Shown here one piece after another: positions 1 to 64,000 of a DNA stretch of 64,000 nucleotides (its first letter is position 1; every line of letters begins with the position of its first letter). The notes below the pieces were generated by a model that saw nothing but the letters and a program-made list of their open reading frames with translations, ran no database searches and was not told the DNA's origin. The position numbers and the translations under genes are program-made. Origin of the DNA: Alkalihalobacillus sp. AL-G (GTDB lineage: Bacteria; Bacillota; Bacilli; Bacillales; Fictibacillaceae); contig NZ_CP094656.1 of NCBI RefSeq assembly GCF_030643805.1, positions 496,001 to 560,000 of the forward strand, read 5' to 3'.

Positions 1-126
1 ATTATGAATAATAGAATAAAACGTGTACATCAACTTCTCCAAAAAAATAAACAAAGTATTGCACAAAATGCACTAAATTTAGTTGTAAAATTAGAGGATG
101 AAATAAAAATGTCCTTAGGAAATTAA
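1..126 (+). CDS. Short or truncated ORF at the left edge
   Basis: The frame is open from the first base and closes at a TAA ending at 126. It either is a 40-residue peptide starting at ATG 4 or the C-terminal tail of a gene that lies outside the window. The peptide is Lys/Asn/Gln-rich and helical in character (for example QLLQKNKQSIAQNALNLVV). No ribosome site can be judged because the upstream DNA is missing. I do not recognise the family. Confidence 0.35.
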   Translation: MMNNRIKRVHQLLQKNKQSIAQNALNLVVKLEDEIKMSLGN

Positions 127-235
127 CATAAATAATTCTTACGGAAAATTTAATGGGTGCGTTTACTTCGTAAATTTCTTTCCTTCATGTCTCATTTCCA
201 ATTTCCTTCATACAATTATTTTGGAGGCGATTTTT

Positions 236-1399
236 ATGGACGAGAGAAGAAGGGGCATGGCTGCAATTTTCACGGTGCTGTTTTTGATGTCTTTGAGCTT
301 ACATATACAGTTTCCGATTTTCACACCTTATGCGGTGGCACTTGGGGCGACTAGTTTTTTTGTGAGCATCATGATGAGTGTTTCTTCGTTTGCGAACTTG
401 TGCGGTAATTTGATCGCTGGACCGTTGATCGATGCATTCGGGAAGAAGAGGTTTATTGTGATACCGCTGTTTTTATCGGGGTTTTTGATGATGGGTCATG
501 GAATCGCCACAAATCCTGACTGGTTATTGATTTTAAGACTGTTCAATGGCTTGGTGCTTGCCTTCATGACACCTGCTTGCTTTGCACTTTTGTCAGGTTA
601 TGCAAAGAACAGTCACCAGCAGGGGAAAAACATGGCGTTCAATGGATTACTGATTACGATCGCTCATATCCTATCTCCGGTAATCGGTGGGTACCTGGTG
701 GAAATGGTCGACTTCAAAGGTGCCTACTTTATCATAGGAGGATCCATCCTTCTAACTGGTGTTATTGCACTCCTGTATGTAAAGGAATTCGACCCGATCA
801 TCGTACATAAGAAAGATCAAGCGTATAGTAGTGGATTGAAGCTGGATAGGCAGCTGTTAATGATTTATTTTGTTGGCTTTGCCTTGATGTACGCACAAGG
901 AACCCTCGGTTATGAGCTGCCATTTTTAATAGTGGAAGAAGGGCTGTCAACGAGTGAGGCCGGGAAGTTGTTCAGTTATATGGGCGTAGGGACACTTGTG
1001 GTGGTTTGCATGACCTGGATCAACCGGATTTCAGCATTGATCCGGACGATGTTTGGAATGATCGTATTGGCCTCATGTTTTTATCAAATGGTGGTACCGT
1101 TCGTTCCTCTTACACTCAGTCAACTGTTGTTTATTGTTGGAATCGGGCTAGGCATACTTTTTCCGGCAATTACAACCTTGATTACTGAAAAAATCGATAA
1201 GAGCAAACACGGTACAGCATTCGGAATCCTGTCTGCTGTTTTCTCGCTGGGCATCATCGCAAGTTCACTTACTGCGGGTGCAATTCGTGAGCTTTTCTCT
1301 CCTTACTTCATCGCGTTTATCGTCATGGCAATGGCCATCACGTTCATCGGATGGCAACAGTTCAGCTGCAATCAGAAAACTGTTTTACAAAACCGATAA
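236..1399 (+). CDS. MFS transporter, 12-TM type
   Basis: A 387-residue major facilitator superfamily protein, almost entirely hydrophobic, with about twelve membrane helices. The loop after helix 2 carries a motif-A-like sequence (GPLIDAFGKKR), the signature of the family. The start is ATG 236, eight bases after a GGAGG at 223-227; a TTG at 221 lies inside the ribosome site and is unlikely. Substrate is unknown; drug or small-metabolite efflux is common in such single genes in Bacillaceae. It is monocistronic: the next gene begins 107 bases downstream with its own ribosome site. Confidence 0.85.
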   Translation: MDERRRGMAAIFTVLFLMSLSLHIQFPIFTPYAVALGATSFFVSIMMSVSSFANLCGNLIAGPLIDAFGKKRFIVIPLFLSGFLMMGHGIATNPDWLLILRLFNGLVLAFMTPACFALLSGYAKNSHQQGKNMAFNGLLITIAHILSPVIGGYLVEMVDFKGAYFIIGGSILLTGVIALLYVKEFDPIIVHKKDQAYSSGLKLDRQLLMIYFVGFALMYAQGTLGYELPFLIVEEGLSTSEAGKLFSYMGVGTLVVVCMTWINRISALIRTMFGMIVLASCFYQMVVPFVPLTLSQLLFIVGIGLGILFPAITTLITEKIDKSKHGTAFGILSAVFSLGIIASSLTAGAIRELFSPYFIAFIVMAMAITFIGWQQFSCNQKTVLQNR

Positions 1400-1506
1400 A
1401 ATTGCATGGTAGTTGAACCCAATAAATCCTAGGTATTTCTTTACTGGAAAAAAAGGGTTATCATAGTTTTAAGCTTGTATAAAATAATTCATTAGGGGGA
1501 GTATCA

Positions 1507-1869
1507 ATGGCTGTTACCGAAATCATGACTTGGACATTTTATGAAGAAACAGAAATCCCAAAAGAGATTGAGGATGTACTAGTACAAGGAGAAGAGGCAC
1601 AGATTGCATACAAAACCATCAGGGATGTTGCGGTCGTTACCAATAAACGGTTCATTATCGCAGATAAACAAGGGATCACAGGTAAGAAGGTTGAAGTATA
1701 CACCATCCCTTTTAAATCAATCATCATGTATTCCAGTGAAAATGGTGGAAAGCTTGACTTCAATGCTGAAATTGAGCTATGGACGAAAGCTGGGAAATTG
1801 AAGCTGAACGTCAATAAAAAAGTGGATATCCGAAAACTTGATCGTATCATCGGAGAATACATACTATAA
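1507..1869 (+). CDS. Bacterial PH-domain protein
   Basis: A 120-residue soluble protein that fits one bacterial pleckstrin-homology-like domain (bPH_1/DUF1696 type). The features are the early segment ...VLVQGEEAQIAYKTIRD, the strand pattern VAVVTNKRFIIADKQG and a C-terminal helix. These domains are common in Bacillus and often form ring oligomers; the ligand is generally unknown. AGGGGGAG just before the ATG is the ribosome site. A strong terminator follows immediately, so it is a single-gene unit. Confidence 0.75.
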   Translation: MAVTEIMTWTFYEETEIPKEIEDVLVQGEEAQIAYKTIRDVAVVTNKRFIIADKQGITGKKVEVYTIPFKSIIMYSSENGGKLDFNAEIELWTKAGKLKLNVNKKVDIRKLDRIIGEYIL

Positions 1870-1877
1870 TTTCTACG

Positions 1878-1908
1878 AAAAACCTCAGTGTTGAATGCTG
1901 AGGTTTTT
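1878..1908 (+). terminator. Rho-independent terminator of the PH-domain gene
   Basis: Inverted repeat AACCTCAG / CTGAGGTT with a 9-base loop, followed by a run of T. Confidence 0.85.
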
Positions 1909-2008
1909 ATATCTTGAAAACAATTGATTTTATCAAGTTTCCTTGTTTTTACATATTGAGGCAAAATGATAGAATAAAAGCAAGACTTTATGTAAAGAGG
2001 TGTCTTTG

Positions 2009-2926
2009 TTGGAGAAAATCAAGTTAGGGAACAGTGGATTGGAAGTCGGAGAGATTTCTCTTGGTTGTATGCGGATGAAATCCCTTTCCAAAGATGATGC
2101 GCGACATGTCATTGAAAATGCGATCGAACACGGTGTCGATCTGTTCGACCATGCGGATATTTACGGTGGAGGAGAATCGGAATCCGTTTTTGCAGACGCG
2201 ATCGGCATGAATCCATCCGTCCGTGAAAAGATGATCATCCAGACGAAATGCGGGATCCGTAAAGGATTTTATGATTTTTCAAAGGAACATATTCTTAGTT
2301 CAGTAGAAGGAAGCTTGCAAAGGCTGAAGACGGATTACATTGATATTTTGTTGCTACACCGACCGGATGCCTTGATGGAGCCAGAGGAGGTTGCTGAAAC
2401 GTTCAATGAGCTGAAGGAAAGCGGGAAAGTCCGCCACTTCGGCGTCAGCAACCATAATCCGATGCAGATCGAATTGTTGAAAAAGTCGCTTGATCAAGAC
2501 TTGATCATCAACCAGATGCAATTCAGTCTCATGCATACCCCGATGATTGATGCTGGGGTCAATGTGAACATGTATAATGCAGTAGCTGTCATGCGTGATG
2601 GCGGAATGCTCGACTATAGCCGCTTGAACAATATGACCATCCAAGCATGGTCGCCATTCCAATATGGAATGATCGAAGGGCCATTTGTAGGAAATGATGC
2701 TTTTCCGATGGTTAATGGGATGCTTCAAGACTTAGCTGAAAAATACGGTGTCACAGATTCGGCGATTGCCATTTCATGGATTCTACGTCACCCGGCCAAC
2801 ATCCAACCTGTAGTGGGAACGATGAATCCACAACGTTTAGCGGATATCGCAAAAGCTTCTGAAGTGAAGCTGACAAGAGAAGAATGGTACGGGCTTTATC
2901 GGATTGCGGGGAATAACCTGCCTTAA
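2009..2926 (+). CDS. Aldo/keto reductase (YdhF-like)
   Basis: A 305-residue NADPH-dependent aldo/keto reductase with the TIM-barrel signature. The catalytic tetrad can be read: Asp and Tyr in DHADIYGGGE, Lys in IQTKCGI and His in LLLHRPD. The C-terminal cofactor region is present (WILRHPANIQPVVGT). It most resembles the E. coli YdhF group. I chose TTG 2009 because the AAAGAGG at 1994-2000 is then well spaced; GTG 2000 and TTG 2006 are in frame but sit in or too close to the ribosome site. Physiological substrate is not predictable. Monocistronic. Confidence 0.88.
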   Translation: MEKIKLGNSGLEVGEISLGCMRMKSLSKDDARHVIENAIEHGVDLFDHADIYGGGESESVFADAIGMNPSVREKMIIQTKCGIRKGFYDFSKEHILSSVEGSLQRLKTDYIDILLLHRPDALMEPEEVAETFNELKESGKVRHFGVSNHNPMQIELLKKSLDQDLIINQMQFSLMHTPMIDAGVNVNMYNAVAVMRDGGMLDYSRLNNMTIQAWSPFQYGMIEGPFVGNDAFPMVNGMLQDLAEKYGVTDSAIAISWILRHPANIQPVVGTMNPQRLADIAKASEVKLTREEWYGLYRIAGNNLP

Positions 2927-2946
2927 AGCCTGTAAGAAATACGAAT

Positions 2947-2977
2947 AGCCCTATCCATTCATGGTGGGGCTGTTTTC
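2947..2977 (+). terminator. Terminator after the aldo/keto reductase
   Basis: AGCCC ... GGGCT stem with an inner CCAT/ATGG pair, followed by TGTTTTCTT. Confidence 0.7.
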
Positions 2978-3043
2978 TTATTCTAATCGCTTCTTCGGAT
3001 AAATGCTAAAAGAGTTCTATAGAATTTCTTTCGGCCGTTGGAA

Positions 3044-3337
3044 TCACCACCTCCCAAGCTCTCTACCATTAAAGCAAACAATGATCTCGTCTTTTTTCCC
3101 TTCCATAATTCCATTCGTTTTCTTGTTCGAGCTAACATTATAATAAAAGTAAAGAACTAGATAATAAATGAACCCTTCACCGAGAATAGACAGGCGAAAC
3201 TGTAATAGCCTAAGCGGGTCAACTAACCAACCGAATATAAACGTACTTAAAAATAAACCTGCGAATACAAAGGCGCCGAGAAAATAGTATTTCTTCTCAC
3301 TCTCTGTCATTAGGGAGTCCTTATCTTGTAAATCCAT
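3044..3337 (-). CDS. Small two-helix membrane protein, unknown
   Basis: A 97-residue protein on the minus strand with a charged N-terminus (MDLQDKDSLMTESEKKYY), two hydrophobic helices at about residues 17-37 and 47-66, and a charged C-terminal tail. The start at 3337 is set by an AGGGGGTG seven bases upstream; a longer frame to 3427 has no ribosome site. No family recognised. It converges with the preceding reductase. Confidence 0.6.
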   Translation of the reverse strand: MDLQDKDSLMTESEKKYYFLGAFVFAGLFLSTFIFGWLVDPLRLLQFRLSILGEGFIYYLVLYFYYNVSSNKKTNGIMEGKKDEIIVCFNGRELGRW

Positions 3338-3467
3338 AATAATACACCCCCTGAGATTCACTCGAAAAATTACAACATATTTCTTAAAAAGGTATGTATA
3401 ACGAACTGAAAAAAGAACGTTGGACAATGTTGGTGATTTAAATAATTGAATGAAAGGGTGGATACTG

Positions 3468-3857
3468 GTGAGTAAATATCAAAATCTATTAAAATATATC
3501 AGCTATTTTGAAAATGCAACTGAAAATGAAGCGTGTCGTTGGAGCAGCGGTGGTGAGAATGAGGAGGGCGTCATCACTATGTCCTATCCGATTTATGATG
3601 AGCAACTAACTACTTTTATAGATGAAGTATATAAAACAAATCTTCTAGATTCAGATTATTTTGGTACATTGAAAAAACATGGATTGTCGTCGGAAGAATT
3701 GATTAGTGAAATTGATGATGCTGATATCGGTTTAACTAAGGCGATCCTTACTTACTATGTAAGACAAGAACGTTTTTGTGATGGTTTATGGGCATCTGCA
3801 GTAAAAGATAAAGTATTTTACAAAATACTAATAAGGCTAAGAGAATTGGAAGATTAA
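3468..3857 (+). CDS. DUF6508-like protein
   Basis: A 129-residue acidic soluble protein beginning SKYQNLLKYISYFE, with a motif-like YPIYDEQLTTFIDEVYKT and a C-terminal RFCDGLWASAV...KILIRLREL. The layout matches the DUF6508 family found in Firmicutes; no function is established for it. The GTG start at 3468 is preferred because AAAGGGTGG lies six bases upstream, while ATG 3450 has none. A strong terminator follows. Confidence 0.6.
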   Translation: MSKYQNLLKYISYFENATENEACRWSSGGENEEGVITMSYPIYDEQLTTFIDEVYKTNLLDSDYFGTLKKHGLSSEELISEIDDADIGLTKAILTYYVRQERFCDGLWASAVKDKVFYKILIRLRELED

Positions 3858-3869
3858 TTTATGAGTGGT

Positions 3870-3901
3870 AAAAACCCCAGCAGAACAACCTGGGGTTTTT
3901 A
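3870..3901 (+). terminator. Terminator after the DUF6508-like gene
   Basis: AAAACCCCAG / CTGGGGTTTT inverted repeat ending in T5. Confidence 0.9.
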
Positions 3902-4056
3902 AGTGTAATCCCATGGTTTACTTGTAAACGCAGCGTGAAATAAACTTGGAGAAAACCAACAAATTGCGGTTAACCAAAACTCGGGGTACTATAGAAGAAA
4001 TTTGTGTGATATACAAATATGAGGTAACCTACCAAATTATAGATTCGAGTATGAAT

Positions 4057-4746
4057 TTAGTTTTTTTCAACTCGATTAAAGTACATTTCATGTTTGCCAA
4101 CTTGTCCAGAAAGAAACTCAATGTCGTGGTTCATGCTTTTTGTATTCTCATCAATCTTTTTAAGAATAGCCATTGTATCATCCTTAAAATTCTCAGCAAC
4201 AACGTTAACTGTGGCTTCAATTCTGTCCAACCGGTCATCAGTACCATCAAATCTCTTATCAAATGTAGTGAGCTTCCCGTTAACCCGTTCAAATTCATTG
4301 GAGAAGTGTTCGAGTCTTCCGTTAACCCGGTCAAATTCATTGGAAAAGTGTTCGAGACTTCCATTAACACGGTCAAATTCATTGGAGAAGTGTTCGAGTC
4401 TTCCGTTAACCCGGTCAAATTCATTGGAGAAGTGTTCGAGACTTCCGTTAACTCGTTCAAATTCATTGGAGAAGTGTTCGAGTCTTCCGTTAACCCGATC
4501 AAATTCATTGGAAAAGTGTTCGAGACTTCCGTTAACTCGATCAAATTCATTGGAAAAGTGTTCGAGACTTCCGTTAACCTGATCAAATTCATTGGAAAAG
4601 TGTTCGAGACTTCCGTTAACTCGATCAAATTCATTGGAGAAGTGTTCGAGACTTCCGTTTACCCGATCAAATTCACTAGAAACTTGGTCGAACTTTTCGT
4701 TTATTCTTTCTTCCATCTGTTGAAGCGCTTTTAGTATTTGATCCAT
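4057..4746 (-). CDS. Coiled-coil protein with ten 14-residue repeats
   Basis: A 229-residue soluble protein. After a short helical head (MDQILKALQQMEERINEKFD) it contains ten tandem copies of a 14-residue unit, SNEFDRVNGRLEHF and variants (residues 23-162), followed by a non-repeated coiled-coil tail. Fourteen residues are exactly two heptads, with Phe/Val/Leu/Phe in core spacing, so a long rod is expected. Variation is confined mainly to D/E, R/Q and S/R. Start at 4746 with GGAGGTG at 4754-4760. The non-repeat flanks look like small Bacillus proteins of unknown role. The repeat number probably changes between strains. Confidence 0.8.
   Translation of the reverse strand: MDQILKALQQMEERINEKFDQVSSEFDRVNGSLEHFSNEFDRVNGSLEHFSNEFDQVNGSLEHFSNEFDRVNGSLEHFSNEFDRVNGRLEHFSNEFERVNGSLEHFSNEFDRVNGRLEHFSNEFDRVNGSLEHFSNEFDRVNGRLEHFSNEFERVNGKLTTFDKRFDGTDDRLDRIEATVNVVAENFKDDTMAILKKIDENTKSMNHDIEFLSGQVGKHEMYFNRVEKN
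4261..4680 (-). repeat. 42-bp tandem repeat inside the coiled-coil gene
   Basis: Ten in-frame 42-bp units encode the 14-residue coiled-coil repeat. Because the period is a multiple of three, several other frames stay open across it and produce false long ORFs on both strands. Confidence 0.92.
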
Positions 4747-4920
4747 CTTTATTCACCTCCTTCATGATTTTCATTATACAAGAAGAAGTAAAAATCAGCA
4801 CTTTCTTTTTTGGACTTCAGAATTTTGACATAGAAAATTTGTTATTTTACCTATCATCAATTCATTCGATTTAAAAGTGTATAATAAAGATAGAAAATAC
4901 GTTAAAAGGAGCAATTGACG

Positions 4921-6012
4921 ATGAGCAGAACTGATCCTTTATCGGAAGCATTTTCACAAACAGAATATCAGCTAGTCGGTCATGACAGAAGGTTAGTACA
5001 AACGCTTAAAGAGGCTTTTAAAGTTGTTAAAGGTGAGCAACATAGTGACATGTATGGGAAGGGAAAAATCATCGAAGACTTCCAGGATAAGATGGCCATG
5101 TATCTAGGGAAAGAAACGTCTGTATTTTTCCCGAGTGGAACGATGGCACAGCAAATCGCCCTCAGGATCTGGTGTGATGAAAAAGGGTTGAAAAGGGTAG
5201 CGTACCATCCTTTGTGTCATTTGGAGATACATGAGGAAGATGGACTAAAAGAATTGCATCAGATAGAACCGGTTTTGCTTGCGGATAAAAACAGCGTCAT
5301 CCAATTGGAGGATGTCGTGAACATGGAAGAGGAGATTGCATGTTTATTGCTTGAATTGCCACAACGAGAAATTGGCGGTCAATTACCAGATTACGAGACT
5401 CTCGAAGAAATCTCTTCCTTTTGTCGTGAAAAAGGAATCAAACTGCATTTAGATGGCGCTCGGCTTTTTGAAATCCTCCCGTATTATAAAAAGACTGCTG
5501 CTGAGGTTTGTAGCCTTTTTGATAGCGTTTATGTGTCCTTTTACAAAGGGATTGGCGGGATTGCTGGAGCGATTCTTGCCGGTGACAATGATTTTGCAGA
5601 AAAATCAAAGGTTTGGAAAAGGCGCCATGGCGGTGATCTGATCAGCCTTTACCCTTATATTATCAGCGCGGATCATTACTTCGATCAACGGGTACATAAA
5701 ATGGAGAAGTATCATGAAGATGCGAAAGAGCTTGCCGAGTTATATAACCAATGCCATACTGTTTCGACATTGCCTCAAGAACCGGTTTCAAATATGTTTC
5801 ACGTCCATGTTGATGTTCGAAAAGAGGAGCTTGAATCGATACTTGTAGACATTTATAAGACAACGGGAATTGGGTTGACGAGCTATTTACGCGATGTGGA
5901 TGAGTGTACCTGTTCTTATGAAGTAAGTATTGGAGATCGATATGAGAAAGTACCGAAAGCCGAGTTAAGAAAAGCATTTCAAATGCTAGATAATAGTTTG
6001 AAGAAACATTGA
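4921..6012 (+). CDS. PLP-dependent threonine aldolase-family lyase
   Basis: A 363-residue enzyme of the beta-eliminating lyase / low-specificity L-threonine aldolase fold. The N-terminal half has the phosphate-binding segment VFFPSGTMAQQ; the Asp that contacts the pyridine nitrogen is in LHLDGARLFE; the Schiff-base Lys is in SFYKGIGGIAGA. Expected chemistry is retro-aldol cleavage of beta-hydroxy amino acids to glycine, but the sequence is divergent (for example LCHLEIHEEDG in the His stacking region), so the substrate is uncertain. ATG 4921 is nine bases after AAAGGAG; an in-frame TTG at 4915 is too close. Single gene with a TATAAT at 4880-4885. Confidence 0.8.
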   Translation: MSRTDPLSEAFSQTEYQLVGHDRRLVQTLKEAFKVVKGEQHSDMYGKGKIIEDFQDKMAMYLGKETSVFFPSGTMAQQIALRIWCDEKGLKRVAYHPLCHLEIHEEDGLKELHQIEPVLLADKNSVIQLEDVVNMEEEIACLLLELPQREIGGQLPDYETLEEISSFCREKGIKLHLDGARLFEILPYYKKTAAEVCSLFDSVYVSFYKGIGGIAGAILAGDNDFAEKSKVWKRRHGGDLISLYPYIISADHYFDQRVHKMEKYHEDAKELAELYNQCHTVSTLPQEPVSNMFHVHVDVRKEELESILVDIYKTTGIGLTSYLRDVDECTCSYEVSIGDRYEKVPKAELRKAFQMLDNSLKKH

Positions 6013-6029
6013 ATGATACTAAAAAGCTC

Positions 6030-6080
6030 TGTCGGAAATTGTAAGCGGACTATAGTCATCATCTAGCCGAATTATGTCGT
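6030..6080 (+). repeat. Intergenic palindromic repeat, copy 1
   Basis: Contains GTCGGAA..., AAGCGGACTATAGTC and a closing GCCGA. The perfect palindrome GACTATAGTC is at 6048-6057. One of seven copies in the window. Confidence 0.85.
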
Positions 6081-6178
6081 AAATGTGGTGTAGAACATTT
6101 GATGTTACTCTCCAAGTTTACGATTTTTTGTTGTAAGATGGAAGAACAGAGAAAAGAAGGAGCGGGGGTGGATGGGCT

Positions 6179-6694
6179 ATGCGAGAGCGATTGGAGAAAA
6201 GGTTGACTTATTTATACACTGGGGAGTTTGCATCAGTAATCATATTCAGTTTTGTTAGCTTTAAGATCAACCAGGAGTATCCCAATCTACAATTGTATTC
6301 ACTCTATTCGTATTGGGGATCTTTTATTTTACTTCAATTTCTATTGTTACAAGGAGCCTTTTATTGGTATGTAAAGAGGAGACGGCTAAAAAAGGAAGGG
6401 ACATCGGTTACGCCAATTACTCAAGTGAGGCTCCTTTACCATCTTAGAAAATTTAATTTGATTGTGATTTTGTTGGTTCCCATGTTCTTTGTAATCGATG
6501 CTATACGAATTACTGAAATTCCGACTATGGGCTTTTTACTGGCTATGTTTATCTACCTGTTTTCCATAGCGGAGTACATAAACTATTTTTACCTTCAGCT
6601 ATCCTATGGCTATAGTTCCGATTTTAAGAACTTGATCAAAACGAGAAAGCTGAAGACAGCAATTCTGAGAAAAGACTTCAATAGATTAGGGTAA
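6179..6694 (+). CDS. Four-helix membrane protein, unknown
   Basis: A 171-residue integral membrane protein with four hydrophobic helices (about residues 17-34, 45-64, 92-110, 118-138), a basic loop KRRRLKKEG between helices 2 and 3 and a basic C-terminal tail. GGGGGTGG at 6164-6171 gives the ATG at 6179 a normal spacing. No family recognised. It is flanked on both sides by copies of the seven-copy intergenic repeat. Confidence 0.6.
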   Translation: MRERLEKRLTYLYTGEFASVIIFSFVSFKINQEYPNLQLYSLYSYWGSFILLQFLLLQGAFYWYVKRRRLKKEGTSVTPITQVRLLYHLRKFNLIVILLVPMFFVIDAIRITEIPTMGFLLAMFIYLFSIAEYINYFYLQLSYGYSSDFKNLIKTRKLKTAILRKDFNRLG

Positions 6695-6754
6695 TTATAT
6701 TTAAAACATTATTCCACATTGAAAAACAGGAGGAAGAGGGATTTTAAAAAGATC

Positions 6755-6801
6755 TGTCGGAAAATGTAAGCGGACTATAGTCTGTCTGCGCCCGAAAACT
6801 G
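6755..6801 (+). repeat. Intergenic palindromic repeat, copy 2
   Basis: GTCGGAAAATGTAAGCGGAC start, palindrome GACTATAGTC at 6773-6782, closing CCCGA. Confidence 0.85.
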
Positions 6802-6890
6802 TCACAAAAATTATAAGAAACTCGCTCAGTGTTTGTTCTATTTGAAGAGAGTTTGGCGACTTGAAGCGAGGACTTGAACTAGAGTGCTAC

Positions 6891-6950
6891 AAAAAAATAA
6901 TGCAGTAGGAAGGGACAATGAAAGCCGATTATATCCCATCCTGCTGCATT
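6891..6950 (-). terminator. Orphan terminator-like hairpin on the minus strand
   Basis: A 17-position stem with a single mismatch (arms 6899-6915 and 6934-6950) is followed, reading the minus strand, by TTTTTTT at 6897-6891. No intact minus-strand gene lies upstream of it. A 22-codon minus-strand frame between about 7045 and 7110 (LIPRIGQQLGADVF...) could be the relic of the gene it once ended. The rest of 6695-7134 holds only repeat copy 2. Confidence 0.5.
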
Positions 6951-7134
6951 TCCTTTGGAACGGATTTTTTAAACTACTTAAAAGCAATGGATATGGAACA
7001 TTAGCCCAATTCCCTCATATAATGGCGTTAAGTGATTTTTTTACGCACCATAAAACTGAAAACATCTGCACCAAGCTGTTGTCCGATCCGAGGAATTAAT
7101 CATATTTAAAGGGGAAGGCGGGGAGAGGATGTCG

Positions 7135-7608
7135 ATGAAATTCACGGTACACTATATCCCACTGAACAAGATCAAACCCGATTCAACTGTGAAAATTACC
7201 GATCATATCAAGAAATTACGAACTCTGATGTGGGACTGCATGTATATTTTGGTCGTGAAAAAAGACAGGAATTCTGGACGCTATGTTCTGATTAGCGGGC
7301 GTGAACGATACGAGCACCTTCGTAACCATACAAAAAACATCTATGCCCCTTGTATCGTCGATAAAAGCGCTCCTCCTGGAACAAAACCGTGGTTCGTTTT
7401 TTTACCCGCCAAGCAGCCTCTTGATGACTTTCCATTGACACCGAAAAGCTGGTCAATCGTCCGTTGCTTTTTAAAAAAAGAACCTCGTTTCAGTAAGTTA
7501 TCCCGAATCCAACAAATAAAAGTACTTCTCCTAGGGGCACGATACAAGAGAACCGTGATTTTATCGATGCAAACAAAGGTGAATCAGCTTTTACGAGATA
7601 GCGGTTGA
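7135..7608 (+). CDS. ParB/sulfiredoxin-like domain protein
   Basis: A 157-residue basic protein. The N-terminal half (FTVHYIPLNKIKPDS ... MYILVVKKDRNSGRYVLISGRERYEHLR) has the strand-helix order and the final G-x-x-R-Y pattern of the ParB N-terminal (ParB/Srx) fold. There is no recognisable ParB DNA-binding HTH; the C-terminal part is basic and Leu-rich (QQIKVLLLGARYKRTVIL). GGGAGAGG directly before ATG 7129 makes ATG 7135 the better start. The role is unknown: nucleotide-binding regulator or relic of a ParB-like protein. Confidence 0.55.
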   Translation: MKFTVHYIPLNKIKPDSTVKITDHIKKLRTLMWDCMYILVVKKDRNSGRYVLISGRERYEHLRNHTKNIYAPCIVDKSAPPGTKPWFVFLPAKQPLDDFPLTPKSWSIVRCFLKKEPRFSKLSRIQQIKVLLLGARYKRTVILSMQTKVNQLLRDSG

Positions 7609-7683
7609 ATTCAGTTAAACTCGCCCAATAATATTGGTATGCTAGGATAAGCTCAAAACACGTAATTAAGTGAGGCAAAGAAT

Positions 7684-8196
7684 ATGTTCGATCCAACCAT
7701 TTTTGAAAACCTGAAAGTTGCCTTTGAAAATCACATCTATGACTTGGATAACCTTACCGGCGAAATTGAGATTACCAATCGAATCGATCGCCTCGAGTTA
7801 GCCGTCATGTCAAGAGAATTCATCCTTCAATTCACGCTTGCAGATCATAAGGAAGTGGAAGCGGAAATTGTGTTGCAGGCATCTCTAAAAGACTTGTCAG
7901 CAGAGATTTTAGAGAAACCTGGTGATATTCCAGGATGCTCTCTGTTTGTTCGGTTTCATAAGCAAGTTAAGGACGTTTCAGCGCAGTGCAAACAAATTGA
8001 AGGCGTATTGGACGATATCTGGGAACAAGAATCACCGGTCCAGACGTTACGTTTTGTCTATGGTCAAGAGAAGGATAATTATATGAATGAAATAGAAATT
8101 AAATTCAACCGTAAAATCAACGAGGAACAAATGGGTGATATCCCTCATCTTGTTGATCATGTAATTGAAAGCCTCATTGAATTAGAATCGATTTAA
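7684..8196 (+). CDS. Hypothetical acidic cytosolic protein
   Basis: A 170-residue protein with no signal peptide or membrane segment. It shows alternating strands and helices (DNLTGEIEITNRIDRLELAVMS near the N-terminus) and a C-terminal helix rich in Glu/Ile (HVIESLIELESI). No family recognised. It has a GAGG-type ribosome site and is followed by a terminator, so it is transcribed alone or together with the preceding ParB-like gene, 75 bases upstream. Confidence 0.6.
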   Translation: MFDPTIFENLKVAFENHIYDLDNLTGEIEITNRIDRLELAVMSREFILQFTLADHKEVEAEIVLQASLKDLSAEILEKPGDIPGCSLFVRFHKQVKDVSAQCKQIEGVLDDIWEQESPVQTLRFVYGQEKDNYMNEIEIKFNRKINEEQMGDIPHLVDHVIESLIELESI

Positions 8197-8244
8197 AGGC
8201 GAAGAATGAAAGCAAAAAACTAAACGAAGTTAATGAGTGAAGAC

Positions 8245-8271
8245 ACTTGCACCCGTGCAGGTGCTTTCTTT
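8245..8271 (+). terminator. Terminator after the hypothetical gene
   Basis: GCACC / GGTGC hairpin followed by TTTCTTT. Confidence 0.65.
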
Positions 8272-8280
8272 ACAAGTTAA

Positions 8281-8647
8281 GGGGCTGGCCCAAAAGAGAA
8301 ATCCCTTCAAATTGTTTCAGTCTTCCTACCATTGCAAGAAGTTTTATATAATTGATGAAAAATTCAAGTTTTAAGTGCAAATTCTTAATTGATGGAAGTG
8401 TTTACGGCCTTTAATTAAAGGGAAAATAGAGGTTTCTCGTGTAACTCAGGTTTTTCTCGTGTAATTCTGATTTTCCTCGTGTAATTCTGATTTTCCTCGT
8501 GTAACACAGATTTTTCTCGTGTAACTCTGATTTTCCTCGTGCAACTCAGATTTTTTTCGTGTAACCCGGATTTCTCTCGTGTAACACAAATTTTTGGCTT
8601 GTAACTTGAACGACTAAGCAGGGACCGATGAGTTTTGAGTCAGCCCC
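8281..8647 (+). repeat. MITE-like intergenic element, copy A
   Basis: A 367-bp noncoding block bounded by imperfect inverted repeats: GGGGCTGGCCCAAAA at the left and, read inward from the right end, GGGGCTGACTCAAAA. A second copy lies inverted at 26219-26464, with the same internal landmarks (three stretches near the middle match almost exactly). It has no coding capacity. The right-hand part holds a 20-bp tandem repeat. Confidence 0.85.
8436..8606 (+). repeat. 20-bp tandem repeat inside element A
   Basis: Nine units built on TCGTGTAAC followed by about eleven T-rich bases; the CGTGTAA core recurs every 20 bases from 8438 to 8598. The inverted copy B has only three units, so unit number varies. 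Confidence 0.9.
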
Positions 8648-8656
8648 AATAGTATA

Positions 8657-8723
8657 AGAGCAAAGACCTTTAGGGCTGCGACTCTGCTCTCGCCTCAAGG
8701 CTCGGCAATCGCCGAGTTTTCTT
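8657..8723 (+). terminator. Two-hairpin structure ending in a terminator
   Basis: AGAGCA / TGCTCT (8657-8662 and 8685-8690) encloses a 22-base loop. It is followed by CTCGGC-AATC-GCCGAG (8701-8716) and TTTTC. There is no gene just upstream, so this may end a small transcript or act as a leader attenuator for the gene at 8849. Confidence 0.5.
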
Positions 8724-8848
8724 TGTGAGGAGGGTTATTCAGGTGGACCGTTCCTTTTTCAGCCAAATTGATAATGATACCGATAAATAGGGATAAACTA
8801 GTTAGGAATAAACGAATTCCACAGAGTTAATCAAAAGGGGGTGTAAAA

Positions 8849-9109
8849 ATGAAATGGGTCATCAAATCCAAGCATGTGAATGATGAAGACAAAGTGATTG
8901 CGGTGGAACTGGAGGATGAGGATGGATCATTTAATGCAAATATCAGGTGGGACGGTTCCATGGAAATACATATACAATCCTTAACCGAAGAAAATAATTA
9001 TTTAGTCGATACAATACATACTTATGATTTAGAGGGACTTATCACGAAACTAGAAGGACTTAACGCGCTGTGCATGGATTATTTTGACGATTGGAATGGG
9101 AAACGTTAA
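8849..9109 (+). CDS. Small acidic protein, unknown
   Basis: An 86-residue protein (MKWVIKSKHVNDEDKV...) with a clear AAAGGGGGTG ribosome site. It is a likely mixed alpha/beta fold with a Trp/Asp-rich C-terminus (CMDYFDDWNGKR). No family recognised. It sits alone between the two-hairpin structure at 8657-8723 and the aldo/keto reductase. Confidence 0.6.
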   Translation: MKWVIKSKHVNDEDKVIAVELEDEDGSFNANIRWDGSMEIHIQSLTEENNYLVDTIHTYDLEGLITKLEGLNALCMDYFDDWNGKR

Positions 9110-9242
9110 AATTCGGAAACCAACGCAACTGGCGAACATTATTGAAACCCTAACCCTAAATTAGTGAGGTCGTGTGAAAGGAATTTCGGTAATTCACTAT
9201 GATAAACTGATTTTGAAGCAAAATCGGAAAGGGAGCGATCAA

Positions 9243-10067
9243 ATGCAATATGTAACGCTGAATAATGGGCTCAAGATGCCGCAATTAGGGTTTGGTGTTT
9301 GGCAGGTAGAAGATGAAGAGGCCGTCCCTGTAGTTAAGAAAGCAATCGAAGTCGGTTATCGATCAATCGATACTGCAGCCATATACGGAAATGAACGTGG
9401 TGTAGGAGAGGCGATCAGGAAAAGCGATGTCCCTCGTGATGAACTGTTTATCACTACGAAAGTTTGGAATACCGATCAGGGATATGAAAAAACTCTTAAA
9501 GCATTTGATGAAAGTCTACATAAACTTGGCCTCGACTATGTGGATTTGTATTTAATCCATTGGCCAACTCCCAAATACGACGAATATGTTGAGACGTATA
9601 AGGCACTTGAAAAGCTGTATCATGACGGGCGTGTAAAAGCCATCGGTGTCTGTAATTTCGACCAGGACCACTTGCAGCGTCTGCTTGACGAGTGTGAGGT
9701 AACACCAGTGTTGAACCAGATCGAGTGTCACCCTTATTTCGCCCAAAAAGAACTGAAACAATTTGGCCGCGATAATGACATATTTGTTGAAGCCTGGAGC
9801 CCGCTCATGCGGGGCGGCGAGGTTATGAAAAATGAGGTTATCGTGAACCTAGCTGAAAATCATGGGAAAACACCTGCCCAAATCATCCTTCGTTGGCATC
9901 TCCAAAATGATACGATTGTCATTCCAAAATCAGCAACGTCTTCACGAATTGAGGAAAACTTCGATGTTTTTGACTTTGAACTAAGTATAGAGGATATGAC
10001 GAAAATCGATGCACTTGATCGTAATGAACGTAACGGCCCAATACCAAGTGAAATGAATAAAAGATAA
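9243..10067 (+). CDS. Aldo/keto reductase (YtbE/YvgN type)
   Basis: A 274-residue NADPH-dependent reductase of the AKR5 group. The tetrad is visible: Asp and Tyr in DTAAIYGNERGVG, Lys in FITTKVWN, His in YLIHWPTP. The C-terminal phosphate-binding segment IPKSATSSRIEEN is also present. Related Bacillus enzymes (YvgN, YtbE) reduce glyoxal and methylglyoxal. The ATG at 9243 is preceded by AAAGGGAG; a longer GTG frame from 9174 has no such site. Monocistronic with a hairpin 41 bases after the stop. Confidence 0.9.
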   Translation: MQYVTLNNGLKMPQLGFGVWQVEDEEAVPVVKKAIEVGYRSIDTAAIYGNERGVGEAIRKSDVPRDELFITTKVWNTDQGYEKTLKAFDESLHKLGLDYVDLYLIHWPTPKYDEYVETYKALEKLYHDGRVKAIGVCNFDQDHLQRLLDECEVTPVLNQIECHPYFAQKELKQFGRDNDIFVEAWSPLMRGGEVMKNEVIVNLAENHGKTPAQIILRWHLQNDTIVIPKSATSSRIEENFDVFDFELSIEDMTKIDALDRNERNGPIPSEMNKR

Positions 10068-10108
10068 TCGATAGAAGGACAGCCTTACTTAGTACAGGCT
10101 AAAGTAGA

Positions 10109-10140
10109 AGAGAAGGGATGCCAAAACGTATCCCTTCTCT
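10109..10140 (+). terminator. Hairpin after the aldo/keto reductase
   Basis: Eleven-base perfect stem AGAGAAGGGAT / ATCCCTTCTCT with a 10-base loop. The T tract is weak. Confidence 0.65.
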
Positions 10141-10146
10141 AATCTA

Positions 10147-10257
10147 TTACTTCATATTTTCTAGCATACATTCAATGATTGATGAAGAGTTCTCTACAGC
10201 CATCTGCTTGAAATCTTCCCACTTCATAATCGCTTGTTCACCAGCGTAATAATCGTA
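10147..10257 (-). pseudogene. Possible relic of a minus-strand gene
   Basis: A 36-codon minus-strand frame with protein-like composition (DYYAGEQAIMKWEDF ... IIECMLENMK, then TAA). It has no start codon near its 5' end and is closed upstream by a TAG at 10260-10258. It reads like the C-terminal end of a lost gene. The family is not recognised and the call is weak. Confidence 0.25.
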
Positions 10258-10287
10258 CTATAAAAACAAGTGAATGCAACAGTAGAT

Positions 10288-12027
10288 TTAAACTTTTACT
10301 TCGATGTGTTGAAAGCTTTTAACATCGAATAGACCTAGATCCGTCAATTTCAATGCTGGTATAACGGGTAATGTTAGAAACGATAATGTTAAAAAGGGAT
10401 TGAATTCACCGGTAAATCCAAGTTTCGATAAAGCTTGTTTTAATTGAGTAAGTCCCAGGTTTACCGTTTGGAAATCTTGATCGGACATTAATCCGGCGAT
10501 CGTTAGGGAAAGAGAGGCTATCACTTCACCTTCTTTGATAATGGCCAAGCCGCCATGCATTTCTTTTAGGACATTGACCGCTTTCAAGATATCGGAATCA
10601 TTGGTCCCTGTAGCAACGATGTTATGTGAATCATGTGCAATGGTCGTAGCAATGGCACCTTCTTTTATCCCAAATCCTTTTACGACTCCTAGCCCGATAT
10701 TCCCTGTATTGTTATGACGTTCAAAAACGGCTAGCTTTAATTGATCCCTTTCAACTGATGGAATAAAATAGCCATTCTCAACTTTGACCGTTTCGATTCC
10801 TTTATTTGTAGTCAAATTGTTCGGGATAATTTCAATAATATAAGCCTGATCCGTTTCACCGATTGGAATTTGGAGATCATTTTCATTCAACTCGGGAACA
10901 TGAACCGTAGAACATAACTCGGGTTTTAGCTCCTCTATTGCAAGTGGATCACTGACATACTCGCCATTTTCGGCAACAAGCTCTCCAGATTTATACACTT
11001 CTGATATTTTAATCGATTCTAGGTCATCTAAAAGTAGAAAGTCTGCCTCATAACCGGGAGCGATCGCCCCTTTATGCTTTAAACCATAGCATTCTGCCGC
11101 ATTTAAAGATGCCATTTGGATCGCTAAAAATGGTTCAATGCCATATTTGATTGCTAACCGGACATTATGGTCGATGCTGCCTTCCTCAATTAAGTCATCT
11201 AAATGCTTATCATCTGTACAAAACAAGCAACGACGCGCATTGTTTGGAGTGACGACTTTGATAAGAGACTTTAAATCTTTTGCCACAGATCCTTCTCTAA
11301 TCAAAAGGTACATTCCACGTCTCAACCGCTCCAGTGCATCAGAGACCGTATTACATTCATGGTCTGATATGATGCCAGCAGATCGATAAACATTAATAGC
11401 GTTCCTATCTAATCCAGCTAAATGACCATCGATACGATCGCTGTACCTTAAAGACATTGCAATTTTATCGACGATGGAGTCCTGTGCATTTTGTAAAGAA
11501 GGATAGTCCATAACCTCTGCCAGGCCTAAAACCCGTCTATGTTTGAAGAAAGGCTTTAAATCATCAGCATTCAATTCAGCCCCTGAATTTTCAACGGAAG
11601 TAGCAGGAACACAAGAAGGGAGCATAACTCTTACATCCAGTGGAATGTTCTCGGAATTCTCAAGCATAAAGTCAATTCCATTTTCACCAGATACATTTCC
11701 AATTTCGTGAGGATCGGTAATCACGGTCATGACTCCATGGGGAAGAACTACTTTAGCGAATTCAACTGGAGTTGCCATTGATGATTCGATATGAACGTGC
11801 CCGTCGATAAAACCTGGGCAAACATAACGATTTTTGGCATCAATAACTTGATTGCCTTCAAAATCTCCGATTCCAATAAACATTCCGTCAACAATAGCAA
11901 CATCGCCAGTAATGATTTCGAGGTTGAAAACATCGATGATCCTCCCATTTTTAACCACGATGTCTGCAGGCTCTTGTTTATTTGCAACGGTGATCCGTTT
12001 CTTTAATGTATCTTTTTCCAGTAACAT
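10288..12027 (-). CDS. ade: Adenine deaminase
   Basis: A 579-residue amidohydrolase that converts adenine to hypoxanthine plus ammonia for purine salvage. The metal-binding motif is in PGFIDGHVHIESSM, a second metal-site segment is DPHEIGNV, and CTDDKHLDDL and MASLNAAECYGL are family blocks. The C-terminal adenine deaminase domain (HDSHNIVATGTND) is complete. I start at 12027, where AAGGAG has nine-base spacing; in-frame ATGs at 12033 and 12045 are too close to it or upstream of it. The long leader contains a guanine-class riboswitch and a terminator hairpin, so expression should be set by purine level. Confidence 0.93.
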   Translation of the reverse strand: MLLEKDTLKKRITVANKQEPADIVVKNGRIIDVFNLEIITGDVAIVDGMFIGIGDFEGNQVIDAKNRYVCPGFIDGHVHIESSMATPVEFAKVVLPHGVMTVITDPHEIGNVSGENGIDFMLENSENIPLDVRVMLPSCVPATSVENSGAELNADDLKPFFKHRRVLGLAEVMDYPSLQNAQDSIVDKIAMSLRYSDRIDGHLAGLDRNAINVYRSAGIISDHECNTVSDALERLRRGMYLLIREGSVAKDLKSLIKVVTPNNARRCLFCTDDKHLDDLIEEGSIDHNVRLAIKYGIEPFLAIQMASLNAAECYGLKHKGAIAPGYEADFLLLDDLESIKISEVYKSGELVAENGEYVSDPLAIEELKPELCSTVHVPELNENDLQIPIGETDQAYIIEIIPNNLTTNKGIETVKVENGYFIPSVERDQLKLAVFERHNNTGNIGLGVVKGFGIKEGAIATTIAHDSHNIVATGTNDSDILKAVNVLKEMHGGLAIIKEGEVIASLSLTIAGLMSDQDFQTVNLGLTQLKQALSKLGFTGEFNPFLTLSFLTLPVIPALKLTDLGLFDVKSFQHIEVKV

Positions 12028-12042
12028 CTTCATCTTCTCCTT

Positions 12043-12075
12043 CAATAATAAAAACCCCAGTAGTAACTAGGGTTT
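12043..12075 (-). terminator. Leader terminator in front of adenine deaminase
   Basis: Read on the minus strand, a 10-bp stem (AAACCCTAGT / ACTGGGGTTT, loop TACT, 12075-12052) is followed by TTATTATTG and then the ribosome site. An upstream TAGGGTTT (12125-12118) is complementary to the 5' arm and could form the antiterminator. This is the probable expression platform of the purine riboswitch. Confidence 0.7.
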
Positions 12076-12130
12076 GACAGAGAGAAGGATAATAATCAGA
12101 GTTTAAGTATGTACAAAAAACCCTACCCCT

Positions 12131-12198
12131 CTCGTAGTCAAACCATTTACGGTAGTTTGGTAGAAACTTTTGGACCATATCTCCAATATTATACGAGT
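12131..12198 (-). promoter_or_regulatory. Purine riboswitch, guanine class (G-box)
   Basis: The minus strand reads as a near-consensus purine aptamer: the P1 strand ACTCGTATAA, the core GATATGG, GTTTCTACC, CCGTAAAT and TGACTACGAG. The discriminator nucleotide in GAC-TACGAG is C, which in known aptamers pairs with guanine or hypoxanthine; adenine aptamers have U. It precedes adenine deaminase, the enzyme that makes hypoxanthine. Confidence 0.95.
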
Positions 12199-12309
12199 GG
12201 ATCATATTAAAATGTTTTTCACTTTGAAATGATTAGTACACATTCTATATGTCCTCGCCAACATGTGTCAATGCTGAACAATAATTGCTTTATAAACTTG
12301 AATTTACAT

Positions 12310-12338
12310 TTCAATAAATTCTGAATCTTTTGTATAAT
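12310..12338 (+). promoter_or_regulatory. Sigma-A promoter for the PIG-L/GNAT pair
   Basis: Perfect -10 TATAAT at 12333-12338 with TTCAAT (12310-12315) 17 bases upstream as a weak -35. Confidence 0.5.
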
Positions 12339-12382
12339 AAATACCATGGATTAAGCGTGAAATCTAAGTACGGAGGGGAACT

Positions 12383-13084
12383 ATGCATATTGTCGTGTTA
12401 GGTGCTCATTGTGGGGATGCGGAAATCCAAGCTGGTGCAATTGCTCATAAATACGTGCAAGCCGGTCATAAGGCGACATTCGTCCATTTGACTGCGGGTG
12501 AGAAAGGGAATCCGCCTGGTATTTCAGTAGAGGATTATCGGAATCAAAAAATTCGAGAGGCTGAAAAGGCTGTAGCGGTTTTAGGTGCAGAAAGCATTAC
12601 GCTTGATTATAAGGATGCGGAGCTTACTTTTGATGAAGAGATTGTAACCCGTGTTGCTGCCCTTATGCGTGAGTTAAAACCAAACGTTGTTATAACACAT
12701 TGGGAAAAGAGCATTCATCCCGACCATGCGTTATGCCCAAGAATCGTACAGGCTGCTCAATTGAAAGCTGGACTTCCTGGGTTTGAACTTGATGGTACAC
12801 CTGCCCATTATTATGGTATTTATCATAGTGAAAATTGGGAGGACATGGAGGGCTATGTTCCGGATATTTTTATCGATGTTTCGGATGAATTTGAATCGTA
12901 TCTTGAAGCACTTTCCCAGTATTGGTTTATCAAGAACTCGACGTCGTTCCGCTATTATGACTACTATCAAGCGCTTGGAACAGTTCGTGGCTGCGTGAAT
13001 CGTACCAAGTACGCACAAACATTGAAATATCCGACCGGGTTGAATGTACGAAAAGATCAATGCATCCCAGGGTTTGAGCTTTGA
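12383..13084 (+). CDS. PIG-L (LmbE) family deacetylase, atypical active site
   Basis: A 233-residue protein of the PIG-L/BshB fold, which removes N-acetyl groups from sugar conjugates with a metal ion. The usual N-terminal AHPDDE motif reads GAHCGDAE: the His and second Asp (metal ligands) remain, while the position of the first Asp, the general base in characterised members, is Gly. The second metal motif SIHPDHALCP is intact. ATG 12383 follows GGAGGGG. The GNAT gene starts 29 bases later, so the two are probably co-transcribed, hinting at linked acetylation and deacetylation. Confidence 0.75.
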   Translation: MHIVVLGAHCGDAEIQAGAIAHKYVQAGHKATFVHLTAGEKGNPPGISVEDYRNQKIREAEKAVAVLGAESITLDYKDAELTFDEEIVTRVAALMRELKPNVVITHWEKSIHPDHALCPRIVQAAQLKAGLPGFELDGTPAHYYGIYHSENWEDMEGYVPDIFIDVSDEFESYLEALSQYWFIKNSTSFRYYDYYQALGTVRGCVNRTKYAQTLKYPTGLNVRKDQCIPGFEL

Positions 13085-13113
13085 TTTTAAAAGGGGATAA
13101 GGGAGTAGAGCAC

Positions 13114-14064
13114 ATGGTGACATATCGGTATTATCAATCGGGTGACGAAAAGAAGATTGTTAAGCTTTGGAATGATAGTTTACATATTGATCCGATCACT
13201 TCTGAACGTTTTCGTAATTTAGTATTACTTGATGCGAACTTTGACCCTGAAGGATTGCGGGTAGCTTTTGATGGAGATCAACTGATCGGTTGTTTGTATT
13301 CGGTAAGAAGGTTGTTGCCGATGTATGGGACGGACTTAGAACCTGATAACAGCTGGATTCCGTTCTTTTTCGTACATCCGGATTATCGAAGACTTGGGGT
13401 TGGAACGAAGTTGATGGAAGAGGCGATTGCCTTTCTTGCGGGAGAAGGTCGCAGCAATCTGTTTTTTGCCTCATATGCACCGAATTATATTCTACCCGGG
13501 ATTGATGAAGCCACTTATCCGGGTGGGCATGCATTTTTAAAAGAACAAGGTTTTGAAAGGCAATATACAGCAGTTGCTATGGATCGTAATTTGATAGGGT
13601 TCCAGGTGCCATCCGATGTAGTAGAGCTGAAACAACAAAGAGTTTCTGAAGGGTATTCATTTACGACGGCACAAGACAAAGACCTTTATGAAGTGATTCA
13701 GTTTGCGAATAAGACGTTCAATCCGGATTGGGGTCGAGCGATTCGTGAGGGAATATTGCAAGGACTTCCTTTACACCGTATCCTAATTGCAAGAGAAGGC
13801 AGCAAGCTTGTTGGCTTTTGTATATATGGCGGATATGAGGGGGTCCCCGATCGGTTCGGTCCATTTGGTGTCGATCCGGATCAACAAGGAAAGGGACTCG
13901 GCAAAATTCTGTTGAATGAATGCTTACGGTATATGCGGGCGGAAGGACTCCACGGTGCGTGGTTTCTTTGGACAGGAGAAAAAACCTCCGCTGGTCATCT
14001 TTACAAGAAAACCGGTTTTGAGATTACCCGAAAATTCGATATCATGAAAAAATCAATCAACTAA
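13114..14064 (+). CDS. Tandem-GNAT N-acetyltransferase
   Basis: A 316-residue protein with two GNAT domains. The first has the acetyl-CoA loop VHPDYRRLGVGTKLM; the second has VDPDQQGKGLGKILLNE and ends in the typical LYKKTGFE. Both loops keep the Q/R-x-x-G-x-G/A pattern, so both may bind CoA. ATG 13114 is eight bases after GGGAG at 13101-13105. It is downstream of the PIG-L gene in one unit. Substrate unknown. Confidence 0.8.
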   Translation: MVTYRYYQSGDEKKIVKLWNDSLHIDPITSERFRNLVLLDANFDPEGLRVAFDGDQLIGCLYSVRRLLPMYGTDLEPDNSWIPFFFVHPDYRRLGVGTKLMEEAIAFLAGEGRSNLFFASYAPNYILPGIDEATYPGGHAFLKEQGFERQYTAVAMDRNLIGFQVPSDVVELKQQRVSEGYSFTTAQDKDLYEVIQFANKTFNPDWGRAIREGILQGLPLHRILIAREGSKLVGFCIYGGYEGVPDRFGPFGVDPDQQGKGLGKILLNECLRYMRAEGLHGAWFLWTGEKTSAGHLYKKTGFEITRKFDIMKKSIN

Positions 14065-14128
14065 ACAAGCTAACTAGAAAACGTTGTAATTTCACATAGT
14101 CAAGGTTGTAATACTGGGGGTGTAAATC

Positions 14129-15265
14129 GTGAAAATAGTAGTGGCACCAGATTCATTTAAAGGGTCAATTTCAGCGAAAGATATTTGTTCTACCGTTACA
14201 ATAGGCGTTAAGAGGGTATTTCCGGAAGCTATTGTGAAAGAGATCCCACTTGCGGACGGGGGAGAAGGTACCATGGAGAATATGGTGCATGCCTCAAATG
14301 GTACGACTAAACAGGTTGATGTAACGGGTCCGATAGGAAAAAAGATAAAAGCAGAATATGGATTACTAGGTGACAATCAAACAGTTGTGGTTGAAATGGC
14401 ACAAGCTTCTGGCTTGCCGCTACTTCAAGATCATGAAAAGGACCCGATGAAGACAACTACTTTTGGGACTGGTGAGTTAATTAAACATGCTTTAGACGAT
14501 GGGTTCCGCAAATTTATAGTCGGTTTAGGCGGAAGTGCCACAAATGATGGAGGAACGGGAATGCTAAGGGCCTTAGGAATGTCCTTTCATCGTAAGGATG
14601 GAACGCATTTACCTGAAGGTGGTGCCGCCTTAATCGATTTGGATCATGTTGATGATTCTAAATTGGATCCGCGCCTAAAGGAATGCTCAATTGTAATTGC
14701 AAGTGATGTCACAAATAAGTTGTGTGGACCTGATGGTGCAAGTGCAGTGTTTGGACCACAAAAAGGTGCAACAGCGGACATGGTGAAGCAACTTGATAAA
14801 GCGTTGAACCATTTTTCAGAAGTTGTCCTTACGCAGATGGATACGGATATGAGTGAGTTGGTTGGGGGAGGAGCTGCAGGAGGAGTTGGTGCAGCATTGA
14901 TCACCTTTTTAGATGCAGAAATCCAACCCGGTATTGACATTATTATGGAAAAGCTTAACTTTGAATCGGATATTAAAGATGCACAGCTCGTGATAACGGG
15001 TGAAGGTCGTTTAGATTCCCAAACATTATCAGGTAAAGTAATAAACGGCGTCAGCAAACGAGCACAAATGCAAGGAGTACCTGTCATTGCTTTATGTGGA
15101 GGGTTAGATTTAGAAACGAATAAATTTGACGATCTCGGGATCTTGTCGGCTTTTACCATTGTTCCAGGTCCGTGTCAGTTAGAGGAAGCTATGGTTAGCG
15201 CCTCAAATTGGATTCCGGATCGAATTGAAGCGATCATGAGGGTTTTAAAATATAACCTGAATTAA
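14129..15265 (+). CDS. Glycerate kinase
   Basis: A 378-residue glycerate kinase of the GlxK/GarK family (PF02595), phosphorylating D-glycerate. Recognisable blocks are VAPDSFKGSISA, PLADGGEGTMENM, FIVGLGGSATNDGGTGM and VITGEGRLDSQTLSGK. The GTG start follows GGGGGTG at 14116-14122. The next gene is a hydroxypyruvate/glyoxylate reductase-type dehydrogenase 20 bases on, and a tartrate dehydrogenase-type gene lies 2.3 kb downstream. The set is consistent with feeding hydroxy acids into glycolysis at phosphoglycerate. Confidence 0.92.
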   Translation: MKIVVAPDSFKGSISAKDICSTVTIGVKRVFPEAIVKEIPLADGGEGTMENMVHASNGTTKQVDVTGPIGKKIKAEYGLLGDNQTVVVEMAQASGLPLLQDHEKDPMKTTTFGTGELIKHALDDGFRKFIVGLGGSATNDGGTGMLRALGMSFHRKDGTHLPEGGAALIDLDHVDDSKLDPRLKECSIVIASDVTNKLCGPDGASAVFGPQKGATADMVKQLDKALNHFSEVVLTQMDTDMSELVGGGAAGGVGAALITFLDAEIQPGIDIIMEKLNFESDIKDAQLVITGEGRLDSQTLSGKVINGVSKRAQMQGVPVIALCGGLDLETNKFDDLGILSAFTIVPGPCQLEEAMVSASNWIPDRIEAIMRVLKYNLN

Positions 15266-15285
15266 CGTTAAAGGTGGGTAAAACG

Positions 15286-16248
15286 ATGAAACCTAAAATT
15301 TTTATTACAAGAAAGATACCAAAAAGGATTGTCACTCAAATTGAAGAAGTTTGCGAAGTGGAAATGTGGGAAGAGGAAGATACGCCTATTCCAAGGGAAG
15401 TACTAGAAAAAAAGGTTGAGGATATTGAAGGGTTGTTCTGTCTATTAACCGAGTCCATTGACGAGGAACTATTAAATAAAGCGAAAAAGTTGAAAATCGT
15501 CAGCAATATGGCTGTAGGGTACAACAACATTGATGTCGGTGCGGCAAAGGAAAGAGGCATTACCGTTACGAACACACCAGGTGTTTTGACAGAGACGACA
15601 GCCGACTTAACCTTTGCTCTATTAATGGCAACATCTAGAAGGATAGTCGAAGCATCTGATTATTTAAGAGATGGCAAATGGGAAACGTGGTCCCCTATGC
15701 AATTGACCGGACAGGATGTATATGGAGCAACACTCGGAATTATCGGAATGGGTAGAATTGGACAATCCGTAGCGAAAAGGGCTAAAGGGTTTGATATGAA
15801 CATCCTTTATTATAACCAAAGCCGTAAAACAGAAATTGAGGATCGACTTGGGGTTCGTTATGTAGAGATGGATCAATTGCTGCAAGAATCGGATTTCGTT
15901 GTAATCATGACACCATACACGCCAGAAACAGAAAATTTAATAGCTAAACGTGAATTAGCGTTTATGAAGGAAAGTGCAATTCTAATAAACACTGCGCGCG
16001 GTGGAATTGTTGATGAAGAAGCACTATACCATGCCCTGAAAAATAATGAAATATGGGCTGCGGGGTTAGATGTGTTTGAAACGGAGCCTATATCACAAGA
16101 AAACCCGCTATTAACGTTACCAAATGTAGTCACAGTGCCACATATAGGAAGTGCTAGTATTAAAACAAGATTAAAGATGGCTGAATTAGCAGCCGAAAAT
16201 CTAATCAATGGCGTAACGGATAAAAAGCCCGCTCATGTAGTCGTTTAA
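15286..16248 (+). CDS. D-2-hydroxyacid dehydrogenase (glyoxylate/hydroxypyruvate reductase type)
   Basis: A 320-residue NAD(P)-dependent dehydrogenase. The nucleotide-binding motif is GIIGMGRIGQSVAKR. The catalytic Arg is in INTARGGIVDE, Glu in VFETEPI and His in VPHIGSAS, all intact. The substrate domain (MAVGYNNIDV) resembles the GhrB/YvcT group. ATG 15286 has AAAGGTGG upstream; the GTG at 15274 lies in that site. With glycerate kinase immediately upstream, reduction of hydroxypyruvate to glycerate is the likely role. Confidence 0.88.
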   Translation: MKPKIFITRKIPKRIVTQIEEVCEVEMWEEEDTPIPREVLEKKVEDIEGLFCLLTESIDEELLNKAKKLKIVSNMAVGYNNIDVGAAKERGITVTNTPGVLTETTADLTFALLMATSRRIVEASDYLRDGKWETWSPMQLTGQDVYGATLGIIGMGRIGQSVAKRAKGFDMNILYYNQSRKTEIEDRLGVRYVEMDQLLQESDFVVIMTPYTPETENLIAKRELAFMKESAILINTARGGIVDEEALYHALKNNEIWAAGLDVFETEPISQENPLLTLPNVVTVPHIGSASIKTRLKMAELAAENLINGVTDKKPAHVVV

Positions 16249-16395
16249 ATCACTATTTTTATGAACGTGACTATTTTTATATACGTTTAATATAGTACTT
16301 CTTTTAGTCTGAGTTTAAATCCCCCAATCTAAAAGAAGACTCAATCACCACAGAGTTACAAATAAAATAAAAAATGAAATTATAGAACTTGGGAT

Positions 16396-16424
16396 GAGTC
16401 GTTTTTTCGACTCTCCCTTTTTTT
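16396..16424 (+). terminator. Terminator of the glycerate kinase operon
   Basis: GAGTCG / CGACTC stem followed by TCCC and T7. Confidence 0.75.
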
Positions 16425-16480
16425 GTGCCTCTAAAATTGATTCGACCAATCGTGTTTTCTCTAACGCCATAGAAATAAAT

Positions 16481-16530
16481 GTCGGAAAATGAAAGCGGAC
16501 TATAGTCAGCATCCCACCGATTTTTGTCGT
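16481..16530 (+). repeat. Intergenic palindromic repeat, copy 3
   Basis: GTCGGAAAATGAAAGCGGAC, palindrome at 16498-16507, closing ACCGA and TTTTTGTCG. Confidence 0.85.
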
Positions 16531-16636
16531 TATCGCACTGTGAATTCTTGACTGTTTTACTCAATTATCCTGCTAATTTATCTATGTTTCTCACACTTCG
16601 TAGGCATATAGAAAATTGAGAGTATCGGAAATAGTA

Positions 16637-16665
16637 TTGACTATTCCGAAAATTCAATATAAGAT
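16637..16665 (+). promoter_or_regulatory. Sigma-A promoter of the FadR-type regulator
   Basis: TTGACT (16637-16642), 17-base spacer, TAAGAT (16660-16665). The start codon is about 50 bases downstream. Confidence 0.65.
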
Positions 16666-16715
16666 ATTCGTAAGTTATCATATCATATGAAGAGTTGGAA
16701 AATGGAGGTGTAGAT

Positions 16716-17429
16716 TTGAATTTGAATTTAAAACGTACCCGTACTTCTTTAGTTGATGACGTAATTAATGCCTTTTTAAAGGATGTACAAGCTGGTGAGT
16801 TTGTATATGGAGAAAAATTACCTTCTCAGGAAGAGTTGGCAAATCGTTTTCAGGTTAGCCGGATTGTTTTAAGAGAAGCATTGTCAAAATTATCTGCGAT
16901 AGGGATGATTAGTTTTTATCAGGGAAAAGGCACGTATTTAAATAAAGCAGACGGGAGGTCTTACATATCACCTGAATTTTCATCATTGATTTTCCATGAT
17001 ATCAATAACCTTAGGTCAATCGTGGAGGCTAGGCAGATTGTTGAAAAAGAAACAAGTTTTTTAGCGGCAGAACGTAAAACAAGTAATGATCTTTTGGAAA
17101 TAGAAAGAACGATACAGGGGATGAGAGACAGTATAAACGATAAAGGTCAATTCGGTAAATGGGATCTTGAATTTCATATTGCCGTAGCCAAAGCCTCAAA
17201 TAATCCAGTCCTACAAAAAATCATTATGCTTTTGAGCGATAGTTACCGTTCAGAAGTAGTTAAATTTTTGGAAATTCCAGGGATCCTGGAAAAGGTATTA
17301 AATGAACATGAAAGTATTTTTGAGAACATAAAAGACGGTAATGGGGAGGGCGCATCATTAATTATGTCGACCCATCTTGAATTGCCTGAAAAGGTGTTCT
17401 TGACAAAAATAGCTGAAACTGAAGAGTGA
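16716..17429 (+). CDS. GntR/FadR-family transcriptional regulator
   Basis: A 237-residue regulator. The N-terminal winged HTH is clear (GEKLPSQEELANRFQVSRIVLREALSKL in two parts), followed by a FadR-type FCD helical domain with the metal-binding pattern (RQIVEKE, WDLEFHIAVAKASNN). FCD members sense carboxylates such as lactate or gluconate. TTG 16716 follows GGAGGTG at 16704-16710 by five bases; a TTG at 16695 precedes the site. It stands directly upstream of the hydroxy-acid operon and is its obvious local regulator. Confidence 0.88.
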   Translation: MNLNLKRTRTSLVDDVINAFLKDVQAGEFVYGEKLPSQEELANRFQVSRIVLREALSKLSAIGMISFYQGKGTYLNKADGRSYISPEFSSLIFHDINNLRSIVEARQIVEKETSFLAAERKTSNDLLEIERTIQGMRDSINDKGQFGKWDLEFHIAVAKASNNPVLQKIIMLLSDSYRSEVVKFLEIPGILEKVLNEHESIFENIKDGNGEGASLIMSTHLELPEKVFLTKIAETEE

Positions 17430-17466
17430 AAAAACCGAGTTCCTTAATTTGATCAAATGAATTTTT

Positions 17467-17480
17467 TGTAAGCGCTTTAT
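17467..17480 (+). promoter_or_regulatory. Probable cre (CcpA) site
   Basis: TGTAAGCGCTTTAT fits the catabolite-responsive element pattern at all but the last positions. It is located 52 bases before the start of the tartrate dehydrogenase-type gene. Confidence 0.55.
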
Positions 17481-17531
17481 TATGATTTATTGTTCAATAT
17501 GTACATTTTTAATAAATTGGAGGTGAGTTTT

Positions 17532-18614
17532 ATGCAGAGTTTTTCGATTGCTGTAATACCAGGTGATGGAATCGGACCCGAAGTTGTAAGTGAAGCTTTA
17601 AAGGTTTTAAAAGCAATAGAAAAAGTGAACGACGGAGTGAAATTCACATTTGATTCCTATGACTGGAATTGTGAATATTATTTAAACCATGGCCGCATGA
17701 TGCCAGCGGATGGGCTAAATGTCCTAAAAGATTATGATTCTATCCTTTTCGGAGCGGTAGGTTCTCCTGAGGTCCCTGACCATGTTTCAGTTTGGGAGCT
17801 AATCCTTCCAATTAGAAGGCACTTCCAACAATATGTGAATTTGCGTCCTATCAAACTATTACGTGGATTGGAAAGCCCATTACGTAACAAGTCATATGAA
17901 GACATTGATTTTGTAGTCGTACGCGAGAATACCGAAGGGGAGTATTCAAATAGCGGAGGGAAGCTTCACGAGGGGACACCACATGAACTTGCTATTCAAA
18001 ATAGCATTTTTACGAGGTATGGAACAGAGAGGATTTTAAAATATGCTTATTCCATTGCCGAAAGAAGTTCAAGGAAGCACTTGTCCGTAGCAACCAAATC
18101 AAATGCCATTAATTATGCAATGCCTTTTTGGGATGAAATGACAAGGGAAATAGGAAAAGGTTATCCGAATGTTGAGACCAACCTTTACCACATTGATGCG
18201 CTTGCAGCATTCTTTGTCTCCAAACCCGAACACTTTGATGTAGTTGTAGGCAGTAATTTGTTTGGAGATATCTTAACCGATTTGGGCGCCGCTGTTGCCG
18301 GGGGATTAGGTTTGGCACCATCGGGTAATATCAATCCAGAAAGAGTGTACCCATCGATGTTCGAACCGATACATGGATCAGCTCCTGATATCGCGGGGAA
18401 AGGAATTGCGAATCCGATTGCTCAAACTTGGAGTGTTAGTCTCATGTTGGAGCATTTGGATTTGCCTGATCTTAGTGCAATTATTCTTGATGCAATTGAA
18501 AGTGTATTGATTGAAGGAAAAGTCAGGACACCAGATCTCGGTGGAACGTCGAGCACAGTGGAGATGGGTAATGAAATAGTCTCAAAGATATTGGAAGTAC
18601 AATACACAACATAA
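17532..18614 (+). CDS. Tartrate/D-malate dehydrogenase-type oxidative decarboxylase
   Basis: A 360-residue member of the isocitrate/isopropylmalate dehydrogenase family. VIPGDGIGPEVV is the N-terminal signature; the substrate loop VSVWELILPIRR lacks the leucine-specific residues of LeuB and resembles tartrate/D-malate enzymes. NLRPIKLL, VVRENTEGEYS and the metal-binding GSNLFGDILTDLGAA are intact. Such enzymes oxidise tartrate to oxaloglycolate or decarboxylate meso-tartrate to D-glycerate, which the upstream glycerate kinase could use. ATG 17532 follows GGAGGTG at 17519-17525. It is the first gene of a nine-gene run to 26084. Confidence 0.85.
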   Translation: MQSFSIAVIPGDGIGPEVVSEALKVLKAIEKVNDGVKFTFDSYDWNCEYYLNHGRMMPADGLNVLKDYDSILFGAVGSPEVPDHVSVWELILPIRRHFQQYVNLRPIKLLRGLESPLRNKSYEDIDFVVVRENTEGEYSNSGGKLHEGTPHELAIQNSIFTRYGTERILKYAYSIAERSSRKHLSVATKSNAINYAMPFWDEMTREIGKGYPNVETNLYHIDALAAFFVSKPEHFDVVVGSNLFGDILTDLGAAVAGGLGLAPSGNINPERVYPSMFEPIHGSAPDIAGKGIANPIAQTWSVSLMLEHLDLPDLSAIILDAIESVLIEGKVRTPDLGGTSSTVEMGNEIVSKILEVQYTT

Positions 18615-18632
18615 TAGATCAGGAGGAAAAGG

Positions 18633-20057
18633 ATGATGACCGATAAATTCCATTTATATATAGGCGGAGAACAAGTTTCGACCAAAGAGTACCTTCCGGT
18701 ATTCAACAAATATACCGGTGCGAAAATAGCTGAAATTTCAAAAGCTGAAAAAAACCATATTGATGATGCGGTCACTTTGGCAGAGAAAACTTTTAAGCAA
18801 AATAAGTTAACAGCATTTGAAAGATACAAAATATTACTTAAAGCCTCTGCATTAGTAGAACAACGCAGAGAAGTTCTTGAGTCGTCATTGATAAGAGAAG
18901 TTGGAAAAACAAGAAAAGACGCTCGAGGAGAACTGGACCGAACAATTAACACACTTAGGATATCTGGAGAAGAAGCAAAAAGAATAGCAGGAGAAATGAT
19001 TCCTCTTCAAGCGTCAGAAGGATCGGAAAACCGCCTCGGGTTCACGATCCGTGTACCAAAAGGTGTGATAGGTGCAATTACACCATTTAATTACCCACTA
19101 CTTTTAAGCACACATAAAATTGCACCAGCTATAGCTGCTGGGAATACGGTCGTAGTCAAACCTGCAACAACAACACCAATAGCCACATTTCTCTTAGTTG
19201 AGATTCTTGAAGAAGCGGGGTTACCGAAAGGACACATTAACATTGTAACAGGCGCTGGTAGTGAAGTTGGTGAATGGCTTTTAGATGACCAGCGAATTAA
19301 GATGTATACGTTTACTGGATCAGGTGAAGTCGGCCTGCATATCAAAGAGAGAAGTGGGATGCGGCCTGTAGCACTTGAACTAGGTAATAATTCACCAAAT
19401 ATTATTCACCATGATGCCGATATAGATTTAGCCGCAAAACTTACCGCTGAGAGAAGTTTTCACAATGCAGGACAAGCTTGTATTTCAGTACAACGCCTAT
19501 ACATTCATGAGGAGGTGTTTTCTGACTTTAAAGAAAAGTACCTTTCGTATGTGAATCAATTAAATGTAGGAAATCCGGAAGATCCAAATACCGATATTGG
19601 TCCGATGATTAGTGAAAAGGAAGCTGCTCGTGCCGAACAATGGGCAAAGGAAGCTATTTCAGAAGGCGCTGTGGAGTTGACGCCGATAAAACGGGAAGGT
19701 TCCTTGCTGTATCCTATTGTTTTGACTGAAGTAAAACATGAGATGAAAGTGGTTTGCCAAGAAATTTTTGCTCCTGTTGTTACATTGATACCTTATAAGA
19801 CCATGGAAGAAGTTTTGGACAATTCTAATGACACCGATTACGGGCTTCAGGCCGGGATATTTACGAATAACTTGAATGTTGCAATTCAGGCTATGAAAAC
19901 ATTGGAGTTTGGTGGAGTAATCGTTAATGATGTTTCCACTTATCGAAATGATGTCATGCCATATGGTGGTGTAAAGAACAGCGGTTTAGGAAAAGAAGGA
20001 CCCCGTTATACGATAGAGGAAATGACTGATGAAAGAATGATCGTATTCAATATTTAA
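18633..20057 (+). CDS. NAD(P)-dependent aldehyde dehydrogenase
   Basis: A 474-residue aldehyde dehydrogenase of the lactaldehyde / non-phosphorylating glyceraldehyde-3-phosphate type. The catalytic Cys is in HNAGQACISVQR and the general base Glu in VALELGNNSPN; the cofactor segment is AITPFNYPLLLS. It lies 18 bases after the tartrate dehydrogenase-type gene in the same operon, so it should oxidise an aldehyde intermediate of the pathway (for example tartronate semialdehyde or glycolaldehyde). The exact substrate is not readable from sequence. Confidence 0.87.
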   Translation: MMTDKFHLYIGGEQVSTKEYLPVFNKYTGAKIAEISKAEKNHIDDAVTLAEKTFKQNKLTAFERYKILLKASALVEQRREVLESSLIREVGKTRKDARGELDRTINTLRISGEEAKRIAGEMIPLQASEGSENRLGFTIRVPKGVIGAITPFNYPLLLSTHKIAPAIAAGNTVVVKPATTTPIATFLLVEILEEAGLPKGHINIVTGAGSEVGEWLLDDQRIKMYTFTGSGEVGLHIKERSGMRPVALELGNNSPNIIHHDADIDLAAKLTAERSFHNAGQACISVQRLYIHEEVFSDFKEKYLSYVNQLNVGNPEDPNTDIGPMISEKEAARAEQWAKEAISEGAVELTPIKREGSLLYPIVLTEVKHEMKVVCQEIFAPVVTLIPYKTMEEVLDNSNDTDYGLQAGIFTNNLNVAIQAMKTLEFGGVIVNDVSTYRNDVMPYGGVKNSGLGKEGPRYTIEEMTDERMIVFNI

Positions 20058-20101
20058 TGAAAAATTTTACAAATCTATCAAACAAATCTGGAGGGATCAT
20101 T

Positions 20102-21184
20102 ATGTTTAGACGCTATTCAATTATACTTATGGCAATTATTTTAGTACTTACATTAATGGCAGGTTGTAAGCCTGTTGCAGTGACACAAGATGGAGCGTCA
20201 AGTAAGACGTTTACTTGGCAACTTGCGACAGCTTGGCCGGAATCAATGTTTTTACAAGAAATTCCTCAAAAATGGGCTGAAGATATCGAGGCTGCATCTG
20301 GAGGAAGGTTGAAGATTGAGGTTCACGCTGCGGGTGAATTAGTCGGTGGTGGAGAAGTCATGGATGCGGCAAATATGGGATCAATAGATGCATATCATGC
20401 TGCTACAAATATGTGGATCGGAAAAATGCCGGCGGCTCCTTTTTTTACGACGATCCCGATGTTAATGGATGATAGCCTTAGACTTGGCTGGATTTACGAA
20501 GGTGGCGGCTTGGAACTGTGGCAAAAAATGTATGACGAACAAAATCTGAATATTCAAGTAATACCTTTAGGATTTACAGGTCCTGAAACGTTGGCTTGGT
20601 CGAATAAAAAGATGGAAAGCCTCGAGGATTGGGAAGGTGTGAAATATCGAACGGCAGGTTGGTGGGGAGAAATTCTAAGAAATAGTGGAGTATCAGTTAC
20701 AACAACTCCGGCTGGAGAAGTATACTCCAACTTAGATAGAGGAGTAATTGATGCAGCAGAATTTGCTACACCGAATATTGACCGTGATCTTGGGTTCGAT
20801 GAAGTCGCGAAGTATTACACAGGACCTGGTATGCACCAACCGACTACGATGTACTATTTAGGTGTCAACAAAGACGCTTGGAATAAATTGCCTGACGATC
20901 TTAAAGAGATTGTCATGGTTTCCGCAAGGTCAACAACACTTTGGAGCTATACACGTGATCAGCATGAGAGCATGGAAGCCAATGAGTACTTTTTAGAAAA
21001 AGGTGTGACACCAGTAAAGGTAGATGAAGAGACACAACAAACATTACAGGAAGAAACGGTTAAGTATTTAGATTCCCAAGCAGAAGAATTAGGCGGAACA
21101 TTCAAAGAGACCTGGGAATCTATCAAAGATTACAGAGAGCGTTATATGAAATTTAAAGATCTGATGGTTCCAGAAACAGAATGA
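20102..21184 (+). CDS. dctP: TRAP transporter substrate-binding lipoprotein (DctP family)
   Basis: A 360-residue solute-binding protein. The signal sequence ends in the lipobox LMAGC, so it is membrane-anchored outside the cell. The mature protein begins the DctP fold (FTWQLATAWPESMFLQEIPQKW in two pieces). The carboxylate-binding Arg is expected in the block GVKYRTAGWWGEI. ATG 20102 has GGAGGG upstream; an ATG at 20057 that overlaps the aldehyde dehydrogenase stop has none. Partner subunits follow. A stem-loop after it may raise its level over theirs. Confidence 0.92.
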   Translation: MFRRYSIILMAIILVLTLMAGCKPVAVTQDGASSKTFTWQLATAWPESMFLQEIPQKWAEDIEAASGGRLKIEVHAAGELVGGGEVMDAANMGSIDAYHAATNMWIGKMPAAPFFTTIPMLMDDSLRLGWIYEGGGLELWQKMYDEQNLNIQVIPLGFTGPETLAWSNKKMESLEDWEGVKYRTAGWWGEILRNSGVSVTTTPAGEVYSNLDRGVIDAAEFATPNIDRDLGFDEVAKYYTGPGMHQPTTMYYLGVNKDAWNKLPDDLKEIVMVSARSTTLWSYTRDQHESMEANEYFLEKGVTPVKVDEETQQTLQEETVKYLDSQAEELGGTFKETWESIKDYRERYMKFKDLMVPETE

Positions 21185-21194
21185 TACAAAAAGG

Positions 21195-21230
21195 AAAGGG
21201 CAGCAGGTTTGAATCAAGCCTGCGCTCTTT
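21195..21230 (+). promoter_or_regulatory. Intercistronic stem-loop after dctP
   Basis: Twelve paired positions (AAAGGGC-GCAGG with CCTGCGCTCTTT) around an 11-base loop and without a T run. It is likely an mRNA-stabilising or partial termination hairpin that favours the binding protein. Confidence 0.6.
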
Positions 21231-21253
21231 CTGAATAAAAAGGAGTCACACAT

Positions 21254-21772
21254 ATGAGATATTTCAATAAAGTATGTGCTGGAATTGATTGGTTTAATGA
21301 AAAAGCAGCGAAAGTATCCGCTTGGGCCATCGTGGTTTTAATCCTAACTATCGTTTATGAAGTAATTTCGCGATACATGTTTAACTCTCCAACAATATGG
21401 AGTTACGAAATGTCTTATTTCCTTTCAAGCTTTTTAATCATGATGGCAATGGCATACACGTTACAAACAAAAAATCACGTAAATATAGATATTATCTATA
21501 ACAAGTTGTCTAGAAAGATGCAATTAATCCTATCTATTATCTTTACATTACTTTTCTTTTTCCCGATGTGGTTTTTAATCGTCAAGCAGATGATCCCGAA
21601 TACTATAAAATCTTTTACTATAGGGGAAAGAAGTTCATATGGAAGCTGGCTTCCTTTAATATGGCCATTTAAAGCGTGGATTCTATTGGGTCTGATCATG
21701 CTTCTACTTCAAGGATTCATAGAGTTTTTACGAGACATTATTCGATTGTTTAAGGGAGATGATAAGGTATGA
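21254..21772 (+). CDS. dctQ: TRAP transporter small membrane subunit (DctQ)
   Basis: A 172-residue protein with four membrane helices and the DctQ hallmark region VYEVISRYMFNSPTIWSYE in helices 1-2. It overlaps the large permease gene by four bases (ATGA), so the two are translationally coupled. Together with DctP and DctM it forms a sodium-driven carboxylate importer. Confidence 0.9.
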   Translation: MRYFNKVCAGIDWFNEKAAKVSAWAIVVLILTIVYEVISRYMFNSPTIWSYEMSYFLSSFLIMMAMAYTLQTKNHVNIDIIYNKLSRKMQLILSIIFTLLFFFPMWFLIVKQMIPNTIKSFTIGERSSYGSWLPLIWPFKAWILLGLIMLLLQGFIEFLRDIIRLFKGDDKV

Positions 21773-23103
21773 GTATTATACTCATGAATCCCTACGTTAT
21801 TACGGCATTAATGGTACTTTGCATGGTGTTTTTCCTTGTGATGGGATATCCTGTTGCATTCGTTCTTGGCGGATTAGCCACTATTTTCGGATTGATATTC
21901 ATCGGTCCATCTGTAATCAGTTTTTCCATGTTTGAAATTTACGGAACTTTTAGTGAGTATTTATTGGTTGCCGTCCCTTTATTTGTATTTATGGGAGTAA
22001 TCATTGAAAAATCTGGACTAGCCGCCAGATTATATGATGCGATGCATGTGATTCTAGGCAGATTACCTGGGGGCTTGGCGGTTACGACGGTAATCACGTC
22101 AACTATTTTCGCAGCTGCCACAGGGGTCGTTAATGCATCAGTAGTTACGATGGGGGTATTGGCATTACCTGCCATGTTAAAGCATAAATACAATATACCG
22201 CTTGCTACTGGTTCTATAACGGCGGGAGGAACATTGGGAGTACTCATACCTCCAAGCGTCATCATTTTGATCTATGGCCCTGTAGCTGGAATTTCTGTAG
22301 GGAAATTATTTATGGCGGCCATTTTCCCAGGAATATTATTGTCTCTGTTATATGTGATCTATGTTATCATCCATTGCTCTATCAAACCTGAACATGGCCC
22401 ACCACTTCCAAAGTCTGAGGTCAATATACCATTATCTAAAAAACTCTATTTGTTAGCTACATCGGTATTGCCAGTCGGTTTGTTGATGCTTGCAGTGCTA
22501 GGTACGATATTCTTTGGAATTGCTTCCCCTACAGAAGCAGCAGGGATCGGAGCATTAGCTGCTTTGCTATTAGCTGCCGCCTATAAAAAGCTTTCTTTTA
22601 AAAATTTAAAGGAATCGGTATATCGTGCTACTACAGTATCCGCAATGACATTTATGATTTTAATAGGTGCTGGAATCTTTACGATTGTTTTTATTAGATT
22701 AGGCGGAAATCAGGTTGTTGAAAATATGTTGTTAAGTTTGCCATTTCCTGCTTGGGGTATTCTTTTGGCAATGCTTGTTATCATTTTTCTTATGGGTATG
22801 TTCCTTGACGAAATTGCAATTATTATGATCGCAATTCCGATTATTTCTCCAATTGCAGATGGATTAGGATATGATCCACTTTGGTTTGCTTTACTGGTAA
22901 TGGTTACGATGCAGACTGGCTTTTTGAGTCCGCCATTCGCCTTATCAATCTTTTATTTAAAAGGGGTAGCTCCACCAGAAGTTACAACTTCCCATATTTA
23001 CAAAGGTGTTATTCCATTTATTGGTCTGCAAATTTTGGCCATTATTTTACTAATCCTATTCCCTGAATTGATTACATGGTTACCGAACCTAATGATTGAA
23101 TAA
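21769..23103 (+). CDS. dctM: TRAP transporter large permease (DctM)
   Basis: A 444-residue polytopic membrane protein of the DctM/SiaM family. Typical motifs are VPLFVFMGVIIEKSGLA, GTLGVLIPPSVIILIYG and GMFLDEIAIIMI. It provides the transport pathway of the tripartite system. Its position between catabolic enzymes argues that the substrate is the hydroxy acid degraded by the operon. Confidence 0.93.
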   Translation: MSIILMNPYVITALMVLCMVFFLVMGYPVAFVLGGLATIFGLIFIGPSVISFSMFEIYGTFSEYLLVAVPLFVFMGVIIEKSGLAARLYDAMHVILGRLPGGLAVTTVITSTIFAAATGVVNASVVTMGVLALPAMLKHKYNIPLATGSITAGGTLGVLIPPSVIILIYGPVAGISVGKLFMAAIFPGILLSLLYVIYVIIHCSIKPEHGPPLPKSEVNIPLSKKLYLLATSVLPVGLLMLAVLGTIFFGIASPTEAAGIGALAALLLAAAYKKLSFKNLKESVYRATTVSAMTFMILIGAGIFTIVFIRLGGNQVVENMLLSLPFPAWGILLAMLVIIFLMGMFLDEIAIIMIAIPIISPIADGLGYDPLWFALLVMVTMQTGFLSPPFALSIFYLKGVAPPEVTTSHIYKGVIPFIGLQILAIILLILFPELITWLPNLMIE

Positions 23104-23134
23104 TAGATTAGAATTCTAGAAGGGATGAATATTT

Positions 23135-23902
23135 ATGGAAAATTTATTATCAAATAAAACTGCCATCGTATCGGGGGCAGCTTCGGGTATGGGTAAATCC
23201 ATTGCACAAACCTTTGTAAAATACGGTGCCAATGTCACGCTTACAGATTTAAATCGGGAAGGATTGGAAAGTGCTTCTGCCTCTTGTAATCCGGATCAGA
23301 TTAAACTGGTCAAAGCTAATGTTTCAAAAGACGAAGATTTTGCTTCATTGATAGGAGAAACGATAGAAACATTCAATGGATTAGATATTATCGTAAATTG
23401 TGCCGGAGTCCCACAGTCTTTTACGCCAATTGAGGAGTTAAGCGAAGAACAATGGGACCGTATTATGGATGTAAATCTAAAATCCATTTATTTATCGGCA
23501 AAGCATGCAGTACCTTTTATGAAAAATAATCAGAAAGGTACCATTATAAATATCGCCTCAATAGCTGGTGTTCGAGCACGACCGGGATTGAATGCCTATT
23601 GTGCTTCAAAAGGTGCTGCCCTTATGTTGACTAAGTCTTTAGCATTAGAGCTTGCCCCGCATAAAATTCGAGTGAATGCTATTAATCCTGGCCCAACCGA
23701 AACACCAATGATTAATCAGTTTTTACCTGGAAATGAAGCAGATATCGATGGGGCGAAAAAGAAAATATTTGTTGATAGTGTCCCTCTAGGGTCATTGATT
23801 CAACCTGAAGATATCGCATATGCAGCACTCTATCTTGCGTCTGATCAGGCTAAATCGGTTACTGGTGAAATATTGAATGTGGATGGTGGAAGAGGAGTGT
23901 AA
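23135..23902 (+). CDS. Short-chain dehydrogenase/reductase
   Basis: A 255-residue classical SDR. The cofactor motif is SGAASGMGKS, NCAG is present, the catalytic Ser is in NIASIAG and the Tyr-Lys pair in AYCASKGA. The Asp in LTDLNREG at the end of strand 2 points to NAD rather than NADP. It probably oxidises a hydroxyl group of a pathway intermediate. Downstream of dctM by 31 bases and within the same operon. Confidence 0.88.
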   Translation: MENLLSNKTAIVSGAASGMGKSIAQTFVKYGANVTLTDLNREGLESASASCNPDQIKLVKANVSKDEDFASLIGETIETFNGLDIIVNCAGVPQSFTPIEELSEEQWDRIMDVNLKSIYLSAKHAVPFMKNNQKGTIINIASIAGVRARPGLNAYCASKGAALMLTKSLALELAPHKIRVNAINPGPTETPMINQFLPGNEADIDGAKKKIFVDSVPLGSLIQPEDIAYAALYLASDQAKSVTGEILNVDGGRGV

Positions 23903-23937
23903 TTGTCCGGAACAAATTTAAAGAATGGAGGTAACCA

Positions 23938-24885
23938 TTGAAAACCTTAATAGTTGGTGCTGGAGCGATGGGCTGTCTGTTTGGAGGGAAATTAAAGCAA
24001 TCTAACTTTGATGTAACCCTTTTTAATAGGAAAAATGATCATATGAAGACGATTGAAGCAGAAGGTTTACGCATTATTGAGAGAGATGGAACGACTTCAA
24101 ATGTGGATATTCCTGTCGTGACCGATCCTAAAAATCTTGCTGAAAGATATGATTTGATTATTATTTTAGTTAAGACTTTTGCGACCGAAAAGGTTTTAAA
24201 TCAGATATTGCATACGATGGATGAGGAATCCATAATCCTAACACTTCAAAATGGAGTTGGAAATATTGAACGGTTAGAACAAATGGTTCCGAATAGTCTT
24301 GTGGGAGCAGGGGGTGCAGGATGTGGTGCAGGGATTATTGAGCCTGGTCTTATCGCCCACCGTGCTTGGGGGAAAACTTTCATCGGCTTTTCTAGCAAAA
24401 AAACGGAGTCAAATGGTCTTCAAAAGATTGCTGATATGTTGACAAAAAGTGGTTTAAAAACATATGTTTCGGATGACGTACAATCAGTAATTTGGAGTAA
24501 ATTATTGGTGAATGTGGCTTACAATGGCTTAACTGCAGTAACTAGATTGAAAAACGCAGATGTTGTCCTTCCTGTGGAGGGTAAAGAAGTAGTAAGAAAA
24601 TTAGTTGAGGAAGCAGTGAGTGTAGCTGATGCCAAAGGGATTAATCTATTATTCCAACAGCCTGTAAGAGAATGTATTGAGATGGGAATCGAAGAAATTG
24701 GTAAAAATAAATCGTCAATGCTAACGGATGTCATAAATGAACGTAAAACCGAAATAGATGTAATCAATGGTGCTGTTACCAAGTACGGTGCATCCCACTC
24801 TATTCCAACCCCATACAATGAAATGATGACTAGTTTAGTGAAAATAATTGAAAGCAGTTATTCCAAAATCGTGACGAGTACATAA
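23938..24885 (+). CDS. Ketopantoate reductase-like (ApbA/PanE) dehydrogenase
   Basis: A 315-residue two-domain protein with the N-terminal LIVGAGAMGCLFGGKL motif and the PanE blocks LTLQNGVGN, the Lys region WSKLLVNVAYNGLTAV and a C-terminal Ser/Asn segment (EIGKNKSSMLTDV). Genuine PanE makes pantoate. In this setting a paralogue acting on another 2-keto or 2-hydroxy acid is more likely. The TTG start at 23938 follows TGGAGGTAA. Confidence 0.82.
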   Translation: MKTLIVGAGAMGCLFGGKLKQSNFDVTLFNRKNDHMKTIEAEGLRIIERDGTTSNVDIPVVTDPKNLAERYDLIIILVKTFATEKVLNQILHTMDEESIILTLQNGVGNIERLEQMVPNSLVGAGGAGCGAGIIEPGLIAHRAWGKTFIGFSSKKTESNGLQKIADMLTKSGLKTYVSDDVQSVIWSKLLVNVAYNGLTAVTRLKNADVVLPVEGKEVVRKLVEEAVSVADAKGINLLFQQPVRECIEMGIEEIGKNKSSMLTDVINERKTEIDVINGAVTKYGASHSIPTPYNEMMTSLVKIIESSYSKIVTST

Positions 24886-24923
24886 AATTTAGTGTTTAAT
24901 TACATGGACTGGGGATGGTATTC

Positions 24924-26084
24924 GTGAAAATCGAGGAACAAAATATAGATGCATTGTATCATCAAGAAGAATCAGGCTCAGGGAATAGACTGCCCGCTTC
25001 AATAAGGGAATGGAAACAAAAGGCTGAAAATATTTTACAAAAAGAAGCCTTTGAGTATATTGCTAGAGGATCTGGTGAAGAAGCTACATTGAGGTCGAAC
25101 AGGAAAGCGTTCAATAATTGGCAGATCTCACATCGAGTCCTCCGTAACGTTTCCAACAGAGAATTGTCAATTTCACTATTTGGTAAAAGAATCAGTTCTC
25201 CACTTCTACTTGCACCAATCGGGGTTCAGACAATTGCTCACCCTGAAGGAGAGCTGGCATCGGCTAGAGCAGCGGCCGATATGGATATCCCGTTTATTAC
25301 AAGTACAGCTGCAACATATTCTATGGAGGAAATTGCAAATGAGATGGGAGACAGTCCTCGATGGTTCCAGCTCTACAATTCAAATAATGATCGTGTAACA
25401 GAAAGTATGGTTAAACGGGCAGAGGCTTGTGGCTATTCTGCGATTGTAGTTACCGTCGACACACCTGTACTTGGCCATAGGGAATTTGATCTCCAAAATA
25501 GTTATTCTCCATTAAAAGAAGGTAAAGGAAATGGCAACTACATATCGGATCCAGCCTTTTGTGAGATGTTAGAGAAATCCCCACGAAAAGACATGAAGGC
25601 GGCAATTCAAAAACAAATGGAATTGTTTGAGAATCCATCACTCACTTGGGAAGATATTGAGAAAATCCGTAAGTATAGCAAACTCCCGATTTTATTAAAA
25701 GGCATTGTCGATCCGGAAGATGCAAAGATAGCCTTAAACTATGTGGACGGATTGATTGTCTCTAATCATGGAGGTCGACAATTAGATCATGGAATTGCCT
25801 CATTGGATGCCTTAGAGAAAATATGTCAAGTCATCCAGGGTGAAATCCCCGTGTTATTCGATAGTGGAATCCGTAGGGGAACGGATGTCCTAAAAGCAAT
25901 AGCACTCGGTGCTTCGGCTGTCCTTCTCGGAAGACCATTTATGTATGGTTTGGCTACCGGGGGAGAGGCTGGTGTCAAAAGAGTAATTCAGCAAATTCAA
26001 AAAGAGCTTGATGTGTCAATGGCACTTTCTGGTGTCCGTTCAATTAATGAAATAGACTCATCCTTACTTGTTCGTCAAAGATAA
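24924..26084 (+). CDS. FMN-dependent alpha-hydroxy-acid dehydrogenase/oxidase
   Basis: A 386-residue TIM-barrel flavoprotein of the glycolate oxidase / lactate monooxygenase family. FMN and active-site motifs are present: LLLAPIGVQ, YNSNNDRVTESM, LLKGIVDPEDA and the catalytic His-Gly-Gly-Arg in SNHGGRQLDHG, then FDSGIRRGTDVLKA. It converts L-2-hydroxy acids to 2-keto acids. I favour GTG 24924, five bases after GGGGATGG; ATG 24915 is inside that site. Last gene of the operon, followed by a strong hairpin. Confidence 0.88.
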   Translation: MKIEEQNIDALYHQEESGSGNRLPASIREWKQKAENILQKEAFEYIARGSGEEATLRSNRKAFNNWQISHRVLRNVSNRELSISLFGKRISSPLLLAPIGVQTIAHPEGELASARAAADMDIPFITSTAATYSMEEIANEMGDSPRWFQLYNSNNDRVTESMVKRAEACGYSAIVVTVDTPVLGHREFDLQNSYSPLKEGKGNGNYISDPAFCEMLEKSPRKDMKAAIQKQMELFENPSLTWEDIEKIRKYSKLPILLKGIVDPEDAKIALNYVDGLIVSNHGGRQLDHGIASLDALEKICQVIQGEIPVLFDSGIRRGTDVLKAIALGASAVLLGRPFMYGLATGGEAGVKRVIQQIQKELDVSMALSGVRSINEIDSSLLVRQR

Positions 26085-26136
26085 AAAGGATTACCAGGTT
26101 CAATCCGAAGTTTGCACAAAGAGTCCCTGATACTAT

Positions 26137-26196
26137 AAAAAAGGGGACGACCCGAAAGGACATTGGAATAAGTTCTTCGGTCCACCCCTTTTTTTA
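26137..26196. terminator. Large bidirectional terminator
   Basis: AAAAAAGGGG ... CCCCTTTTTTT with inner pairing around CCGAA/TTCGG. It closes the hydroxy-acid operon. Confidence 0.85.
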
Positions 26197-26218
26197 TCTA
26201 TTTTCGACTGAAACACAA

Positions 26219-26464
26219 GGGGGCGCTGACTCAAAATCGTCAGTCCCTCCTGATCGTTCAAGTTACAAGCCAAATATATGTGTTACACGAGAAAAAACCG
26301 AGTTACACGATAAACCTCCATTTTCCCTTTAATTAAAGGCCGTAAACACTTCCATAAATAAGAATTTGCACTTACAACTTCATTTTTCATCAATTATATA
26401 AAACTTCTTGCAATGGTAGGAAGACTGAAATAATTTAAAGGGATTTATCTTTTGAATCAGCCCC
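26219..26464 (-). repeat. MITE-like intergenic element, copy B (inverted)
   Basis: The reverse complement of element A at 8281-8647, about 246 bp. It shares the ends (GCTGACTCAAAA and, at the right, TTTTGAATCAGCCCC), the TTTAATTAAAGG block and the CTTCTTGCAATGGTAGGAAG block. It has only three of the 20-bp units (GTTACACGA at 26262, 26282 and 26302) against nine in copy A. Confidence 0.85.
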
Positions 26465-26487
26465 TTTTATGAAACACGATCATATTT

Positions 26488-26700
26488 TTTTTATTGAATA
26501 TAACATGGACCAACTGATTCTTGTATTAAGGTGGCTGCCACAGCAGTTACCACCCGAAAATGATGTTGGAAATCCTGGTCTATGTCTATTCCGAACGAAT
26601 TTATTCATGCCGTATAATTGAAAAAGTCCTTGAAGCAAACATCTACTTCATGTGACTTAGTTTCCGATGTCCATAACTTAAAGAAATGGGTATTGAAAGT
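26488..26700 (+). pseudogene. IS1182-family transposase relic
   Basis: One frame reads FFIEYNMDQLILVL...LPPENDV, the N-terminal signature of IS1182-type transposases. A second frame then reads MLEILVYVYSERIYSCR and EANIYFM, matching the block that normally follows some 40 residues later. It is interrupted by TGA where the family has Trp. So an internal deletion, a frameshift and a nonsense mutation are visible; only about the first 100 codons remain. No ends of the insertion sequence were identified. Confidence 0.75.
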
Positions 26701-26785
26701 TAAACCAGCGTCGTAATGTGCCCCCTGAACATTCTCAATTGGGGGTATATTTTCTCGCCTTTCCACTCCAAAATCAGGAAAACAG

Positions 26786-26846
26786 AAAAAAGAGGCAACC
26801 CCCTCATCTGCTTTTTATAGATGTATTGGGTAAGCCTCGTTTTTTG
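26786..26846. terminator. Bidirectional terminator before the PTS operon
   Basis: AAAAAAGAGGC ... GCCTCGTTTTTT with inner CATCT/AGATG and CCC/GGG pairs. Confidence 0.75.
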
Positions 26847-26920
26847 TTGATTCTAAATTGAAGCTCCCTTAATTCCATCCGTTCACTTTTGCAAATTTTG
26901 ATTATACAAATTTTACACAT

Positions 26921-26934
26921 TGAAAACACTTACA
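26921..26934 (+). promoter_or_regulatory. Probable cre (CcpA) site
   Basis: TGAAAACACTTACA differs from the cre consensus by one base in the central CG. It lies about 110 bases before the PTS regulator gene. Confidence 0.45.
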
Positions 26935-27044
26935 TCGGCTTTATAAAAGGATTATAATGAGTTTATGAGATGATCATCTATTTAATAACAGTACATTATT
27001 GCAAAAAATATAATCAGATAGTTCTATAGATTAGGGGGATCCCG

Positions 27045-29156
27045 ATGGTATTGGATAAAAGGCGTGCACACTTATTATCCATCATTCAAAAATCTACTAC
27101 CCCGGTTCCAACAAAGGATCTAGTCGAAAAGATGAGGGTGTCTCAACGCACAATCTATTATGACTTAGATCAGATCAATAGTTGGTTGATCGATCAACGG
27201 CTGGAACCGATTGAAAGCATCCATGGTAAAGGTGTTTATTTACCGGATAAGTCTAGGAGTAAGATAGCAGTTCACAATACAGAAGGTTTTGATGATTGGC
27301 ACTATCAATTATCCAAACAAGAGCGTGAATTACTCATCAAAGCGAAGATTTTACTTGAAGAGCAAGAGGCGTCAATAGATAGTTTCATGGAATTGACGAG
27401 TATGAGTCGAGGAACCGTCGCTAAAGCAATCAAGGCTATTAAACGAGACTTTAAGCAACACCATTTGGATTTGCTTTATACAAAAGGAATAGGTTATCAC
27501 TTGTCTGGCTCTGAAGAATCTAAGAGGAAGATGCTTTCAGAAGTCCTGTCAACAATTTATTCTCATAAGGAATGGCAAAACGTCCGGAACGAAATTCATA
27601 GGATGCTCCAACCCGAAGCAGACGTGTCGTTACAGGATTCTGATCAGAGAAGTACTGTAAAAGATCTGCTTTATGAAGCAGAAAAAGAATTGGGACTGAC
27701 TCTTACCGATGAAATGGTAGAGGTCCTTTCCATTCAACTCTTGATCATCATGAGGCGGATTCGTTTAAAGAATTTCGTACGTGTAAATACAGAGGAGAAG
27801 GAAGTGCTTCAACGTACTGACGCCTACCATGCTTCCTTGCTTATAACAGAAAAGTTTAAGGAATTATGGGGATTTGATTTTCCAGAGGATGAGATTTGCT
27901 TCATTACAATGAATCTCCTTGGGTCAAAAGTGCAACATGATGATTTCAGTCGATATACAGAAAAGGAACTGAAGGGGCTTAGGCAAGTCGTTCATCGTAT
28001 GATTTCTGACTTCCAAACGTATTCCTGTGTCATTTTTGACGATCGGAAGGGGCTTGAAGAGAACCTTATCTCTCATATTAAGCCGACTTATTACCGCCTG
28101 AAATATGGTGTGCAAATTGCGAACGAATTATCAGAAAGCATCAAAGAAACTTATCAAGACATCTATCATTTGACCAAACGTGTGATGTTGCACTTAGAGT
28201 ACTATGTAGGCCAGCCGATTCCAGATGAAGAAATCGCGTACATTACTTTACACTTTGGGGGTTGGCTTACAAAAGAAAAGAAGCAAGTGGAAACGAAATT
28301 CAAAGCAATCATCGTCTGTGAAAATGGAATCGGTACTTCTAACATGCTCAAGACACAATTGGAAAATTTGATTGCAGGGCTCGATGTCACCGCTACCCTT
28401 TCAATGCGGGAGTTCCGCACAAATAAGTATGATGCAGATGTCATTTTTTCAACCAACTTCATCAAACCGAAAAGCATTCCAGTCATACATGTACCGGCAA
28501 TTTTATCAACGATTGAAAAAGAACACGTCATACAGAACATGAATGAACTCTTTGATGCGGATCATGCATCAAAGAACCTGACAGATCACGTGTTAGATAT
28601 CGTAGAACGACACGCCACCGTACATGAAAAAGACGATCTAAAGAGAGAATTGACTCAGTTATTAGAGTCAAAGTCACCACGGACAAAGGAGCTAAGGAAA
28701 CCAATGCTCAACGAACTACTGACAAAACAAACCATACAATTCAAAGACAAGGTGTCCAATTGGGAAGAGGCGATCCATGTCGCTGCCCAACCTTTGATCA
28801 ATCAAGATTCCATCCGTTCGGACTATGTGGAAGCGATGATTGAAAATGTAAAGGATCTAGGACCTTATATCGTGATCGCTCCACGCATTGCAATACCCCA
28901 TGCCCGTCCAGAAAAGGGTGTGGAACGGTTAGGGATGAGCTTGTTGCGATTGAAGGAGCCTGTTTATTTTTCCGAAAAGGAAAAACACCGAGCGCAATTG
29001 ATTATCGTATTAGCTGCAATAGACAACCAAACACATCTTAAAGCGCTGGCACAGTTGACAGAGGTTTTATCAAATGAAGAGAATATCGATCGTTTAATCA
29101 GAGCCAATGATAGCGTAAGTGTACTTCAAGTGATTGATCAATCTGTAAAAGCTTAA
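27045..29156 (+). CDS. PRD-type PTS-controlled regulator with EIIB and EIIA domains
   Basis: A 703-residue transcription activator of the MtlR/LicR/UlaR type. Domains in order: N-terminal HTH (residues about 5-65, MRVSQRTIYYDLDQIN), a second HTH region, PRD1 (about 200-300), PRD2 (about 305-405), a Gat-like EIIB domain with Cys425 in VCENGIGTSNM, and a C-terminal EIIA domain with His619 in IAIPHARPEKG. Activity should be tuned by PTS phosphorylation. The operon has no separate EIIA gene, so this EIIA domain may also serve transport. It is 43 bases upstream of the EIIB gene. Confidence 0.9.
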   Translation: MVLDKRRAHLLSIIQKSTTPVPTKDLVEKMRVSQRTIYYDLDQINSWLIDQRLEPIESIHGKGVYLPDKSRSKIAVHNTEGFDDWHYQLSKQERELLIKAKILLEEQEASIDSFMELTSMSRGTVAKAIKAIKRDFKQHHLDLLYTKGIGYHLSGSEESKRKMLSEVLSTIYSHKEWQNVRNEIHRMLQPEADVSLQDSDQRSTVKDLLYEAEKELGLTLTDEMVEVLSIQLLIIMRRIRLKNFVRVNTEEKEVLQRTDAYHASLLITEKFKELWGFDFPEDEICFITMNLLGSKVQHDDFSRYTEKELKGLRQVVHRMISDFQTYSCVIFDDRKGLEENLISHIKPTYYRLKYGVQIANELSESIKETYQDIYHLTKRVMLHLEYYVGQPIPDEEIAYITLHFGGWLTKEKKQVETKFKAIIVCENGIGTSNMLKTQLENLIAGLDVTATLSMREFRTNKYDADVIFSTNFIKPKSIPVIHVPAILSTIEKEHVIQNMNELFDADHASKNLTDHVLDIVERHATVHEKDDLKRELTQLLESKSPRTKELRKPMLNELLTKQTIQFKDKVSNWEEAIHVAAQPLINQDSIRSDYVEAMIENVKDLGPYIVIAPRIAIPHARPEKGVERLGMSLLRLKEPVYFSEKEKHRAQLIIVLAAIDNQTHLKALAQLTEVLSNEENIDRLIRANDSVSVLQVIDQSVKA

Positions 29157-29199
29157 AGAGGTTGTTCGAGTGGCTGAAAAATTAAGGGGGAATTTGAAA

Positions 29200-29466
29200 A
29201 TGAAAAAAGTATTAGTCGTTTGTGGAAATGGTTTAGGAAGCAGCATGATCGTAGAAATGAATGTTAAGGCTGCCCTGAAGGAAATGGGTAAAGAGGCTGA
29301 CGTATCTCATACTGACCTTTCAACAGCTAAGACTGAACAAGCTGATTTATTTTTAGGGTCAGAGGACATTATTGAGAGTTTAGAAGATGGAAAGAAAAAT
29401 GTTGTCAAGCTTAAGAACCTGATGGATAAAAACGAGCTTCGTGCAGCACTAGAAAATAATTTGTAA
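29200..29466 (+). CDS. ulaB: PTS EIIB, ascorbate (SgaB/UlaB) type
   Basis: An 88-residue phosphocarrier with the phosphorylated Cys in VVCGNGLGSSMI near the N-terminus. It passes phosphate from EIIA to the incoming sugar. ATG 29200 is placed by AGGGGG; a GTG at 29170 in the same frame has no site. Between the regulator and the EIIC gene. Confidence 0.9.
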   Translation: MKKVLVVCGNGLGSSMIVEMNVKAALKEMGKEADVSHTDLSTAKTEQADLFLGSEDIIESLEDGKKNVVKLKNLMDKNELRAALENNL

Positions 29467-29496
29467 GTCAATTTTGAAACGAAAGGGGCGTTACAC

Positions 29497-30864
29497 ATGG
29501 TTGATTTAATCATGAAGGATATATTAGGAACACCTGCAATTCTTGTTGGTTTATTCGCATTGATCGGTCTTATTGTACAACGTAAAAATTCCGGAGAAGT
29601 CGTGTCAGGTACACTGAAAACGGTCATGGGCTTCGTCATCCTGGGTGCAGGAGCAAGTGTACTTGTCCAATCATTAGGACAGTTCAGTAGTATGTTCAAT
29701 AAAGCATTCGCCGTAGATGGGGTCATTCCGAATAATGAAGCAATTGTTGCTTTAGCTCAAAAAGGCTTTGGTACAGAAACGGCGATGATTATGTTGTTCG
29801 GTATGATTGCTAACATAATCTTTGCGCGTTTTACACCTTTTAAGTATATCTTTTTAACAGGGCATCATACGATGTTCATGGCCTGCTTGATCGGAGTCAT
29901 CTTGACTACTGGAGGATTCTCCGGAGCTTCTATGGTCATCCTTGGAGCAATTATTCTGGGAGCATTGATGGTGCTATCCCCGGCCATGTTACAGCCTTTC
30001 ACTCGTAAAGTAACAGGATCTGATGACTTTGCAATAGGGCACTTTGGGTCAATTGGTTATTACGTATCCGCTCTGGTCGGGAAAGCGGTAGGAAAAGGCT
30101 CTAGATCCACTGAAGAAATTAAAGTGCCTAAATCACTTGGGTTCCTGCGTGATACTTCCGTTTCAGTCTCCTTAACCATGGCAATTCTTTTCTTCGTCGT
30201 TGCAAGCTTTGCAGGACCTTCATTTGTTGAAGCAGAATTAAGTGGAGGGCAAAACTTCCTTGTCTTTGCCTTTATGCAAGGTCTTACTTTTGCAGCAGGA
30301 GTGTACATTATCCTTGCCGGAGTTAGAATGCTCCTAGGCGAGATTGTCCCAGCATTTAAAGGGATTGCTGATAAAATCGTACCGAATGCAAAACCAGCGC
30401 TTGATTGTCCAGCCATTTTCCCGTTTGCGAGTAATGCTGTCATCATCGGATTTTTCTTTAGCTTCATCGCTGGACTAGTAAGCATGTTATTCTTGCCATT
30501 ATTAGGTTTAAAAGTCATCGTTCCAGGGTTGGTACCACACTTTTTCACGGGAGCTGCTGCCGGAGTATTCGGAAATGCAACTGGCGGACGAAAAGGGGCG
30601 ATCTTCGGATCGATGGCCAACGGAGTAATGATCAGCTTTTTACCCGCGTTATTGCTTCCAGTACTTGGCTCCCTTGGATTTGAAGGGACGACATTTGGAG
30701 ATGCAGACTTTGGCGTAGTCGGTATTGTTCTTGGAAACCTTATCCGATTAATTGAGTCCAATATGATTGTCTTTATTGCAATTTTAGGATTGATAGGCCT
30801 CCTATTCTTACTAGGATGGAAAACTAAGGCCAACAAGAGTAAAAATAATACTGAAGCCGCTTAA
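29497..30864 (+). CDS. ulaA: PTS EIIC, ascorbate (SgaT/UlaA) type
   Basis: A 455-residue membrane permease of the ascorbate-galactitol PTS superfamily. Blocks shared with UlaA include KTVMGFVILGAGA, FLTGHHTMFMA, ALDCPAIFPFASNAVIIGF and a glycine-rich VFGNATGGRKGA. It should import and phosphorylate L-ascorbate or a close relative. The ascorbate-6-phosphate catabolic genes (ulaG, ulaD, ulaE, ulaF types) are not in this window, so the substrate remains a family-based guess. A strong terminator follows. Confidence 0.88.
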   Translation: MVDLIMKDILGTPAILVGLFALIGLIVQRKNSGEVVSGTLKTVMGFVILGAGASVLVQSLGQFSSMFNKAFAVDGVIPNNEAIVALAQKGFGTETAMIMLFGMIANIIFARFTPFKYIFLTGHHTMFMACLIGVILTTGGFSGASMVILGAIILGALMVLSPAMLQPFTRKVTGSDDFAIGHFGSIGYYVSALVGKAVGKGSRSTEEIKVPKSLGFLRDTSVSVSLTMAILFFVVASFAGPSFVEAELSGGQNFLVFAFMQGLTFAAGVYIILAGVRMLLGEIVPAFKGIADKIVPNAKPALDCPAIFPFASNAVIIGFFFSFIAGLVSMLFLPLLGLKVIVPGLVPHFFTGAAAGVFGNATGGRKGAIFGSMANGVMISFLPALLLPVLGSLGFEGTTFGDADFGVVGIVLGNLIRLIESNMIVFIAILGLIGLLFLLGWKTKANKSKNNTEAA

Positions 30865-30888
30865 ATTAGTTGTAATCATGTAACTGTG

Positions 30889-30923
30889 GAAGAGTCGAGT
30901 TATTGTCGGCTCTTCTCTTTTTA
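30889..30923 (+). terminator. Terminator of the ascorbate-type PTS operon
   Basis: Ten-base stem GAAGAGTCGA / TCGGCTCTTC and TCTTTTT. Confidence 0.85.
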
Positions 30924-30969
30924 CGTTTTTAAAATACATTTCATGATGGACATTCCACAAAAAACGTAA

Positions 30970-31020
30970 CGGCGAAATATGTAAGCGGACTATAGTCTGT
31001 CTCCTGCCGAGGTGTGTCTT
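30970..31020 (+). repeat. Intergenic palindromic repeat, copy 4
   Basis: GGCGAAATATGTAAGCGGAC, palindrome at 30988-30997, then TGTCTCCTGCCGA. Confidence 0.85.
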
Positions 31021-31031
31021 AATTACGTTAT

Positions 31032-31062
31032 AAAAAAGGCCTTCCTTGTCCAGGGAAGGCCT
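31032..31062 (-). terminator. Terminator of the minus-strand oxidoreductase
   Basis: AGGCCTTCC / GGAAGGCCT stem followed on the minus strand by T6. Confidence 0.9.
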
Positions 31063-31074
31063 GAGTTTTGTGTA

Positions 31075-31710
31075 TCAAACATTTCTTAGTGCTTTTGAGA
31101 TGGAATCATCGCCAGATAAAATTTCAAAAGTTTTGCTGTATGTGTTTTCTTGTTCAAGCGTTTCAAATAGAACATGAGCAACATCTGCTCTTGGGATTGA
31201 TGATTTGTAGCCTAACGATACAGCAGCATCAATCTTGCCTGAACCTGGTTCATTCGTTAATCGTCCTGGGCGAACGATCGTGTAATCCAGGTTGGTTCCT
31301 TTGAGATATTCATCCGCACGGTTTTTAGCAGCATAATATGGCTTCATTGATTCCGGTGCATCTGCAAGCCTTTTTGGAATGATGGAACTCAACATGATGA
31401 ATCGTTTCACGCCAAGTGATTTAGCAGTATCCATTGCTTTGATTGCGCCTTCCTGATCGATGAGGATTGTCTTGTCATAACCTGTATGTGCGCCAGACCC
31501 AGCTGTAAAAATAACTGCATCTGCACCAGCGACTGCATGTGAGAAGTCCTTCTCGAGATTTCCAGTAACGGTTTTTGCACTGAGCTTTTCCATCGTTGGA
31601 ATCTGGTCTGTATCCCTTACCATTGCTGTTACTTCATGTTCACTTTTTCCGAGTAATTCAACGAGTTGTTTGCCGACTTGTCCATTAGCTCCAATGACGA
31701 GCACCTTCAT
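31075..31710 (-). CDS. Atypical SDR / NAD(P)-binding oxidoreductase (YhfK-like)
   Basis: A 211-residue Rossmann protein with the N-terminal VLVIGANGQVGKQLVELL motif, a GSGAHTGYDKT segment and YYAAKNRADEYLK in place of the classical YxxxK. These match the SDR-a5 group represented by B. subtilis YhfK. NAD(P) binding is near certain; the substrate is unknown. Monocistronic on the minus strand, with its own terminator. Confidence 0.85.
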   Translation of the reverse strand: MKVLVIGANGQVGKQLVELLGKSEHEVTAMVRDTDQIPTMEKLSAKTVTGNLEKDFSHAVAGADAVIFTAGSGAHTGYDKTILIDQEGAIKAMDTAKSLGVKRFIMLSSIIPKRLADAPESMKPYYAAKNRADEYLKGTNLDYTIVRPGRLTNEPGSGKIDAAVSLGYKSSIPRADVAHVLFETLEQENTYSKTFEILSGDDSISKALRNV

Positions 31711-31817
31711 TTTGTCATCCTCCTCGTATTATTCGTTCCTAACCTATTATAAACCCCGGAACTCCTTATTTAAAATTGTCTGTTTGGAACAGTTTCATAA
31801 GTACGAGCCTTATCTCT

Positions 31818-31848
31818 ATAAAAAGAGCGAGGGACATTTCCCACGCTC
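31818..31848 (-). terminator. Terminator of the carboxypeptidase gene
   Basis: GAGCG-GGGA ... TCCC-CGCTC stem followed on the minus strand by T5. Confidence 0.85.
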
Positions 31849-31869
31849 AGCATACTTTGATTTTTGCCC

Positions 31870-33192
31870 TTAAAATGCGTCATCTTCCCTTGTTGTAGGA
31901 TCGCTGATTCGGTTCGATGCTTCTGGGATATCATCGTAAACCGTAGGGTTGATATTATGAATCGAGCCATCGGCTAAGGCTTCAAATACTTCATAAAGCG
32001 GGGCTTTGACCGTTTCCTTTAGCATACCGCTTTGTTTTTGACCCAGGGTTTGGCTTTGCCCTTTAATTTCAATCAGCATGATAGCGGCATCATTCAGAGC
32101 AAATGCACCAAGTGACGTTCCTGGAAGATTTACGTCAGGATACTTTTGAATGGCTCCGTAATGGGAGTTTCCTCTTTGTAAAGTAAGGTAGGTGAGGGCA
32201 TTCACCTGTTTTCCTAATTTAAGTGCGTCCGCATCTACGTCGTATTCCTTTCCTGTAAAAGGATCTGTATATGTTTCTGTCGCCACTACTGCCGCAAGCT
32301 GGACTGGAACGGAACGATCATCCTCTTCTGACAGCTTATTAAAGCCGCGGTGGTGGACATCGACATACACATCCGGTTGGAATTCCTGGAACACATTTGT
32401 TATGGTTCTTGCTTCGGCTGTCACATAATAACCACCGTAATTGCTGTTGTTTGTAGCTTCGTTATTTAAAAAAGTTGTGACTACCGATTTATTTAAGTCT
32501 TCGATAGCAAAATCCAAGTTTGGATTATAATCGCGGTTTTGATCATACCCTGGTATTCCATAAACGATGCGGCCATTGTTATTTTGCGCACGTTCACTTC
32601 CATCCTCGTTATAGTACCATGGTGATTCCGTGTCTGCAGGAAGGCCGATTTCTTCTGGTGTCCACGTCTGGTGTGTATAACGGATCGGGTACCATTTCCC
32701 TTCGTATTTGTTGTCGTTACCTTCCGGGTTGATTCTCGGCATGATCCAGATCGAAACATTTTCAAGGATATCATTCACACTCTGGCTTTCAGATGAAAGC
32801 TTTTGAATGATATCGATCGCGGCTTCTGTCCCGATTTGTTCATTGCCATGGATTTGGGTTGTAATCAGGATTCTTTTTTTATCGGGGTCTGCATCCCCAA
32901 ACTTTGCGACATATAACGGTTCTCCTTTAGTTTCTTCCGTTGCATAGCCATCTAGTGTTTGATTCGAATAACCAGCTACCTCAAGCTTCATTTTTCCTTT
33001 TGAAGATTCTTCAAGTTTTTTCAATGTATCATATAATTCTTGGTTCGTCATAAAGTTCGACAGTGAAATGTTTTGTTCATTTTCAATATATGGACCGTTT
33101 GGGTTTGTTTGTGGGTCTGCAAAAGCCGGTGTTGATACAACCGTTGATAGCAAGAATGCTGCAGGAATTAGTACTTTTGTTACTTTTTTCAT
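31870..33192 (-). CDS. Secreted M14-family zinc carboxypeptidase
   Basis: A 440-residue exported peptidase. The signal peptide (MKKVTKVLIPAAFLLSTVVS) ends near AFA-DP. The zinc motif HxxE is His115/Glu118 in TTQIHGNEQIG, the substrate Arg-type block IMPRINPEGND is present, the third ligand His is in DVYVDVHHRG, and a catalytic Glu candidate is in MLIEIKGQ near the C-terminus. It probably trims peptides or peptidoglycan stems outside the cell. The start is backed by AAGGAGGACTGAACA. It is divergent from the subtilase gene downstream on the other strand. Confidence 0.88.
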   Translation of the reverse strand: MKKVTKVLIPAAFLLSTVVSTPAFADPQTNPNGPYIENEQNISLSNFMTNQELYDTLKKLEESSKGKMKLEVAGYSNQTLDGYATEETKGEPLYVAKFGDADPDKKRILITTQIHGNEQIGTEAAIDIIQKLSSESQSVNDILENVSIWIMPRINPEGNDNKYEGKWYPIRYTHQTWTPEEIGLPADTESPWYYNEDGSERAQNNNGRIVYGIPGYDQNRDYNPNLDFAIEDLNKSVVTTFLNNEATNNSNYGGYYVTAEARTITNVFQEFQPDVYVDVHHRGFNKLSEEDDRSVPVQLAAVVATETYTDPFTGKEYDVDADALKLGKQVNALTYLTLQRGNSHYGAIQKYPDVNLPGTSLGAFALNDAAIMLIEIKGQSQTLGQKQSGMLKETVKAPLYEVFEALADGSIHNINPTVYDDIPEASNRISDPTTREDDAF

Positions 33193-33653
33193 TGTTCAGT
33201 CCTCCTTGATATTATTTAGATTCGCGGAAATTTAGGGTATCGAAATAAATGAGTAAAAAAATTTAAACATCTATCGAACAGATAGTTACACCTCCTATTC
33301 AGGTTTAAAATTCTAAATATTCTATACATGAATTTTATAGTTTCAAAAAATGAGTGTACATAGGGAAAATCTACCGATTAACGCTTTACTATAATACAGG
33401 ATAAAAGACTGCAAGAACTGTTCAAATATAATGAAAGATACGAATTTCCTCCTTGTTATTGTTTGGAAATTGAAGGATCGAAGTGACCAATGGCACAGTT
33501 CGATTGGATTGTCGAAAACATGGAAAAATGATGCTCAAAAAACCCTGATAATCGGGGGTAAATTACTTTTATTTTCCCAATATCCAATCAGCAGGATTAT
33601 CCTATTTTTTCATGAATATTTACAAGGAGTTTACAATTTAAAGGAGGAGTAGG
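33193..33653. other. Divergent promoter region of two secreted peptidases
   Basis: A 461-base AT-rich region between the minus-strand carboxypeptidase and the plus-strand subtilase. A TATAAT at 33390-33395 is present without a convincing -35. A 73-codon plus-strand frame at 33431-33652 has no ribosome site and is not called. No other element was found. Confidence 0.5.
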
Positions 33654-34859
33654 ATGAAATTAAAAAGGTTTGCTGTATTGTCACTCGCCGCGTCTTTAAC
33701 ACTTTTTCCAATGGTTGGAGGTGCTGCCGCTAATGGTCAACTAGAGTCGCCTGAAAAATCACCAGCCGTCAATGCCACAGTTGAAAAAGGAAGCTATGAA
33801 CTGGGGGAAGTCCTTGTAAAGTTTAAAGATCAGGCTGATAAGGCAGCTAAAAGTAAGGCTCTGAAAGCTGTCGGTGCTAAAGTAGTTCCAGATGAGGATG
33901 CTGTGAAATCGCCATTTAAAGTGTTGAAGGTTGGTAATGTTGAGGCGGTTGTGAAAGCATTAGAAAACAATCCGAACGTAGAATATGCTGAGCCGAACTA
34001 CACGCTCAAGGCAACATGGACACCAAATGATACGTATTACAGCGGTTATCAGTACGGACCACAGAACACATATACAAACTATGCATGGGACATTACACGA
34101 GGTAGCAGTGGTCAGGAGATTGCTGTCCTAGATTCTGGAGTCGATTATAATCACCCCGATCTAAACGGGAAAACGATTCGTGGTTACGATTTTGTCGACA
34201 ATGATTGGTATCCGATGGACTTGAACGGCCATGGTACACACGTTGCAGGAACAGCAGCGGCAGAGACGAACAATTCGACGGGTATTGCAGGAATGGCTCC
34301 GAATACTAGTATCCTAGCAGTTCGGGTTTTAGATGCGAATGGAAGCGGTTCATTAGCTGATGTTGCAGACGGAATCCGCTATGCTGCTGATGCTGGTGCA
34401 GAGGTTATCAATCTTTCGCTCGGGTGTAACTGTGATACACAGGCAATGGAAGACGCAGTGAATTATGCTTGGAACAGCGGAACTGTTGTCATAGCGGCTG
34501 CAGGGAATGATGGCGTTAGTACGACATTCGAACCAGCTTCTTACGCAAATGTGATTGCAGTTGCAGCTGTTGACAGCAGAGATCGTATTGCTAACTTCTC
34601 CAACTACGGATCGTGGGTAGATGTAGCCGCACCAGGTGTGGACATTGCTGCTACGTATCCGGATAATCAATATGTGTATATGTCTGGTACATCGATGGCT
34701 TCCCCACATGTTGCGGGACTAGCTGGGCTTTTAGCGGGACAAGGAAGAAATAATGCTCAAATCCGTGCGGCAATTGAACAAACTGCTGATAATATCAGAG
34801 GAACTGGTTCTGACTTCGCACATGGACGAATCAATTCTTATGATGCTGTAAGATACTAA
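33654..34859 (+). CDS. Secreted S8 subtilisin-family serine protease
   Basis: A 401-residue extracellular protease. Signal peptide (about 1-26), an inhibitor-I9-like propeptide (about 45-120, YELGEVLVKFKDQ ... VEYAEPNYTL) and the catalytic domain. Catalytic triad: Asp160 (AVLDSGVDYNHPDL), His193 (NGHGTHVAGT), Ser347 (SGTSMASPHVAG); oxyanion Asn285. The fold is closer to the thermitase group than to classical subtilisin BPN'. A GGAGGAG lies before ATG 33654. Monocistronic, with a strong terminator. Confidence 0.95.
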   Translation: MKLKRFAVLSLAASLTLFPMVGGAAANGQLESPEKSPAVNATVEKGSYELGEVLVKFKDQADKAAKSKALKAVGAKVVPDEDAVKSPFKVLKVGNVEAVVKALENNPNVEYAEPNYTLKATWTPNDTYYSGYQYGPQNTYTNYAWDITRGSSGQEIAVLDSGVDYNHPDLNGKTIRGYDFVDNDWYPMDLNGHGTHVAGTAAAETNNSTGIAGMAPNTSILAVRVLDANGSGSLADVADGIRYAADAGAEVINLSLGCNCDTQAMEDAVNYAWNSGTVVIAAAGNDGVSTTFEPASYANVIAVAAVDSRDRIANFSNYGSWVDVAAPGVDIAATYPDNQYVYMSGTSMASPHVAGLAGLLAGQGRNNAQIRAAIEQTADNIRGTGSDFAHGRINSYDAVRY

Positions 34860-34883
34860 GATTGTTAATATAATTGGTTAATA

Positions 34884-34927
34884 GAGTAGGGTGGGTCCTT
34901 GGATATCAAGGTCCACCCTACTTTTTT
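34884..34927 (+). terminator. Terminator of the subtilase gene
   Basis: AGTAGGGTGG ... CCACCCTACT with inner CCTTG/CAAGG and T6. Confidence 0.92.
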
Positions 34928-34982
34928 GTCATGCCCGCGTACGGTAAGAAACGGTTTTTATCCTTATTGACTTAATTGCTTC

Positions 34983-35681
34983 TCAATACTTCCATCGGTA
35001 ATGTGCAGCGATCGGTGTACTGAAGGACGTCAGCTTAACTTCAGATGCAAAGGGCTCGTTATTTTGAATGACATAAGGAGTTCCGTCCTTTGCCCGCTTA
35101 TCTGAAATGATGACAACGTGATGGTATCCATCTAAGAACATGACAACATCACCTGGCTGCCATTTCTTCAGGTTCTCAATATTTCCTGGAATGAGTTCAG
35201 TCGTTAACGATTCTGTAAAGCGTTCAAAATAGACATGTTGATTCGGAACCCGTCGGAAATCGATGTTCGGGTCAGGGTTCCCATTTACTCTCGGGTACAA
35301 GTCCGTATGAGCCGCAATATCCTGATCAATCAGATCCTTCAAATTGATATCTGCGCCAAGCAAGCCTCTCCAAATGACATCGGTACAAACGCCTTCATCA
35401 TCAGGCGGATACCCTCCATTATAGTAGGCACTTTGATATTCTGTCCGTTGCTCAACTTCCTCACGAGCTGCATTGACGATATCGATTGGATCCGCAATTC
35501 CATTTTCGTTCCGGTCAACAGTTGTATACGTATCAGGTACGTGAACCGTCTTTTTAAAAGGATTGTCAATATGAATGCCAAGTGTATCTAAAATGATCCC
35601 ATCTCTGAAAAGGCAAACGAAGGCGATAAGACCGACAAATAATAGAGAGAATAAGACCTTAAGTATTTTTTTCATCTGCAT
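34983..35681 (-). CDS. DUF1287 protein, N-terminally membrane-anchored
   Basis: A 232-residue protein with an N-terminal hydrophobic anchor (ILKVLFSLLFVGLIAFVCLF) and a C-terminal DUF1287 domain. The likely active-site residues of this NlpC/P60-like family are visible: Cys in DEGVCTDVIWRGL and His in MFLDGYHHVVIISD. The Asp-rich DRNENGIADPIDIV looks like a calcium-type loop. It probably acts at the cell surface, but no substrate is known. Single gene. Confidence 0.8.
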   Translation of the reverse strand: MQMKKILKVLFSLLFVGLIAFVCLFRDGIILDTLGIHIDNPFKKTVHVPDTYTTVDRNENGIADPIDIVNAAREEVEQRTEYQSAYYNGGYPPDDEGVCTDVIWRGLLGADINLKDLIDQDIAAHTDLYPRVNGNPDPNIDFRRVPNQHVYFERFTESLTTELIPGNIENLKKWQPGDVVMFLDGYHHVVIISDKRAKDGTPYVIQNNEPFASEVKLTSFSTPIAAHYRWKY

Positions 35682-35761
35682 TTTTACCCACCTTTTGTTA
35701 CTTTGAACCTATCATCTATTATGACGATGAACATATAAATAAAGTTCCCTCCTTTTAATTA

Positions 35762-35808
35762 GGTCGAAAAATGAAAGCGGACTATAGTCTGCCTCCTGCC
35801 GGGTTGTG
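35762..35808 (+). repeat. Intergenic palindromic repeat, copy 5
   Basis: GTCGAAAAATGAAAGCGG, palindrome at 35780-35789, then TGCCTCCTGCCGG. Confidence 0.85.
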
Positions 35809-35926
35809 TAAGAAATTCGATGTAATTTTTTGCACCTTTTCCTTTTTATGAATCACTTTTTGTAACACCTGCTGTTGTAGAGTGACAAAATATTCAACAT
35901 TTTTTTATAATCTTAGAAACGCAATT

Positions 35927-35961
35927 AAAAGAGGGCTGACTCGTTAACATGAGTCCAGCCC
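35927..35961 (-). terminator. Terminator of the sinI-like gene
   Basis: GGGCTG-ACTC ... GAGT-CAGCCC stem followed on the minus strand by TCTTTTAATT, 34 bases after the stop codon. Confidence 0.8.
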
Positions 35962-35994
35962 ACACTATGTATTTGTTTGCAGTTTAGAATGCAA

Positions 35995-36135
35995 TCAGCT
36001 ATCCTGTTTCGCTATTTCTTGCCTTAAGAAGAGTTTGATTTCGGTTTCAGTGATTCCTGATTTCAAAGCTTCCATGATCAAATTTACCCACTCCGGATCA
36101 AGCTTTTCCTTTTGATGAACCATTTGCTTTTCCAT
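35995..36135 (-). CDS. sinI: SinI-family antirepressor
   Basis: A 46-residue protein not visible at usual length cut-offs. Residues 12-37 match the SinI domain (LDPEWVNLI, EALKSGIT, EIKLFLRQE). In B. subtilis SinI binds the repressor SinR through this helix-turn-helix-like pair and releases biofilm genes. Start at 36135 with AGGGGG about six bases upstream. It is followed by its own terminator and preceded, only about 24 bases away, by a c-di-GMP-I riboswitch. No sinR homologue is in the window, so the partner is elsewhere. The short C-terminal tail (IAKQDS) lacks the longer extension of B. subtilis SinI. Confidence 0.85.
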   Translation of the reverse strand: MEKQMVHQKEKLDPEWVNLIMEALKSGITETEIKLFLRQEIAKQDS

Positions 36136-36159
36136 TTTATCCCCCTAAAATACAAACCG

Positions 36160-36245
36160 TATTCCAGGTAACCCAGCCGTCATCGTTCAGGAACATTAGA
36201 CCTGTGGCTTTGCGTCCCTAACTTTCATTAGGTTTGCCTTTAGCT
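36160..36245 (-). promoter_or_regulatory. Cyclic di-GMP-I riboswitch (GEMM-I)
   Basis: The minus strand shows the full set of GEMM-I landmarks in order: GGCAAACC (36238-36231), a GAAA tetraloop, GGGACGCAAAGCC (36218-36206), GGTCTAA, GATGACGGC and the closing GGGTTACC (36174-36167). The aptamer ends about 24 bases before the SinI start, with no intrinsic terminator between, so control of ribosome access is the simplest reading. Confidence 0.94.
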
Positions 36246-36512
36246 GAATAAATTCAATTTAAAAACATGTACGTTGTGAGTCACTAAGTTGGAGAGTTAA
36301 TTTGTACATGATGAACCAGTGGCATAACGATCAGCTATATTTTGGAAAGCGCATGATGAATAAGTGCTACATCTAGTGTACTAGTTAGTGTGGTCATATA
36401 AATAGTGACAATCGGTCATTGAATTGGTCATATAAAAATGACCGGAAAAATGCCATTGTGACGAGTAGTGAGATGGTTCAACATGAAGACTTATGATTCC
36501 AGTTTTTTTGAC

Positions 36513-36538
36513 AACAAAAAGCGCCAGCTGAATGGCGC
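36513..36538 (-). terminator. Terminator of the two-component operon
   Basis: GCGCCA / TGGCGC stem followed on the minus strand by T5. Confidence 0.85.
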
Positions 36539-36565
36539 GGATAATACGTTTACATAGTATAAGGA

Positions 36566-38506
36566 TCAAACAATCGGTATCGAGAATTCGAGGGCAAAGC
36601 CCATTTGGTCACTTGAAGTAATCATGAGTTTACCGTTTTGTTCCTCCAGCCTTTCTTTGATTGAAGTTAGACCGAACCCAAACGTTAGCTCATTTATGCC
36701 AACCCCATTATCCGAGAGCGAAAAGTGTAGATTGTTTTCTGAATCGATATATAAGCTGAAAATGAACTTTGTACAGCCTCCATGGCGGATTCCATTTGTC
36801 AATCCTTCCTGCAAGGTGTGATAAACAACTTTTTCAATTGTTGGAGATAGGTTGTTAACGGTATCTTCAATAAGGGAATCAACTTTAATGCTCGTTGTCA
36901 TTTCCGTCATTTCGATTAACTTGTTCAGAGAAGGAATAAAAAGGATTGGCTCGTTATTTTCTTTTAGTGTGTGAACCGTTCCTCGGATATCGTTCAACCC
37001 TTTTTGAATCAGTTGTTGGGAAAGGTCCATTTTATCAATGGCTAGCCGGACATCCTTACCGACAACCTTTTTTGCAACTTCAATCTGTACACTTGTCGTG
37101 GTTAACATATGCCCGAGAATGTCATGCAGTTCTCTGGCAATTCGGCTTCTTTCCAGGAAGATCGACTTTTCAGCAAGCATTGCAGCTGTCTCAAATTGAG
37201 CTTGTTCCAAATCCTTTGTCCGCTTACGAACCTTTTCTTCAAGAGTTACGTTTATCTCCTCTAAATGTTTGGTCATTTGTTCAACCCGCTGGAAAGACTT
37301 TGCAAATTTCAATGATAGATTTACTGATTGTGAAATGATCAGAAGAAAGAATCCAATCGGCAGGAGATCCACTGTGTATATAACACCAGCATAATATAGG
37401 ACATCGTTTATTGTACAACCTAAGAATATTAATCCTGTTATGCTGCTGATCAGTGCTGCATTTCGTTTGCGGATACATGCAAGGACCTGGACGTATTGAA
37501 TGTATACCAGCAGCAATAAAAGAAATATCTCAAAGGCTGACAGCGTTTCTGTGAATAGTTTGGCAGGAAAGCATATGACGAACAGACTGAAAAGAATGGA
37601 AACGCTGCTCGCAAAGTAGTAGATGTACTTGTTCATTTCAGCTGGGAACATGGATCGGATGAACGAGACACCTAAAAAAGCTCCGAAATACACCGTTAAA
37701 TATTCAAGCTTTAACGCAAGGTACCAGTTGAAGTTCGGAAACCATTCGATCAGATACATTTGGTCGACGATAATTGCCCGGAGTGCACCGATGAAGCACA
37801 GTAACCCGAAATAAAGTGAGGATTTGTCCTTTGTCCGTTTGACAAAGAGTACGATATGGTAAAAAGCCATAATGACAAGACTTCCGAAAACAAAGATGTT
37901 CAACGCGACCTTGTCCTGCTTCATATCGATAATTTGATCGGGACTGCCTAATATGATTTCTTGTATGATTCCGCCTTCCGAGTGAGAGAAGTTGGCGATT
38001 TGTAGAAGAATCGAGGTATTGTCTCTTGCACGAAAGGTGATTACGTTCGGTTTATATCTAGGGGAGGCGTTCTGTTTGCTTGTTCCGACGGTTCCGTTCT
38101 CAGCAGTAAGCTGTCCATTCACCCATAACCGGTACGAAGTATCGATCGTCGGAATGTACAATGCCATGAGTTGTTCTTCAGTATCTACATCCATTCGTAC
38201 CGATAAATGATAGGTAGCATAGCCTTCACCAGTCAAGGTTTCACTATGGTACAGTAGACCATTCCATATTGAAGGAACCTTAATCATTAGAGGTGAATAT
38301 GAAGTTAAATCATCGTTTGGATCCAATAGGTGGTGCCAATAAAATGCCCATTCACCGTTTAGCTTCACAGCTCCGTCTTCTGGTGGGACCCAATCTGTCA
38401 GGTCGATTACACCGTTTTTTGCCGCAGCGAATCCATTGTTTTTGGTTTCACTGCAACCCGTCAATATGAGTAAGAACATCATTATCATAAAGATACGCTT
38501 TTTCAT
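36566..38506 (-). CDS. Membrane sensor histidine kinase (7TM-DISM, HisKA_3 type)
   Basis: A 646-residue sensor. It begins with a lipobox-type signal (LLILTGC). An extracellular 7TMR-DISM-type beta-sandwich domain (about 35-190; WVPPEDGAVKLNGEWAFYW in part) is followed by seven membrane helices (about 200-395), a coiled coil, a HisKA_3 dimerisation domain with His461 in RIARELHDILGH and a C-terminal HATPase domain (DNGVGI, GFGLTSI). The extracellular domain often binds carbohydrates, but the ligand here is unknown. ATG 38506 has AAGGGG six bases upstream. The response regulator gene precedes it by 41 bases. Confidence 0.92.
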   Translation of the reverse strand: MKKRIFMIMMFLLILTGCSETKNNGFAAAKNGVIDLTDWVPPEDGAVKLNGEWAFYWHHLLDPNDDLTSYSPLMIKVPSIWNGLLYHSETLTGEGYATYHLSVRMDVDTEEQLMALYIPTIDTSYRLWVNGQLTAENGTVGTSKQNASPRYKPNVITFRARDNTSILLQIANFSHSEGGIIQEIILGSPDQIIDMKQDKVALNIFVFGSLVIMAFYHIVLFVKRTKDKSSLYFGLLCFIGALRAIIVDQMYLIEWFPNFNWYLALKLEYLTVYFGAFLGVSFIRSMFPAEMNKYIYYFASSVSILFSLFVICFPAKLFTETLSAFEIFLLLLLVYIQYVQVLACIRKRNAALISSITGLIFLGCTINDVLYYAGVIYTVDLLPIGFFLLIISQSVNLSLKFAKSFQRVEQMTKHLEEINVTLEEKVRKRTKDLEQAQFETAAMLAEKSIFLERSRIARELHDILGHMLTTTSVQIEVAKKVVGKDVRLAIDKMDLSQQLIQKGLNDIRGTVHTLKENNEPILFIPSLNKLIEMTEMTTSIKVDSLIEDTVNNLSPTIEKVVYHTLQEGLTNGIRHGGCTKFIFSLYIDSENNLHFSLSDNGVGINELTFGFGLTSIKERLEEQNGKLMITSSDQMGFALEFSIPIV

Positions 38507-38547
38507 AAGCAACCCCTTAATCCATCTAGCATTCTTATGACTGAACC

Positions 38548-39216
38548 TTATGAAGTAAGGATGTTTTTGATTTTGGCAATTGCTTCTGTCCTGTTATGGA
38601 CATCAATTTTTCGGTAGATCTCCGTTATGTAATTTTTAACCGTTCCGTTGCTGATATAAAGTGACTTTGCGATGTCTTTGTTGTTCATTCCCTGGTAAAG
38701 CAGGTAGGTGATTTCCAGCTCGCGATCGGTCAGGACAATACCTTTTTCCTTGAGCGTTTTCTTTTTCACATCGAATTGTGCTTGGGAGGAAAGCTGGAGC
38801 AATTTATTCGCGAGCTTGGAAGCAATTTCACTTTGAATAATGAGTTGTCCTTTGAGTGCATCACGGATTGCTTCAATTAATTTATCGTAATTCATGCCTT
38901 TTAACAGAAAACCATTTGCACCATAAGCTAGTCCTTCAATAATGTATTGTTCATCAGCAAAGGTGGTTAACAGTAATACGATCGTATCAGGCATATGCAT
39001 TTTAATCATTTTCGTACATTCAATCCCATCCATTTTCGGCATTTTGATGTCCATGACGATAACTTCAGGTTTAAGCTGGGCAATTTTTTCTAATGCCTCT
39101 ATTCCATTTTCGGCAGTCCCGACGACTTCCATATCCTCTTCTAAATCAATGACAATCTGCAAACCTTCCTTCATCAGTGTTTGGTCCTCAGCGATAAAGA
39201 TCGAATGTGTTTCCAT
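38548..39216 (-). CDS. NarL-family response regulator
   Basis: A 222-residue regulator: receiver domain with phosphoacceptor Asp56 (VIVMDIKMPKMDG) and a C-terminal LuxR-type HTH (LTDRELEITYLLYQGMNN in part, DIAKSLYISNGTVKNY). The partner is the histidine kinase just downstream. ATG 39216 is chosen because GGGAG lies eight bases upstream; the ATG at 39231 precedes the site. Palindromic repeat copy 6 lies in its upstream region. Confidence 0.93.
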   Translation of the reverse strand: METHSIFIAEDQTLMKEGLQIVIDLEEDMEVVGTAENGIEALEKIAQLKPEVIVMDIKMPKMDGIECTKMIKMHMPDTIVLLLTTFADEQYIIEGLAYGANGFLLKGMNYDKLIEAIRDALKGQLIIQSEIASKLANKLLQLSSQAQFDVKKKTLKEKGIVLTDRELEITYLLYQGMNNKDIAKSLYISNGTVKNYITEIYRKIDVHNRTEAIAKIKNILTS

Positions 39217-39385
39217 GGAATCATCTCCCAAAATTCATTACTACTAACCCTTGTTATATTTAAGAATGATGTATAATGATAGAAAATTCAAACATTATTT
39301 TACAAATTTTACGGACTTGTGACTTATTTTTTGATTGAATAGGGAAAAAAATCGGGAAATATGTTGGTTTTCAAGGATTGCAGGA

Positions 39386-39432
39386 TATCGAAAAATGAAA
39401 GCGAACTATAGTCCGTCTCCTGCCGGGTTTTA
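39386..39432 (+). repeat. Intergenic palindromic repeat, copy 6 (degenerate core)
   Basis: ATCGAAAAATGAAAGCGAAC then TATAGTCCGTCTCCTGCCGGG. The palindrome has one change (AACTATAGTC at 39404-39413). Confidence 0.8.
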
Positions 39433-39563
39433 GGTTGTCAAGTTGTGATGGCTTTGCTCAGGAATTGCAATTTTAGTAGTAGTGGGGAAAGTTTGTTTTG
39501 AAAAATTAGGTTATACCCGACAAAGATAAATAATAGATTTATAAAAAAATATTTCAAATAGTC

Positions 39564-39592
39564 TTGCAATTATAAAAATTATATATTATTAT
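39564..39592 (+). promoter_or_regulatory. Sigma-A promoter of the LacI/sugar locus
   Basis: TTGCAA (39564-39569), 17-base spacer, TATTAT (39587-39592). Transcription should start close to 39599, just before operator 1. Confidence 0.7.
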
Positions 39593-39604
39593 GTGGTCAA
39601 GCGT

Positions 39605-39624
39605 ATATGTAAACGTTTACATAT
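39605..39624 (+). promoter_or_regulatory. LacI-type operator 1
   Basis: Perfect 20-bp palindrome around TGTAAACGTTTACA, overlapping the expected transcription start. It also fits the cre consensus. Confidence 0.85.
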
Positions 39625-39660
39625 GAAAAATAAAAACCAGCGAACATTTTTTTACTCGAG

Positions 39661-39678
39661 TGTGTAAACGTTTACACA
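39661..39678 (+). promoter_or_regulatory. LacI-type operator 2
   Basis: Perfect 18-bp palindrome TGTGTAAACGTTTACACA; its centre is 55 bp from operator 1. Confidence 0.85.
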
Positions 39679-39705
39679 AAATGGCATTTAAATTTTTTTA
39701 TGATA

Positions 39706-39723
39706 TGTGTAAACGTTTACACA
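39706..39723 (+). promoter_or_regulatory. LacI-type operator 3
   Basis: The same 18-bp palindrome as operator 2, 45 bp on, ending only a few bases before the ribosome site of the lacI-family gene. Confidence 0.85.
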
Positions 39724-39739
39724 AGAAAGGAGACATAAA

Positions 39740-40756
39740 TTGGCGAGTATAACGATTAAAGATATTGCCAAAGAAACAGGCGTTTCAATAGCTACAGTAT
39801 CAAGAGTTTTAAACAATACAGGATATGCAAGTGAAGAAATTAGAGAAAAAGTGCTTTCGACTGCTATGAGGCTTAATTATTTACCAAATGCAGTCGCAAG
39901 AAGCTTGAAAAATGAGAAAACCAATACAATCGGTGTTGTCATTCCGGATATCACCAACTCGTATTTTATGCAAATTTCAAAAGGGATTGAAGATACGATT
40001 CATCAATATGGCTATAACCTAATCTTTGGAAGTGGAAATGAACATTCAAAAAAAGAAAGTGAAATGTTACAAGTTTTATTTGAAAAGAGAGTCGATGCAA
40101 TCGTTTTGGCAACCTCAGGTGGAAATGAAGAAATTATTGAAAAGATTAAAAAAAGCGGTATTCCGATCGTATTAATCGATAGAAAAATAAATGGGAAAGA
40201 ACATGATTTAGATCTAGTTATAGAAGACAATATCGAAGCCGCATATGAGTTGACAAAACATTTATTGGACTTAGGACATACTCGGATCGGAGTAGTTAAC
40301 GGATCCTTAACAGTCAGTACTGGTATTGAGCGTTATCGTGGATACCAAAAAGCGATTCAAGAAAAAGGGATCACAGAAGACCCTAAACTGATTTTTAACG
40401 GTGGATTTATCGAATCTGATGGTAAGGAAGCGGTGGATCGATTCTTACAACTGGCTTCTAAGCCAACTGCGATTCTTTCTTTTAATAACACGATGACTTT
40501 TGGAGTTCTTCTCCAATTGATTAGCAAAGGATACGAAATTCCTGAGGATATCGTTGTTGCTTCGTATGGTGAAGTGGAGGCAGCAAAATTACTAAAATCA
40601 CAAGGTATTACGTATACGAACCAAATACCGTATGAAATGGGTGTCCGGACAGGGGAAATACTGATTGATCGATTGATTAACTCTATTCAAGGACCGATCC
40701 ATGAAGTCTTCAAACCTACCATTAATTTTAACGAACAAACCAAATTCAGTAACTGA
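39740..40756 (+). CDS. LacI-family transcriptional regulator
   Basis: A 338-residue regulator with an N-terminal LacI HTH (TIKDIAKETGVSIATVSRVL) and hinge (ARSLKNEKTNTIGVV), followed by a periplasmic-binding-like sugar domain. TTG 39740 follows AAAGGAG by about eight bases. Three perfect operators sit upstream, so autoregulation plus control of the downstream sugar genes is expected. The effector is presumably the sugar handled by the isomerase, kinase and ABC transporter that follow. Confidence 0.92.
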   Translation: MASITIKDIAKETGVSIATVSRVLNNTGYASEEIREKVLSTAMRLNYLPNAVARSLKNEKTNTIGVVIPDITNSYFMQISKGIEDTIHQYGYNLIFGSGNEHSKKESEMLQVLFEKRVDAIVLATSGGNEEIIEKIKKSGIPIVLIDRKINGKEHDLDLVIEDNIEAAYELTKHLLDLGHTRIGVVNGSLTVSTGIERYRGYQKAIQEKGITEDPKLIFNGGFIESDGKEAVDRFLQLASKPTAILSFNNTMTFGVLLQLISKGYEIPEDIVVASYGEVEAAKLLKSQGITYTNQIPYEMGVRTGEILIDRLINSIQGPIHEVFKPTINFNEQTKFSN

Positions 40757-40771
40757 TAAAGGGAGGAAAAG

Positions 40772-41371
40772 ATGGATACTTTGCTGCATTTAAAGAGGGT
40801 CATTGAAGAGGAAGCATCGGCGATCCAAGCTCTATTAGGGCAAATTAATCAAAGTTATGAAGATGCTTTCAATCTGATTTCAACATGCCAGGGTAAAGTT
40901 GTAGTTTCAGGTGTAGGAAAATCAGGCCATGTAGGTAAGAAAATTGCAGCCTCTCTTGCAAGTACAGGTACTCCGGCGTTCTTTGTACACAGTACAGAAG
41001 GGGTTCATGGAGATTTGGGTATGATTACTAAATCAGATGTCGTCATTCTTATTTCAAATAGCGGAGAAACTAAGGAAGTACTTAATCTTATACCATCTCT
41101 CAACAAAATCGGCAGTAAATGTATTGCGATTACATCAAAACCCGATTCCACGCTCGCTCAAGCTTGTGATGTTGCTCTTACCTATCAATATGATCATGAG
41201 GCAGATCTTCTCGGGTTAGCACCTACAACTAGTTCCACTATTACTCTTGTTATTGGGGATGCTCTAGCAATTGCACTGTCTACTAGTAAGAATTTCAGTA
41301 AAGAAGATTTCCATTTATCGCACCCCGGTGGAAGTTTAGGTCAGCAATTATCAAAACCAAAAAAGTCTTAA
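40772..41371 (+). CDS. Arabinose-5-phosphate isomerase-like SIS protein without CBS domains
   Basis: A 199-residue sugar isomerase domain closely following the KdsD/KpsF/GutQ pattern: GKVVVSGVGKSGHVGKKIAA, TGTPAFFVHSTEGVHGDLGM, ISNSGETKEV, LGLAPTTSSTIT and the closing LSHPGGSLG. Typical enzymes have about 320 residues with two C-terminal CBS domains, which are absent here. They interconvert D-arabinose 5-phosphate and D-ribulose 5-phosphate, usually for Kdo synthesis in Gram-negatives. In a Bacillaceae sugar operon a catabolic role is likelier. It lies 15 bases after the regulator and 16 before the kinase. Confidence 0.85.
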   Translation: MDTLLHLKRVIEEEASAIQALLGQINQSYEDAFNLISTCQGKVVVSGVGKSGHVGKKIAASLASTGTPAFFVHSTEGVHGDLGMITKSDVVILISNSGETKEVLNLIPSLNKIGSKCIAITSKPDSTLAQACDVALTYQYDHEADLLGLAPTTSSTITLVIGDALAIALSTSKNFSKEDFHLSHPGGSLGQQLSKPKKS

Positions 41372-41387
41372 GAAGGATGTAGATCTT

Positions 41388-42323
41388 GTGAACATACTAG
41401 TTATTGGTAGTTTTATGATGGATTTGGTGGTAAGAACACCTCGTGCGCCTCAAAAAGGGGAAACAATTATCGGAACACACTTTTCAAGATATCCAGGTGG
41501 AAAAGGTGCTAACCAGGCTGTCTCAGCTGCTAGGCTTGGGGGCGACGTAACGATGGTTGGCATGCTGGGGAATGATAGTTTTGGTGATGATATTTTGGAA
41601 GAATTACAAATCAACCAAATCAATACAAAATTCATTTTACGAGATAATACTAGTTCCACTGGCATTGGCTTGGTCACCGTTGAGGAAGATGGTAACAACC
41701 GGATTGTGATTGTTCCGAGTGCAAATTTGAATTACCGACCGACTGATCTTGTGAATGTTGAGAGTCTTATTGAAAAAGCAGATATTTTATTGGTTCAACT
41801 TGAAATGGATATATCGGTAACAGAGGAAGCTATATCCTGTGCCAAGCAGTATGGAGTTCCAGTCATTCTTAATCCAGCACCTGGAAGAAAGTTAGAGGAT
41901 CATTTATTCGAAAAAGTCACTTACCTAACACCAAATGAAACCGAGGCAGAACTTCTTACTGGAATAAAAATTAATTCAATAGAAGATGTAAAAGAAGCAG
42001 GAAATGTTTTATTAAGTAAAGGTGTTGAAAACGTTGTAATCACAATGGCAGATAAGGGAGCGCTTATTGTCAATCAACTTGGATCCTATCACGTTCCTGG
42101 ATACCCTGTTGATATTAAAGATACGGTTGCAGCTGGAGATGCGTTCAATGGGGGACTAGCAATTGGAGTTGCAAGTGGTAAATCTTTAAAAGACGCGATC
42201 CATTTTGCGAATGCAGTTGGCGCGTTAACAGTCACAAAGGAAGGGGCGATACCATCCGTTCCTTATCTAAACGAAGTACAAGAGTTTATTAAAAAATTTG
42301 AAGCAAGTAATAAGGTTAATTAA
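41388..42323 (+). CDS. rbsK: Ribokinase-family sugar kinase
   Basis: A 311-residue PfkB-family kinase with the ribokinase signatures: GGKGANQAVSAARLGG, the ATP/substrate motif TVAAGDAFNGGLAIG with the catalytic Asp, and LNPAPGRKL. The overall pattern is that of RbsK. In place of ribose, the neighbouring isomerase suggests D-arabinose as substrate, giving D-arabinose 5-phosphate; ribokinases are known to be somewhat promiscuous. GTG 41388 is the start. Confidence 0.88.
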   Translation: MNILVIGSFMMDLVVRTPRAPQKGETIIGTHFSRYPGGKGANQAVSAARLGGDVTMVGMLGNDSFGDDILEELQINQINTKFILRDNTSSTGIGLVTVEEDGNNRIVIVPSANLNYRPTDLVNVESLIEKADILLVQLEMDISVTEEAISCAKQYGVPVILNPAPGRKLEDHLFEKVTYLTPNETEAELLTGIKINSIEDVKEAGNVLLSKGVENVVITMADKGALIVNQLGSYHVPGYPVDIKDTVAAGDAFNGGLAIGVASGKSLKDAIHFANAVGALTVTKEGAIPSVPYLNEVQEFIKKFEASNKVN

Positions 42324-42371
42324 TCAAAAAATAAGTTTATCAACCCTCGAAAATGACGGGGAGGAGTGTCC

Positions 42372-43259
42372 ATGAAGAAAAAGGGTTTTAAACAACGCAT
42401 GACAAGAGAATCGTTAACCGCATATGGGTTTTTACTTCCAAATTTAATTGGATTGACGGTCTTTATTTTTGTACCTATGGTTTACGCATTTTATGTCAGT
42501 CTTCATGATTGGAATGCGTTATCACCAAAAGTTTTTATAGGTTTTGATAACTATTTTAGACTTGCAGAAGATAAAGCCTGGTGGAAATCGGTTTATCGAA
42601 CATTCATTTTTACGATTATTTATGTTCCAGCATTATATGGTTTATCACTGTTTTTTGCAGTAGCGATTAGCTCTCTAAGAGGAAAAGTAGAAGGATTTGC
42701 CCGAACGATGTTCCTGTTGCCTTATGCGATCACTTCGGTTATATCCGCAGTAATCTGGATGTTCTTATATAACCCTCGAAATGGTGTGATCAATCAATTT
42801 TTGGAACTAGTCGGTCTTCCGGGACAAAAGTTTCTAGGGTCAACAGATGAAGCATTGATTTCGATTATTGTGGTTATCTTATGGATCAACTTAGGTTATA
42901 ACATGATGATTTTCCTCGCTGCAATTAAAGAAATACCAAATGACTATTACGAAGCGGCACGTATTGATGGGGCAAAAGGGTGGCAGTCATTCTTGCATAT
43001 TACCTTCCCATTGATTCGAGAAACGAGCATTTTTATTTTAATTGTTACAACAATCGGATCCTTTCAGGTTTTCGACCAGATAATGGTCATGACCAAGGGA
43101 GGCCCTGCTAATTCGACCGAAGTGAGTGTTTTGTATATTTACCAACAGGCATTTGAATTCCTTGATATGGGATATGCCTCTGCTTTAGCGGTTGTCTTGT
43201 TCTTAATTATTTTTTCTCTATCACTCGTTCAACTCAAGATTTATTCTAAACAGGATTAA
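42372..43259 (+). CDS. ABC sugar transporter permease (MalF/UgpA type)
   Basis: A 295-residue membrane protein with six helices and the cytoplasmic EAA loop YYEAARIDGAKGWQSFLHI in which the ATPase docks. ATG 42372 is preferred over GTG 42366, which lies in the GGGGAGGAG ribosome site. It forms the channel with the next gene. The ATPase is missing from the locus, so a shared MsmX-type ATPase is likely, as for many Bacillus sugar importers. Confidence 0.92.
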   Translation: MKKKGFKQRMTRESLTAYGFLLPNLIGLTVFIFVPMVYAFYVSLHDWNALSPKVFIGFDNYFRLAEDKAWWKSVYRTFIFTIIYVPALYGLSLFFAVAISSLRGKVEGFARTMFLLPYAITSVISAVIWMFLYNPRNGVINQFLELVGLPGQKFLGSTDEALISIIVVILWINLGYNMMIFLAAIKEIPNDYYEAARIDGAKGWQSFLHITFPLIRETSIFILIVTTIGSFQVFDQIMVMTKGGPANSTEVSVLYIYQQAFEFLDMGYASALAVVLFLIIFSLSLVQLKIYSKQD

Positions 43260-43271
43260 GGGGGGGAGAAA

Positions 43272-44078
43272 GTGAAAAAACCGAATCTCCTATTAGTTAC
43301 TATGATCTTTATTATTGGGATCTTGATGATTGCCCCAATTTATTTTCTCGTGATTAGTTCTTTTAAACAACCACAAGACGTTTTTAGTACAAGTGTAAAT
43401 CTATCAACTTTAACATTAGATAACTTTAAAGCAGTCTTTGAGACTAACATACTTCATGCCATATGGAATTCGTTCATTGTTTCAACGGTAGTGACAGTTG
43501 TTGCATTACTTTTTCATTCAATGTCAGGTTACGCGTTAGCTCGTCTCAATTTCCCGTGGAAAAAACAAATATTTGCTTGGATGATTAGTACGTTGATGAT
43601 CCCTTTTACAATCATCATGATCCCTCTTTATATGGTTACGAAAACGTTAGGAATGAGTAACTCTTATGCTGGATTGATCATCCCGATGATTTTTAACGCA
43701 TATGGTATCTTTCTTTTCCGGCAATTTTACCGTGAGTTTCCGAAAGAACTTGAAGAAGCAGCTTATATGGAAGGGTTATCGATCGCTGGGACTTTCTTTC
43801 GCCTCGTACTGCCTTTATCTAAATCGATTATCGTTCCGTTGACCATTGGTTTCTTTACGTTTAACTGGAATAACTACTTATGGCCTTTAATCATTACTCA
43901 AGATGAAGATTTAATGGTCGTACAAGTCGCTTTAGCAAACATTGTAGGTGGAGGATATGAAACGCCGTGGAGTATCGTCCTGGCAGCTGCTTTACTTGGA
44001 GCGATTCCAACGTTCTTACTGTTCTTCTTTATGCAAAAGCATCTTGTCGAAGGTATCAAAATGACTGGAATCAAGTAG
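43272..44078 (+). CDS. ABC sugar transporter permease (MalG/UgpE type)
   Basis: A 268-residue membrane protein with six helices and an EAA loop ELEEAAYMEGLSIAGTFFRL. It is 12 bases after the first permease; the GTG start at 43272 follows GGGGGGGAG. It completes the channel of the carbohydrate uptake-1 family transporter whose binding protein is encoded at 45348. Confidence 0.92.
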   Translation: MKKPNLLLVTMIFIIGILMIAPIYFLVISSFKQPQDVFSTSVNLSTLTLDNFKAVFETNILHAIWNSFIVSTVVTVVALLFHSMSGYALARLNFPWKKQIFAWMISTLMIPFTIIMIPLYMVTKTLGMSNSYAGLIIPMIFNAYGIFLFRQFYREFPKELEEAAYMEGLSIAGTFFRLVLPLSKSIIVPLTIGFFTFNWNNYLWPLIITQDEDLMVVQVALANIVGGGYETPWSIVLAAALLGAIPTFLLFFFMQKHLVEGIKMTGIK

Positions 44079-44189
44079 ACGAATCTACCTTTGCGCAGTC
44101 GGTGAACAAATGCATGCTCAGCGGGCACAATTGTACGTTCGGCGTCACCATTAGATCAAATTGACTTAAATTTGAAGGGAGAAAGCTTC

Positions 44190-45287
44190 ATGACTTTTTT
44201 AGGAACTTCGCTTAGAGACTTATACAGAGAAAGAGACAGTAAGAGAAAAAGAGATTCAAGCTATGATAAAACTGGTGGAAATAAGGACTATTTTGTCTTC
44301 AAGCCTGGCGAAAAACAAACGATCTCTAATATCTCGGGGTCTGGGTGTATTACTCATATTTGGATGACGATGGCCCCTCTGACCGATAATTCAGAAGAAT
44401 ATCTTCATAGAAAAGTTGTAATAAGAATGTATTGGGATGATGAAGAAAATCCAAGCGTACAAGCACCAATTGGGGATTTCTTTGGAATGGGTCACGGCAT
44501 AACAAAAAATTACTCATCTGCCCCCTTAGCAATGAGTCCAGAAGATGGTCGGGCATTAAATTGCTATTTTCCAATGCCGTTTTCAAATAACGCTCGTATA
44601 GAAATTGAGAGTGAAGCTGATGAGCCTATCAAATTTTATTTCTATATCGATTATGAACTTTACGATCAACCAATTGATAGCTCTTTACGATTCCATGCTT
44701 TTTGGAAGAGGGAGGTGACGAAAGGAATTGAGGATAATATTTCAAACACACTCTTTTCATTTGATGGAAAAAATACTTCTGGAGAAGAAAACTACACCAT
44801 TTTAGAAACGAATGGAAAGGGTCATTATGTTGGTTGCAACCTGAATATTCACAATCTTAGATTCACACAAGAGTGGAATTGGTACGGGGAAGGCGACGAT
44901 ATGATTTTCATTGATGGAGAGAAATGGCCGCCGACCTTGCATGGGACAGGAATGGAAGATTACTTTAATACAGCTTGGTGTCCGCAACAGGAAGTTTCTA
45001 CTCCTTATCATGGAATTATTTTAGGGGGAGGACCGAACTGGTCAGGTAAGATTTCTGCTTACAGATATCATATTCAAGATCCAATTACATTTGATAAATC
45101 AATAAAAGTGACTATTGAACATGGTCACAATAATCACCGAAGTGATGATTATTCAAGTACTGCATACTGGTACCAAACAGAACCACATACTGCTCAGCCG
45201 GACATTTTACCTGTAAGGGATCGTCTGCCTTTACCAGACGTTTTACCTTTTAATGAGGAAGATAAGAAGAAGTGCTTCGATTATTAG
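44190..45287 (+). CDS. GH172 (DUF2961) glycoside hydrolase
   Basis: A 365-residue cytosolic protein (no signal peptide) of the DUF2961 family, now GH172. Recognisable are the N-terminal Arg/Ser-rich start, SGSGCITHIWMTM, APIGDFFGMGHG and the strongly conserved HGTGMEDYFNTAW. Characterised GH172 enzymes act on alpha-D-arabinofuranosides (D-arabinan) or alpha-D-fructofuranosides (difructose anhydrides). ATG 44190 has AAGGGAG upstream; a TTG at 44172 in frame has none. Being intracellular, it would split short imported oligosaccharides. The arabinose-5-phosphate isomerase neighbour favours D-arabinose over fructose. Confidence 0.87.
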   Translation: MTFLGTSLRDLYRERDSKRKRDSSYDKTGGNKDYFVFKPGEKQTISNISGSGCITHIWMTMAPLTDNSEEYLHRKVVIRMYWDDEENPSVQAPIGDFFGMGHGITKNYSSAPLAMSPEDGRALNCYFPMPFSNNARIEIESEADEPIKFYFYIDYELYDQPIDSSLRFHAFWKREVTKGIEDNISNTLFSFDGKNTSGEENYTILETNGKGHYVGCNLNIHNLRFTQEWNWYGEGDDMIFIDGEKWPPTLHGTGMEDYFNTAWCPQQEVSTPYHGIILGGGPNWSGKISAYRYHIQDPITFDKSIKVTIEHGHNNHRSDDYSSTAYWYQTEPHTAQPDILPVRDRLPLPDVLPFNEEDKKKCFDY

Positions 45288-45347
45288 GGGATGTTCAACA
45301 AGCATGGTTACTTGTAATTTAAAAAACTATTAGTAGGGGGAAGTCTA

Positions 45348-46607
45348 ATGAAACGTTGGAAAGTATTCTTTGCGTGTAGTTTGGCATTAATCATGATTTT
45401 CCAGGCAGGTTGCAGTAGTAGTAAAACAAGTTCAGAGGATGTAGTTACACTTAGTTTTTGGGATTTCCATTCCGAATCACAAAAAGATTTCTTTGCAGAT
45501 CTAGTAAAAGAATATAACGCCTCACAAGATAATGTGAAAATCGAATTCAAATCGTTCAACCAAAGTGATTATGGTACAACAAAGTTACCGGTTGCTTTTG
45601 CCAATGGGGAGGGACCAGACATCTTTATGGTCAATCCAGGGGACTTTTTGAAATTTGCAGATGCTGGGATCCTGGCAGACCTTAACCCTTATTTTCCGGA
45701 AGGTGTGAAAGAAGATTTTCTTCCCGCCTCAATAGAAGCTGTTACTTATGAAGATAAAGTGTTAGCGCTCCCGTATGAACTAGAATTACTCGCACTTTTC
45801 TATAACAAAGATATGCTGGCTGATGCCGGTGTCGAGGTACCGAAAACGTGGGATGAGCTTTCATCTGCCGCGGAAAAATTAACAACGGATGAAGTTGCTG
45901 GGTTGATTTTACCGACTGATAAAGCGACTTACTTGAATTTCATATGGTATCCGTTCTTATGGCAACAGGGAGGCAGTGTGCTAACTGAAGATAAAACGGC
46001 CTCTAACTTTGATTCACCAGAAGTTGTAAAAGCATTGGATTATTGGGGGAGCTTCTTCCAAGAAGGTTCATCACCTGCAAAATTACAGCGAGGTCCTTGG
46101 GAGATAGGACATGTTGGTGAAGAAACAGCTGCAATGCAAATTGTAGGTACATGGGATGTTCCCGCATTAGAAAGAGAATTCCCGGATGTTAATGTAGGAG
46201 TAGCACCGATTCCAATTCCGGAGGGTGGAAAACAAGCAACAGCAGCAGGTGGTTATAAGTTTGCAGTCAATTCAAAAAGTGAGCATGTAGAGGAAGCGGC
46301 AAAATTCGTTATGTGGGCTTTTGGTGATGAAGATACATCACACGCTCTAGAATGGTGTACGGATGTTAAATTTGCATATTCACCTAGAAAATCAGTAATT
46401 GAAGCAGGGCAAGAAACATATAATAGCGGCCTTCAAAAGGTATTTACAGATGAGATTTACGAGACAGCTATTCCTGAACCGAGTTTTAATGCCAAAACAG
46501 TTGACATTATCGGAACTGCACTGCAAGAGGTCATGTTTGGAGATGTGAGCGGTGAAGATGCTGCCAAAAAAGCACATGAAAAAATAAATGAATCTCTAGG
46601 AAATTAG
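45348..46607 (+). CDS. ABC sugar-binding lipoprotein
   Basis: A 419-residue extracellular solute-binding protein of family 1 (MalE/UgpB type). The signal ends in the lipobox FQAGC. The fold starts VTLSFWDFHSESQKDFF and has ALPYELELLALFYNKDML, typical of oligosaccharide binders. Unusually it is the last gene of the transporter operon, after the glycosidase. Its pocket should define the imported oligosaccharide. A hairpin element follows the stop codon. Confidence 0.92.
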   Translation: MKRWKVFFACSLALIMIFQAGCSSSKTSSEDVVTLSFWDFHSESQKDFFADLVKEYNASQDNVKIEFKSFNQSDYGTTKLPVAFANGEGPDIFMVNPGDFLKFADAGILADLNPYFPEGVKEDFLPASIEAVTYEDKVLALPYELELLALFYNKDMLADAGVEVPKTWDELSSAAEKLTTDEVAGLILPTDKATYLNFIWYPFLWQQGGSVLTEDKTASNFDSPEVVKALDYWGSFFQEGSSPAKLQRGPWEIGHVGEETAAMQIVGTWDVPALEREFPDVNVGVAPIPIPEGGKQATAAGGYKFAVNSKSEHVEEAAKFVMWAFGDEDTSHALEWCTDVKFAYSPRKSVIEAGQETYNSGLQKVFTDEIYETAIPEPSFNAKTVDIIGTALQEVMFGDVSGEDAAKKAHEKINESLGN

Positions 46608-46640
46608 CAAAGTTAATTTAATTCCTAGTTATAACACTGA

Positions 46641-46715
46641 GAGGCTGACTCATAAGTGTCTGGCTACCTCCATAACTGGGGTGCCTGACACTTTGCTTTT
46701 GAGTCAACCTCTTTT
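46641..46715 (+). repeat. Element C: 75-bp inverted repeat acting as terminator
   Basis: GAGGCTGACTCA and AGTGTC on the left pair with GACACT and TTTTGAGTCAACCTC on the right; TTTTC follows. The ends resemble those of the MITE-like elements A and B. It separates the ABC operon from the pentonate operon. Confidence 0.75.
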
Positions 46716-46803
46716 CAAAAGGTGCCTGTCACTCCCCGATATTTGTCGGAATATGGAAGGCGCACATGGTTAAGTTAAATTGGTCATAGAGAGGGGAGTT
46801 TTA

Positions 46804-47712
46804 ATGAGAATCATTAGATATTTAAATTCATCGGAAAAAAAAGTTCTCGCGGCTATTACTGTTGAAAACCGTGTATATGACTTACCGTACCATGACTTTT
46901 TGGAACTAGTTCGAGCTGCAGAAGAAAAGAAGGTTCAGCCTGTTACATTAGTTGAACAAGTTATAGAACAATCATTGCCTCTTTCTGATTCTCCTGAAAA
47001 GCTGAAGGTGCTTGTTCCGGTTGAAGCTCCAGAAGTATGGGCTTCAGGAGTCACATACGAAAAAAGCAAGGAAGCTAGAAACTATGAATCTACTAATGGA
47101 GAGGATGATGCTAAAAGCTTCTATGACAAAGTTTATACAGCTGATCGCCCTGAGCTCTTTTTTAAGTCCACAGCTGATCGGACGATTGGACCCGGTGATC
47201 CAGTCTATTTGCGAAGTGATTCCGAGTGGCAGATTCCTGAACCTGAATTGGGGTTGGTTTTGGACTCGGAAGGCAATATTCTAGGGTTTACCGCTGGGAA
47301 TGATATGAGCTGCCGCGATATTGAAGGAGAGAATCCTCTTTATCTCCCGCAGGCAAAAATATGGAGGCACTCTTGTGTAATCGGTCCAGCCATTCGTTTG
47401 GTGGAAACGGTAAAAGATCCTTACGACTTCCAGATCACTTGCCGTATTTTTAGAAATGAACAAAACGTTTTTGAAGGTTCCGCGAGTGTCGGTCAGTTGA
47501 AAAGAAGGCTGGAGGAGTTAACCTCGTATCTCGTAAAAGAGAATGTTGTGTTTCCTGGCACCATTTTGTTGACTGGAACGTGCATCGTCCCTCCAAATGA
47601 TTTTACACTCCTGGAGGGGGATTATATTGAAATTGAAATACCAGGAATCGGTGTATTGAGTAATCCAGTCTTGAGTCAGGTTACACAGAGTATTGGATCG
47701 CAACGTGTTTAA
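46804..47712 (+). CDS. FAH-family 2-keto-3-deoxy-pentonate dehydratase (XylX/KdaD-like)
   Basis: A 302-residue fumarylacetoacetate hydrolase-superfamily protein. The metal ligands are visible in IPEPELGLVLDSEG and NDMSCRDIEGENP. The order VWASGVTYEKSKEARN and YLPQAKIWRHSCVIGP fits the subgroup (XylX, KdaD, AraD1) that dehydrates 2-keto-3-deoxy-D-arabinonate/xylonate to 2-oxoglutarate semialdehyde. ATG 46804 follows GAGGGGAG; an ATG at 46780 lacks a site. The next genes supply the step before and the step after, which supports this assignment. Confidence 0.8.
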   Translation: MRIIRYLNSSEKKVLAAITVENRVYDLPYHDFLELVRAAEEKKVQPVTLVEQVIEQSLPLSDSPEKLKVLVPVEAPEVWASGVTYEKSKEARNYESTNGEDDAKSFYDKVYTADRPELFFKSTADRTIGPGDPVYLRSDSEWQIPEPELGLVLDSEGNILGFTAGNDMSCRDIEGENPLYLPQAKIWRHSCVIGPAIRLVETVKDPYDFQITCRIFRNEQNVFEGSASVGQLKRRLEELTSYLVKENVVFPGTILLTGTCIVPPNDFTLLEGDYIEIEIPGIGVLSNPVLSQVTQSIGSQRV

Positions 47713-47736
47713 AATCAACGAGAGGAGGCGCCGGAT

Positions 47737-48060
47737 TTGGCAAAACGACAAACCTTAATGATGAAGCCAATTGATAACGTAGCGGTTGCTTTAACTCCAA
47801 TTAAAAAAGATACCGTTCTACAGGTAACCTGTCAGGACAAAACGTTTTCGGTGGTATTACAAGACGATATTGATTTTGGGCATAAGTTTGCAGTGGTAAC
47901 GATCCAAAAAGAACAAGATGTCAGGAAGTATGGAGAAGTGATCGGGGTAGCATCTTCTGAAATTCAGGCAGGCGAACACGTTCATATTCATAACGTAGAA
48001 GGAAAAAGAGGACGGGGGGATAAAGTTGGAAGAGAACACAATGCAACTCATGGGATATAG
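47737..48060 (+). CDS. Sugar-acid dehydratase, small SAF subunit (UxaA N-terminal type)
   Basis: A 107-residue SAF-domain protein equal to the N-terminal domain of altronate/galactarate dehydratases (DNVAVALTPIKKDTVL ... EVIGVASSEIQAGEHVHIHNVEG in parts). TTG 47737 follows GAGGAGG. It overlaps the large subunit by 35 bases, so the two are coupled. Splitting of UxaA into two chains is known in this superfamily. Confidence 0.83.
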   Translation: MAKRQTLMMKPIDNVAVALTPIKKDTVLQVTCQDKTFSVVLQDDIDFGHKFAVVTIQKEQDVRKYGEVIGVASSEIQAGEHVHIHNVEGKRGRGDKVGREHNATHGI

Positions 48061-49198
48061 ACGTCCGGATGGAAAAATCGGCATTCGTAATCATGTGCTC
48101 ATATTACCGACTATCACTTGTGCGACACAGGCAGCGCAACGTATTACAGAGTTAGTTGATGGAGTGGTTACATTTATTCACCAACATGGTTGTGCGCAAG
48201 TAGGGGTCGATTATGAACAAACCTTTCGTACATATGCCGGTATGGGTAAAAATCCAAACGTATATGGGGTTGTTGTATTAGGTCTCGGATGCGAAACTCA
48301 TCAAGCAAGAAGTGTGGCAGATGATATACGGGAGTGCGGAAAACCGGTTGAAGTCGTTTCAATCCAGGATCATGGCGGAACATTAACCGCCATTGCGGAA
48401 GGTGCAAAAGTGGCCGCTAAAATGGTGCAGGATGCTTCCATGCAAATGAAAGTCCCATTTGAATTTAATGAACTAATCGTCGGAACGGAATGTGGTGGGT
48501 CAGATGCATGCTCAGGATTATCGGCTAATCCAGCTGTTGGTGCAGTGAGCGATATGATTGTCGATCGTGGAGGTACTGCGGTATTGGCCGAGACTACTGA
48601 ATTGATCGGCGCGGAGCATTTACTTGCCGAACGAGCGGTGGATGACCAGGTATCCAAGAGAGTTTATGAAGTTATCAATGCGATGGAAAACCGAGCAATT
48701 CAAATGGGAGTAGATATTCGAACAGGAAACCCCAGTCCTGGGAATGTGAAAGGTGGACTCACAACATTAGAAGAAAAGTCACTTGGCGCTGCAACAAAAG
48801 CGGGAAGCCGCCCTCTTCAGGAATTGGTGAATTACGCAGAAGTTCCAAACAAAAAGGGGCTAGTTTGGATGGATACCCCGGGTCATGATATTGAACAATT
48901 AACCGGGATGGTAGCCGGAGGGGCTCAAGTTGTGTTGTTTACGAGTGGCCGTGGTACTCCAACCGGTTCTCCTATTGCGCCAGTATTGAAGATTTCAACG
49001 AATACAACGTTGTTTGAACGGATGTCAGAAAATATTGATTTAAATGCCGGTTCTATCGTGGAAGGAACAGAAACCGTCAACGAGGTAGGGCAACGGATAT
49101 TAAATGAGATCAAGTTAACATGCTTAGGAAAAAAGACAAAATCTGAAATTTTAAAGCAACACGACTTTGGAATTTGGCGAATTGGACCGACGTTTTAA
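48026..49198 (+). CDS. Sugar-acid dehydratase, large subunit (UxaA C-terminal type)
   Basis: A 390-residue protein of the galactarate/altronate dehydratase C-terminal family. Conserved Cys/His motifs are present: MGYRRPDGKIGIRNHVLI, FIHQHGCAQVG, GLGCETHQ, VGTECGGSDACSGLSANP and TPGHDIEQLTG. The family removes water from aldonates or aldarates to give 2-keto-3-deoxy acids. With the XylX/KdaD-like enzyme and a semialdehyde dehydrogenase, a pentonate (D-arabinonate) is the natural substrate. TTG 48026 follows GGGGGGA by five bases; ATG 48041 is the alternative. Confidence 0.83.
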   Translation: MEENTMQLMGYRRPDGKIGIRNHVLILPTITCATQAAQRITELVDGVVTFIHQHGCAQVGVDYEQTFRTYAGMGKNPNVYGVVVLGLGCETHQARSVADDIRECGKPVEVVSIQDHGGTLTAIAEGAKVAAKMVQDASMQMKVPFEFNELIVGTECGGSDACSGLSANPAVGAVSDMIVDRGGTAVLAETTELIGAEHLLAERAVDDQVSKRVYEVINAMENRAIQMGVDIRTGNPSPGNVKGGLTTLEEKSLGAATKAGSRPLQELVNYAEVPNKKGLVWMDTPGHDIEQLTGMVAGGAQVVLFTSGRGTPTGSPIAPVLKISTNTTLFERMSENIDLNAGSIVEGTETVNEVGQRILNEIKLTCLGKKTKSEILKQHDFGIWRIGPTF

Positions 49199-49244
49199 AG
49201 GACTTTTTATATAAATTTTCGCCAAAAGAAAGGACTGAGTGTAA

Positions 49245-50705
49245 ATGACTGTCGAGACAACTGTAAAGACGTACGACAATTATATAAATGGCACATGGAC
49301 CAGTGGTGAAACCAACCAAGTAGAAAATAGTTATAATCCGGCTAATCCAAGTGAAGGGATTGGAGCCTATCACTTATCATCCGAACAAGATGTGAATAGT
49401 GCGGTGGAAGCTGCGAAGGCCGCCAGCAAAGCTTGGAGAAAATTAGCAGGGGCACAACGTGGTGATTACTTATATCAAGTGGCGAATGCCATTGAAAAGA
49501 ATTTAGATGATATTGCTGAAACGATGACAAGAGAAATGGGGAAGACACTACCAGAATCAAAGGGAGAAACCGCTAGAGGAGTAGCAATCCTTCGTTATTT
49601 TGCTGGAGAAGGGATGCGTAGTGTTGGCGATGTCATTCCATCGACAGATCAGGAAGCACTTATGTATACGACCCGCGTTCCGTTAGGAGTAGTCGGTGTC
49701 ATTACCCCGTGGAACTTCCCGGTGGCTATTCCAATTTGGAAAATGGCTCCTGCCCTCATTTATGGGAATACGGTTGTCATTAAGCCAGCACAAGAAACAG
49801 CTGTGACAACGACAAAAATTATTGAGTGTTTTAATGAGGCCGGTTTGCCTAACGGTGTCGTGAACTTGGTAAATGGAAAAGGATCAGTAGTTGGGCAACG
49901 TCTCATTGATCACCCAGATGTAAAAGGATTGACTTTTACCGGTTCGAATAATACTGGCCAAAGGGTAGCAGAAGGAGCATTGGCGAGGGGGGCCAAATAC
50001 CAGCTTGAAATGGGTGGGAAAAACCCTGTTATCGTTGCGGATGATGCGAATTTAGATCTCGCGGTAGAAGGAACAATCAGTGGAGGATTACGTTCAACTG
50101 GACAAAAATGCACTGCAACAAGTCGCGTTATCGTTCTTGCAGAAGTATACGAACAATTTAAAGAAAAACTTATAAATGAAATAGAAAAGTTATCTGTTGG
50201 AGATGGATTAACCGAAGGAACATGGATGGGGCCATGTGTCAGTGAGTCCCAATTAAAAACGGTGCTTTCCTATATTGAAAAGGGAAAAGAAGAAGGTGCA
50301 ACGCTTTTATATGGTGGAAAAAGACCCGAAGGCCTAGGGAATGGTTATTTTGTAGAGCCGACTGTTTTTGAAAAAGTCGATTCAAAAATGGCCATCGGTC
50401 AGGAAGAAATTTTCGGGCCAGTATTAGCGCTCATTAAGGCTGAGACATTAGAAGAAGCTTTTGAACTTGCTAATGATGTGAAATTTGGTTTAAGTGCATC
50501 GATATATACTACAAACATTGGAAATATGATGGATTTCATTGAGGAGATCGATGCAGGGCTGGTACGGGTAAATGCAGAAACAGCTGGGGTTGAGCTTCAA
50601 GCTCCATTTGGTGGTATGAAGGCATCTAGTTCTCATTCCAGAGAACAAGGACAAGCCGCTAAAGAGTTTTTCACAACACTAAAGACAGTTTTTGTAAAAT
50701 CATAA
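49245..50705 (+). CDS. 2-Oxoglutarate semialdehyde dehydrogenase-type ALDH
   Basis: A 486-residue aldehyde dehydrogenase. The catalytic Cys is in [12 protein letters not shown], Glu in [12 protein letters not shown], and the cofactor site is [14 protein letters not shown]. These resemble the B. subtilis YcbD-type enzymes that oxidise 2,5-dioxopentanoate (2-oxoglutarate semialdehyde) to 2-oxoglutarate. It completes the chain pentonate to 2-keto-3-deoxy-pentonate to semialdehyde to TCA cycle. It lies 46 bases after the dehydratase, in the same operon. Confidence 0.88.
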
Positions 50706-50720
50706 TTAAAAGGACTATTC

Positions 50721-50750
50721 TTGACACCTCAGATCTACATTCAAATTTTA
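50721..50750 (+). promoter_or_regulatory. Possible promoter of the DUF4185 gene
   Basis: TTGACA at 50721-50726 with an AT-rich but poor -10 (ATTTTA) 18 bases downstream. Confidence 0.35.
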
Positions 50751-50788
50751 TTCAATTATTGGATTCCAATATAAAAGGAGAGGTTTGA

Positions 50789-52783
50789 ATGTCAATAATT
50801 AGTTTTAAGAAATTGATTCCCGTCGGACTTTCCGTGATTCTCGTATTAGCTATGTGTGCAAGTCTTAATCCCTCTACGAATCTAGTAAAAGCTGAGACAC
50901 CTGAAAAAAGCACGTTTTTTTCAACAGCCTATATTGAAGAAGCAGATTCCTATAATACCGCTAGTGATGGTGATTTATGGGCATCCTGCTGGGCCGGTGA
51001 CGGTAATCTGTATGCAGCAAATGGGGACGGAAGGGGTTTTAGTTTAGACGGACCATTCGCTGATATCGCGGTAAACGAAATCAGCGGAACTCCGCCAAAT
51101 CTCACAGGAACTACAATCGCCCATAGTGATGAAGTGGGTCAAATTTGGAGCGATCCACAGCATTATAATCGAAAGCCAACGGGAATGGTATGTGTCGATG
51201 GTCATTTGTATTTAGCTGTCCAAGACTTGAACAAAGATTTCAACGATGTTCCGTCAGCAACGATTCTAAAATCAACCGATAAGGGTAAAACGTGGACGTG
51301 GGATAAAAGTAAACCGATGTTCGATGATTATACGTTTACGACAATCATGTTCCTGGACTATGGAAAGAACAATGAAAATGCAACAGATGACTATGTATAT
51401 GCCTATGGATTGGATAATAATTGGAGAGACTCGTTTAACGATCGCGTCCAAGACCCGACGAAACTTTATCTAGCGAGGGTACATAAATCAAGTATCCAGG
51501 ATCGATCGAAATGGGAATTTTTTACGGGCAAAGATGCTGACGCCACCCCTCAATGGTCAAGTAATATTGAAGACCGGCAGCCCGTTCTACAAGATGACCG
51601 AAGAGTCTACCAAGACACCTTTTTCACTAATGACCCCAAAAACATGACGGTCTTGTCCCAAGGAAGTATCGTGTACAATGAACCTTTGGATCGGTATATT
51701 TATACATCATGGACCGAATATACATTTGAATTTTACGAGGCACCTACACCATGGGGTCCATGGAAGCTCTTCTTGTCAAAAGATTATGGGGGATATCCTT
51801 GGACAGATACGAAAAATGGCGGATATGCTACGACAATTCCTTCTAAGTTCATCAGCTCGGATGGTAAAACGATGTTCGTTCAGTCGAACACATTCATGGG
51901 AGGCATAACCAACTATAACTTCTCATTAAGAAAGCTCGTAGTTGAACCAAAAGTTCCTTCGACACCAACCAACACAAAAGATAATTATTCCAATCTAGCC
52001 ATAACTGGAGAAGGGACTACACCCATCAATAAAGTTGCCCACTACGGAAATATCGATTACTTCAATAATGGAATAAGGCTTGAATCCGAAGACAGCTGGA
52101 ATAATGAAAGGAAGACGAAGGATTGGTGGGGCTATACTTGGAAAAAGAAGTACAACATGAATAAAGTCAATTATACAACTGGCAAGATGTTTCCAGATGG
52201 AGGCTGGTTTAGTGAAGGGCTGAAGGTCCAGGTTCGACAAAACCATAATTGGATCGATGTTACGAATCTATCGGTAACGCCTGAGTATCCTTATAACAAT
52301 ACAGCAGGCCCGAATAAAACGTATACATTCACGTTCGATGATAATTGGGGAGATGGAGTGCGTATTATCGGAGCACCAGGAGGAGCTGTAACGTTTACTT
52401 CGATTGGAGAATTATCGGTATATTATGCTGATGATAAAGAGTCTCCAAATACCAGGCCTTTTACAATCGGAAATGCAGAATTCTCTAAGTCAGAAGGGAT
52501 TCTTGTCAACGCAACCGTTGGACGTACGCTGGATACCAGAGACCATGAGGGGAAAGAAACCGTTATTTTTCAATTGTGGAAAAATGATAAGGCGATCGAT
52601 TTCGTTGCTTTAACAAAGGACATCCAGGATTCAGAAGATATGACCGCCTATTTTAATTTAGAGGATGACTTGAAAAAGTATGAAATTAAAGTATTCGCTG
52701 TAAATTCACTTAAAGAATTTCTCGCAAATGAAGATGCCATTGAGGTTCTATCGAACGAGTTGACTGTATCAGATACAGAATAA
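50789..52783 (+). CDS. Secreted DUF4185 protein, probable D-arabinan-degrading glycosidase (GH183-like)
   Basis: A 664-residue exported protein. The signal peptide covers about residues 1-35 (cut near VKA-ETP). Residues about 50-400 match DUF4185: DGDLWASCWAGDGNLYAANGDG, ISGTPPNLTGTT, NRKPTGMVCVDGHLYLAVQDLN, DKGKTWTWD, LARVHKSSIQDRSKWEFFTG and an APTPWGPWKLF block, each given only in part. Asp-rich DGD motifs may form the active site of this beta-propeller-like fold. Residues about 430-664 look like beta-rich carbohydrate-binding or accessory domains. DUF4185 members were assigned to GH183, endo-D-arabinanases. It would cut the polymer outside the cell for the ABC importer. Confidence 0.75.
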   Translation: MSIISFKKLIPVGLSVILVLAMCASLNPSTNLVKAETPEKSTFFSTAYIEEADSYNTASDGDLWASCWAGDGNLYAANGDGRGFSLDGPFADIAVNEISGTPPNLTGTTIAHSDEVGQIWSDPQHYNRKPTGMVCVDGHLYLAVQDLNKDFNDVPSATILKSTDKGKTWTWDKSKPMFDDYTFTTIMFLDYGKNNENATDDYVYAYGLDNNWRDSFNDRVQDPTKLYLARVHKSSIQDRSKWEFFTGKDADATPQWSSNIEDRQPVLQDDRRVYQDTFFTNDPKNMTVLSQGSIVYNEPLDRYIYTSWTEYTFEFYEAPTPWGPWKLFLSKDYGGYPWTDTKNGGYATTIPSKFISSDGKTMFVQSNTFMGGITNYNFSLRKLVVEPKVPSTPTNTKDNYSNLAITGEGTTPINKVAHYGNIDYFNNGIRLESEDSWNNERKTKDWWGYTWKKKYNMNKVNYTTGKMFPDGGWFSEGLKVQVRQNHNWIDVTNLSVTPEYPYNNTAGPNKTYTFTFDDNWGDGVRIIGAPGGAVTFTSIGELSVYYADDKESPNTRPFTIGNAEFSKSEGILVNATVGRTLDTRDHEGKETVIFQLWKNDKAIDFVALTKDIQDSEDMTAYFNLEDDLKKYEIKVFAVNSLKEFLANEDAIEVLSNELTVSDTE

Positions 52784-52793
52784 AGCGAGACGA

Positions 52794-52833
52794 GCACTAG
52801 CCTAAGTTTTATAAAAGGTTAGTGTTCTTTTTT
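52794..52833 (+). terminator. Terminator of the DUF4185 gene
   Basis: ACTAGCCT / AGGTTAGT stem, T6 tail. Confidence 0.8.
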
Positions 52834-53188
52834 ATCTTAATGCAAGTTTGAGTTCGTCGAAAAATGAAAGCGGACTATAGTCATCCTCACACCGACTTTT
52901 GTCATATACGTGATGTGAAATCCTAAACATTTTTGTCTAGCAAAAAGGGATGGGGCAGAATGATGTCTGTGAAATGCAGAAAGAGCGATGCAAGCAGGCG
53001 ATGCTCTTATTGTACGAACCAAATTTTATTCTTGTTCCTATTGCGGGCTTTTTCATCAACTTTTCCTTTTTAAAAATAATTCCATACTTGTCCACCTTAA
53101 AAGCCTATTAATCTAGTATATATGCCGTTGCTAAAAGAGTTTTTATCAATATACTAATAGTACTCCGATATAAAGGAGGTGTTAGTAG
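52834..53188. other. Intergenic region with repeat copy 7
   Basis: About 350 bases with no gene. It holds palindromic repeat copy 7, an AGAGC...GCTCT type hairpin near 52980-53010 and the AGGAGGTG of the following gene. Nothing else is recognisable. Confidence 0.5.
52855..52905 (+). repeat. Intergenic palindromic repeat, copy 7
   Basis: CGTCGAAAAATGAAAGCGG, palindrome at 52873-52882, closing ACCGACTTTTGTC; here the outer GTCG/CGAC ends also pair. Confidence 0.85.
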
Positions 53189-53644
53189 ATGGGAAATAGA
53201 CAACGGGTAGCAGGGGAAACAACCGTATCAATCAGAAATGGAAATTCAGCTGCAGCGGCAGCGGCGGCAGCCGGGGATTCAGCAGCTGCGGCGGCAGCGG
53301 CAGCATCAGGTGATGGTTCAGCGGCAGCAGCGGCGGCGGCAGCGGGGGATGGGTCAGCAGCAGCGGCAGCGGCGGCGGCATCAGGAGATTCAGCATCAGC
53401 GGCGGCAGCGGCAGCATCAGGAGATTCAGCAGCTACAGCGGCAGCAGCAGCATCCAGAAATGAATCCAATGATAACGGGGATGTCGGCGGTGTAGACACT
53501 AACGGAAGCAATGGAAGCTCAGCAGCTGCAGCAGCAGCGGCAAGTTCCAGAAATAGAAATAATTCAATTCGTAGCCCATCGGTATTTGCGAATGATGAAG
53601 GACCTTTAGCCATTAGAAGACTTACTCCACCACCACCATTGTAA
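53189..53644 (+). CDS. Poly-alanine, silk-like low-complexity protein
   Basis: A 151-residue protein made of about seven blocks of six to eight alanines separated by short GDS, SGDGS or GDGS spacers (residues 19-88), an Asn/Gly/Ser-rich linker, one more alanine block (about 111-117) and a tail ending in LTPPPPL. Head: MGNRQRVAGETTVS. Ribosome site AAAGGAGGTG is excellent. No signal peptide. The DNA is GCA/GCG-rich, unlike its neighbours, and stays open in other frames. The alternation of poly-Ala and Gly/Ser spacers resembles spidroins. It could be a spore-surface or structural protein; that is inference. Confidence 0.75.
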   Translation: MGNRQRVAGETTVSIRNGNSAAAAAAAAGDSAAAAAAAASGDGSAAAAAAAAGDGSAAAAAAAASGDSASAAAAAASGDSAATAAAAASRNESNDNGDVGGVDTNGSNGSSAAAAAAASSRNRNNSIRSPSVFANDEGPLAIRRLTPPPPL

Positions 53645-53848
53645 AAGAATAGGTAGTGCATTTTAGATCCCTATTTTATGACGGTGTTTGTGTGTATGTA
53701 CAAGCTGAATTTAGGACAGTGTTTATTCCATCTAAATCTCCTTTCATAAAGTCTCATCATGACAAACCCCTAAGCCTGATATCAATATAGTTGTACAAGC
53801 AAAGTGGTAAAAAAAGAGTTTTTTAACTTAGTGAAGGAGGTGGATATT

Positions 53849-54040
53849 ATGGGTTATCGTAGAAACAACAATCAAGTAGCTGGAGTAGGTACCAACAACA
53901 ATAACGATGAAGAAACTACTGCAGCAGCGGCCGCAGCAACTGGAAACGGACAAGCAAGAGCCGTAGCCAAAGCTGGTGATGCAAAATCTGTAGCTGAAGC
54001 TGGTGAAGACCTGCTATGTGATGAAGTTGATGAAGCTTAA
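53849..54040 (+). CDS. Small Asn/Ala-rich protein, relative of the poly-Ala protein
   Basis: A 63-residue acidic protein (MGYRRNNNQVAGVGTNNNN...) with an alanine block (about residues 24-29), an Ala/Lys/Asp-rich middle and the end LLCDEVDEA. The MG-x-R...VAG head resembles the preceding gene, so the two look like divergent paralogues. AAGGAGGTG is the ribosome site; an in-frame upstream start at 53804 lacks one. Followed by a perfect terminator. Confidence 0.7.
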   Translation: MGYRRNNNQVAGVGTNNNNDEETTAAAAAATGNGQARAVAKAGDAKSVAEAGEDLLCDEVDEA

Positions 54041-54052
54041 ATAGTATGTGCA

Positions 54053-54086
54053 GATACTAGTATCCCACAATACTAGTATCTTTTTT
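54053..54086 (+). terminator. Terminator of the small Asn/Ala-rich gene
   Basis: Perfect 11-bp stem GATACTAGTAT / ATACTAGTATC, 6-base loop, T6. Confidence 0.92.
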
Positions 54087-54189
54087 ACGTTTAGGAACTT
54101 TCGGTTAGAAGTAAAATGTAATACAAGGATCATTTTGTATTGTACACTTGTACATATTAGTCTCGGAAAAAATTAACTTGAGGTATCTC

Positions 54190-54921
54190 ATGAACGTACA
54201 CGCATTTTTAACCATAATTGAAGGCTTACCAGACAAGCAAAAATACGAGAAACAAGATCTTTTCATCGACCCATTCTTGATTGAAGAAGAAGGGGACATT
54301 GAAATTTATTTTGCTGCTCATAATGAGTATGTCAATTTGGACGCTCGGATTTTGATTGTTGGGATTACGCCAGGCTGGTTTCAGATGGAACGCTCGATCC
54401 GATTGGCGAAGCAGTTGACGCAAACCCAAACACCTTATGATGATCTGATAAAAGAGGTGAAACGGGAGTGCCGGTTTGCGGGGAGTTTGCGAACGAACCT
54501 GCTCGAGATGCTCGATTGGTTAGGTTTGGCTGAATTCTTCGGTATCGATTGTGCGGCAGATTTGTTTGGGGAAAAGGATGAGCTCTTACATACAGTTTCA
54601 CTCGTTAAGTACCCTGTTTTTGTAAAGGGTAAGAATTATACAGGACATACACCTCGAATCACGGGCAGCAAGCTGTTGATGAGGTATGTTGACCATACGT
54701 ATGAAACAGATATTAAGCCGTTGGATGCCCCGCTCATCATCCCATTGGGAAAAGCGGTGGAAGCGGCTTTAAGGGTGTTTATTGAAAAAGGATGGATTCA
54801 AGAAAACCAGTGTTTGTTCGGCTTTCCGCATCCATCTGGGGCAAATGGACATCGAGTTAAGCAATTCTTTCAACATAAGGATGAATTACAACGAAAGATT
54901 CGTAAGTACGTGCTAAACTAG
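54190..54921 (+). CDS. Uracil-DNA glycosylase-superfamily protein
   Basis: A 243-residue protein of the UDG fold. Motif A is seen as VGITPGWFQME and the C-terminal motif as FPHPSGANGH. The water-activating Asp or Asn of motif A is not obvious, so substrate and activity are uncertain; such proteins may recognise damaged bases. ATG 54190 follows GAGG; a TTG at 54148 extends the frame but lacks a site. The nuclease-helicase gene begins 32 bases later, probably co-transcribed, which suggests a shared DNA-repair or DNA-defence task. Confidence 0.7.
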   Translation: MNVHAFLTIIEGLPDKQKYEKQDLFIDPFLIEEEGDIEIYFAAHNEYVNLDARILIVGITPGWFQMERSIRLAKQLTQTQTPYDDLIKEVKRECRFAGSLRTNLLEMLDWLGLAEFFGIDCAADLFGEKDELLHTVSLVKYPVFVKGKNYTGHTPRITGSKLLMRYVDHTYETDIKPLDAPLIIPLGKAVEAALRVFIEKGWIQENQCLFGFPHPSGANGHRVKQFFQHKDELQRKIRKYVLN

Positions 54922-54953
54922 GGATAACAAATGTCGGTGATTCAGGTGATTGC

Positions 54954-57248
54954 ATGGTTAGTGAAGTGAAAATTTCTGTCCGGCCTCTTGTCGAATATGT
55001 GTACCGAAGTGGCAGCATTGACAACCGGTTTCGGACATCAAGCTCGTTGACAGAAGGTACGAAAGTGCATCAGAACGTGCAAAAAACGTATGGTGAAGAG
55101 GACCAAAAGGAGGTCCTGTTAAAGACCGAAATCGAATCGGAGTCACTCCGTTTTTTAATAGAAGGAAGATGTGACGGGCTTCTTATAACGGATAATGGAT
55201 ATAAAATCGATGAGATCAAGTCTACTAAGGGAAAATTGGACGAGATCAACGTGGATTCCCATCCTGTTCACTGGGCACAGGCGAAATGTTATGGGTACAT
55301 GTATGCGAAAGAGCACGACCTCAAGAAGATTGATGTTCAGCTTACTTACGTACAGGTGGAGTCGGGGGAACAAATGAAGTTCCAGCAGAGTTGTTCGTTT
55401 GATGAGCTGGAGCAGTTTGTGCTTGATATTATTGAAAAATTCTCGCCTTATGCGAGGGTATTGAAGGAGAATCGCGAGAAGCGTGATATGAGCATCAAGC
55501 AGCTTGATTTTCCGTTTGATGCGTATCGTTCCGGTCAGCGGAAGTTTGCTGGCGCGGTCTATAAAACGATTGACGACAAGGTGAGTCTGTTTGCGAATGC
55601 ACCGACAGGGACAGGGAAAACGATTTCAACGATCTTTCCTACTGTAAAAGCGATTGGCGAGGGTTTGGTTCAGCGCTTCTTTTACTTGACGGCGAAAACG
55701 ATTACCCGCACGGCGGCGGAAGACACGCTCTCACTTTTAAAAGAACAGGGTCTTCATTTAAATTCGGTGACGATTACGGCGAAGGATAAGATTTGCTTTA
55801 AGGAGAAGACGATTTGTCAGAAGGAGTATTGTGAGTTTGCGGACGGCTATTATGATCGGGTGAACGCGGGGATTCTCGATATTTTGGCGTCGGAAACGGT
55901 GATGGACCGGAAGACGATTGAGGCGTATGCTCGGAAACACAGGCTTTGTCCGTTCGAATTTTCGCTTGATGTTGCGTATACGGCGGATGCGGTGATTGGC
56001 GATTACAACTACGTGTTCGATCCGCGGGTTTCGTTGAAGCGGTTGTTGGAGGAGCAGAAGCGGAAGTCGGTGTTGCTTGTCGATGAGGCACATAACTTGG
56101 TTGATAGGGCTCGCGAAATGTTTTCAGCGGAGCTTTTTAAGTCTGTGTTTTTACAGGTGCAGCGGGCATTTAAGGGTGAAAATGAGGGTGTGTTCCGAGC
56201 TGCGAAGGCGATTAATGCTCAGCTTTTGGCGGTGAAAAAGTCGGGTGATGAGCAGGATTCGTGGGTGTTGGATGAATTTCCCGTAGAGTTGGTGGAGTTG
56301 CTTGCAGCGTTTATTGAGGAGGCGGAAAAAGAGCTGTTGCTGCAGCAGGAGAGCGATGCGCAGGAGTTGTTGCTTGAGGCGTATTTTGCTGCACAGGGGT
56401 TTGTTCGGATTGCGGATTTATTCGATGAGCGGTTTGTGGCGTATGTCGAACGTGAGCGAAGTGAGGTTCGGGTACGGCTGTTTTGTCTAGAACCTTCTTA
56501 TTTGCTGCAGCAGATGGGGAAGGGCTACCGGTCTAAGGTTTATTTTTCGGCTACACTTTGGCCGATTTCGTATTTTAAGGATATGCTCGGGGCAGATTTG
56601 GAGGAGGATTATGCTTTTTCGATTCCGTCTCCGTTTGCTCGGGAAAATGCAGAGGTGTTCATCCAGCCTTTGTCGACACGGTATCGGGACCGGGAGCATT
56701 CGGTTGGTGCGATTGTGAAGACGTTTTCGGATTTGTTAGAGGAGCGGCCCGGCAATTACTTGTTCTTTTTCCCGTCGTATACATATATGAGAAGGGTGTA
56801 TGACCAATTTATGGACGAGGATCTGGATGTGGAGGTATTGCTGCAGGACGTTCTGATGAGCGAGGTTGAGCGTGAGGAATTTCTTGCCGAGTTTGTTGAA
56901 GGTAAATCGAAATCGCTTATCGGATTCGCCGTGATGGGCGGTATTTTTTCAGAGGGTGTCGATTTAAAAGGGGATCGCCTGAACGGGGTTGTTGTCGTTG
57001 GAGTCGGGTTGCCTCAGTTGAGCTTTGAGCGGGACATTATTAAGGGTTATTTTACGGATGCTGGGAAAAATGGGTACGATTATGCGTATGTGTATCCTGG
57101 GGTCAATAAGGTGCTGCAGGCAGGTGGCCGTTTGATTCGGACAGAGCAAGATCGTGGGACCATTGTCCTCATTGACGATCGTTTTTTAACAGGGAAGTAT
57201 CAGAAGCTGTTGCCTGAGGAGTGGAGTCATTTCAGGGTCATTCATTGA
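54954..57248 (+). CDS. PD-(D/E)XK nuclease fused to an XPD/DinG-like Fe-S helicase
   Basis: A 764-residue protein. Residues about 1-170 form a RecB/Cas4-like nuclease domain: His39, Asp74 (GRCDGLLI) and Glu87-x-Lys89 (DEIKST). Then an SF2 DEAD_2 helicase: Walker A 216-223 (APTGTGKT), four Cys of the Fe-S cluster (281, 288, 293, 332), DEAH 377-380, and C-terminal SAT (YFSATLWP) and QAGGRLIR motifs. It should unwind 5'-3' and cut DNA. B. subtilis DinG has a different, exonuclease-like N-terminus. ATG 54954 follows AGGTG. Confidence 0.88.
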   Translation: MVSEVKISVRPLVEYVYRSGSIDNRFRTSSSLTEGTKVHQNVQKTYGEEDQKEVLLKTEIESESLRFLIEGRCDGLLITDNGYKIDEIKSTKGKLDEINVDSHPVHWAQAKCYGYMYAKEHDLKKIDVQLTYVQVESGEQMKFQQSCSFDELEQFVLDIIEKFSPYARVLKENREKRDMSIKQLDFPFDAYRSGQRKFAGAVYKTIDDKVSLFANAPTGTGKTISTIFPTVKAIGEGLVQRFFYLTAKTITRTAAEDTLSLLKEQGLHLNSVTITAKDKICFKEKTICQKEYCEFADGYYDRVNAGILDILASETVMDRKTIEAYARKHRLCPFEFSLDVAYTADAVIGDYNYVFDPRVSLKRLLEEQKRKSVLLVDEAHNLVDRAREMFSAELFKSVFLQVQRAFKGENEGVFRAAKAINAQLLAVKKSGDEQDSWVLDEFPVELVELLAAFIEEAEKELLLQQESDAQELLLEAYFAAQGFVRIADLFDERFVAYVERERSEVRVRLFCLEPSYLLQQMGKGYRSKVYFSATLWPISYFKDMLGADLEEDYAFSIPSPFARENAEVFIQPLSTRYRDREHSVGAIVKTFSDLLEERPGNYLFFFPSYTYMRRVYDQFMDEDLDVEVLLQDVLMSEVEREEFLAEFVEGKSKSLIGFAVMGGIFSEGVDLKGDRLNGVVVVGVGLPQLSFERDIIKGYFTDAGKNGYDYAYVYPGVNKVLQAGGRLIRTEQDRGTIVLIDDRFLTGKYQKLLPEEWSHFRVIH

Positions 57249-57457
57249 TCAAGTATGAAAAAAGCCATTGCAGTTAACTAGTAAAATCGTTGGAAATTTG
57301 GATTGGGCATCGTGCTTCAGATCATTTTGCGATAAAATAGGATTAGATATAATTTTAACGTTTAAATGGGTTAAAGTAGGGTACATACTAATAATAGTTT
57401 GAACGATCGGTAGTTTGAGAAATTGATTCTTATAAGGATTGGAGAGTTTGATTCGTT

Positions 57458-57601
57458 ATGACAATGACTGACATTCATATCCAGAACTTGCGGAAAAAAG
57501 GGATTGACGTTCAGAAGGTGATCGTCAAATCACTTCGACTAGCGAAAAACTACTCAGACAAGATCAAAGAGAGCGGAAAGAAAACAGAGACAAATCAATA
57601 G
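57458..57601 (+). CDS. Small basic peptide, unknown
   Basis: A 47-residue Lys-rich helical peptide (MTMTDIHIQNLRKKGIDVQK ...) with GGAGAG upstream and a terminator 22 bases after the stop. Short length and wide ribosome-site spacing make it tentative, but gene-like composition and the terminator support it. No family recognised. Confidence 0.5.
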   Translation: MTMTDIHIQNLRKKGIDVQKVIVKSLRLAKNYSDKIKESGKKTETNQ

Positions 57602-57623
57602 AGGAAGTACTCGTTAGACACTG

Positions 57624-57650
57624 ACGCTGGTGAATGTACCGGCGTTTTTG
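57624..57650 (+). terminator. Terminator of the small basic peptide gene
   Basis: ACGCTGGT / ACCGGCGT stem (one G-T pair), T5. Confidence 0.8.
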
Positions 57651-57740
57651 TTTTGCATTCGTGCCTATGAAGGCTGTAAGAAACCTGCAGCTTTTCATTT
57701 ATGAGGAAATGATCCAAAACACATCGATCCTTATTTATGA

Positions 57741-58313
57741 GGACAATTGACCGTGAAAAATTGATAAAACTGTTCCAATAGAAGGTTTATGCGGACAGTT
57801 GAGCGTGAAAAAACGATGGAACTGTCCACATGGAAGGTTTTATTGGACAGTTGAGCTTGAAAAAACGATAGAACTGTCCCCATAGAAGGTTCATGCGGAC
57901 AGTTGAGCGTGAAAAAACGATGGAACTGTCCCCATAGAAGGTTTATACGGACAGTTGAGCATGAAAAAACGATGGAACTGTCCACATGGAAGGTTTTATT
58001 GGACAGTTGAGCGTGAAAAAATGATGGAACTGTCCACATAGAAGGTTTTATTGGACATTTGAGCGTGAAAAAACGATGGAATTGTCTACATAGAAGGTTT
58101 ATACGGACAGTTGAGCGTGAAAAAATGATGGAACTGTCCACATGGAAGGTTTTATTGGACAGTTGAGCGTGAAAAAACGATGGAATTGTCTACATAGAAG
58201 GTTTATACGGACAGTTGAGCGTGAAAAAATGATGGAACTGTCCACATAGAAGGTTTATACGGACAGTTGAGTGTAAAAAAACGATAAAACCTCCTCATGG
58301 TAGATTTACTAGG
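57741..58313 (+). repeat. Eleven-unit 52-bp tandem array with internal hairpins
   Basis: Units start with GGACAGTT at 57741, 57793, 57845, 57897, 57949, 58001, 58053, 58105, 58157, 58209 and 58261, exactly 52 bases apart. Most units carry a perfect inverted repeat GGACAGTT ... AACTGTCC with a 19-base, A-rich loop, then a 17-base linker. The linkers fall into two forms, ending TTTTATT or TTATAC/TCATGC. The first and last units are degenerate. The period is not a multiple of three, so it is noncoding, and there are no unique spacers, so it is not CRISPR. Confidence 0.95.
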
Positions 58314-58353
58314 ACAGGATGATGCTAAATACAGTTCAAGTTTACACTAATAA

Positions 58354-58548
58354 TTATTTTTGCTTATCCTTCCGTTCCACTTCTGTTGGAGGAAATCCAG
58401 GCTTTGCTTTTAATTCATAATGTGAAGTTAATTCTTTGGCAAGCTCAACATCATCATTATTTTGGACAATGTCTTTTCTAGGTGTCTGCGGTAATTTTTT
58501 TGAATTCTTGTCGTTTGCAGGGTGTGTATGCTTATGTCCTCGTCCCAT
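58354..58548 (-). CDS. YfhD-like small protein
   Basis: A 64-residue basic, disordered protein. The start MGRGHKHTHPANDKN and the KKLPQTPRKD and DDVELAKEL segments match the YfhD family of Bacillaceae, small proteins without known function. AAAGGAG gives a clear ribosome site on the minus strand. It lies just beyond the 52-bp array and diverges from the following gene. Confidence 0.7.
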   Translation of the reverse strand: MGRGHKHTHPANDKNSKKLPQTPRKDIVQNNDDVELAKELTSHYELKAKPGFPPTEVERKDKQK

Positions 58549-58670
58549 AAAGAATCTCCTTTCATACTAATGCTTTTTTTTAATATGGATCAGCTTAATA
58601 AAATTATTCGGATATGTGATTAAAACTTCTCCAATGATGCATCCTAATTTTAGAGATAGGAGGAGAAATC

Positions 58671-58973
58671 ATGAATTACTACCCAGTGGATGCGATCCGA
58701 AATGAACTGCAACAGCATTTTGAAGAGTTATTGAATGAACATGATCTTGATGAAATTGAAATTTATGAGGAAGAAGGACCTGAAGATTCTTATTATATGG
58801 GCTATGTGGTGAAAAAGGATGAAAAAGTGTACATGGTGAATCTTCCTTATAAGAAAAACGACCAAGGTGAAATAGGAATACAAGAGCAAAACTGGACGGT
58901 CCAAATCGAAAATAATGAAACAAACGGCTATGATTCGCTTGATGATGTTTTTAAATATATAGAAACTCAATAA
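58671..58973 (+). CDS. DUF5634-like protein
   Basis: A 100-residue acidic protein (MNYYPVDAIRNELQQHF ... YEEEGPEDSYYMGYVVKKD). This fits the DUF5634 family restricted to Bacillaceae; no function is known. GGAGGAG precedes the ATG and a terminator follows. Confidence 0.65.
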   Translation: MNYYPVDAIRNELQQHFEELLNEHDLDEIEIYEEEGPEDSYYMGYVVKKDEKVYMVNLPYKKNDQGEIGIQEQNWTVQIENNETNGYDSLDDVFKYIETQ

Positions 58974-58999
58974 GGGAACGGGATTAAAAATGAAGGCAG

Positions 59000-59028
59000 C
59001 ACCATTCTAATGAAGGATGGTGTTTTTG
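59000..59028 (+). terminator. Terminator of the DUF5634-like gene
   Basis: CACCAT / ATGGTG stem with T5. Confidence 0.75.
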
Positions 59029-59137
59029 ATTTTTGACAAATGATAATCAATTTCGAAAGACAAATAGTTTAACAGAAACCATGTAAGTTTATGGTAAAAT
59101 TTAATTTAAATTGAATTTGTTAATGGGGAGGATGAAA

Positions 59138-59335
59138 ATGGTAATATTTTTAATTTGGTTCTTATTAATGATCGCTGGTGGAATTGGAGGAATAGGAATT
59201 TGCAGTATGCTTGAAGGAAACGAGGTATTTTCCGGGTATGCAGCAATGTTAGGAATGGTAGTTGCACTATTGAGCGGGATATTCTTTCAATTGATCTTAA
59301 TGCATCAAAAAGCTCAAGCAAAAGAAAATAGCTGA
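59138..59335 (+). CDS. Small two-helix membrane protein
   Basis: A 65-residue protein with two membrane helices (VIFLIWFLLMIAGGIGGIGI and MLGMVVALLSGIFFQLIL) joined by a short loop. ATG 59138 is six bases after GGGGAGG; the ATG at 59132 abuts the site. No family recognised. Confidence 0.6.
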   Translation: MVIFLIWFLLMIAGGIGGIGICSMLEGNEVFSGYAAMLGMVVALLSGIFFQLILMHQKAQAKENS

Positions 59336-59409
59336 ATCAACGATCAAATCATTGAATTGCTAAAGGAAAATTAAAGATCAGAGAAATTGATAGGAGGGAT
59401 GGGAATTTA

Positions 59410-60243
59410 ATGAAGCGTTATTTTATCAACAACGGCGAATTGGATGTACATATTACTGAGTGGGGAAATAAAAATAAACCTGTGATCTTTTGTTTACATG
59501 GTTTAGGCAGTACTAGTTTGAGCTTTATAGAAATTGCAGAACATCTGAAGGATGAGTACAGATTGATCTCGATTGATGCACCTGGTCATGGTAAAACGCT
59601 TCCGCTCGAAACCGCTGAAGACTATGAAATGCCCCGTTTGGTGATGTGGTTGAATGAACTTTTTGATCAACTTGAAATACATCAATTCTACTTTTTATCG
59701 CATTCATGGGGTAGCTTTGTGTCTTTGTTTTATTTGGCGAAATATCCGGAAAGAGTTAAAGGCTCCATCCTTATTGATGGAGGGTACCAGAGTAAACGGC
59801 ATCAAGAACAAACGATGGAGGAAGAAGTAGCCTATTACCATAAAGACTTTGAGGAAAATGTAGATACGTGGACTGAATTTTTGGAAATTGTAAACGGTGA
59901 CTTTCGCAAGCTGTCACCTTACACAGAGATTTATGCAGAGGATCTTGTTCTGAAAAAAGATAGTAAATACTACTGGCACGCGAGAGGTGTAACAGCGGGT
60001 AATATCATTAAAGCAATGCACAAACATGACATTGAGGATATTTTTGAAAGCTTGCCATCAACCATTCTCTTATTGAGGGCAACATTGCCAGAACGGATGG
60101 ATGAGTATAGGAACAAAACAGCGAAAATTTTCAAAGAGAAAACAAATGGATTAGTAAAATTAATCCCCGATACTACCCACATGTTGCATTGGGATAATCC
60201 ACAAGTGGTCGTTGAGGAAATTAGAAAAAGCTGGTCTATTTAA
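59410..60243 (+). CDS. Alpha/beta hydrolase
   Basis: A 277-residue alpha/beta-fold hydrolase. The oxyanion motif is FCLHGLGSTSLSF, the nucleophile Ser is in FLSHSWGSFVS, and the catalytic His in PDTTHMLHWDNP; the acid is probably the Asp in the strand before it or in LLLRATLPERMDE. AGGAGGG is the ribosome site. Substrate (ester, lactone or other) unknown. Not obviously in an operon. Confidence 0.87.
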   Translation: MKRYFINNGELDVHITEWGNKNKPVIFCLHGLGSTSLSFIEIAEHLKDEYRLISIDAPGHGKTLPLETAEDYEMPRLVMWLNELFDQLEIHQFYFLSHSWGSFVSLFYLAKYPERVKGSILIDGGYQSKRHQEQTMEEEVAYYHKDFEENVDTWTEFLEIVNGDFRKLSPYTEIYAEDLVLKKDSKYYWHARGVTAGNIIKAMHKHDIEDIFESLPSTILLLRATLPERMDEYRNKTAKIFKEKTNGLVKLIPDTTHMLHWDNPQVVVEEIRKSWSI

Positions 60244-60403
60244 CGGTGAGGGGCCTTTCATCAAGAGGACGTCTTATTGAAGGAATTGTAAAGAGGATAG
60301 TAGAAGATGGTAGGAGCAAATAAGTCACGGATTTTCGAGAAAGTAAATATGCGGATTTTTCAGTTATACTTTAACATTACGGTTCGGGAGTCGGAGGGTG
60401 AAC

Positions 60404-61651
60404 ATGAAAACGGAAGCTGAAAAATCAGTCACTGTCATTGCATTGATCACAGCTGTTTGTATGCTCGGTGATGCGATGATGTATATTGTACTCCCAGTCT
60501 ATTGGAAAAGTTTCGGGTTAACCTCTCTCTGGCAAGTCGGCGTATTGCTTTCGGTCAATCGCTTTGTAAGGTTACCCTTTAATCCAGTTGTTGGTTGGCT
60601 TTATCAGCGAATAAGCAAAAGGACGGGCATGCTTATTGCCGTTATTCTTGCTATAATCACAACATTTTCTTACGGATATCTTGATGGTTTTTGGGTATTG
60701 TTTTTAATGCGCTGTTTATGGGGCATTTCATGGGCGTTCCTACGCTTGGGTGGATTTTTGACTATACTGGATGTCGCAGATGAGCAAAATCGGGGTTTTT
60801 TGATCGGAAAATATAACGGATTATTTGGGTTAGGAGCTTTAGTGGGCATGCTGGCAGGCGGTACTCTTGCCGATTTGATCGGTGTTCAATGGGTAGCGTT
60901 CATTTTTGCTTTTGCGGCACTTCTCAGCGTTCCATTCGTTGTTAGTTATGTTCCTGCGGCTTCTGTAAATGAAAAAGAGGTCAAATCTAATCTTGGTTTT
61001 TTCAAGCAAGTATGGAAGCAAAGGGGTATGATCCCGGTTATGATTACCGGAATGATCATGTCCATGGTGTTTTTCGGAGTCCTCATGTCAACCTTAAGCC
61101 ATATGATTAATGACAAATATGAATCCCTGAGTTTGTTTGGAATCATTGTAGGTTCTGCAACAATTGCAGGAATTATCCAAGCGATCCGTTTCATTTGGGA
61201 TCCATTCCTTGCTCCGCGATTTGGGAAACTATCGGATAAAGGCGTTGGAAGAACACCATTTTTAATTTTAGCTCTTTTCCTTGGAGCAGCAGGGTTTGTC
61301 ATCCTTCCTTTCGACTTACCTTTCTTCATATGGGTTATCGTACTGCTTTGCCTACAACTCACCTCGACGATGATGATAACCTTGACAGACTCACTTGCCA
61401 CTGACGTTGCATCCAATTCTTATAAAGTGGCGATAATAACGACTTACACAGTAGTGGTGGATATCGGTGCCGCCATTGGACCAAGCTTTGGCTATATGTT
61501 AAGTGATATGTTCAATATGTCAGTGCTGTATTGGGTTACGGGGGCATTGTTATTTTGTCTCGGTGTTTTTTGGGTTACAAAGCGAATATTTTTTGATAAT
61601 CGATTCTTTGGGAACCAAGGTAAGGGTATAAGTAAAGAAATCAGCAGGTGA
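60404..61651 (+). CDS. MFS transporter
   Basis: A 415-residue permease with about twelve membrane helices. Two half-repeats are visible, with motif-A-like GWLYQRISKRTG and RFGKLSDKGVGRTP at the corresponding loops. ATG 60404 is six bases after GGAGG; GTG 60398 overlaps the site. It resembles exporters of the drug-resistance type, but the substrate is unknown. The following small membrane protein, 42 bases on, may belong to the same unit. Confidence 0.85.
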   Translation: MKTEAEKSVTVIALITAVCMLGDAMMYIVLPVYWKSFGLTSLWQVGVLLSVNRFVRLPFNPVVGWLYQRISKRTGMLIAVILAIITTFSYGYLDGFWVLFLMRCLWGISWAFLRLGGFLTILDVADEQNRGFLIGKYNGLFGLGALVGMLAGGTLADLIGVQWVAFIFAFAALLSVPFVVSYVPAASVNEKEVKSNLGFFKQVWKQRGMIPVMITGMIMSMVFFGVLMSTLSHMINDKYESLSLFGIIVGSATIAGIIQAIRFIWDPFLAPRFGKLSDKGVGRTPFLILALFLGAAGFVILPFDLPFFIWVIVLLCLQLTSTMMITLTDSLATDVASNSYKVAIITTYTVVVDIGAAIGPSFGYMLSDMFNMSVLYWVTGALLFCLGVFWVTKRIFFDNRFFGNQGKGISKEISR

Positions 61652-61693
61652 AATGTCCTCAGGGTCGAAAAAACCAGAAAAAGAGGTGTTGAG

Positions 61694-62176
61694 ATGTCAT
61701 TTAAAAATTTAGTTCAGTTTGGGTTAGCGCTGATGCTTCTTTTATTTTCAACTGGTGCCGCTTGGTATGAGGGCAGTGCACTACTGGATAACCCTTGGGA
61801 ATGGAAACACTCAACTCCAGTATCCCAACTGTTGAACGGTGAAATTACAAAAGACAGTGATATTACACAGGTTGATTTCTTTATATATGCTGCAAAATTC
61901 GAGCCTTTATTTCCTGTTCTGATGGTCATCAGCATCTTATATTTGACGGTGCTTACTGGCTACATTCTGTTAAAAAGAAATCGGAAAAAGCTTGGGTCAT
62001 TTTTAGCTGTACTGGGAGGCTTGTTATTATTCTTCGGCCTTTTAATTTCAGATACACCGACTAAAGGCGGAGGCATTCTTTTGGGCATATTAATGGTCAC
62101 AGGGGTTTTATGTATGTTTACAGCCTTTATGCTTTACACCCGTTTTGTAAACCGGCTAAAACTTAAGACTTTTTAA
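61694..62176 (+). CDS. Membrane protein, unknown
   Basis: A 160-residue protein with four hydrophobic helices (about 7-25, 73-92, 98-118, 122-148) and an extracytoplasmic loop between the first two. A GAGGTG-type site precedes the ATG. No family recognised. It ends in a strong terminator. Confidence 0.6.
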   Translation: MSFKNLVQFGLALMLLLFSTGAAWYEGSALLDNPWEWKHSTPVSQLLNGEITKDSDITQVDFFIYAAKFEPLFPVLMVISILYLTVLTGYILLKRNRKKLGSFLAVLGGLLLFFGLLISDTPTKGGGILLGILMVTGVLCMFTAFMLYTRFVNRLKLKTF

Positions 62177-62212
62177 GTAAAGTAACTAGAAAAATTCAAT
62201 TGGAGTAAAAAT

Positions 62213-62246
62213 AATCCCTTGATTCAAGTCGAGTCAAGGGATTTTG
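62213..62246 (+). terminator. Terminator after the MFS/membrane protein unit
   Basis: Perfect 10-bp stem AATCCCTTGA / TCAAGGGATT, followed by TTGC. Confidence 0.8.
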
Positions 62247-62274
62247 CATTTAATCAACTAATGTAAAAATAGGT

Positions 62275-62300
62275 TGTAATTCTATTTAGACTTAATCGTC
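62275..62300 (+). promoter_or_regulatory. ECF-type autoregulatory promoter
   Basis: TGTAAT at 62275-62280, 16-base spacer, CGTC at 62297-62300. This is the TGtAAc-N16-CGTc form of Bacillus ECF sigma promoters, 22 bases before the sigma gene. Confidence 0.75.
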
Positions 62301-62321
62301 CAATTAGTAGGAGGGGATGGA

Positions 62322-62831
62322 ATGGGGGAGCATTCAATCGAAGAATGGTTTGAGAGCTATCAGAAAGATATTACAAGCTTTCTTGCTTATTATACAGGTT
62401 CACTTGATGTAGAAGATCTTGTCCAGGAAACGTTTTTAGTGGCAATAAATAAATTATCAAATTTTAAAGGGGATTCGCATCCTAAAACTTGGCTCATCTC
62501 GATTGCAAGAAATATTGTCATCGATCGTTATCGAAGAAGAAAGGTATGGGAGAGAATCAAGCACGTGATATCTGCAGACGAAACAGCTTCAAACGGCATA
62601 GAAAATAAAATAATTGAAAATCTTGATAGTGTGGAATTGGTCAACGCAATCGAACGGCTGTCTCGCCCACATAAAGAAGTCGTGATACTTAGAGGGATTT
62701 TGGAGCTATCTTCCGAGGAAACATGCGTTATTCTGAAATGCAGTCAAAATACGGTGAACGTCAAGTTCCATCGGGCTTTAAAAAAGCTGCGGGTGATTTT
62801 AGAAAAGGAGGGCTTTAGCTATGAAAGATGA
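62322..62831 (+). CDS. ECF-type RNA polymerase sigma factor
   Basis: A 169-residue sigma-70-family factor. Region 2 is clear (DVEDLVQETFLVAINKL, KTWLISIARNIVIDRYRRR) and region 4 has the HTH (LSRPHKEVVILRGILELSSE ... SQNTVNVKFHRALKKLR). AGGAGGGG lies before ATG 62322. Its own promoter appears just upstream. It overlaps the anti-sigma gene by 11 bases. Stimulus unknown; cell-envelope stress is usual for this type. Confidence 0.92.
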   Translation: MGEHSIEEWFESYQKDITSFLAYYTGSLDVEDLVQETFLVAINKLSNFKGDSHPKTWLISIARNIVIDRYRRRKVWERIKHVISADETASNGIENKIIENLDSVELVNAIERLSRPHKEVVILRGILELSSEETCVILKCSQNTVNVKFHRALKKLRVILEKEGFSYER

Positions 62832-63507
62832 TATTCAAAATAACCTAAGGAACCTTCCAAAGCATTCACTGAACAATGAACAAAAACAGAGAATCCTAGT
62901 AAATTTAAGTTCAGAGCAGACAGATGAAAAAGTTACAAAAAGAAGAACGTGGAAACCGCTGCTTGCAGGCATCACTTCTCTAGTATTATTATGTTTTCTC
63001 AGCTTTTATACGATAAATGAGGGTGGTTTATTCAACACAGCAAATGATAGCCGGACGGAATTAAATGAATTGGTCGATCAATTTCCTGAGATCGAAAATG
63101 ACGTCAAAGAATTACCTGAAGGCGTCCGAAATAAAATTAAGGTCCCAACGATAGAATCGATACCGTTTGAGGTTATAAGTGTCCAGGTAAGTCCTACAAA
63201 GAATCCAGTGAAGAACAAAGTGCTCTTAGTTAACGTGATGTTTAACGGTGAAAACAGAACGTTGCACGTTACAACATTTTGGGACGGCTTTAGGAAAGAA
63301 TTTATTGATAATGAGGACGTAGATAAAATAGTAGAATTGGAAACGGGTGAAACGGCAGGTTGGATTGATAAAGAACACGCTAAACTATTGAGGTGGTATA
63401 GTGAGGAACAAAAACAATCGTATGATTTAATGATTATCGTTTTCCCTGATATTGAGAATTCGTATACAAAAGAGGATTTATTAGAGATTGCTAATTCAAT
63501 GTATTGA
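62821..63507 (+). CDS. Anti-sigma factor, single-pass membrane protein
   Basis: A 228-residue protein: a cytosolic N-terminal part (1-46, sigma binding presumed), one membrane helix (about 47-66, LLAGITSLVLLCFLSFYTI) and an extracytoplasmic sensor domain of about 160 residues. It has no zinc HxxxCxxC motif. Translational overlap with the sigma gene is the main evidence for its role. The extracellular domain is not recognised. Confidence 0.78.
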   Translation: MKDDIQNNLRNLPKHSLNNEQKQRILVNLSSEQTDEKVTKRRTWKPLLAGITSLVLLCFLSFYTINEGGLFNTANDSRTELNELVDQFPEIENDVKELPEGVRNKIKVPTIESIPFEVISVQVSPTKNPVKNKVLLVNVMFNGENRTLHVTTFWDGFRKEFIDNEDVDKIVELETGETAGWIDKEHAKLLRWYSEEQKQSYDLMIIVFPDIENSYTKEDLLEIANSMY

Positions 63508-63630
63508 TCAGTATTTATTGAAGGGCGTTTTCCATTAAGGTGGTCACGCTCTTTATTATTTTTGGAAGGATATTAAAATGCAGTCTCGAAGCTATGTTTT
63601 TGGAGAGTTTAAATGAGAGGATGATTCCGT

Positions 63631-64000
63631 TTGAGTCGTATAAGAGTGGTAGAAGACCTTCTTTTCGACACGTTCAAAGTATTGAATGGTCTGCCGAATT
63701 ACATCGGGATCGAAGAGAAGGATGCTATAGAGTTCGATCATATGATTATGGAGAGTAAACTTAGAAGGTTGATTTCAATAGGTGAAGACTTACAGATTAA
63801 GAGAATAAGTGCATCCATCAACAGGTCGTCTGAACACTATACTGACCTTTCCAATATCTTAAAAGATTTCAGATTTGAACTTTATGCTTCGAGAGTTGAA
63901 GTCTACCGGGACTTAGATGATCTCGATATTAATATTAACGGGTTCGAATGGCGTTCCTTAAGTGATTTTACAATTTCTGAAGACGAATTCAAGCATTATT
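63631..64000 (+). CDS. Unknown gene, 5' part, runs off the window
   Basis: A frame open to the right edge for 123 codons from TTG 63631 (SRIRVVEDLLFDTFKVLNGLP ... in part). A stop in the same frame lies at 63622. GAGAGG is ten bases upstream. The visible part is charged and helical with no membrane segment, for example DLDDLDININGFEW. Family not recognised; the C-terminus is missing. Confidence 0.55.
   Translation, partial: MSRIRVVEDLLFDTFKVLNGLPNYIGIEEKDAIEFDHMIMESKLRRLISIGEDLQIKRISASINRSSEHYTDLSNILKDFRFELYASRVEVYRDLDDLDININGFEWRSLSDFTISEDEFKHY

Follow-up and report, generated by a model that had tools for sequence, protein, structure and literature searches.

A candidate D-arabinofuranoside utilisation operon with a putative kinase and arabinose-5-phosphate isomerase route in Alkalihalobacillus sp. 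AL-G

Introduction

Loci for the use of D-arabinan are already known in Actinobacteria and Bacteroidota. The locus of the actinobacterium Microbacterium arabinogalactanolyticum, as given in the accessible part of the report, consists of GH183 (four genes), GH172, GH116, an ABC importer and “a putative isomerase and kinase”, with D-ribulose-5-phosphate as end product; the intermediate is not named in that text, and Fig. 9b may already show arabinose-5-phosphate (A5P) (PMC10509167). In Dysgonomonas gadei the polysaccharide locus PUL42 combines DUF4185 with DUF2961, the enzymes were shown to be active on D-arabinan, and on this glycan a predicted fucose isomerase was the most abundant PUL42 carbohydrate-active enzyme, according to the accessible part of that report (PMC10115798).

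Two further systems are relevant. Route II of non-phosphorylative D-arabinose metabolism, as outlined in the accessible part of its source, relies on UxaA-type and FAH-family dehydratases and ends in 2-oxoglutarate (PMC6336799). The A5P isomerases KdsD, KpsF and GutQ share the SIS isomerase domain, and enzymes of this kind are described, in the part of the source available, as supplying the KDO part of lipopolysaccharide (PMC11301363). Among the literature matches listed, which covered the subscription literature in part, none described a kinase and A5P isomerase pathway for D-arabinose catabolism.

Here, we describe a gene run in Alkalihalobacillus sp. AL-G which is quite likely, judging from its sequence, to be an operon for the utilisation of D-arabinofuranosides, probably D-arabinan. 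It has in common with the Microbacterium locus a secreted GH183, an ABC importer, an intracellular GH172, a putative isomerase and kinase, and the same proposed end product, and differs from it in its bacillar host, in having a single GH183 gene and no GH116, and in an oxidative cassette of which the accessible Microbacterium text makes no mention (PMC10509167). DUF4185 and DUF2961 are likewise shared with PUL42, which is a Bacteroidota polysaccharide locus (PMC10115798). The preliminary description of this DNA had considered the composition undescribed in Firmicutes; that holds in detail only, as a similar locus had been published from Microbacterium (PMC10509167, accessible part) and 19 of the 23 isomerase-bearing GH172 loci found among the best 80 of at least 544 relatives are Bacillota records.

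Results and discussion

Gene content and organisation

All genes of the locus form a single contiguous run on the + strand (39740..52783) of the window, i.e. the whole 64,000-nucleotide stretch analysed. The run opens with a LacI-family regulator (39740..40756), followed by a single-SIS-domain arabinose-5-phosphate isomerase-like protein (API, 40772..41371), a ribokinase-family kinase, the proposed D-arabinose 5-kinase (41388..42323), ABC sugar permeases A (42366..43259) and B (43272..44078), a GH172 (DUF2961) protein (44190..45287) and an ABC solute-binding lipoprotein (SBP, 45348..46607). Then come an FAH-family protein (46780..47712), the small, SAF (47737..48060) and large (48026..49198) subunits of a UxaA/GarD-type sugar-acid dehydratase, an alpha-ketoglutaric semialdehyde dehydrogenase (KGSADH, 49245..50705) and a secreted, divergent GH183 (DUF4185) protein with a C-terminal beta-rich part (50789..52783). 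Pfam matches over the locus were LacI, SIS, PfkB, BPD_transp_1 (in both permeases), DUF2961, SBP_bac_1, FAA_hydrolase, SAF and GD_AH; NCBIfam added matches for the API, the kinase, the SAF subunit and KGSADH. Together with the open reading frame listing, these matches confirmed the gene list of the preliminary description as one run on one strand.

The importer genes are the two permeases and the SBP, whose N-terminus shows a lipobox when read by eye; no ABC ATPase gene was found in the locus. GH183, GH172, importer and a D-arabinose route thus stand together in one run with one operator cluster at its head. A match to the GH116 family (PF04685), a member of the Microbacterium set, was absent from the whole genome, which counts against the D-arabinan reading.

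Glycosidases

The GH172 protein matched DUF2961 (PF11175) with 291.9 bits (cut-off 27), and its N-terminus, read by eye, is without a signal-like stretch. Its Glu234, Glu256 and Asp257 align with the catalytic positions of structure 8ah3, a D. gadei enzyme which, going by the name of the structure and its residue numbers, we infer to be DgGH172c; for the D. gadei enzyme, Glu233/Glu254 (and Asp255) have been published as catalytic (PMC10115798, accessible part). Among PDB entries, the fructofuranosidase alphaFFase1 (7v1v) scored 293.8 bits, 8ah3 277.4 and ExoMA1 (8ic8) 121.2. The protein is therefore about equally near to 7v1v and 8ah3 and far from ExoMA1, which counts against a D-arabinofuranoside substrate, and Araf versus Fruf specificity of GH172 is not separable by sequence. 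A scan with this single protein found no relative in viral contigs.

The secreted protein, with an N-terminus that appears signal-like by eye, was assigned to DUF4185 on a match that is above the cut-off, though weak and partial: residues 101-400 gave 54.9 bits against PF13810 (cut-off 39.5), the sole Pfam family above its cut-off, covering 77-265 of 309 profile positions, and a six-frame search gave 53.7 bits (same cut-off), while the full-length protein missed PF13810. Phmmer found no match in the PDB, and a profile built from 17 homologues retrieved EndoMA1; in this alignment Asp80 falls on EndoMA1 Asp51, and Asp62 lies one column off the second catalytic Asp. With the predicted structure, the top Foldseek matches were the EndoMA1 entries 8ic1 and 8hhv (E 1.8e-18 and 3.8e-18, TMt 0.49), and AraH2 of M. 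tuberculosis (8an0) ranked 11 (TMt 0.65); ranks 3-9 were sialidases (TMt 0.23-0.26), which counts against the assignment, as do the weak, partial profile match and the offset of Asp62. Profile and modelled fold together identify the protein as a divergent GH183.

Core sugar route

In other genomes the same core genes recur beside GH172. The survey, one scan, took the best 80 of at least 544 GH172 relatives with flanks of at most 10 kb; an API was present in 23 of these 80 loci and a kinase in 19, all of them within the 23, so that four API loci had no kinase within the flanks, which counts against the proposal. L-fucose isomerase (FucI) and/or ribulokinase stood there instead in 15 of the 80, no locus had both routes, and at least four switches between them were seen on the GH172 tree. 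These two enzymes were named from three representatives each, and weak FucI matches of 22-26% (L124, L126, L130-L132) and FGGY matches of 24-26% (L124, L133, L138) were left uncounted. Neither route was found within the fetched flanks of 42 of the best 80 loci, which also counts against the proposal; DUF4185-type genes, present in 34 of the 80, support the D-arabinan reading.

The SIS protein exceeded the cut-off of the NCBIfam KpsF/GutQ family model (222.7 bits versus 203.7) and stayed below that of the KdsD equivalog (231.8 versus 505). The residues that we take to form the active site (Lys50, His73, Glu99, Glu143, His184) are all present. Unlike KdsD, KpsF and GutQ, the API of the window has no domain besides SIS, and its gene stands together with those of a kinase and a glycosidase. 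Within the host's order, short APIs were near such a kinase in 7 of 8 cases and long ones in none of the 7 examined (out of 27 long SIS proteins); one long relative checked by Pfam had capsule-synthesis and HAD genes as neighbours.

The kinase scored 347 bits against the ribokinase model TIGR02152 (cut-off 299.65) and 306.5 against a second one, NF008353, below its cut-off of 341; the sugar taken is not settled by such models. At the position of Ala98 in E. coli RbsK it has a glycine (Gly94), which is shared by every API-linked kinase that can be read at this site (24 of 24); one more (L079) ends before it and was left out. Ribokinase controls had Ala in 10 of 12 and Gly in one, these 12 being picked by hand, not at random, from the 60 plasmid records listed out of 292, and two of their stretches (L250, L251) having no or incomplete annotation. 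The A98G change increased the activity of E. coli ribokinase on D-arabinose. Glycine also occurs in one of five PDB ribokinases (8cqx), which counts against it as a specific mark, and it may be a mere lineage mark, since the API-linked kinases may share one origin.

Taken together, the neighbourhoods, the glycine at the Ala98 position and the effect of A98G suggest that in the core route D-arabinose is probably converted to A5P and this to ribulose-5-phosphate; the absence of any L-fucose isomerase match from the genome supports it. We consider it fairly likely that direct C5 phosphorylation of D-arabinose, followed by API action toward ribulose-5-phosphate, represents an overlooked bacterial pathway, exchangeable with FucI/ribulokinase, in which the kinase line naturally carries the Ala-to-Gly change by which engineers had adapted E. 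coli ribokinase to D-arabinose.

Oxidative cassette

The FAH protein was nearest in the PDB to 2-keto-3-deoxy-D-arabinonate dehydratase (KdaD; 231.6 bits, next best 78), which supports the D-arabinose reading; the known counterpart is Sulfolobus KdaD (2q18). KGSADH exceeded the cut-off of model NF042993 (868.6 versus 770 bits). The cassette resembles Route II, from which it differs in the lack of an aldose dehydrogenase, in a UxaA split into two subunits and in its place inside a glycan operon (PMC6336799, accessible part). Pfam and NCBIfam found no D-arabinose 1-dehydrogenase or lactonase in the locus, and a genome search with one FAH-linked aldo/keto reductase gave a best match that is 33% identical and has internal stops.

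In a congener, the cassette lies downstream of the D-arabinose operon, in a separate TRAP/IclR sugar-acid operon, and is for this reason not regarded as core. UxaA and dehydrogenase genes occurred in none of the best 80 loci with flanks of at most 10 kb; as the congener's cassette lies beyond such flanks, other loci could have one further away. Of 55 genomes with FAH, 20 were fetched. None of the cassette genes (FAH, UxaA-type, dehydrogenase) belongs to the conserved unit; they constitute a genus-local addition. Of the two D-arabinose routes proposed in the preliminary description, the kinase and A5P isomerase proved to be conserved, and the dehydratase and dehydrogenase genes to be genus-local and without the first dehydrogenase. 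A large hairpin (46608-46779, z -5.17) precedes the FAH gene.

Regulation

Three predicted palindromic operators, assigned to no strand, lie ahead of the LacI gene: TATGTAAACGTTTACATA (39606..39623) and two copies of TGTGTAAACGTTTACACA (39661..39678 and 39706..39723). Within two mismatches, these are the only three sites genome-wide. In relatives, a looser motif often stands ahead of LacI, API, SBP, GH172 or GH183 genes; here, no operator precedes the FAH or GH183 genes, which counts against the proposal. A promoter-like site TTGCAA-17-TATTAT (39564..39592, + strand) comes from a consensus scan only (9/12), such sites not being in excess in the region (32 found versus 38.1 expected); a similar stretch was seen by eye in the congener.

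Alternative readings

Slim chances are given to fructofuranoside (difructose anhydride-type) utilisation, in which GH172 would free fructose for phosphorylation by the kinase. The slightly higher score of alphaFFase1 over 8ah3 speaks for it, as does the high similarity of DgGH172c to alphaFFase1 stated in the accessible part of PMC10509167, but the A5P isomerase, the exchange with FucI/ribulokinase and the GH183 gene would then be left without explanation. It is also improbable that D-arabinose is handled mainly by the oxidative cassette, with kinase and isomerase having another use, e.g. A5P synthesis or ribose. Apart from the dehydrogenase step, the set from D-arabinonate to 2-oxoglutarate is present, and on a Haloprofundus plasmid GH172, a GH183-like gene and an ABC importer lie about 25 kb or less from oxidative genes (Gfo6 dehydrogenase, dehydratase, KdaD-like FAH, aldehyde dehydrogenase). 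This haloarchaeal set, however, has an annotated XacR and two Gfo6 genes as neighbours and could be the general pentose pathway of its host, and the missing dehydrogenase and lactonase also argue against this role; it was set back because the cassette is absent from the congener's D-arabinose operon and from all 80 fetched loci (flanks at most 10 kb).

A serious possibility, somewhat short of an even chance, is that the core reading is right and that a rearrangement left the four oxidative genes inside the operon, either as passengers or as genes for some unrelated sugar acid. It would agree with the congener's sugar-acid operon, with a tree in which UxaA and the dehydrogenase are sister to the congeners' copies and FAH sits on a long branch, and with the hairpin ahead of FAH. 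Against it, all four frames are intact, and they appear to have been kept, since the dihydroxy-acid dehydratase-like gene of the congener's operon is gone (a genome search gave one match, partial).

Conclusions

Neighbourhoods, regulator-site signature, fold and residues support D-arabinofuranoside use, and with it the original interpretation of this locus. In the proposed mechanism, D-arabinan would be cut outside the cell by the secreted GH183 protein. The oligomers would be taken up by the SBP and the permease pair, powered by an ATPase whose gene lies outside the locus. Inside the cell, GH172 would free D-arabinose, the ribokinase-like kinase phosphorylate it at C5, and the SIS isomerase convert D-arabinose-5-phosphate to D-ribulose-5-phosphate, which would enter the pentose phosphate pathway. 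LacI would repress the promoter via the three operators until released by the sugar or a product. The four sugar-acid operon genes inside the operon may perhaps route D-arabinonate to 2-oxoglutarate as well; the locus has no gene for an enzyme making D-arabinonate.

If true, this would add a D-arabinose pathway that is testable with two enzymes, and would place D-arabinan degraders, a source of mycobacterial cell-wall tools, among Bacillota. A catabolic group of A5P isomerases in Gram-positives would, moreover, explain the role of single-domain APIs there.

Gene content and predicted glycosidases

The locus (window 39564-52783) encodes, all on the forward strand, a LacI regulator, a single-SIS-domain isomerase, a ribokinase-family kinase, two ABC permeases, a GH172 protein, a solute-binding lipoprotein (SBP), an FAH-family protein, a two-subunit UxaA/GarD-type dehydratase, an aldehyde dehydrogenase and a secreted DUF4185 protein. 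Pfam and NCBIfam searches confirmed the gene set listed in the preliminary description. The GH172 assignment held in the profile check, with 291.9 bits against PF11175; this protein was the sole match to that family in the 4.16-Mb genome, and the secreted DUF4185 protein was the sole match to PF13810.

The proposed relationship of the latter to GH183 was also supported. The full-length scan against Pfam missed PF13810, and the propeller region alone scored 54.9 bits against a cut-off of 39.5; on sequence grounds, the protein is a divergent family member. A profile built from 17 homologues found the endo-D-arabinanase EndoMA1 (140 bits), which was also the top PDB match (E 1.8e-18) of the AlphaFold model (mean pLDDT 78.4). 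Sialidases occupied ranks 3-9 with lower TM-scores, and AraH2 of M. tuberculosis, another GH183 member, ranked 11 (TMt 0.65). In the profile alignment, Asp51 of EndoMA1, mutated in 8ic1, corresponded to Asp80, and the putative partner aspartate lay one column away from its EndoMA1 counterpart.

In the same-genus relative with the corresponding locus (congener; stretches L004/L010, G005:C10 about 82821-84787), the DUF4185 gene has an apparent frameshift near its 3' end, with the C-terminal part in another frame. Just 3' of the locus, an imperfect 36-bp tandem repeat (53247-53454) underlies alanine-rich low-complexity reading frames on both strands (window 53182-53661); the forward frame had no Pfam match. 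Some 14 kb upstream of the locus, genes for a TRAP transporter (DctP, DctM) are accompanied by SDR, ketopantoate reductase-like and FMN-dependent dehydrogenase genes (window 20057-26084), and a PRD/EIIA regulator and a GAT-type PTS permease gene are located at 27045-30864.

GH172 neighbourhoods in other genomes

Gene presence was scored by tblastn in GH172 loci drawn from one scan of named genomes, with flanks of up to 10 kb; all counts out of 80 refer to the best 80 of 544 relatives. A DUF4185-type gene was present in 34/80 (349 bits in Pfam for the one representative analysed, from the largest cluster), the SIS isomerase in 23/80 and the kinase in 19/80, each time together with the isomerase. 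L-fucose isomerase was found in 10 and an FGGY kinase in 14 of the 80, together 15 loci; three representatives of each exceeded the NCBIfam cut-offs as L-fucose isomerase and ribulokinase. None of these 15 carried the SIS gene (Fisher p 0.0033, kinship ignored), and the GH172 tree required at least four changes between the two routes. Neither route was seen in 42/80, part of these stretches being short or cut by contig ends. Going by the known enzyme specificities, D-arabinose is the sole sugar fitting both routes. The L-fucose pathway is described as also carrying D-arabinose in E. coli mutants (PMC6336799), and a predicted fucose isomerase as abundant in D. gadei on D-arabinan (PMC10115798).

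In 19/80 loci, GH172 is accompanied by a recurrent protein of about 744 aa (e.g., L061 4605-6833); its representative matches DUF6259, and it is a candidate for a further D-arabinan enzyme. Another, of about 650-670 aa, adjoins GH172 in 6/80 (e.g., L062 10475-12427), its representative having no Pfam match.

Isomerase and kinase

The PDB entries nearest to the SIS protein were 5uqi (phosphosugar isomerase) and 2xhz (arabinose 5-phosphate isomerase). Its relatives in 397 genomes of the order (E <=1e-40) fell into two size classes, 8 with short open frames (196-224 aa) and 27 with long ones (327-369 aa). The kinase was present in the stretch for seven of the eight short relatives and absent from that examined for the eighth (G113); it was found near none of the seven long relatives examined. 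For the one long relative whose neighbours were searched against Pfam, these were a gene for capsule synthesis and one for a HAD phosphatase, which fits KDO synthesis. GH172 was absent from the stretches of three short relatives, which showed GH116-like, DUF4185-like and LacI genes (L225), ABC transporter genes (L226) or an MFS transporter (L227).

By the register of the PDB alignments, Gly94 of the locus kinase corresponds to Ala98 of E. coli ribokinase. Five printed alignments had Ala four times and Gly once, in 8cqx, which may be an engineered form, since 8cqx and 6znx are otherwise alike there. D-arabinose is reported as a very poor substrate for wild-type E. coli ribokinase, with a 15-fold increase in kcat on this sugar in the A98G variant (PMC9604405), and human ribokinase as having been used for arabinose-5-phosphate production from D-arabinose (PMC11591822). 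Gly was found in 24/24 isomerase-linked kinases readable at this position (a 25th ends too early), against 10 Ala, 1 Gly and 1 Phe in 12 other ribokinase-like proteins. The sole Gly-bearing control adjoins a SIS-domain gene, whose product, however, shares only 21% identity over 93 residues with the window SIS protein. The kinase tree is compatible with a single origin of the isomerase-linked kinases, and Gly may therefore reflect shared descent in addition to function.

Oxidative cassette

The nearest PDB match of the FAH protein was the 2-keto-3-deoxy-D-arabinonate dehydratase 2q18, of the S. solfataricus type, at 231.6 bits (runner-up 78). The UxaA large subunit is a GarD relative, and the dehydrogenase an alpha-ketoglutaric semialdehyde dehydrogenase (NCBIfam). 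A bacterial UxaA-type D-arabinonate dehydratase and FAH-type dehydratases have been published (PMC6336799). UxaA and semialdehyde dehydrogenase genes occurred in 0/80 GH172 loci within the flanks of up to 10 kb, and two loci (L090, L133) gave weak FAH matches (24%).

The FAH gene was present in 55/397 genomes of the order (E <=1e-30), and the UxaA large subunit stood alongside it in 9/20 fetched stretches at >=76% identity. In L170, DctP, LarA-like, dihydroxy-acid dehydratase-like, 2-hydroxyacid dehydrogenase and IclR genes are among those around FAH, and this sugar-acid set also occurs in the congener. There, the DUF4185 gene lies directly 3' of the SBP; it is followed on the same strand, after about 6 kb, by the start of the sugar-acid operon and, after about 17 kb, by the counterparts of the four cassette genes. 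At the present locus, only these four remain of the set, between the SBP and DUF4185 genes; the dihydroxy-acid dehydratase-like protein of the same-genus genome G006 had only one partial match in this genome. In trees, UxaA and the dehydrogenase were sister to same-genus copies, and FAH formed a long branch (62-69% to the 21 compared). An aldo/keto reductase, FAH-linked in another genome, gave partial matches at window about 2012-2452 and 9228-9653 (38% and 32%).

Oxidative genes also accompany such glycosidases in a haloarchaeon: a GH183-like gene (50% to that of the window), GH172 (41%) and ABC importer genes are found on the Haloprofundus plasmid L243 (NZ_CP083667.1), where genes for a Gfo6 dehydrogenase, an MR/MLE dehydratase, a KdaD-like FAH protein and an aldehyde dehydrogenase lie no more than about 25 kb away. 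These oxidative genes may represent the general pentose pathway of the host.

Operators and transcription

A promoter-like site is followed by three palindromes, and these by the LacI gene; the congener also has three. Allowing up to two mismatches, the 18-base operator had three sites genome-wide, all in the locus before LacI; three mismatches added two further sites. No operator was found before the FAH or DUF4185 genes of the locus, and a strong hairpin (z -5.17) separates the SBP and FAH genes and may limit transcription into the genes downstream.

The looser motif TGTAAnCGnTTACA occurred in 10/23 isomerase-bearing loci versus 3/57 others (best 80 of 544). With sites assigned to gene starts within 320 bases, it preceded LacI (L060, L061, L065, L067, L069), the isomerase (L064, L066, L068), SBP (L061, L064, L065), GH172 (L061, L065, L098), the DUF4185-type gene (L061, L065) and, besides these, further genes such as a permease (L079) and unassigned frames; L072 had no gene start within this distance. 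The motif is also consistent with the CcpA site consensus, so carbon catabolite control may make use of the same sites.

Predicted substrate and route

The preliminary description left D-arabinose to one of two routes. The kinase with arabinose-5-phosphate isomerase is the probable one, and we retain it; D-arabinonate as the cassette substrate in this organism is a tentative assignment, slightly on the doubtful side, and the locus has no aldose dehydrogenase. Mycobacterial D-arabinan may be the natural polymer; the genome gave no GH116 match, and other D-arabinofuranosyl glycans, e.g., pilin oligosaccharides, are described (PMC10115798). Altogether, the locus is probably one for the use of D-arabinofuranosides.
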